A model generated the notes under the pieces. It had not been told where the DNA came from. It ran no database searches and saw only the letters and a list, made by a program, of their open reading frames with translations. Both the position numbers and the translations under genes were made by a program. This document shows positions 1 through 20,164 of a DNA stretch of 20,164 nt, one piece after another. The stretch is from positions 1 to 20,164 of the IMG/VR virus record IMGVR_UViG_3300030419_000659. One strand, 5' to 3'. Within the stretch, counting starts at the first letter, position 1. Each line of letters starts with the position of its first letter. The stretch comes from a virus.

Positions 1-459
1 TGGACCTTTAATAGAGAGCCTCACTATGAGTTTGTACCCGATACAAATGATGAGATACCTATAGCTAATAATATACTACAAATAAAGCTATCTGAAACTG
101 GTACTAATGCACAGTATGATGGGGTTAGAAGAGATGGTAAATTATATGATAGACTTCATCACAGATATACTTGGCCCGATCATAGTAAAGTAGAGTGCGA
201 TGTGATATGGGAATTCGATTGGGTAGATATACCTGAACCTATACAGAACTTCATTGTAGCTAGAGCTGCTAGCATTACATCTCAAAGAATTGTAGGTGAT
301 GGTAATCAGTATGATATATTATCTCAACAAGAAGCTTATGCCAGATCAACTGCCTTAGAATATGAAACCTCACAAGGTGAGTATACAATCTTCGGACACC
401 CATACGATAAATCTAACTACTACGCTAGTTACAAACCGTTCCAAGCACTTCAAAGATAA
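1..459 (+). CDS. Tail tubular protein A (T7 gp11-like), 5' truncated
   Basis: This is the C-terminal part of the tail tubular protein A (adaptor/gatekeeper) that sits between portal and nozzle in T7-like virions. The frame is open from base 1 to a TAA at 457-459, so the start lies outside the window; the ATG-like positions inside it, such as the GTG at 202, are not real starts. About 152 residues are visible. They include a Trp/Asp-rich strand region (WEFDWVDIP) followed by PEPIQNFIVARAASITSQRIVGD and a Gln/Glu-rich helix with QQEAYARSTALEYE, which is the usual C-terminal helical region of this family. The stop overlaps the next start by one base (TAATG), and the next gene is tail tubular protein B, as in T7. 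Seen: open frame and motifs. Known: gp11 family role. The assignment rests on both motif resemblance and gene order. Confidence 0.87.
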   Translation, partial: WTFNREPHYEFVPDTNDEIPIANNILQIKLSETGTNAQYDGVRRDGKLYDRLHHRYTWPDHSKVECDVIWEFDWVDIPEPIQNFIVARAASITSQRIVGDGNQYDILSQQEAYARSTALEYETSQGEYTIFGHPYDKSNYYASYKPFQALQR

Positions 460-3437
460 TGCCAGCAATTAGCCAACGTATTGATAATTATCTTGGTGGA
501 GTATCTAGACAATCAGATGATAAGAAACTACCAGGTCAAGTTAAGGAGTGCCTAAATGGTTATCCAGACCCTACGTTTGGACTTACTAAACGCCCTGGTT
601 TCAAGTGGATTAAGAATCTAGGTACTGGTACCACATATGATAATTCAAGATGGTTCTACATAGCTAGAACTAAAGATGAAAGATACATAGGATGCATCAC
701 ACCAAAACCTAATAGTGGTTATGGTGATATAGATATATGGAATGTAGATGGTACACCATGTACTGTTCATTTCGATGCTCTACCATGGGCTGCTAGCACA
801 GCTTATAAAGTAGGAGATAGAGTAATTAATGACAGTGGTAAAATGTACCAGTGTGATACAGAAGGTACTTCAGCAGGTTCTGGAGGACCAACTGGTACTG
901 GATCTAATATAAGTGATGGTACAACTCAATGGGATTATGTCTCAGGTTTAGTAGCACAATCTTATTTATCAGGTTCACGTCTTAATTACGAAGTATTAAC
1001 TGTACAAGATACATCTATTATAACAAATAACTTAGTTACTGTTGCTAAGCAAGCTGACCCTACTTTCCTTGCAAATAGGAAAGCCACAGTTGTATTAAGT
1101 GGTTCTCCTATGAACAACGTCTATACCATAGTAATAGATAATAATACATTAACACATACTAGTAATGCTAGTGGTACTTATGATTCTATTTTAACTGCAT
1201 TTGAGAACGCAATAGATGCTTTAAATATATCCGGACTTTCTACAGATAAATACAGAGAATCATTACAATTTACAGATGATAACTCTACTATATCTATCTC
1301 TGCTACTGGTGGTCAAGCAGGCGACTCTATGTATGTCTTCTTAGACCAGGTAGATAATGTAACACAATTACCAGAGCAGACTTTCCATGGTCATCTTGTG
1401 AAAGTTATAAATACTAACTCTGCTGAAGATACATATTGGGCAAAATTTGTAGCAGATAATGGTACATCTGGAGCAGGTTATTGGTCGGAAGGTTTAGACC
1501 CAGCACTATCGCCTGGGCTAGATGCAAGTACTATGCCTCATGAACTAGTTAATACAGAGACTAATGTATTTGTATTTAGACAAGTTATTTGGACAGAGAG
1601 AGGTGTAGGTGATGATAAGACTAATTCACACCCTAGTTTTGTTGGGAAAAAAATTCAGTCAGGATTCTTTTATGGTAATAGATTAGGATTCCTAGCAGAT
1701 GACAATATATCAATGAGTCAATCTCAGGAGTTCTTTAACTTTTATCATACATCTGCACAAACAGTTACAGATGCTGATCCTATAGATTTGATTGCTTCTA
1801 CAATTAAACCAGCAACCTTACATTCAGTATTACCTACTACACAGGGTTTACTATTGTTCAGTAAAGATCAGCAGTTTTTGTTATCTTCTGCTGATGGGGT
1901 GCTTACTCCAACAACTACAAACGTACGTGCTATATCAAACTATGATATGGATACGGATATAAACCCTGTTGACATGGGTGGTATCATTAAGTTCTTAAGT
2001 AAGACACCTAGTTATACACGTACCTTTGGTATGCAAACCTTTGGTCAAGATGAAAACCCTAAGATTTTAGATATTGGTAGAGTTGTTAATGAGTGGGTAC
2101 CTGATTCTGTAGACACATTAATTGCTAGTCCTCAGAATAAGTTCATAGCAATGTCAGATCAAACTTCTAGATTTATATATTTCTATAGAACTTATCATGA
2201 TGGTAAAGAGACACTTCTTGAGGCTTGGTTTAACTGGCAGTTGCCAGGAACTGTACAGACAATTGCTGTTGACTCAGATGATTTCTTTGCAGTTACTAAA
2301 CAAGGTAGTCAGTTTACTTTATCTCAGTCTAGTTTAAGTCAAAGCCCTGCTGATGCTATTATCGTTAATAATGATGGACAGAAAATTAACCCTTGCATAG
2401 ATTTATATACAACAGCTAGTAATGTAGCAGGTAATAATAAAGTAGATTATGATGCTACTAATGATTTCTCTAAAGTATTCATACCTTGGGCTAATGTAGC
2501 AGATTTAACACCTATTATTATTATTAAAGGTACTACAGCTACAGGACAGTTCATTGAATCTGGTTTCACTACTACACCTACTGTAGTTACTAATGATGGT
2601 GATCCATACTTCAAGGTACTTAGAAAGGATTTAACTAGTGTAGAAGATGATGTAATCGTTGGTTGGAAATATGACTACGATATAACTTTACCTAAGACAT
2701 ACTTCAGACCGGATGAAAAGCAGAAGCTAACAGATTTTACAGCTAATCTAACTGTAAATAGAATGAAGTTTGCACTTGGTTTATCTGGTGTATGTGGATT
2801 TAAATTAAAATCTACAGGTGTCAGACAAGGTGAAGTTGTCAGACAAGGGGATGGTGTAACTACAATATTCTCTTGGATTGATGAAGATTTTAATTATGTA
2901 GATAACGATCAGATTAAAGTTAAAATAAATGGTATAGAATCTACTGCATTTACTGTATCAGGTGATAAACAAATTACATTAACTAATGCAGCTACTGAAA
3001 CTAAAACTTTAACTGGTAATAATAGTACTAAAATTTTTGACCTAACTTTTACACCTAGAGATCCTACTAAAATTAAAGTTAAATTTAAAATTAGTGGAGA
3101 TTGGGTTTTACAAGATTCCACAGGTTACACTTTAAATAATAATTACATCCATTTCACTACAGCACCACCTAATGCAAGTAATAACATTCTGGTATACAGT
3201 GCTGATGATATACTTATATATCTAGATGAATGGTATAATATAGTACCAACAGCTATGTCAAATACTTACTTAGGTAATGATATCGCACTTAGTAATCAGT
3301 CAGTTGTACAGATACCAATACATCAAAGATCAGATAATTTCCAACTTAGAATATTTAATGACTCACCATTCCCTGTGTCTTTAAACTCTATGATGTGGGA
3401 AGGTCATTACTCACCAAGATTCTATAGGAGGAGATAA
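459..3437 (+). CDS. Tail tubular protein B / nozzle (T7 gp12-like) with inserted modules
   Basis: Nozzle protein of the short tail; six copies of the T7 homologue form the tail tip and dock the fibres. The N-terminus (ISQRIDNYLGGVSRQ, then LPGQVKECLNGYPDP and LTKRPGFK) matches the family signature of self-assembling, Gly-rich start followed by a 'KRPG' turn. The C-terminus ends in the family-like MMWEGHYSPRFYRRR. At 992 residues it is about 200 longer than T7 gp12 (794). Two segments look inserted: residues 109-162 (Trp, TAYKVGDRV, GKMYQC, Gly/Thr-rich loop, WDYV), like a small carbohydrate-binding module; and residues about 795-914, two consecutive beta units resembling the fibre N-terminal domain. 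The start ATG at 459 overlaps the upstream stop by one base, with only a weak AAAGA ahead of it, so translation is probably coupled. The final Arg-Arg-Arg codons are the Shine-Dalgarno of the next gene. Confidence 0.9.
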   Translation: MPAISQRIDNYLGGVSRQSDDKKLPGQVKECLNGYPDPTFGLTKRPGFKWIKNLGTGTTYDNSRWFYIARTKDERYIGCITPKPNSGYGDIDIWNVDGTPCTVHFDALPWAASTAYKVGDRVINDSGKMYQCDTEGTSAGSGGPTGTGSNISDGTTQWDYVSGLVAQSYLSGSRLNYEVLTVQDTSIITNNLVTVAKQADPTFLANRKATVVLSGSPMNNVYTIVIDNNTLTHTSNASGTYDSILTAFENAIDALNISGLSTDKYRESLQFTDDNSTISISATGGQAGDSMYVFLDQVDNVTQLPEQTFHGHLVKVINTNSAEDTYWAKFVADNGTSGAGYWSEGLDPALSPGLDASTMPHELVNTETNVFVFRQVIWTERGVGDDKTNSHPSFVGKKIQSGFFYGNRLGFLADDNISMSQSQEFFNFYHTSAQTVTDADPIDLIASTIKPATLHSVLPTTQGLLLFSKDQQFLLSSADGVLTPTTTNVRAISNYDMDTDINPVDMGGIIKFLSKTPSYTRTFGMQTFGQDENPKILDIGRVVNEWVPDSVDTLIASPQNKFIAMSDQTSRFIYFYRTYHDGKETLLEAWFNWQLPGTVQTIAVDSDDFFAVTKQGSQFTLSQSSLSQSPADAIIVNNDGQKINPCIDLYTTASNVAGNNKVDYDATNDFSKVFIPWANVADLTPIIIIKGTTATGQFIESGFTTTPTVVTNDGDPYFKVLRKDLTSVEDDVIVGWKYDYDITLPKTYFRPDEKQKLTDFTANLTVNRMKFALGLSGVCGFKLKSTGVRQGEVVRQGDGVTTIFSWIDEDFNYVDNDQIKVKINGIESTAFTVSGDKQITLTNAATETKTLTGNNSTKIFDLTFTPRDPTKIKVKFKISGDWVLQDSTGYTLNNNYIHFTTAPPNASNNILVYSADDILIYLDEWYNIVPTAMSNTYLGNDIALSNQSVVQIPIHQRSDNFQLRIFNDSPFPVSLNSMMWEGHYSPRFYRRR
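3426..3434 (+). promoter_or_regulatory. Strong Shine-Dalgarno embedded in the last codons of the nozzle gene
   Basis: AGGAGGAGA lies eight bases (counted from AGGAGG) before the ATG at 3440. It is also the AGG AGG AGA that encodes the C-terminal Arg-Arg-Arg of the upstream protein, directly before its TAA. It is the best ribosome-binding site in the window and fixes the start of the internal virion protein gene. Confidence 0.85.
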
Positions 3438-3439
3438 AT

Positions 3440-4375
3440 ATGGCAGCAGCTATTGTCGGTGGTATAGGTATTGCCACCAATGTCGGTTTATCTATCTGGG
3501 GTGGTAACAAACAAGCCGCAGCAGCTAGAGCACAAGCCGAGGCTCAGAACAAAGCCACAATGGCTAGGTACCAATACGACCATCAGATGTGGGGCATGAA
3601 GAAGCGACAGCTTCAAGCCGAACGCATGGAAGCCGTAGAAGGTATCATGGTTAATGCCCGTAATGAGGGCAAAATTAAAGCATATAAAGATGCAGCAGCC
3701 CTGGATCAATATGACTATGCTTTAAAAATAAGACATGCTCAACAAGCATCAAACGAAGCAGCATTCGATCGTTCTGAAAAAATCTATACTGAACAGTCTA
3801 GTCTGAATGAAATGTCAGCTAAGGGTGCGATGGATAGTAACATCATCAAACAGCAAGAAAGCTATGATGAGATGATGTTTGATAGGAATGATGCTTATAT
3901 AGAAATGCTTCAAATGGAAGGTAAGCTTAGAGCTAGATCATCTTCTGGTAGGAGTGCAGCTAAAGGTGTACAATCAACATTAGCAGACTACGGTAGGCAG
4001 ATTGAAATGTTGAATGCATCATTAGATAGCACAGGTCGTAATACTAGAGGTGTATTAGAGGAGATACTAAGGGATAAATCATCTGCTGATTTAAGTGCTT
4101 ATGCACAGAAGATGTTAGAACCTGGTACCTTACCTATGCCTATTAAACCTAGACCTCTTCCAGTTGCTGAACTACATTTACCAAGAGTACTACAAGAATA
4201 TGACTTCGGACCACAACCTGTTATGGGTGCTATGGCATCACCAGGTGCTGCAGCTAGCATGGTATGGGGTCAGACAATGACAAGTATAGGTGGTGCTATA
4301 GGTGGTGGATTGACTAATATTGCTGGTTCACTACCTATGGCAGGTAGTTCAGGAGCCTGGATTGATGGTGGTTAA
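3440..4375 (+). CDS. Internal virion protein (T7 gp14-like)
   Basis: By position and make-up this is the smallest internal core protein, which in T7 is ejected first and forms the outer-membrane part of the DNA channel. The start is fixed by a strong Shine-Dalgarno. Residues 2-22 are hydrophobic and Gly/Ala-rich (AAAIVGGIGIATNVGLSIWGG), suited to membrane insertion. Residues 25-165 are Ala/Gln/Glu/Met-rich and predicted helical. Residues 165-212 hold a Ser/Gly/Arg turn and a second helix (RSSSGRSAAKGVQSTL), which recalls the gp14 family. Residues 228-262 are Pro-rich, and 263-302 are a Gly/Ala/Met-rich hydrophobic tail. At 311 residues it is longer than T7 gp14 (196), mainly because of the Pro-rich and Gly-rich C-terminal part. 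Base composition is less AT-rich over the first 240 bases than in its neighbours. Seen: sequence features and order; function is inferred from the family. Confidence 0.8.
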   Translation: MAAAIVGGIGIATNVGLSIWGGNKQAAAARAQAEAQNKATMARYQYDHQMWGMKKRQLQAERMEAVEGIMVNARNEGKIKAYKDAAALDQYDYALKIRHAQQASNEAAFDRSEKIYTEQSSLNEMSAKGAMDSNIIKQQESYDEMMFDRNDAYIEMLQMEGKLRARSSSGRSAAKGVQSTLADYGRQIEMLNASLDSTGRNTRGVLEEILRDKSSADLSAYAQKMLEPGTLPMPIKPRPLPVAELHLPRVLQEYDFGPQPVMGAMASPGAAASMVWGQTMTSIGGAIGGGLTNIAGSLPMAGSSGAWIDGG

Positions 4376-4387
4376 CTAAATTAAACT

Positions 4388-7207
4388 ATGGCAAAAAGAA
4401 AATTCCGGAGCTCCGCCCAAGGACGGGGCTTTAAACAACTAGGATCTGGCCTACGGGCATCAGAAGATCGTATACAGGAACAACGTAAAAGGGAAATTGA
4501 TTCTCTCAAACTCTCTGCCTTACAACGAAAAGAAGATGACCAGAATTACATTTCTGGTATGGAAAGAGCTTTTGGAGTGGAAGGAGAATGGAGAAAAGAA
4601 AAAGTTAAACTAGAAGATAAAGTTAGGGTTCACAAGTATGAAGCTCTAAAGAAATTAGCTGAAACTGATGTCAGAAGACTAGAAGATGAAGCTAGGATGA
4701 AGCAGAAGGAGGTTGATTACTGGAAAGAACTAACACCAAAGATGGCTAAAGCTGCTCAATCAGCTGTTACAGGTATCTGGAAATTCCAAGATACTGTAAG
4801 AGGTATTGGTGAGTTTAATGCTTTAGAAGAAGCTGGATACTTAGATGGTCTTATTGATAAAGCAGAGAATGCAGATGTTAATGCTCTATTAAAACCTGTA
4901 ACTAAAGATCAAGCTAAACTGATTCAAGAAGGTAAGTATGATGAAGTCGTAGCTCTATCAGGTAAATTAAAAATAAGAACTAGCCATGGTGCTCGTTTAC
5001 TTTTAGGTTATTTAAAGGATAATAAGAGTAAATTATTAGGGGAAGTAGAAGCTGTTATTGCAGATAGGATGGGTGAAACCCTGAATGAAGCTAATGCTCT
5101 TGGGTATACTGAATTCTATATACATAAAGTACTACAACAAAGTGGCATCCCTGCTACCAGTAAATATGGTAGAGAGATAGTTCGTTTATACAAAGGTGAG
5201 GCTATAAATTTTGTATCAGGTAAAAGAGATTCCAGAAAATATGAGGAACACCAAATACTGATACAAGAAAAAGGAAAGAATTTATTAAATACACCAGCAT
5301 CTGATCTTAAGTTTCAATCAGAATTCCACGATTATGTAAATCTAATCAGGTCATCTTATCATAAAGATGGTACTAAAATACTAAAACCACATGAGCATAA
5401 CTTAACAACAGCTGATGCTTATCTGATTGGTATGAAGAGTTTAATAGATATAGGTATCACTAAAATTAATGGTGAGAATCATTTAAATGAAATACTAGCA
5501 ACTCTAAGTCAACCAACTGAAGGTAATGAGAAATCAATACCACTTTCTGAGAAACTACCAAAACAGACTAATCAGATAATACAATATTATAGGACTGAAT
5601 TTGAGAAGAGGAGAAAGAATCAAGTAACTAAAATAGATGTAGACAGTGCTCAAGCAGTAGAAGATACTAAGAATATACTAGCTCAAAAACCTTGGTTATA
5701 TGAAACTGATGGTGAAACTGGTGCTGTCTTAAGAGGTGAAGATAATCAACCTATTAAACTTGAGAATCCTATACCAATTGAACAGTATAAATTTAGTCTT
5801 ATAAGAAAAACTGCAGAAAGAACTGATATAAATGATCAAGCTAAAAAGGATATATACGAACATTTAGGTTTACTTAATCTGGATGCTTCGACTGATGATA
5901 AGTATATCCTTGCAAGAGGTCTATACGAGAATGGTCAGTTTTCTAAAGCTACTGCTGTTATTAACGGTGCTACTGCAACTGAACAGAAGATATTAAGGCC
6001 ACTATTTAACGAGCTTTCAATTCTAGATAAAGCTATATCACCATACCAGAAAGGCAATGAAATTCTAACTGGCGATAAAGCTTTAAGAACTAGAACAAAT
6101 GTAAAGTTCCAGAAAGAAGAAGGTGGTAACTTTGGTTATGGTAGGACATTACATGCATCAGCTTCTGGTGCTATGTTTGAATTTAACAGTGCAGTAAGAC
6201 AAAAAACTATAGAACTTTCTAGAAAACCTGAATATAAAGATAATCCACAGGGTGCTTATGAAGCAGCTTGGGATTTAGTTAATACAGAATATGATGCAGG
6301 AGCTGATGGTGAAACAGGTAGATGGACTAGAACAACAGCTGATATGCCAGGTGGTGGTAAGCAGATAATTTATAATAACTGGCAGGTTACAGCTGATGAG
6401 AACGAAGTACAGAGAATCCAAAAGTTATTTACTTTAGATCTTACAGGAGAACTGAAACAAGTAGCTGGTGTAAAAACCCAACCTTTCAGTACTATTGATG
6501 CTAATAATATTTTAACTAATAATCTATTCAGTTCTGGTAATAATGAAGAAGAAAGTGATCGGCAATTCTTAATGCATCCTAGAACTGTTTCTAATGATAG
6601 AGTAACAGCAGATGCTCAGATAGCTTATCAACATAGCTTACCAGATGGTGAACGTAAACCTTTCCAAATACCTCAAACAATTATAGAGTATTCTAGATTA
6701 AGAAAGAAGAATCCTCTAGTGGTATATAATTCTATTCTTAGAGCCAAATCAGCTATGACTGGTGTAGATCCTAAGATAGGATTACCTTCAACAAGTCAAG
6801 ATGTTTGTATAGATATCTTAAATATGGGTTCTTTTGTCCATGATAGAAATGAAGGTGCAGTATGGGCATATAAAGCATGTCAAGCACAAGGTGTTAACCC
6901 TATGAGTTTTAATACTGAAGATGCTATAAATGGTTTAAGTACTGCTGATGCTTTTATACAAAGATTAGAGACAGATTTTACTCCTAAAAGTTTCATTGAA
7001 AATGGAGGTTTATTTAAAACACCTGTAAATTGGTCTACAATGGAAAAATTAGGATTAGGATTCTATTGGGATGCTGATAGTTTTAAAGCTGCTCAAAAGG
7101 AGCTAGAACTAAGAAGGAAAGAAAAGAGAAGAAGTGATTTCATAGATAGCAGGATACCAATACCTGATGATCCAACACAACCAAGACTACAAATAAAGGG
7201 TGTATAA
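4388..7207 (+). CDS. Internal virion protein (T7 gp15-like)
   Basis: Second internal core protein; in T7 gp15 joins gp16 in the periplasmic tube that conducts DNA into the cell. It is 939 residues, against 747 in T7. The N-terminus is strongly basic (MAKRKFRSS plus several Arg in the first 40 residues). Residues about 25-115 are a long charged heptad-like helix rich in Glu/Lys/Arg, likely coiled coil. The rest is a mostly helical, soluble-looking protein with no membrane segment, ending in a Lys/Arg/Glu-rich helix (ELELRRKEKRR) and a Pro-rich tail. I see no catalytic motif. No good Shine-Dalgarno precedes the ATG at 4388; the next in-frame ATG lies well inside the coiled coil, so this start is preferred. 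The first 25 codons use CGG arginine three times, whereas the body uses AGA. The call relies chiefly on order between gp14-like and gp16-like genes and on overall size and helicity. Confidence 0.75.
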   Translation: MAKRKFRSSAQGRGFKQLGSGLRASEDRIQEQRKREIDSLKLSALQRKEDDQNYISGMERAFGVEGEWRKEKVKLEDKVRVHKYEALKKLAETDVRRLEDEARMKQKEVDYWKELTPKMAKAAQSAVTGIWKFQDTVRGIGEFNALEEAGYLDGLIDKAENADVNALLKPVTKDQAKLIQEGKYDEVVALSGKLKIRTSHGARLLLGYLKDNKSKLLGEVEAVIADRMGETLNEANALGYTEFYIHKVLQQSGIPATSKYGREIVRLYKGEAINFVSGKRDSRKYEEHQILIQEKGKNLLNTPASDLKFQSEFHDYVNLIRSSYHKDGTKILKPHEHNLTTADAYLIGMKSLIDIGITKINGENHLNEILATLSQPTEGNEKSIPLSEKLPKQTNQIIQYYRTEFEKRRKNQVTKIDVDSAQAVEDTKNILAQKPWLYETDGETGAVLRGEDNQPIKLENPIPIEQYKFSLIRKTAERTDINDQAKKDIYEHLGLLNLDASTDDKYILARGLYENGQFSKATAVINGATATEQKILRPLFNELSILDKAISPYQKGNEILTGDKALRTRTNVKFQKEEGGNFGYGRTLHASASGAMFEFNSAVRQKTIELSRKPEYKDNPQGAYEAAWDLVNTEYDAGADGETGRWTRTTADMPGGGKQIIYNNWQVTADENEVQRIQKLFTLDLTGELKQVAGVKTQPFSTIDANNILTNNLFSSGNNEEESDRQFLMHPRTVSNDRVTADAQIAYQHSLPDGERKPFQIPQTIIEYSRLRKKNPLVVYNSILRAKSAMTGVDPKIGLPSTSQDVCIDILNMGSFVHDRNEGAVWAYKACQAQGVNPMSFNTEDAINGLSTADAFIQRLETDFTPKSFIENGGLFKTPVNWSTMEKLGLGFYWDADSFKAAQKELELRRKEKRRSDFIDSRIPIPDDPTQPRLQIKGV
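7195..7200 (+). promoter_or_regulatory. Ribosome-binding site that decides the gp16-like start
   Basis: AAAGGG lies eight bases before the ATG at 7209. An in-frame GTG at 7200 would add three residues and overlap the upstream gene, but it has no purine-rich site ahead of it and sits on this one. The ATG is therefore chosen, one base after the upstream stop. Confidence 0.6.
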
Positions 7208-7208
7208 T

Positions 7209-10200
7209 ATGGAAAAAGAAGAAGAACAACTGCTATCTCAAGCAGTAATACCACCAGACTTAGATCCTCTAGACTATATAAATTCACACCCTGAAGGAAA
7301 CATAGATGAAAGTGGTACTGTCGGCCCTGATAGCTCTGAAGTCGTACAACCTGAAGTTGTAGAACCTCCTACTAGAGGTACTTACGCTGCTCCCTTTCAA
7401 AGTAGGATTGGTAATAGTACAGTAGATCTTACCAATGAAGTGAATCAAAAACAGATGAAATCTGAATATGATGAATGGTGGAACTTTGGTAAGAAGCGTG
7501 GATTCTTAGGTGTGCCTTATATATCTGATGAATTCAAAGGTGAACGTGATAAACTAAAGGATGCATGGTATCGTAAATATCATGGTATGAGTTTAGAAGA
7601 GTTTGAAGCAGCAAGAACTGAAGATATAAGAAAGAATGGAGGCTTCTATCCAGGTGCTAATAATCCATTAGAGACCATGAAGCAGAACTTTGAAGGTTTA
7701 TCAGTACCAGGATTAGCTTATGCTGATTTCGCTATGGACGCACTAGGTACTGTAGTACCAGGTATGGATAAAGTAGATGATAGATGGGATGAAGCTACGA
7801 AGTTAGATAATGAGTTATTCCAAACTACTAGACAAGTACTTTCTGTTGTATTACCTGCTATCCATGCTGGACAGATGACTTCTGCAGGTTTAAGATCTTA
7901 TGGCGTTGGTCAATTCCCACTTGTTCAAAAATGGCTTACTAGGATAGGAGCTTATGGATTAGCTGATGGTCTTGTAACAGTACTTAGTGATACAAGTGAG
8001 GATCATAACGCAGCATATACAGTATCTAATTTAGTACCAGGTATGTTTGGTCCTAAAGGATTCATGCCTATACCAGAATCATGGAAGACTAAAGAATCTC
8101 AGAGCCCAGCAGCTCGTAAGATGATGAACTTCTATGAAAATACTGCTCTTAGTACAGTAGGTACTATTCTTGGTGCATTTATAGATGCTAAATCTGCTAT
8201 TAAAAAATCAACGGATTTCATTGAACCTATTGATGAATCAGCTGCTAAATATAAACGTGTTGAAACTCTTAAAGAATCAGAACCTGATCTCCTCATAGAA
8301 CTACAAGATCTTAATACAAAATTATCTTCTGGAACTCTTAATAGACAAGTTGAGAACCAATTAGTTAATAGAGTATTAGAGATAGAAGATCAATTAGGTA
8401 TAGGAACAGGTGTAGAAGGTGCAGTTAGAAGAAAGGAATTAGGATTTAATGTAGAGGCTGATGCAGCTGCAAGACGTAAGGTACAAGATCCTAACTTCGA
8501 TCCATCTGAATTAGATCCTGACATAACACCTGGTCTTGTTGATCCAGCTAGTTCTGCTAGATCAGTACCTCCTCCTGCTAATGTAGCTAGGAATATAGCT
8601 GATACAACTGCTATTAAAAATGGTACTTCTGTAGGTGACCCAGCTCCTATCATAACAGAAGCTATGAGAGAGAAAGGTCTCATGGTAGGGAATAAATCCC
8701 GTGATGCTGTTATGGGTGTAGCTGAAGAAACTAGAGATATAGGTAGATTTAATGCTGTTGTAGATGGTATCAGATATACCTCTAAACAGATGAACGCTGC
8801 AGCATGGGATATATACACAAGTATTATAGCTGCTGATAATATAGATGATGTAAGAGCTTTATTCTTTGAAAATAGAGATGTTAAGAATTTCTTACTTGGT
8901 AGGTTCCAGGTAGAGAGTATAAACGAAGAACAAGCAAGAGCCGCTGCATTCGCTCTAAGAGACCTTACTGATAGATTCCTTGGAAGAGAGGTTACAGAAG
9001 CATCTGCGAGGGTTATGGACACGTTAGGTAGAGAATCTGCTACACTAGCTGAGACTATACAAAAAGGTGGTCCTTATGTAGATGATGATAGAGTTATGGA
9101 TCTCATTATTGATAAGATGCAATTCTTATTAGATGAGTATGCACTTAATAAATATCTATCTGGTTGGAGTTTAAGGAATAAGAACTGGTTTGATCAAGTA
9201 CCTCCTAAAGATTTCGATGATGTAGTAGAGCAATTAACTCAAGAATTTACTAATGCAGAGAATGCTATACATGCTAGAAACTTAAGATTCACTGAAACTC
9301 TGAAAGAAATTAAACATACTAAACCACATTTCTTACGTCCACTAGTCGATGCTTATGCACATACCAATGGTAATGTAGATACTTTAGCTAAGTTAAATGA
9401 ATATGCTAAAGGGCAAATATCCCCATGGTCTATGCTTAAGAGCCCTGATCCTAAACAGATGAGTCTCTTTGCTAAGGCTACATGGAGTATTGTGATGAAC
9501 AATGTTCTTAGTGGTTTATCTGCAATCAGAGCTACCTTTGGTAACGCTTATAACTTAACTGTTAAGCCTATTACACAGATACTAGGACATGGTATTTGGG
9601 GTTCAACTGATGGTTTTGAAGGTGTAAAGCGTACAATGTATGCTAATGGTGCTATATTTGAGACTAATAGAAGAGCTTTAGATGATGCCTTAACGATGAT
9701 GAAGAAAGCTCATAAAGATCCTGAAATGATGATGAAAGCCTACCGTAAGGACTTCCAAATGCAGTCCACTAAAGAGTGGGAAATCATGGATGAGATGAGA
9801 GCTGCTAAAGAAATAGAAGGTGACTTTGGTTATGTACTTCAACATGATCTAGTCAGTGGTATGAGAGATCTTGGTAAGCATCCAGCCATGAGATATGGTA
9901 TGACTGGACTGGTATTCCCTGATGCCTATGCTTCTACTATGTTGGCTCATTATCTAGCTAGAGTAAGAGCATATGATGATGTAGTTAGTGAGCTTGGTTA
10001 TTTTAAAAGATCTAATGTTCTTGTAGCTGAGGCAAAACACTACAGGAATATGTTTGATGCTAATGGTCTTATTAAAGATGATGTACTTAGAGCAATAGCT
10101 GGTGAGGTTCAACTTAACTTAGATGATGGACTTGCTACCTGGTTAAATAAAGGTACTACAGCTTATCCTATAACTAAGTTCTTAATGATGTTCCCTAGAA

Positions 10201-11483
10201 CAGCTAGTAATGCTGTTAAGATGGCATCTTCTTGGACTCCATTTTCATTAATACCTGGTTTTAATAAGTATAGTAAAACTATATATGCCAGAACTGATGA
10301 TCAGATTGCTAAAGTATTAGCTGAACATGGCATTGATATGGCTACTACACCTAATGCTAGGGTTATCTTTGAAAACCTAAGAGCTGAGTATACTGGTAGA
10401 CTAGCATTTAGTACCTTACTAACTGGTACTTTATGGCAGTATGCGATGGCAGGTAACATCAGAGGTAGTGGTCACTATAATGCATCACGTAGAAATAAAG
10501 AAAGAGATATGTTTGGTTATCAACCTTGGACTGTTAATATAGGTGGTAAGTGGGTTGAATATCCAGAACAATTAAGACCTATATTAGGACCATTAGGTGA
10601 TATGGCTTATTATGCTAGTGATTTGAATGAGCATATATTAGCTAATTGGCAAGCTAAAATAGCTTGGAGTCTAAGTGCTACATTCTTAAACAATTCACCA
10701 CTTCAAGGATTTGAGCCACTTATAGCTATAACTAATGGTGATCTTAGTGGTTGGAATAGAATGATAGCTAATACTACAAGAGCTACACTACCTTTAAGTG
10801 GTGGTGCTGGTGTCTTAGCTAATGCTATCTCTAGTTCCCAGAAAGACTTACAAGGTGAAATACATGAATATCTAGCAAATAGATTACCAGGATTCAACCA
10901 TGTCTTACCAGAACAGATTGATATATTTACAGGAACACCACTTAATGATATTAATCAACCATTCTTAAGGATGTTGAATGCTCTGAGTCCTGTTAAGATT
11001 AGTGGTACATCTGAACCTTGGAGAATATGGCTACAAGAAATTCAATGGGATGGCCTAAGTAGACTTCGTAGAGACTCAACAGGAGCTTATGAATATTCTC
11101 CTAAAGAAAGAGAACTTATTTATAAGTATATAGGTGAACAGCAGATCTATAAAAAGATTGAGAAGTTAATGAAGTCTAAGAGGTATAATGCTGAAATTAA
11201 AGCACTACGTAATCATAGAAAACAGAATCATGACCTAGAAAGTGAGCAATTAGAGATTGATAAAAAGAAGCTACCTGTTTATTCAGAAATCAATAGGATT
11301 GTTAAAGAAGCTCAAATTATAGCTGAACAAAGACTATTGAAAGAGCAGCCCGCAATTGCTGATACAATCAGAATGCAACAAGTTATTAACTTTGAAATGC
11401 AGAAAGGTAATGTACAAAAAGCTGGTGAATTACAGAAAAAAGAATTAGATAAAAAGAATCTTTTACAGTACAATAACAATTAA
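7209..11483 (+). CDS. Internal virion protein / large ejected core protein (T7 gp16-like)
   Basis: Largest internal core protein, expected to be ejected and to span the periplasm and inner membrane during DNA entry. It is 1424 residues from the ATG at 7209 (T7 gp16 is 1318). The N-terminus is acidic and Pro-rich (residues 1-60), followed by a Trp-rich segment (EYDEWWNFGKKRGFLGVPYI). I cannot see a lytic transglycosylase domain where T7 gp16 has one. Residues roughly 200-250 are semi-hydrophobic (TRQVLSVVLPAIHAG). The middle is long and helical, and the region after residue 750 (KATWSIVMNNVLSGLSAIRA) resembles the gp16 family's conserved C-terminal half. A hydrophobic stretch lies near residues 1061-1085 (LAFSTLLTGTLWQYAMAG), followed by RPILGPLGDMAYYASDLNEH, also family-like. 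The last 130 residues are very Lys/Glu/Gln-rich and likely coiled coil. The gene is placed correctly between gp15-like and fibre genes. Confidence 0.82.
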   Translation: MEKEEEQLLSQAVIPPDLDPLDYINSHPEGNIDESGTVGPDSSEVVQPEVVEPPTRGTYAAPFQSRIGNSTVDLTNEVNQKQMKSEYDEWWNFGKKRGFLGVPYISDEFKGERDKLKDAWYRKYHGMSLEEFEAARTEDIRKNGGFYPGANNPLETMKQNFEGLSVPGLAYADFAMDALGTVVPGMDKVDDRWDEATKLDNELFQTTRQVLSVVLPAIHAGQMTSAGLRSYGVGQFPLVQKWLTRIGAYGLADGLVTVLSDTSEDHNAAYTVSNLVPGMFGPKGFMPIPESWKTKESQSPAARKMMNFYENTALSTVGTILGAFIDAKSAIKKSTDFIEPIDESAAKYKRVETLKESEPDLLIELQDLNTKLSSGTLNRQVENQLVNRVLEIEDQLGIGTGVEGAVRRKELGFNVEADAAARRKVQDPNFDPSELDPDITPGLVDPASSARSVPPPANVARNIADTTAIKNGTSVGDPAPIITEAMREKGLMVGNKSRDAVMGVAEETRDIGRFNAVVDGIRYTSKQMNAAAWDIYTSIIAADNIDDVRALFFENRDVKNFLLGRFQVESINEEQARAAAFALRDLTDRFLGREVTEASARVMDTLGRESATLAETIQKGGPYVDDDRVMDLIIDKMQFLLDEYALNKYLSGWSLRNKNWFDQVPPKDFDDVVEQLTQEFTNAENAIHARNLRFTETLKEIKHTKPHFLRPLVDAYAHTNGNVDTLAKLNEYAKGQISPWSMLKSPDPKQMSLFAKATWSIVMNNVLSGLSAIRATFGNAYNLTVKPITQILGHGIWGSTDGFEGVKRTMYANGAIFETNRRALDDALTMMKKAHKDPEMMMKAYRKDFQMQSTKEWEIMDEMRAAKEIEGDFGYVLQHDLVSGMRDLGKHPAMRYGMTGLVFPDAYASTMLAHYLARVRAYDDVVSELGYFKRSNVLVAEAKHYRNMFDANGLIKDDVLRAIAGEVQLNLDDGLATWLNKGTTAYPITKFLMMFPRTASNAVKMASSWTPFSLIPGFNKYSKTIYARTDDQIAKVLAEHGIDMATTPNARVIFENLRAEYTGRLAFSTLLTGTLWQYAMAGNIRGSGHYNASRRNKERDMFGYQPWTVNIGGKWVEYPEQLRPILGPLGDMAYYASDLNEHILANWQAKIAWSLSATFLNNSPLQGFEPLIAITNGDLSGWNRMIANTTRATLPLSGGAGVLANAISSSQKDLQGEIHEYLANRLPGFNHVLPEQIDIFTGTPLNDINQPFLRMLNALSPVKISGTSEPWRIWLQEIQWDGLSRLRRDSTGAYEYSPKERELIYKYIGEQQIYKKIEKLMKSKRYNAEIKALRNHRKQNHDLESEQLEIDKKKLPVYSEINRIVKEAQIIAEQRLLKEQPAIADTIRMQQVINFEMQKGNVQKAGELQKKELDKKNLLQYNNN

Positions 11484-11488
11484 CATAA

Positions 11489-14404
11489 ATGGCTGTTACA
11501 GAACAATCGTATGCGGGTGATGGTTCTCAAACCAATTACCCATTCACATTTCCATATTTAAAGAGTACTGATATCCAAGTTCAACTGGATCAAACAAGTA
11601 CTACGAATTGGTCTTTGGCCAATGCGACGACAATTCAATTCACCGCACCGAGTGGAGGGGCCACTACCACACAAGAAGCTGGAGGTGCCCCCAAATCTGG
11701 TGTAGCAATAAAAATACTAAGAGACACGAATGTTGACAACCTGACAGCCACCTTTTATGCAGGCTCAGCTATAAAATCAGAAGATCTGAACGATAACTAT
11801 ACACAAAACTTATATAAGACACAAGAGATAGGTAATAGATCCTTCCAGAATACTGGTACTTCTACCATGATAGGCCATCTTCAGATGGGTGAAGATACTA
11901 CTATTAAATTTGAAGGAGCCACCGACAACGCTCATGAAACTACTCTTACTGTTGTTGACCCTACAGCTGATCGCACTATCACCCTACCTAATGTTACAGG
12001 TACGGTAGTAACGACAGGTGATACAGGAACAGTTGCCCATGCTATGTTAGCAGGCGACGCTGTAGATGGAGATAATATAGCTGATAATTCTGTCAACTCT
12101 GAGCATTATGTTGATGGTAGTATCGATAGAGTACACCTAGAAGCTGATATTATAGATGGTACAAAATTAGCAGATAATGCTGTCAATACTGAACATATAA
12201 CAACTGGTGCTGTTGATAGTTCTAAAATAGCAGATGGGACTATTGTTAATGCCGATGTTAGTGCAAATGCAGGTATTGCATATACTAAACTAGATGTATG
12301 TCCACAGCATAAAATACTAGTAGGTAATGCTTCAGAAACACCTACACCTGTTACTATGTCAGGTGATGCTACCATAACAAGCACAGGTGAGATAACTATA
12401 GCTAATGATGCTGTAGAACAGTCTATGATAGCTAATGACGCAGTAGGTGCAGATCAACTTGCAGCTGATGCTGTAGTTAATGCTTCTGTAGCTGCAGGGG
12501 CAGCAATTGCTCATAATAAATTAGCAAACGTAACGGATGGACAGATACTTGTAGGTAATGGTTCTAACGTACCTACTGCAGTAGCAGTTTCAGGTGATGT
12601 AACCTTAGCAAACACAGGTGCTGTAACTATAGCTAATACTGCTGTAGAAGAAGGTATGTTAGCATCTGGTGCTGTAACAGAAACTAAGATAGGAAATGAC
12701 CAAGTTACAGCAGATAAACTAGCAGATCATGCTAGTACTGATTCAAGTAGAGCTGTAACAACAGATCACATCAGAGATAATGCAATTACAATTGCTAAGA
12801 TTGGATGTGAAGAAACTACTCTTACTGTTAATAGTGATGTCAAATTACCTACATCTAAGGCAGTAGCAGATCATGTAAGTAGTGTTGTCAATGCGCTTGG
12901 TGGTTTCGTTGCAATTAATGGACCTACTAACTTCCCTGCTACACAACCATCTCAAGGTGTAGTTGTCAGTATTAAAGATGTTGGTTCAGGATTTACGACC
13001 AGTTCTAATGAAATAACCATCACAAATGGAGCTGGTACAAATAAGAATGTAAAGATTACAGACTTTCCTTCTGAATATGCAGCAGCAACATTAGTAGATG
13101 ACACTGGTCTACAGGTCACTTCAGATATTAATAACAGTACAAGTGGAACACCTGCTGTTCATGTCTATAAATATCACAAGCAGTTAGCCAAAGAAAGTGA
13201 TGTTAAAGCACTAAGTGATGACATCAATAATTTCAATGAAAGATATAGAACAGCTGCTAATAGAACTGCAGATAACTCTGACACTAACCATGATGGAGAT
13301 CTCTTCTACGATCAATCTGCTAATAAGATGTATGTCTATGATGGGGCATATAACTCAGGTGGTAGTTGGAAAGAGGTAACATCAACAGGTCAGTTTAAGA
13401 TACTGACTATGGTTACTAAAGATGCTACATCTGGTTTAACCTTAAATGGACCAGCAGATGGTGGTACTGATATAGTAGAGTTTGATTTAAGAGATGGTAG
13501 TAATGCTGCTTCCGTAACTCAAGCTGCTCAATTATTGATTAGTATTAATGGTGTAATTCAGAAAGCTAATTCAGGTACTACTATTAGCGGATCTGATGAA
13601 GGATTCTGTTTAGTAGATAGTAATACTATTAAGTTTGCTACAGCTCCTAATAATGGAGATAGTATATTTGTACACCAATCAGGTTCAGCAGTAACTCTTA
13701 GTGTACCAGCTGATGGGTCAATTACAGAGGCTATGCTTAACGCTAATGCTCCTACAAATGACCATGTACTAACAGCTGATTCTTCTGCTGCAAGTGGGTT
13801 TAAATGGGCTGCAACAGCAGCTGGAGTAGGCGGTGCCTCAGGAGCTGACTTCAATGACGATGTTAAACTACGCTTTGGTCATGATGACGGAGGAAGTGGT
13901 GGAGATGTCGATAGCATACAAGGTCAACTTTGGTGGGATGAAACTAATAATTATTTCAACCTTGGATTAAACACAGGCTCTACTCATAAAATAGATATCA
14001 GTGCTCAGACAGTTGAGATAAGAGGTGTAAATAGAAGTTCTAATATGGCGATCTTCCGTGCAACAGCAGGGCAAGATTTATTCTACAGTACAAGTAAGAA
14101 GTTTGAAACCACTAATACGGGAGTTACCATAACTGGTGATTTAGATCCTGCGGCTGATAGTTCACATGATCTTGGAACTAGTGCTGTTAGATGGCAGAAT
14201 GGTTACTTTGATACCTTGTACGGTGATGGCTCAAACTTAACAGGTGTAGCTTCAGCTACTGCAGATGGTTGTATGTATGAGAATGATCAAACTATTAGTA
14301 ATGCATACACAATAGCAGCTAATAAAGGAGCACATAGTGTTGGACCTGTAACTGTTGGTAACACTGTAACAATTTCAAATAACGCAAGATGGGTGATTAG
14401 CTAA
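11489..14404 (+). CDS. Main tail fibre protein (T7 gp17-like N-terminus)
   Basis: Trimeric fibre that attaches to the tail and contacts the host. Residues 1-125 form the T7-type anchoring domain: SYAGDGSQTNYPFTFPYLKS, later VAIKILRDTNVDNLTATFYAGSAI and EDLNDNYTQNLYKTQEI. Residues 150-180 are a beta segment (TLPNVTGTVVTTGDTG) common in phage fibres. Residues 190-440 are built of short repeats of the type 'DNAV...IADGT', and include a 77-residue tandem duplication (248-401). Further on come a 'FNERYRTAAN...DGDLFYD' element near residues 580-615 and a distal segment with SSHDLGTSAVRWQNGYFDTL and YGDGSNLTGV, typical of marine phage fibres. The C-terminus (AANKGAHSVGPVTVGNTVTI) forms a small beta tip; there is no S74 chaperone. 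No Shine-Dalgarno is visible before the ATG. At 971 residues it exceeds T7 gp17 (553). The anchoring domain is well supported; the receptor is unknown. Confidence 0.9.
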   Translation: MAVTEQSYAGDGSQTNYPFTFPYLKSTDIQVQLDQTSTTNWSLANATTIQFTAPSGGATTTQEAGGAPKSGVAIKILRDTNVDNLTATFYAGSAIKSEDLNDNYTQNLYKTQEIGNRSFQNTGTSTMIGHLQMGEDTTIKFEGATDNAHETTLTVVDPTADRTITLPNVTGTVVTTGDTGTVAHAMLAGDAVDGDNIADNSVNSEHYVDGSIDRVHLEADIIDGTKLADNAVNTEHITTGAVDSSKIADGTIVNADVSANAGIAYTKLDVCPQHKILVGNASETPTPVTMSGDATITSTGEITIANDAVEQSMIANDAVGADQLAADAVVNASVAAGAAIAHNKLANVTDGQILVGNGSNVPTAVAVSGDVTLANTGAVTIANTAVEEGMLASGAVTETKIGNDQVTADKLADHASTDSSRAVTTDHIRDNAITIAKIGCEETTLTVNSDVKLPTSKAVADHVSSVVNALGGFVAINGPTNFPATQPSQGVVVSIKDVGSGFTTSSNEITITNGAGTNKNVKITDFPSEYAAATLVDDTGLQVTSDINNSTSGTPAVHVYKYHKQLAKESDVKALSDDINNFNERYRTAANRTADNSDTNHDGDLFYDQSANKMYVYDGAYNSGGSWKEVTSTGQFKILTMVTKDATSGLTLNGPADGGTDIVEFDLRDGSNAASVTQAAQLLISINGVIQKANSGTTISGSDEGFCLVDSNTIKFATAPNNGDSIFVHQSGSAVTLSVPADGSITEAMLNANAPTNDHVLTADSSAASGFKWAATAAGVGGASGADFNDDVKLRFGHDDGGSGGDVDSIQGQLWWDETNNYFNLGLNTGSTHKIDISAQTVEIRGVNRSSNMAIFRATAGQDLFYSTSKKFETTNTGVTITGDLDPAADSSHDLGTSAVRWQNGYFDTLYGDGSNLTGVASATADGCMYENDQTISNAYTIAANKGAHSVGPVTVGNTVTISNNARWVIS
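12230..12691 (+). repeat. Two tandem 231-bp (77-residue) units inside the main fibre
   Basis: Unit 1 is 12230-12460 and unit 2 is 12461-12691. Both keep the same protein layout: Val-Asn-Ala plus Val, an Ala-rich 'AGIAYTKL / AAIAHNKL' helix, 'ILVGN', 'VSGDVT / MSGDAT', 'TIAN.AVE' and a closing 'GA..' segment. The DNA copies have diverged, so the duplication is not recent. The repeats probably lengthen the fibre shaft. Confidence 0.7.
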
Positions 14405-15681
14405 TGGCAATTACAATTGATGGAACTGCGAATACCATTACAAATCTCGCAGCTGGTGGACTACCAGATAACTCAGTAGATAACGGCACGATGGCAGATG
14501 ATGCTATTGGAGTAGCTGAATTATCTGCTACAGGTACAGCAAGTTCAAGTACATTCCTACGTGGAGATAATGCTTGGGCTGCTCCTCCTTCAGGTTTAAC
14601 TGTAGAAAGTACTGAGGAGAATACTTATGGTGGAACAAATGCTGGTGAAGATATAACTTCAGCAACTAGAAGTACTCTAATAGGATTTGATGCTGGTAAA
14701 AATATAACTGAAGGCGGTATGAATACTGCTATTGGACGTAATTCTTTAGCAACAATAACCACTGGCGCAAAATGTACAGCTATTGGTAATGGAGCTTTAG
14801 CTACCACTACTGTTGGAGAGCAAGTAGCTGTAGGTCACGATGCTTTATATAATCAATCTAGTGGTGATGGAAAAAATACTGCTATAGGTTTTAACGCAGG
14901 TAATGCAGCAACTACAGCAAAAGAAAATATTTATATTGGATATCATGCTGGTAAAAGCACAGGTGGTGCTGATACTGGATATAGAAACGTAGCTATTGGT
15001 TATTATGCTCAAGGTGGTGGAACCACTGTATCAGGTAATCATAATGTTGGCTGCGGTAACGGTACTTGGGAAGATTTAACTACAGGTAATGGGAATACTG
15101 CATTTGGAAGTGCTGCAGGTTCTGAAGTTAGCACCGGTGATTATAATGTTCTAATTGGTCATTTAGCAGGTGTAGGAGGATCTCCATCCGGTAATGTCAA
15201 TACTCACGATGGAATTGTCTGTCTTGGAGATAATAATATTAGTAATTTCTATTGTGCTGATACATCTATCTCATCATCTGACGAAAGGGATAAAGCTGAT
15301 ATTACAGATTTCACTGCTGGTTTAGGATGGATTAAAGCTTTAAGACCTGTTACCTATCGTTGGGATAAAAGAGACTGGTATTACACAGAAAGCGATTCTG
15401 GAACTGGAAAGATAACTAGAACTGCTATAACAAAAGATGGTTCTAAAAAGAAAAATAAACAACATGTAGGTTTTGTTGCACAGGAAGTATTAGCAGTTGA
15501 ACAAGCTAATGGATTCGCAGCAAATAAAGATAATATGTTAACTGTTCATCTTAATGAAGATGATACAGCATATGGAATGAAATACGAACGTCTTGTCCCT
15601 ATTCTTGTGAATGCAATTAAAGAACTTTCTACTGAGGTTGATACATTGAAAACTAAAGTAGCAGCACTGGAGGCAGGTTAG
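14404..15681 (+). CDS. Tail fibre-like protein with YadA-type head repeats and S74 chaperone
   Basis: Fibre or spike protein of 425 residues. Residues 1-60 are a short fibre N-terminus with the repeat type seen in the main fibre (LPDNSVDNGTMADDAIGVAE) and a 'FLRGDNAWAAPP' turn. Residues about 90-258 carry around ten repeats of the pattern N-T/V-A-I-G-x-x-A, the pattern of the left-handed beta-roll heads of trimeric YadA-like adhesins. Residues 290-425 are a peptidase S74 (endosialidase-type) intramolecular chaperone. The SSDERDK motif holds Ser292 and Lys297 in the spacing of the autocleavage dyad, with HVGFVAQEV downstream and a C-terminal trimeric coiled coil ending TLKTKVAALEAG. In the family, the chaperone folds the trimer and then cuts itself off, here probably at Ser292/Asp293. 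The ATG overlaps the upstream TAA by one base, with a moderate GGGTGA ahead. Domain calls are strong; binding target unknown. Confidence 0.88.
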   Translation: MAITIDGTANTITNLAAGGLPDNSVDNGTMADDAIGVAELSATGTASSSTFLRGDNAWAAPPSGLTVESTEENTYGGTNAGEDITSATRSTLIGFDAGKNITEGGMNTAIGRNSLATITTGAKCTAIGNGALATTTVGEQVAVGHDALYNQSSGDGKNTAIGFNAGNAATTAKENIYIGYHAGKSTGGADTGYRNVAIGYYAQGGGTTVSGNHNVGCGNGTWEDLTTGNGNTAFGSAAGSEVSTGDYNVLIGHLAGVGGSPSGNVNTHDGIVCLGDNNISNFYCADTSISSSDERDKADITDFTAGLGWIKALRPVTYRWDKRDWYYTESDSGTGKITRTAITKDGSKKKNKQHVGFVAQEVLAVEQANGFAANKDNMLTVHLNEDDTAYGMKYERLVPILVNAIKELSTEVDTLKTKVAALEAG

Positions 15682-15683
15682 TG
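15650..15683 (+). repeat. 34-bp gene-junction repeat, copy A
   Basis: This segment encodes the last residues (TKVAALEAG) of the first S74 fibre, its stop, the GGAGG site and the next start codon. It matches 16885-16918 at 32 of 34 positions; both differences are transitions (c/t and g/a), the second making TAG-GTG versus TAA-ATG. Confidence 0.85.
15669..15673 (+). promoter_or_regulatory. Shine-Dalgarno GGAGG for the GTG-started fibre gene
   Basis: GGAGG is seven bases before the GTG at 15681 and lies inside the codons for the C-terminal Leu-Glu-Ala of the upstream protein. It supports the GTG start, which overlaps the upstream TAG by one base. Confidence 0.75.
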
Positions 15684-16916
15684 GCAGAAATTAAAATTAA
15701 AACACCTGACGGTAATAATCACGTCAGTTTAACTACAGCAAATGCTAGTGGTAATGCAACAGTAACACTACCTAAAGCTAGTATAGATTTCTCTAGTGCA
15801 GGTACTGATGGTCAGTTCTTGAAAACAGATGGTGCAGGAACACTAAGCTTTGCTACTGTTACAAGTGGAGCAACAATTAATAATGCTACAGCAAACGAAT
15901 TAGTTACAGTTGCTTCAACTACAACTCAATTAGATGCTGAATCTAAACTAACCTTCGACGGTACTAACTTATTTATAGGTGGAGGTGGTGGTAGATCTAC
16001 TGCTGGTAACTCTCATAAGTTCATAATTGAAGATACTGGAGCAGCTCCTAGTACTGCTATGGCAGTTATTTCTAACACTAATGGTGCTGATGGTCCTGCA
16101 ATACGTCTCGGTAAAACTAGAGCAACAAGTTTAGGTGGTAATACTGCAACTAATACAGATGATAACCTAGGACAACTTGAGTGGCTTGGTAATGATGGTT
16201 CTTCTTTAAGATGTGCAGGCCGTCTTCGAGTTAAACAAGAATCAGATACAGATACTAATAGTGTTCCAGGTTACATGCAGTTCATGGTAACTGGTGATGG
16301 CGAGACTAACCCTTACGAACACATGAGGCTTAGGGCTGGTCCTACTGGTACTGACGGAAGGCTTATAATAGCTCCTCCAATCACTCAAAATGGATCAGCT
16401 ACAGATGGTTTAAATCAAGGTGAGATAAACTTATCAAACTGGAATATAAACCAAGATGATCGTTATGCCAGAATCTATTCTTATAACTCTGGTAATAACT
16501 ATACTATTGGAGTTAAATTCCAAAGTGGTAAGACTGGAACAACATGGATGAATATAAAAGGTAATGCTGAAATTGATGGTAACTTTAATGATACATCAGA
16601 TATAGCATTAAAAGAAAATGTTGTTGCTTTAAGCTCTACTTGGAACGCTGTTAAACAATTAAAGCCTTGTACTTTTGATTGGAAACCTCAGACAGATGTC
16701 AAAGATTCTAGTAAAGTAATCGTAGATGGTTGGTCTAGTGTAGGTTTTATAGCACAAGAAGTAGAATCAGTAATACCTCTTCTAGTATCTGGAGAAGATG
16801 GTTCGAAAAGTATTAACACTATTGGACTTGTTTCCCAATTAACAAAAGCCCTACAAGAAGCTATGACAAAGATTGAAACACTCGAAACTAAAGTAGCAGC
16901 ATTGGAGGCAGGTTAA
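15681..16916 (+). CDS. Second tail fibre-like protein with S74 chaperone (GTG start)
   Basis: Fibre or spike protein of 411 residues. Residues 1-60 are a conserved beta start (IKIKTPDGNNHVSLTTANAS, later DGQFLKTDGAGTLSF) common in marine phage fibres. Residues 80-300 form a beta-rich body with 'AESKLTFDGTNLFIGG', a Gly-rich loop, 'LEWLGNDGSS' and 'MQFMVTGDG'. These resemble fibre modules but give no clear enzymatic fold. Residues 303-411 are an S74 chaperone: Ser306-Asp307 and Lys311 keep the Ser-to-Lys spacing of the cleavage dyad, but the Arg usual in the SDxR motif is Ala309. VGFIAQEVESV follows, then a C-terminal coiled coil ending LETKVAALEAG. This C-terminus is nearly identical, in DNA too, to that of the preceding gene. 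The GTG start is supported by GGAGG and by the one-base TAGTG overlap. Cleavage is expected but less certain because of the substituted position. Confidence 0.85.
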   Translation: MAEIKIKTPDGNNHVSLTTANASGNATVTLPKASIDFSSAGTDGQFLKTDGAGTLSFATVTSGATINNATANELVTVASTTTQLDAESKLTFDGTNLFIGGGGGRSTAGNSHKFIIEDTGAAPSTAMAVISNTNGADGPAIRLGKTRATSLGGNTATNTDDNLGQLEWLGNDGSSLRCAGRLRVKQESDTDTNSVPGYMQFMVTGDGETNPYEHMRLRAGPTGTDGRLIIAPPITQNGSATDGLNQGEINLSNWNINQDDRYARIYSYNSGNNYTIGVKFQSGKTGTTWMNIKGNAEIDGNFNDTSDIALKENVVALSSTWNAVKQLKPCTFDWKPQTDVKDSSKVIVDGWSSVGFIAQEVESVIPLLVSGEDGSKSINTIGLVSQLTKALQEAMTKIETLETKVAALEAG

Positions 16917-16918
16917 TG
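16885..16918 (+). repeat. 34-bp gene-junction repeat, copy B
   Basis: Second copy of the junction segment at 15650-15683, at the end of the second S74 fibre. It again carries the C-terminal codons, stop, GGAGG (16904-16908, seven bases before the start) and the start codon of the following gene. The shorter GGAGGCAG core recurs at 18339-18346. Confidence 0.85.
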
Positions 16919-18169
16919 AGTATATTAAAAGTAGATAAGCTCCATAGTGAAAGTGGGGCTAACTCTAATATTGAATTAGATGATTCCAGAAATGCTACAT
17001 GTAAAGGGAATCTTACAACAGATGGAAATTTAGCTGTTACTGGTACTTCAACATTTACTGGTACAGTAACACTTCCATCGGGTACAACTAGTGATACTCT
17101 TTCGTTTCGTAATGTTATAATTAACGGTGCGATGCAAGTATCTCAAAGAGGTACTTCAGAAACAGGGATATCATCAGCAGGTGCTTTCAGAAAAGCTCCT
17201 GATAGGTTTAAGTTTAGTGTAGATGATGGTACATGGACTGCCTCACAAGATAGTTCTGGACCTCCTGGTTTTGCTAATTCTTATAAAGTTGATTGCACAA
17301 CTGCTGACACATCTATTGCAGCAGGTAATGAAGTTAAATTAGATACTAAAATAGAAGGTCAAGACTTACAACATTTCTGTAAAGGTACTTCTAGTGCAAA
17401 GAAATTCTGTTTACAATTCTGGGTAAAGAGTAATAAGACAGGTAATTATGCTGTTCAAATGAGAGATCAGGATAATACCAGACATGTTTGTCATTTATAT
17501 ACAATCAGTTCAGCTGATACTTGGGAACAAAAGAAGGTAGTATTCCCCGCTGATACTACAGGTGCTTTCGGTGATGATAATGGAAATTCATTAACTATTA
17601 ATTGGTATTTATCAGTAGGTACTAATAAAACAAGTGGTACTATGGATACAGCATGGGCTTCTGTTACTGATGCAAATATAGCGGCAGGACATAATGTAAA
17701 CTTAGCTGATTCTACAAGTAACTATTTTAACATAACTGGTATTCAACTTGAAGCTGCTGATGCATGTACTGACTTTGAACATAGATCATTTCAAGATGAA
17801 TTATGGAGATGTCAGAGATATTGTTTCATGGTTCAAGGTAATTCAGCAGGTGAACCTAGTGGTTTCTTAGGATATGTAACTAGTGATGGTAGTAATGGTA
17901 AATCTAGTTACGCAATACGGTTCAATCCTCCACTAAGGGCTGGTCCTGCATATAGTGACAGTGGAACTGGTATGAAAATGTATGCCTATACAAACTCAGG
18001 TAGCTCAGGCAGTGGAAGAACTATGCCTGTATATAACGCCAACCCTAGTGATAACTCTTGTACAAATGCAAGAGTAGAATTTGAAGTTACTGGACATGGT
18101 TCCCCAGGTACATGTGGACAGTTATACTTTATGGAAGCAGGTTGGATGAAATTCGATGCAGAACTATGA
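16916..18169 (+). CDS. Fibre-associated adhesin-like protein, Cys-rich
   Basis: A 417-residue protein of a family common next to fibres in marine phages. Residues 1-62 form a fibre-like start (ILKVDKLHSESGANSNIELD, then 'GNLTTDGNLAVTGTSTFTGT'), which probably joins a fibre or trimer. From residue 63 comes a conserved core: 'VIINGAMQVSQRGTS' (67-81) and 'APDRFKF' (94-100), then a beta-sandwich-like region ('FWVKSNKTGNY', 'WYLSVGT') and the signature 'FNITGIQLEAADACTDFEHR' (271-290) with 'RCQRYCF'. Such cores resemble carbohydrate-binding beta-sandwiches. The final 110 residues are Gly/Ser/Asn-rich and look like a variable tip. Ten cysteines are present (29, 127, 155, 165, 192, 284, 299, 303, 382, 400), unusual for a phage fibre. 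There is no S74 chaperone. The start at 16916 has GGAGG and a one-base overlap. Family resemblance is good; sugar binding is inferred. Confidence 0.75.
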   Translation: MSILKVDKLHSESGANSNIELDDSRNATCKGNLTTDGNLAVTGTSTFTGTVTLPSGTTSDTLSFRNVIINGAMQVSQRGTSETGISSAGAFRKAPDRFKFSVDDGTWTASQDSSGPPGFANSYKVDCTTADTSIAAGNEVKLDTKIEGQDLQHFCKGTSSAKKFCLQFWVKSNKTGNYAVQMRDQDNTRHVCHLYTISSADTWEQKKVVFPADTTGAFGDDNGNSLTINWYLSVGTNKTSGTMDTAWASVTDANIAAGHNVNLADSTSNYFNITGIQLEAADACTDFEHRSFQDELWRCQRYCFMVQGNSAGEPSGFLGYVTSDGSNGKSSYAIRFNPPLRAGPAYSDSGTGMKMYAYTNSGSSGSGRTMPVYNANPSDNSCTNARVEFEVTGHGSPGTCGQLYFMEAGWMKFDAEL

Positions 18170-18351
18170 CTATTAGATACAAAAAATTACCAAATCTTGA
18201 CGATGGTACAGAGGCGATGACAGTTCGTCGCATTGAAACAGGAGAGCCTGATGTATGTGTCCCAATTCATCCTCCTAGCTGTCTTACAAATACATATTAT
18301 GTTGAATACAAAGCCTGGTTAGACGCAGGTAACACACCGGAGGCAGCATAA
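18166..18351 (+). CDS. Small conserved-type protein between fibre genes (61 aa)
   Basis: Small soluble protein of unknown function. The ATG at 18166 overlaps the upstream TGA in the ATGA arrangement and is preferred; a longer in-frame version from 18112 would lie wholly inside the upstream gene. The N-terminal half is charged (RYKKLPNLDDGTEAMTVRR), the middle is Pro-rich with Cys (VCVPIHPPSC), and the C-terminus is 'YVEYKAWLDAGNTPEAA'. A closing 'YxAWLxxGNTPEPA' pattern is frequent in short phage proteins beside fibre genes, which suggests a role in fibre assembly or as a minor fibre component; that is inference. There is no clear Shine-Dalgarno, so translation is probably coupled to the gene before. 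Its last codons contain the GGAGGCAG site for the next gene. Confidence 0.7.
   Translation: MTIRYKKLPNLDDGTEAMTVRRIETGEPDVCVPIHPPSCLTNTYYVEYKAWLDAGNTPEAA
18339..18343 (+). promoter_or_regulatory. Shine-Dalgarno GGAGG in the last codons of the 61-aa gene
   Basis: GGAGG lies eight bases before the ATG at 18352 and within the codons for Pro-Glu-Ala at the upstream C-terminus. The octamer GGAGGCAG is the same as at the two S74 fibre junctions. Confidence 0.75.
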
Positions 18352-19476
18352 ATGGCATTAACACAAATAAAAACAAATGCAATAGCAGATGATGCTGTGA
18401 CAGGAGCTAAGATAGCTGATGATACAGTAGCTGAAGCTAATATGGCTAATGATGCTATCAGTATAGCTGAAATTAAAGGTGATTCTGCTGGAGGTATACA
18501 TACCTTTGACGCAAATGGTAATCCAATGATTTTATCTACTGGTAGTGATGGACAAGTATTAACAGCAACAGGATCTGGAACACCTCCACAATTTGAAGAT
18601 TTACCTACAAGTGGAGCAACCTTATCTGGATCAACTAATGACACAGTTGTCACGGTTACAGGTGCTAACGCTATGCAAGGTGAATCCACTCTTAAATTTA
18701 CTAGCAATTATCTTCACCTAAATCACGCTAACGGTGGTGTAAGTTGGGGTACAGGAACACCAGGCTCATTTGGTACTTCTCCTTCAATTGGAATAGCTGA
18801 ACAGGCTGGATACCATTCAAGTGGTTCTGCAGTTGACGATTTAGTTATAGGTGCAAAGCATCAGAAAGCTGTCATTATTGGTACAACTTCTAATGCTTCT
18901 GGTGGACTAACTACTAGATTTTCAGTTGAAAATGATGGAGATGTACAGGTAAAAACTGGAAACCTAGTAATAGGAACATCTGGTAAAGGTATTGACTTTA
19001 GTGCAGATGCAAGTAACGCTGGAATGGATAATGAGCTCCTCGACGATTATGAAGAGGGTTATTTCACGTTTACTATGGACAGTGAAAACGGTGACGCTTG
19101 GACGTCAAGGGCTGGTTATACAAAGATGCGTTATGTAAAAATAGGTAATATGGTTACGTTTAGTGGTAAATATGAAACCAACTCTACTGGTGGTTCCCCG
19201 AGTGGAAGACTGCAAATAACGGGATTACCATTCGCTTCAATTGCTGCTACTGGTGATGCAAATAATACAAGGTCATTCCATGGATATATTAAAGGTATGT
19301 CCTCTGATGATAATATGATTATGCATCTATGGTGGATGGGTTCGAATAGCACAACCTTACTCGCTCACTCATTCTCTAATGATAACAATGGCGATATGCA
19401 ATCATTCACTACTTCTCAATTAGCTACATCCACCGTCTGGGAAGGCGACGTAACTGGAACTTATTTTACATCTTGA
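18352..19476 (+). CDS. Tail fibre-like protein with 'DDYEEG' C-terminal domain
   Basis: Fibre-like protein of 374 residues. Residues 1-45 consist of the same short repeats as the main fibre (NAIADDAVTGAKIADDTVAE), then 'GSDGQVLTATGSGTPPQFED', the usual linker in marine phage fibres. Residues 90-215 are beta-rich, with 'GESTLKFTSNYLHL' and 'GNLVIGTSGKGIDFSA'. Residues 228-374 begin with the marker 'ELLDDYEEG' followed by 'YTKMRYVKIGNMVTFSGKY' and 'LQITGLPF'. This is a C-terminal domain seen in many phage fibre and adhesin proteins, usually taken as the receptor-binding or trimer tip. Trp-rich positions (HLWWMG, VWEGD) may form part of the binding face; this is inference. There is no S74 motif. 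It starts directly after the 61-aa gene's stop with a good GGAGG site. Family call is secure; target unknown. Confidence 0.82.
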   Translation: MALTQIKTNAIADDAVTGAKIADDTVAEANMANDAISIAEIKGDSAGGIHTFDANGNPMILSTGSDGQVLTATGSGTPPQFEDLPTSGATLSGSTNDTVVTVTGANAMQGESTLKFTSNYLHLNHANGGVSWGTGTPGSFGTSPSIGIAEQAGYHSSGSAVDDLVIGAKHQKAVIIGTTSNASGGLTTRFSVENDGDVQVKTGNLVIGTSGKGIDFSADASNAGMDNELLDDYEEGYFTFTMDSENGDAWTSRAGYTKMRYVKIGNMVTFSGKYETNSTGGSPSGRLQITGLPFASIAATGDANNTRSFHGYIKGMSSDDNMIMHLWWMGSNSTTLLAHSFSNDNNGDMQSFTTSQLATSTVWEGDVTGTYFTS

Positions 19477-19479
19477 ACA

Positions 19480-19782
19480 ATGGCATTAACAGAAACAATC
19501 GAATACGACAAAATAGAAGTTGTCGGTGAATTTAAACACATACAAGTAAAGAAAGTGCATGTCATCAAAAGGGATGGCAGCGATGTTGCACGAGAAAATG
19601 AAAGGTATAGTTTAAATTGCGGGAAAATAAATTCAAGTAATGAATTCATTGCTAATCCTTTAACAAAAGAACCAGATGGAGTTACAGATATACCTGATGA
19701 GGTAAAGAATATTGCTAATCTTGTTTGGACTCAATCAGTTAAAGATGCATGGAAGGCTAAACTTATAGCAGATAAGGGGTAA
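19480..19782 (+). CDS. Small conserved-type protein of unknown function (100 aa)
   Basis: A 100-residue protein that I recognise only as a type of small protein found beside fibre genes in marine phages. The N-terminal half is a beta-like region with alternating Val/Ile and charges (IEYDKIEVVGEFKHIQVKKV, then 'VIKRDGSDVARE'). The C-terminal half is acidic and helical ('DIPDEVKNIANLVWTQSVKDAWKAK'), with no membrane segment or catalytic motif. No Shine-Dalgarno precedes the ATG at 19480, which lies three bases after the upstream stop. It starts with the same ATGGCATTAACA as the preceding gene. Function unknown; gene position suggests a virion-assembly or late-stage role, but nothing in the sequence proves it. 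Confidence 0.7.
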   Translation: MALTETIEYDKIEVVGEFKHIQVKKVHVIKRDGSDVARENERYSLNCGKINSSNEFIANPLTKEPDGVTDIPDEVKNIANLVWTQSVKDAWKAKLIADKG

Positions 19783-20164
19783 TGTCCATCATCCTCCCAC
19801 GCCCTAACTTACCTAAGGCTCTAGACATCCCTCAGATGTACCTGAGACAGCCTACAGCAGACGTTCCAGCCTTCCGCCCCATAGTGGTCCCTCCAGCCGA
19901 TTTGGAGCGTCCTGAGGAGACTGAGGCTACGGAGGAAGAGAAGAAGACAGAACAACCAGAACAACCCACCCTTAAAATACCTGTTATCGATATACAGATG
20001 CCAGTACCGGAAACAGCGGTAGTGGTAACTGCAGTAACAACAGCTGTCATAGCTGTAACAACAACTACTGTTACTCAATCTTTATTCGAACCAATCAAGA
20101 AAAAGGTTCAGAAACAGCTACAAGCCAAAGTTAATAAATGGAAGGAAAACAGGAAGAAAAAAAA
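19782..20164 (+). CDS. Pro-rich, single-membrane-segment phage protein, 3' truncated by the window end
   Basis: An open frame starts at ATG 19782 (one-base overlap with the upstream TAA) and stays open to the window edge, giving at least 127 residues. Residues 1-40 are Pro-rich (ILPRPNLPKALDIP, FRPIVVPPAD). Residues 42-62 are acidic (many Glu/Lys). Residues 78-98 are an uncharged hydrophobic segment with nine Thr, probably a membrane helix. Residues 106-127 are very basic (Lys/Arg). By the positive-inside rule the Lys-rich end would be cytoplasmic and the Pro-rich end outside or periplasmic. The architecture resembles a Pro-rich N-terminal/membrane/basic type I recall from cyanophages, annotated there as virion-associated. 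Its location after the fibres corresponds to the T7 holin/spanin area, so a lysis role is an alternative. The start region is more GC-rich than any neighbour. An AAGGGG purine run lies close to the start, so coupling is likely. Confidence 0.72.
   Translation, partial: MSIILPRPNLPKALDIPQMYLRQPTADVPAFRPIVVPPADLERPEETEATEEEKKTEQPEQPTLKIPVIDIQMPVPETAVVVTAVTTAVIAVTTTTVTQSLFEPIKKKVQKQLQAKVNKWKENRKKK

What the first reader, a model, noticed from the sequence alone, without database searches (positions are those of the whole stretch)
11489..19476. Array of five fibre or adhesin genes in a T7-like late region
T7 has one fibre gene here. This window has a gp17-like main fibre followed by four more fibre-type proteins, each with a different tip: YadA-like repeats plus S74, beta body plus S74, Cys-rich adhesin core, and DDYEEG domain. 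Only the first has the T7-type anchoring domain. The others must attach differently, bind to the main fibre or nozzle, or act as branched or alternative fibres. This suggests a multi-tip host-recognition apparatus.
Basis: partly seen in the sequence, partly recalled or inferred. Interest (0 to 1): 0.7.

Follow-up and report, generated by a model that had tools for sequence, protein, structure and literature searches.

The report
Five-slot fibre array of T7-like cyanophage
Right after its main tail-fibre gene, a marine T7-like phage carries four more surface-binding protein genes; the same set, in the same order, occurs in related ocean phages, and comparison suggests the main fibre is a hub that carries exchangeable binding tips.

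Summary
Five fibre- or adhesin-type genes (F1-F5, 11489-19476) follow gp16, and only F1 has the T7 gp17 anchor. The gene set is not unusual. P-SSP7 has gp17 plus four annotated tail-fibre genes, and one metagenomic contig carries all five slots in the same order.

What looks new is a grammar. In 22 of 22 T7-like loci whose gp17 ends in a particular about 65-residue domain ("CAP", as here), a fixed-order array follows. When gp17 lacks a CAP end, the array is missing in 21 of 23; the two exceptions carry CAP on another protein upstream of slot proteins. On a gp16 tree, 12 independent contrasts gave about 11 agreeing and none opposing (p about 0.001). Genes at the same array position share their first about 35 residues but not their C-termini. 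In array-less phages, tip types found in slots 2-5 are often fused to the end of gp17.

I infer that CAP is a docking end for slots 2-4. Slot 5 is CAP-independent. Two tips have dedicated small partner genes. S74 is a predicted cleaved-off chaperone, not a tip. The "Cys-rich core" is a carbohydrate-binding jelly roll. Docking is inferred, not shown; cassette linkage is the main rival.

The parts
11489..14404 (+). F1: gp17-type main fibre (971 aa). T7 anchor at residues 4-118; shaft repeats; second anchor-like domain at residues 675-754; C-terminal CAP at residues 903-970
   Evidence: Pfam PF03906 E 3.9e-13; own HMMs N1 and CAP; PDB 8i4m, fibre gp28 of cyanophage P-SCSP1u, E 6e-48 over residues 211-753
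14195..14401 (+). CAP: C-terminal ~65-residue domain of F1, proposed docking end for slots 2-4
   Evidence: CAP-ended F1 is followed by the array in 22/22 T7-like loci versus 2/23 without a CAP end; 12 independent contrasts on the gp16 tree
14404..15681 (+). F2, slot 2: N-module at residues 1-35 (MAITIDGTANTITNLAAGGLPD...), repeat body, C-terminal S74 chaperone (predicted cleavage before S292)
   Evidence: Pfam S74; Ser/Lys motif; slot-2 N-module; DNA island 14266-14509 (86%) shared with L251
15681..16916 (+). F3, slot 3: N-module (MAEIKIKTPDGNN...), beta body, C-terminal S74 chaperone (predicted cleavage before S306)
   Evidence: Pfam S74; motif; slot-3 N-module
16916..18169 (+). F4, slot 4: N-module (MSILKVDKLHSESG...), carbohydrate-binding-module jelly roll at residues 65-310, CQRY motif, C-terminal beta domain
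   Evidence: phrog_4492; AlphaFold2 model and Foldseek hits to CBM4/16/11; slot-4 N-module lies within the first 25 residues in 70 of 77 ORFs that have it
18166..18351 (+). s62: short partner gene of the F4-type tip (motif YxEYxxWxxxGNTPEAA)
   Evidence: 86 of 86 such short ORFs lie directly behind a CBM-type tip gene
18352..19476 (+). F5, slot 5: N-module MALTQI..., DDYEEG head (residues 228-335), CAP-independent
   Evidence: phrog_17970; HMM; slot-5 type gene present in 12/22 CAP and 13/22 non-CAP loci
19480..19782 (+). g100: small partner gene of the DDYEEG head (phrog_6228)
   Evidence: 81 of 87 g100 genes lie directly behind a DDYEEG gene; 33/43 DDYEEG genes are followed by g100 versus 2/1604 others
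19782..20162 (+). g127 (runs to the window end): conserved small gene that closes the array (phrog_9426); boundary marker, function unknown
   Evidence: phrog_9426 1.8e-41; follows the array in the complete loci

Best explanation
The array is a modular host-recognition cassette of T7-like, cyanophage-type phages. F1 is anchored to the adaptor and nozzle by its T7-type N-terminal domain (shown by homology). It carries no recognisable receptor-binding tip of its own and ends instead in CAP (shown). F2, F3 and F4 are adhesins, probably trimeric (by analogy). They attach through their own short, position-specific N-terminal modules to the CAP end of F1, or to one another behind it, so the main fibre becomes a hub with several tips (inferred). 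F2 and F3 are matured by self-cleavage of a C-terminal S74 chaperone (predicted from the intact motif). F4 has a carbohydrate-binding jelly-roll head (shown by predicted fold). F5 does not depend on CAP: such genes sit next to gp17 genes of every type, so it probably attaches elsewhere, for example at the nozzle or as a separate fibre (inferred). Its DDYEEG head is probably folded or assembled with the help of g100, and the F4-type head with s62 (inferred from near-exclusive gene pairing). Tips are exchanged between phages by recombination while the N-modules stay (shown as a pattern).
For: CAP-ended F1 is followed by slot-3/4 genes in 22/22 T7-like loci; F1 without CAP in 2/23, and both exceptions have CAP on a separate upstream protein (Fisher 7e-11; 9e-10 without loci fetched by the F4 query). 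The gp16 tree gives 12 independent contrasts, about 11 agree, 0 oppose, p about 0.001; for example P-SSP7 (CAP plus array) lies beside L062 (S74-ended, no array). The order is strict: slot 2 to 3, 41 times; 3 to 4, 30; 3 to 2, 4; 4 to 3 and 4 to 2, never. By position alone, the first 35 residues are 46/40/31% identical within positions 1/2/3, against 20-23% across positions and 19-21% at the C-termini. The gene directly behind a CAP-ended gene has a slot-2 N-module in 16/23 (T7-like) and 31/94 (other) cases, versus 10/851 and 12/3506 in background. Phages without the array often have the same tip types fused to F1: S74 in 8, DDYEEG in 5, CBM in 1 of 22. Partner genes. F4 fold.
Against: CAP and slots 2-4 are adjacent in the DNA, so they could move as one cassette without binding each other. 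CAP-like ends also occur on many small proteins of other phages, so CAP may be only a generic trimer end. Pfam finds no T4gp10-type branching domain in F1. The cryo-EM work on P-SCSP1u resolved only fibre N-termini (PMC10575957), so no structure shows extra fibres. Virion content of F2-F5 is unknown. The slot labels rest on small training sets (3-5 sequences) with a low bit threshold, although avoids them.
Confidence: 0.55

Rival explanations
1. Cassette linkage without docking. CAP is just a generic trimer end. The 3' end of F1 together with slots 2-4 is swapped as one DNA block between phages, and each slot protein attaches on its own to the nozzle, adaptor or capsid.
For: CAP and slot 2 are contiguous; the DNA island 14266-14509 shared with L251 spans exactly the end of F1 and the start of F2. 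The tail-fibre gene is among the core genes with incongruent trees in cyanopodoviruses (PMC4646655). CAP-like ends occur widely.
Against: With frequent recombination, arrays without CAP should appear, yet among 23 non-CAP loci the array was seen only where CAP sits on a neighbouring protein. Slot 5, a little further down, does not follow CAP (12/22 versus 13/22). Tips fused to F1 replace the array.
Confidence: 0.3
2. Alternative-fibre reservoir. Only one or two of the five proteins are displayed at a time, or some are not virion proteins at all but recombination stock.
For: Tips are highly exchangeable, with C-termini at about 20% identity. No virion data are at hand.
Against: All frames are open, stop-start overlaps suggest co-translation, slot order and N-modules are conserved over very divergent phages, and S74 catalytic residues are intact. 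No long invertible repeats and no invertase gene were seen in the window.
Confidence: 0.1
3. Serial chain. The slot proteins join end to end behind F1, as in the T4 long tail fibre, rather than branching from one hub.
For: The strict gene order slot 2 to 3 to 4 would suit a linear order; T4 genes 34 to 37 are a known precedent (own knowledge).
Against: F2-F4 each end in a chaperone or globular head instead of a CAP-like end, so F3 has no obvious site on F2. Slots can be lacking one at a time.
Confidence: 0.1

Closest known systems
Tail-fibre array of Prochlorococcus phage P-SSP7 (Autographiviridae, Tiamatvirus)
   Same: gp17 with T7 anchor and CAP end, followed by annotated tail-fibre genes with slot-2, slot-3, slot-4 and a second slot-4 N-module, then a g127 homologue
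   Different: Tips are short (proteins of about 190-210 aa) and unrelated in sequence to F2-F4; no S74, no CBM tip, no DDYEEG/g100 pair
IMGVR_UViG_3300030419_001808 (L164/L170/L251)
   Same: All five slots in order, s60 and g100, and g127 99% identical in protein
   Different: gp16 only about 22% identical; slot 3 has another tip without S74 and is followed by an extra 136-aa gene; F2-F5 13-37% identical overall
Synechococcus phage S-SBP1 and MedDCM-OCT-S45-C4 (Ashivirus)
   Same: CAP-ended gp17, DDYEEG+g100, slot 3 with S74, slot 4 with CBM
   Different: Three extra fibres instead of four; the DDYEEG tip sits in the slot-2 position
Anchor-branched and adapter receptor-binding-protein systems of Klebsiella KP32viruses, G7C, K1-5/SP6 (Latka et al. 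2019, PMC6872550)
   Same: T7-type anchor on the first protein (KP32), further proteins with short conserved N-terminal modules, exchangeable tips, occasional self-cleaving C-terminal chaperone
   Different: There the docking site is a T4gp10-like domain just behind the anchor, with one or two extra proteins; here the associated element is a C-terminal CAP, no T4gp10 domain is found by Pfam, and three slot proteins follow

Membership tests
T7-like cyanophage late region (Autographiviridae) | Gene order gp12-gp14-gp15-gp16-gp17 with homologous proteins | tested here: met
   ORFs; gp16 matches 48 phage records, all named after cyanobacteria or cyanophages, Tiamatvirus or uncultured phage, best DSL-LC07 and S-CBP1 at 37%; gp17
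T7-like cyanophage late region (Autographiviridae) | Phage RNA polymerase and a cyanobacterial host | not testable with these tools
   The record holds only 20,436 bases of the late region; host inferred only from relatives
T7 gp17-type tail fibre (PF03906) | N-terminal Phage_T7_tail domain in F1 | tested here: met
   E 3.9e-13, residues 6-118
T7 gp17-type tail fibre (PF03906) | N-terminal Phage_T7_tail domain in F2-F5 | tested here: not met
   No PF03906 hit at E up to 1; own N1 HMM finds none in F2-F5
Peptidase_S74 intramolecular chaperone (F2, F3) | S74 domain with catalytic Ser/Lys pair | tested here: met
   S292/K297 and S306/K311; that this pair is catalytic is own knowledge of phage endosialidases
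Peptidase_S74 intramolecular chaperone (F2, F3) | Actual self-cleavage | not testable with these tools
   Needs expression of the protein
Anchor-branched receptor-binding-protein system (KP32/G7C) | Anchor domain on the first protein only | tested here: met
Anchor-branched receptor-binding-protein system (KP32/G7C) | T4gp10-like branching domain in the first protein | tested here: inconclusive
   No Pfam hit at E up to 1; published detection used profile-profile search, which was not run here
Anchor-branched receptor-binding-protein system (KP32/G7C) | Conserved short N-terminal module on the secondary proteins | tested here: met
Anchor-branched receptor-binding-protein system (KP32/G7C) | Physical docking of the secondary proteins on the first | not testable with these tools
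   No complex prediction or binding data
Carbohydrate-binding module fold (F4) | CBM-type jelly roll | tested here: met
   pLDDT above 90 over about residues 100-280; Foldseek CBM4/16/11, E 4e-6 to 3e-5, TM to target 0.53-0.65
Carbohydrate-binding module fold (F4) | Sugar binding | not testable with these tools
   Needs a binding assay
YadA-like adhesin (F2) | YadA head or anchor model match | tested here: not met
   Only S74 found in Pfam at E up to 1

The most novel reading that the evidence does not exclude
Marine T7-like phages alternate between two fibre designs: a self-tipped gp17 and a CAP-ended hub gp17 that carries three slot-specific adhesins. CAP and three short N-terminal modules form a shared plug-and-socket code that also occurs in marine phages outside the T7-like set, and tip-specific small chaperones travel with particular heads.
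Probability: 0.4. Interest if true: 0.7.

Novelty: new variant of a known kind. Interest (0 to 1): 0.5.

Why it matters
How short-tailed ocean phages recognise their hosts with several fibre proteins is open: the available structure shows only the fibre base. The CAP and slot rule turns a row of hypothetical or tail-fibre annotations into a testable architecture. It predicts which genes are displayed on which part of the fibre, and it marks exchangeable tips and their partner genes. It would also let gp17 ends and slot modules be read in metagenomes to tell single-tip from multi-tip phages.

Tried and rejected
Searching viral contigs with the gp16 C-terminus gave no loci; g100 and the fibre pieces were used instead. 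The slot-4 N-module alone found nothing in the annotated phages by tblastn, and the slot-3 module found only P-SCSP1-group phages, so own HMMs were needed. Iterated HMMs for the slot-2 and slot-5 modules drift into the shaft repeats (AD-rich repeats), so slot calls were redone with models trained on isolates plus the window and then checked by position alone. The AlphaFold model of F5 is weak (pLDDT 64); its best fold matches include receptor-binding heads of TP901-1, a Dettilon tailspike and reovirus sigmaC, but at E 0.01-0.08, so no fold is claimed. A homologue of g100 or s62 with known function was not found in Pfam. One P-SCSP1u gene included in the gp12 comparison was not gp12 and was ignored. 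P-SSP7 virion proteomics was not found in the open papers; two relevant papers are not held. A gene-switching device was considered and rejected: no long invertible repeats and no invertase gene in the window.
Full report
What is there. The window is the late region of a T7-like phage: gp12 (459-3437), gp14, gp15, gp16 (7200-11483), then five fibre- or adhesin-type genes, a small gene inside the array and two small genes behind it. The source record is only 20,436 bases. gp16 matches only phages of marine or freshwater cyanobacteria and uncultured relatives, the best being Synechococcus phages DSL-LC07 and S-CBP1 at 37% identity; closer relatives exist in IMG/VR (58% and 52%). The host is therefore probably a picocyanobacterium, but this is inferred.

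Checking the observation. F1 has the T7 fibre anchor (Pfam, E 4e-13); F2 and F3 have a C-terminal S74 domain; F4 and F5 have no Pfam domain above cut-off but match phage PHROGs. F2-F5 have no T7 anchor even with an HMM built here from relatives. Three details change. The S74 domains keep the Ser/Lys pair (S292/K297, S306/K311), so they are predicted to be cut off and are not tips. F4 residues 65-310 fold as a carbohydrate-binding-module jelly roll (AlphaFold2, pLDDT above 90 over most of it; Foldseek best hits CBM4, CBM16 and CBM11, E 4e-6 to 3e-5). Small genes s62 (18166-18351) and g100 (19480-19782) belong to the set.

Is the set routine? Yes. P-SSP7 has gp17 and four annotated tail-fibre genes. 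S-SBP1 and MedDCM-OCT-S45-C4 have gp17 plus three. SS120-1 has several. P-SSP2 and NATL1A-7 have two and S-CBP1 has one. IMGVR_UViG_3300030419_001808 has all five slots in the same order, with g100 and g127 behind. The count varies from one to five or more, so the array as such is not new.

The grammar. HMMs for the F1 anchor, the F1 end (CAP), the slot N-modules and the tips were run over 348 loci. Among de-duplicated loci with gp16 followed by an anchored F1, all 22 with a CAP-ended F1 have slot-3/4 genes behind it; of 23 without a CAP end only two do, and in both (SS120-1 and L199) CAP lies on a separate protein upstream of slot proteins (Fisher p 7e-11; 9e-10 when loci fetched with F4 are left out). 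On a gp16 tree the F1 state changes 12-13 times. Independent pairs give 12 contrasts, of which about 11 agree and none oppose (p about 0.001). P-SSP7 and L062 are close in gp16 but differ in both traits. Two of the window's nearest gp16 relatives, L037 and L317, have a DDYEEG-ended F1 and no array, while a third, L095, has CAP and the array.

Slots. Direct transitions are slot 2 to 3 (41), 3 to 4 (30), 3 to 2 (4), and never 4 to 3 or 4 to 2. Taking genes only by position behind a CAP-ended F1, the first 35 residues are 46, 40 and 31% identical at positions 1, 2 and 3, against 20-23% across positions; residues 61-95 and the last 110 residues are at 17-21%. Thus N-modules are position-specific and conserved while tips are exchanged. 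Between the window and L251 the DNA island 14266-14509 (86%) covers the end of CAP and the first 35 residues of F2. The gene behind a CAP-ended gene carries a slot-2 N-module in 16/23 T7-like and 31/94 other cases, versus 10/851 and 12/3506 in background.

Tips fused to gp17. In loci without the array, F1 itself often ends in tip types that occur in slots 2-5: S74 in 8, DDYEEG in 5, CBM in 1 of 22. This is fusion evidence that places slot tips at the distal end of F1.

Partner genes. DDYEEG genes are followed by g100 in 33/43 cases in loci not fetched with g100, versus 2/1604 for other genes (p 1e-57); 81 of 87 g100 genes lie directly behind a DDYEEG gene. All 86 s62-type short genes lie directly behind a CBM-type tip. 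Loci L069 and L070 have two DDYEEG genes, one of them gp17, each with its own g100. A chaperone or assembly role is inferred; neither family has a meaningful Pfam match.

Slot 5 is different: MALTQ-type genes occur in 12/22 CAP and 13/22 non-CAP loci, so F5 does not depend on CAP.

Mechanism. The best reading is a hub: F1 anchored at the base, CAP at the far end, and slots 2-4 docking there through their N-modules. F5 is separate. This resembles the anchor-branched and adapter systems of Klebsiella and coli phages (PMC6872550), but the associated element is C-terminal and no T4gp10-like domain was found. The chief rival is that CAP and the array simply travel together as one DNA block. The lack of CAP-less arrays, the independence of the nearby slot 5 and the fused tips speak against it, but only binding or virion data can decide. 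The published P-SCSP1u structure resolves only fibre N-termini (PMC10575957); its fibre gp28 is a clear F1 homologue (PDB 8i4m).

Limits. Loci are fragments fetched by selected queries; slot thresholds are low; sequences are not independent beyond the tree test; the tree is a quick one with some long branches. No description of the CAP and slot rule was found in the open papers searched, which does not prove that none exists.

Noticed in passing
window 2847-3200 (gp12 residues ~797-914): The nozzle protein gp12 carries a ~115-residue insert near its C-terminus with two domains that resemble the T7 fibre anchor (E 3e-5 and 5e-7). The insert is absent from gp12 of P-SSP7, P-SSP2, S-CBP1 and S-SBP1 and has no match in the phage collection. 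It could be an extra docking or decoration site.
   Followed up: partly
window 13511-13750 (F1 residues 675-754): F1 holds a second, internal copy of an anchor-like domain; the same is seen in most gp17 relatives, with and without the array. Role unknown.
   Followed up: partly
window 19782-20162 versus L251 11061-11453: g127 is 99% identical in protein (91% in DNA over 469 bases) to that of a contig whose gp16 is only ~22% identical; both contigs end near here. Strong constraint or exchange at this boundary.
   Followed up: partly
L053 4419-5513, L247 1982-3223, L263 537-1715: Some relatives have an additional ~360-410 aa protein with its own T7-type anchor (C-terminus like ...RPRNVALLACIKY) before the main fibre: two anchored fibre types in tandem.
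   Followed up: no
L088, L096, L118, L124, L141, L154: Other phages carry long runs of ~120-170 aa genes starting with a ~150 aa protein that matches both the anchor and CAP models, mostly followed by CBM+s62 and a further CAP gene; looks like a miniature version of the same grammar.
   Followed up: no
L063 and L064, 199-aa gene before the DDYEEG gene: A 199-aa protein (MFKDLIWTKPNSLSADFCQHMIDKF...) sits among the fibre genes; by eye it resembles a 2-oxoglutarate/Fe(II) oxygenase, perhaps modifying fibres. Not tested.
   Followed up: no
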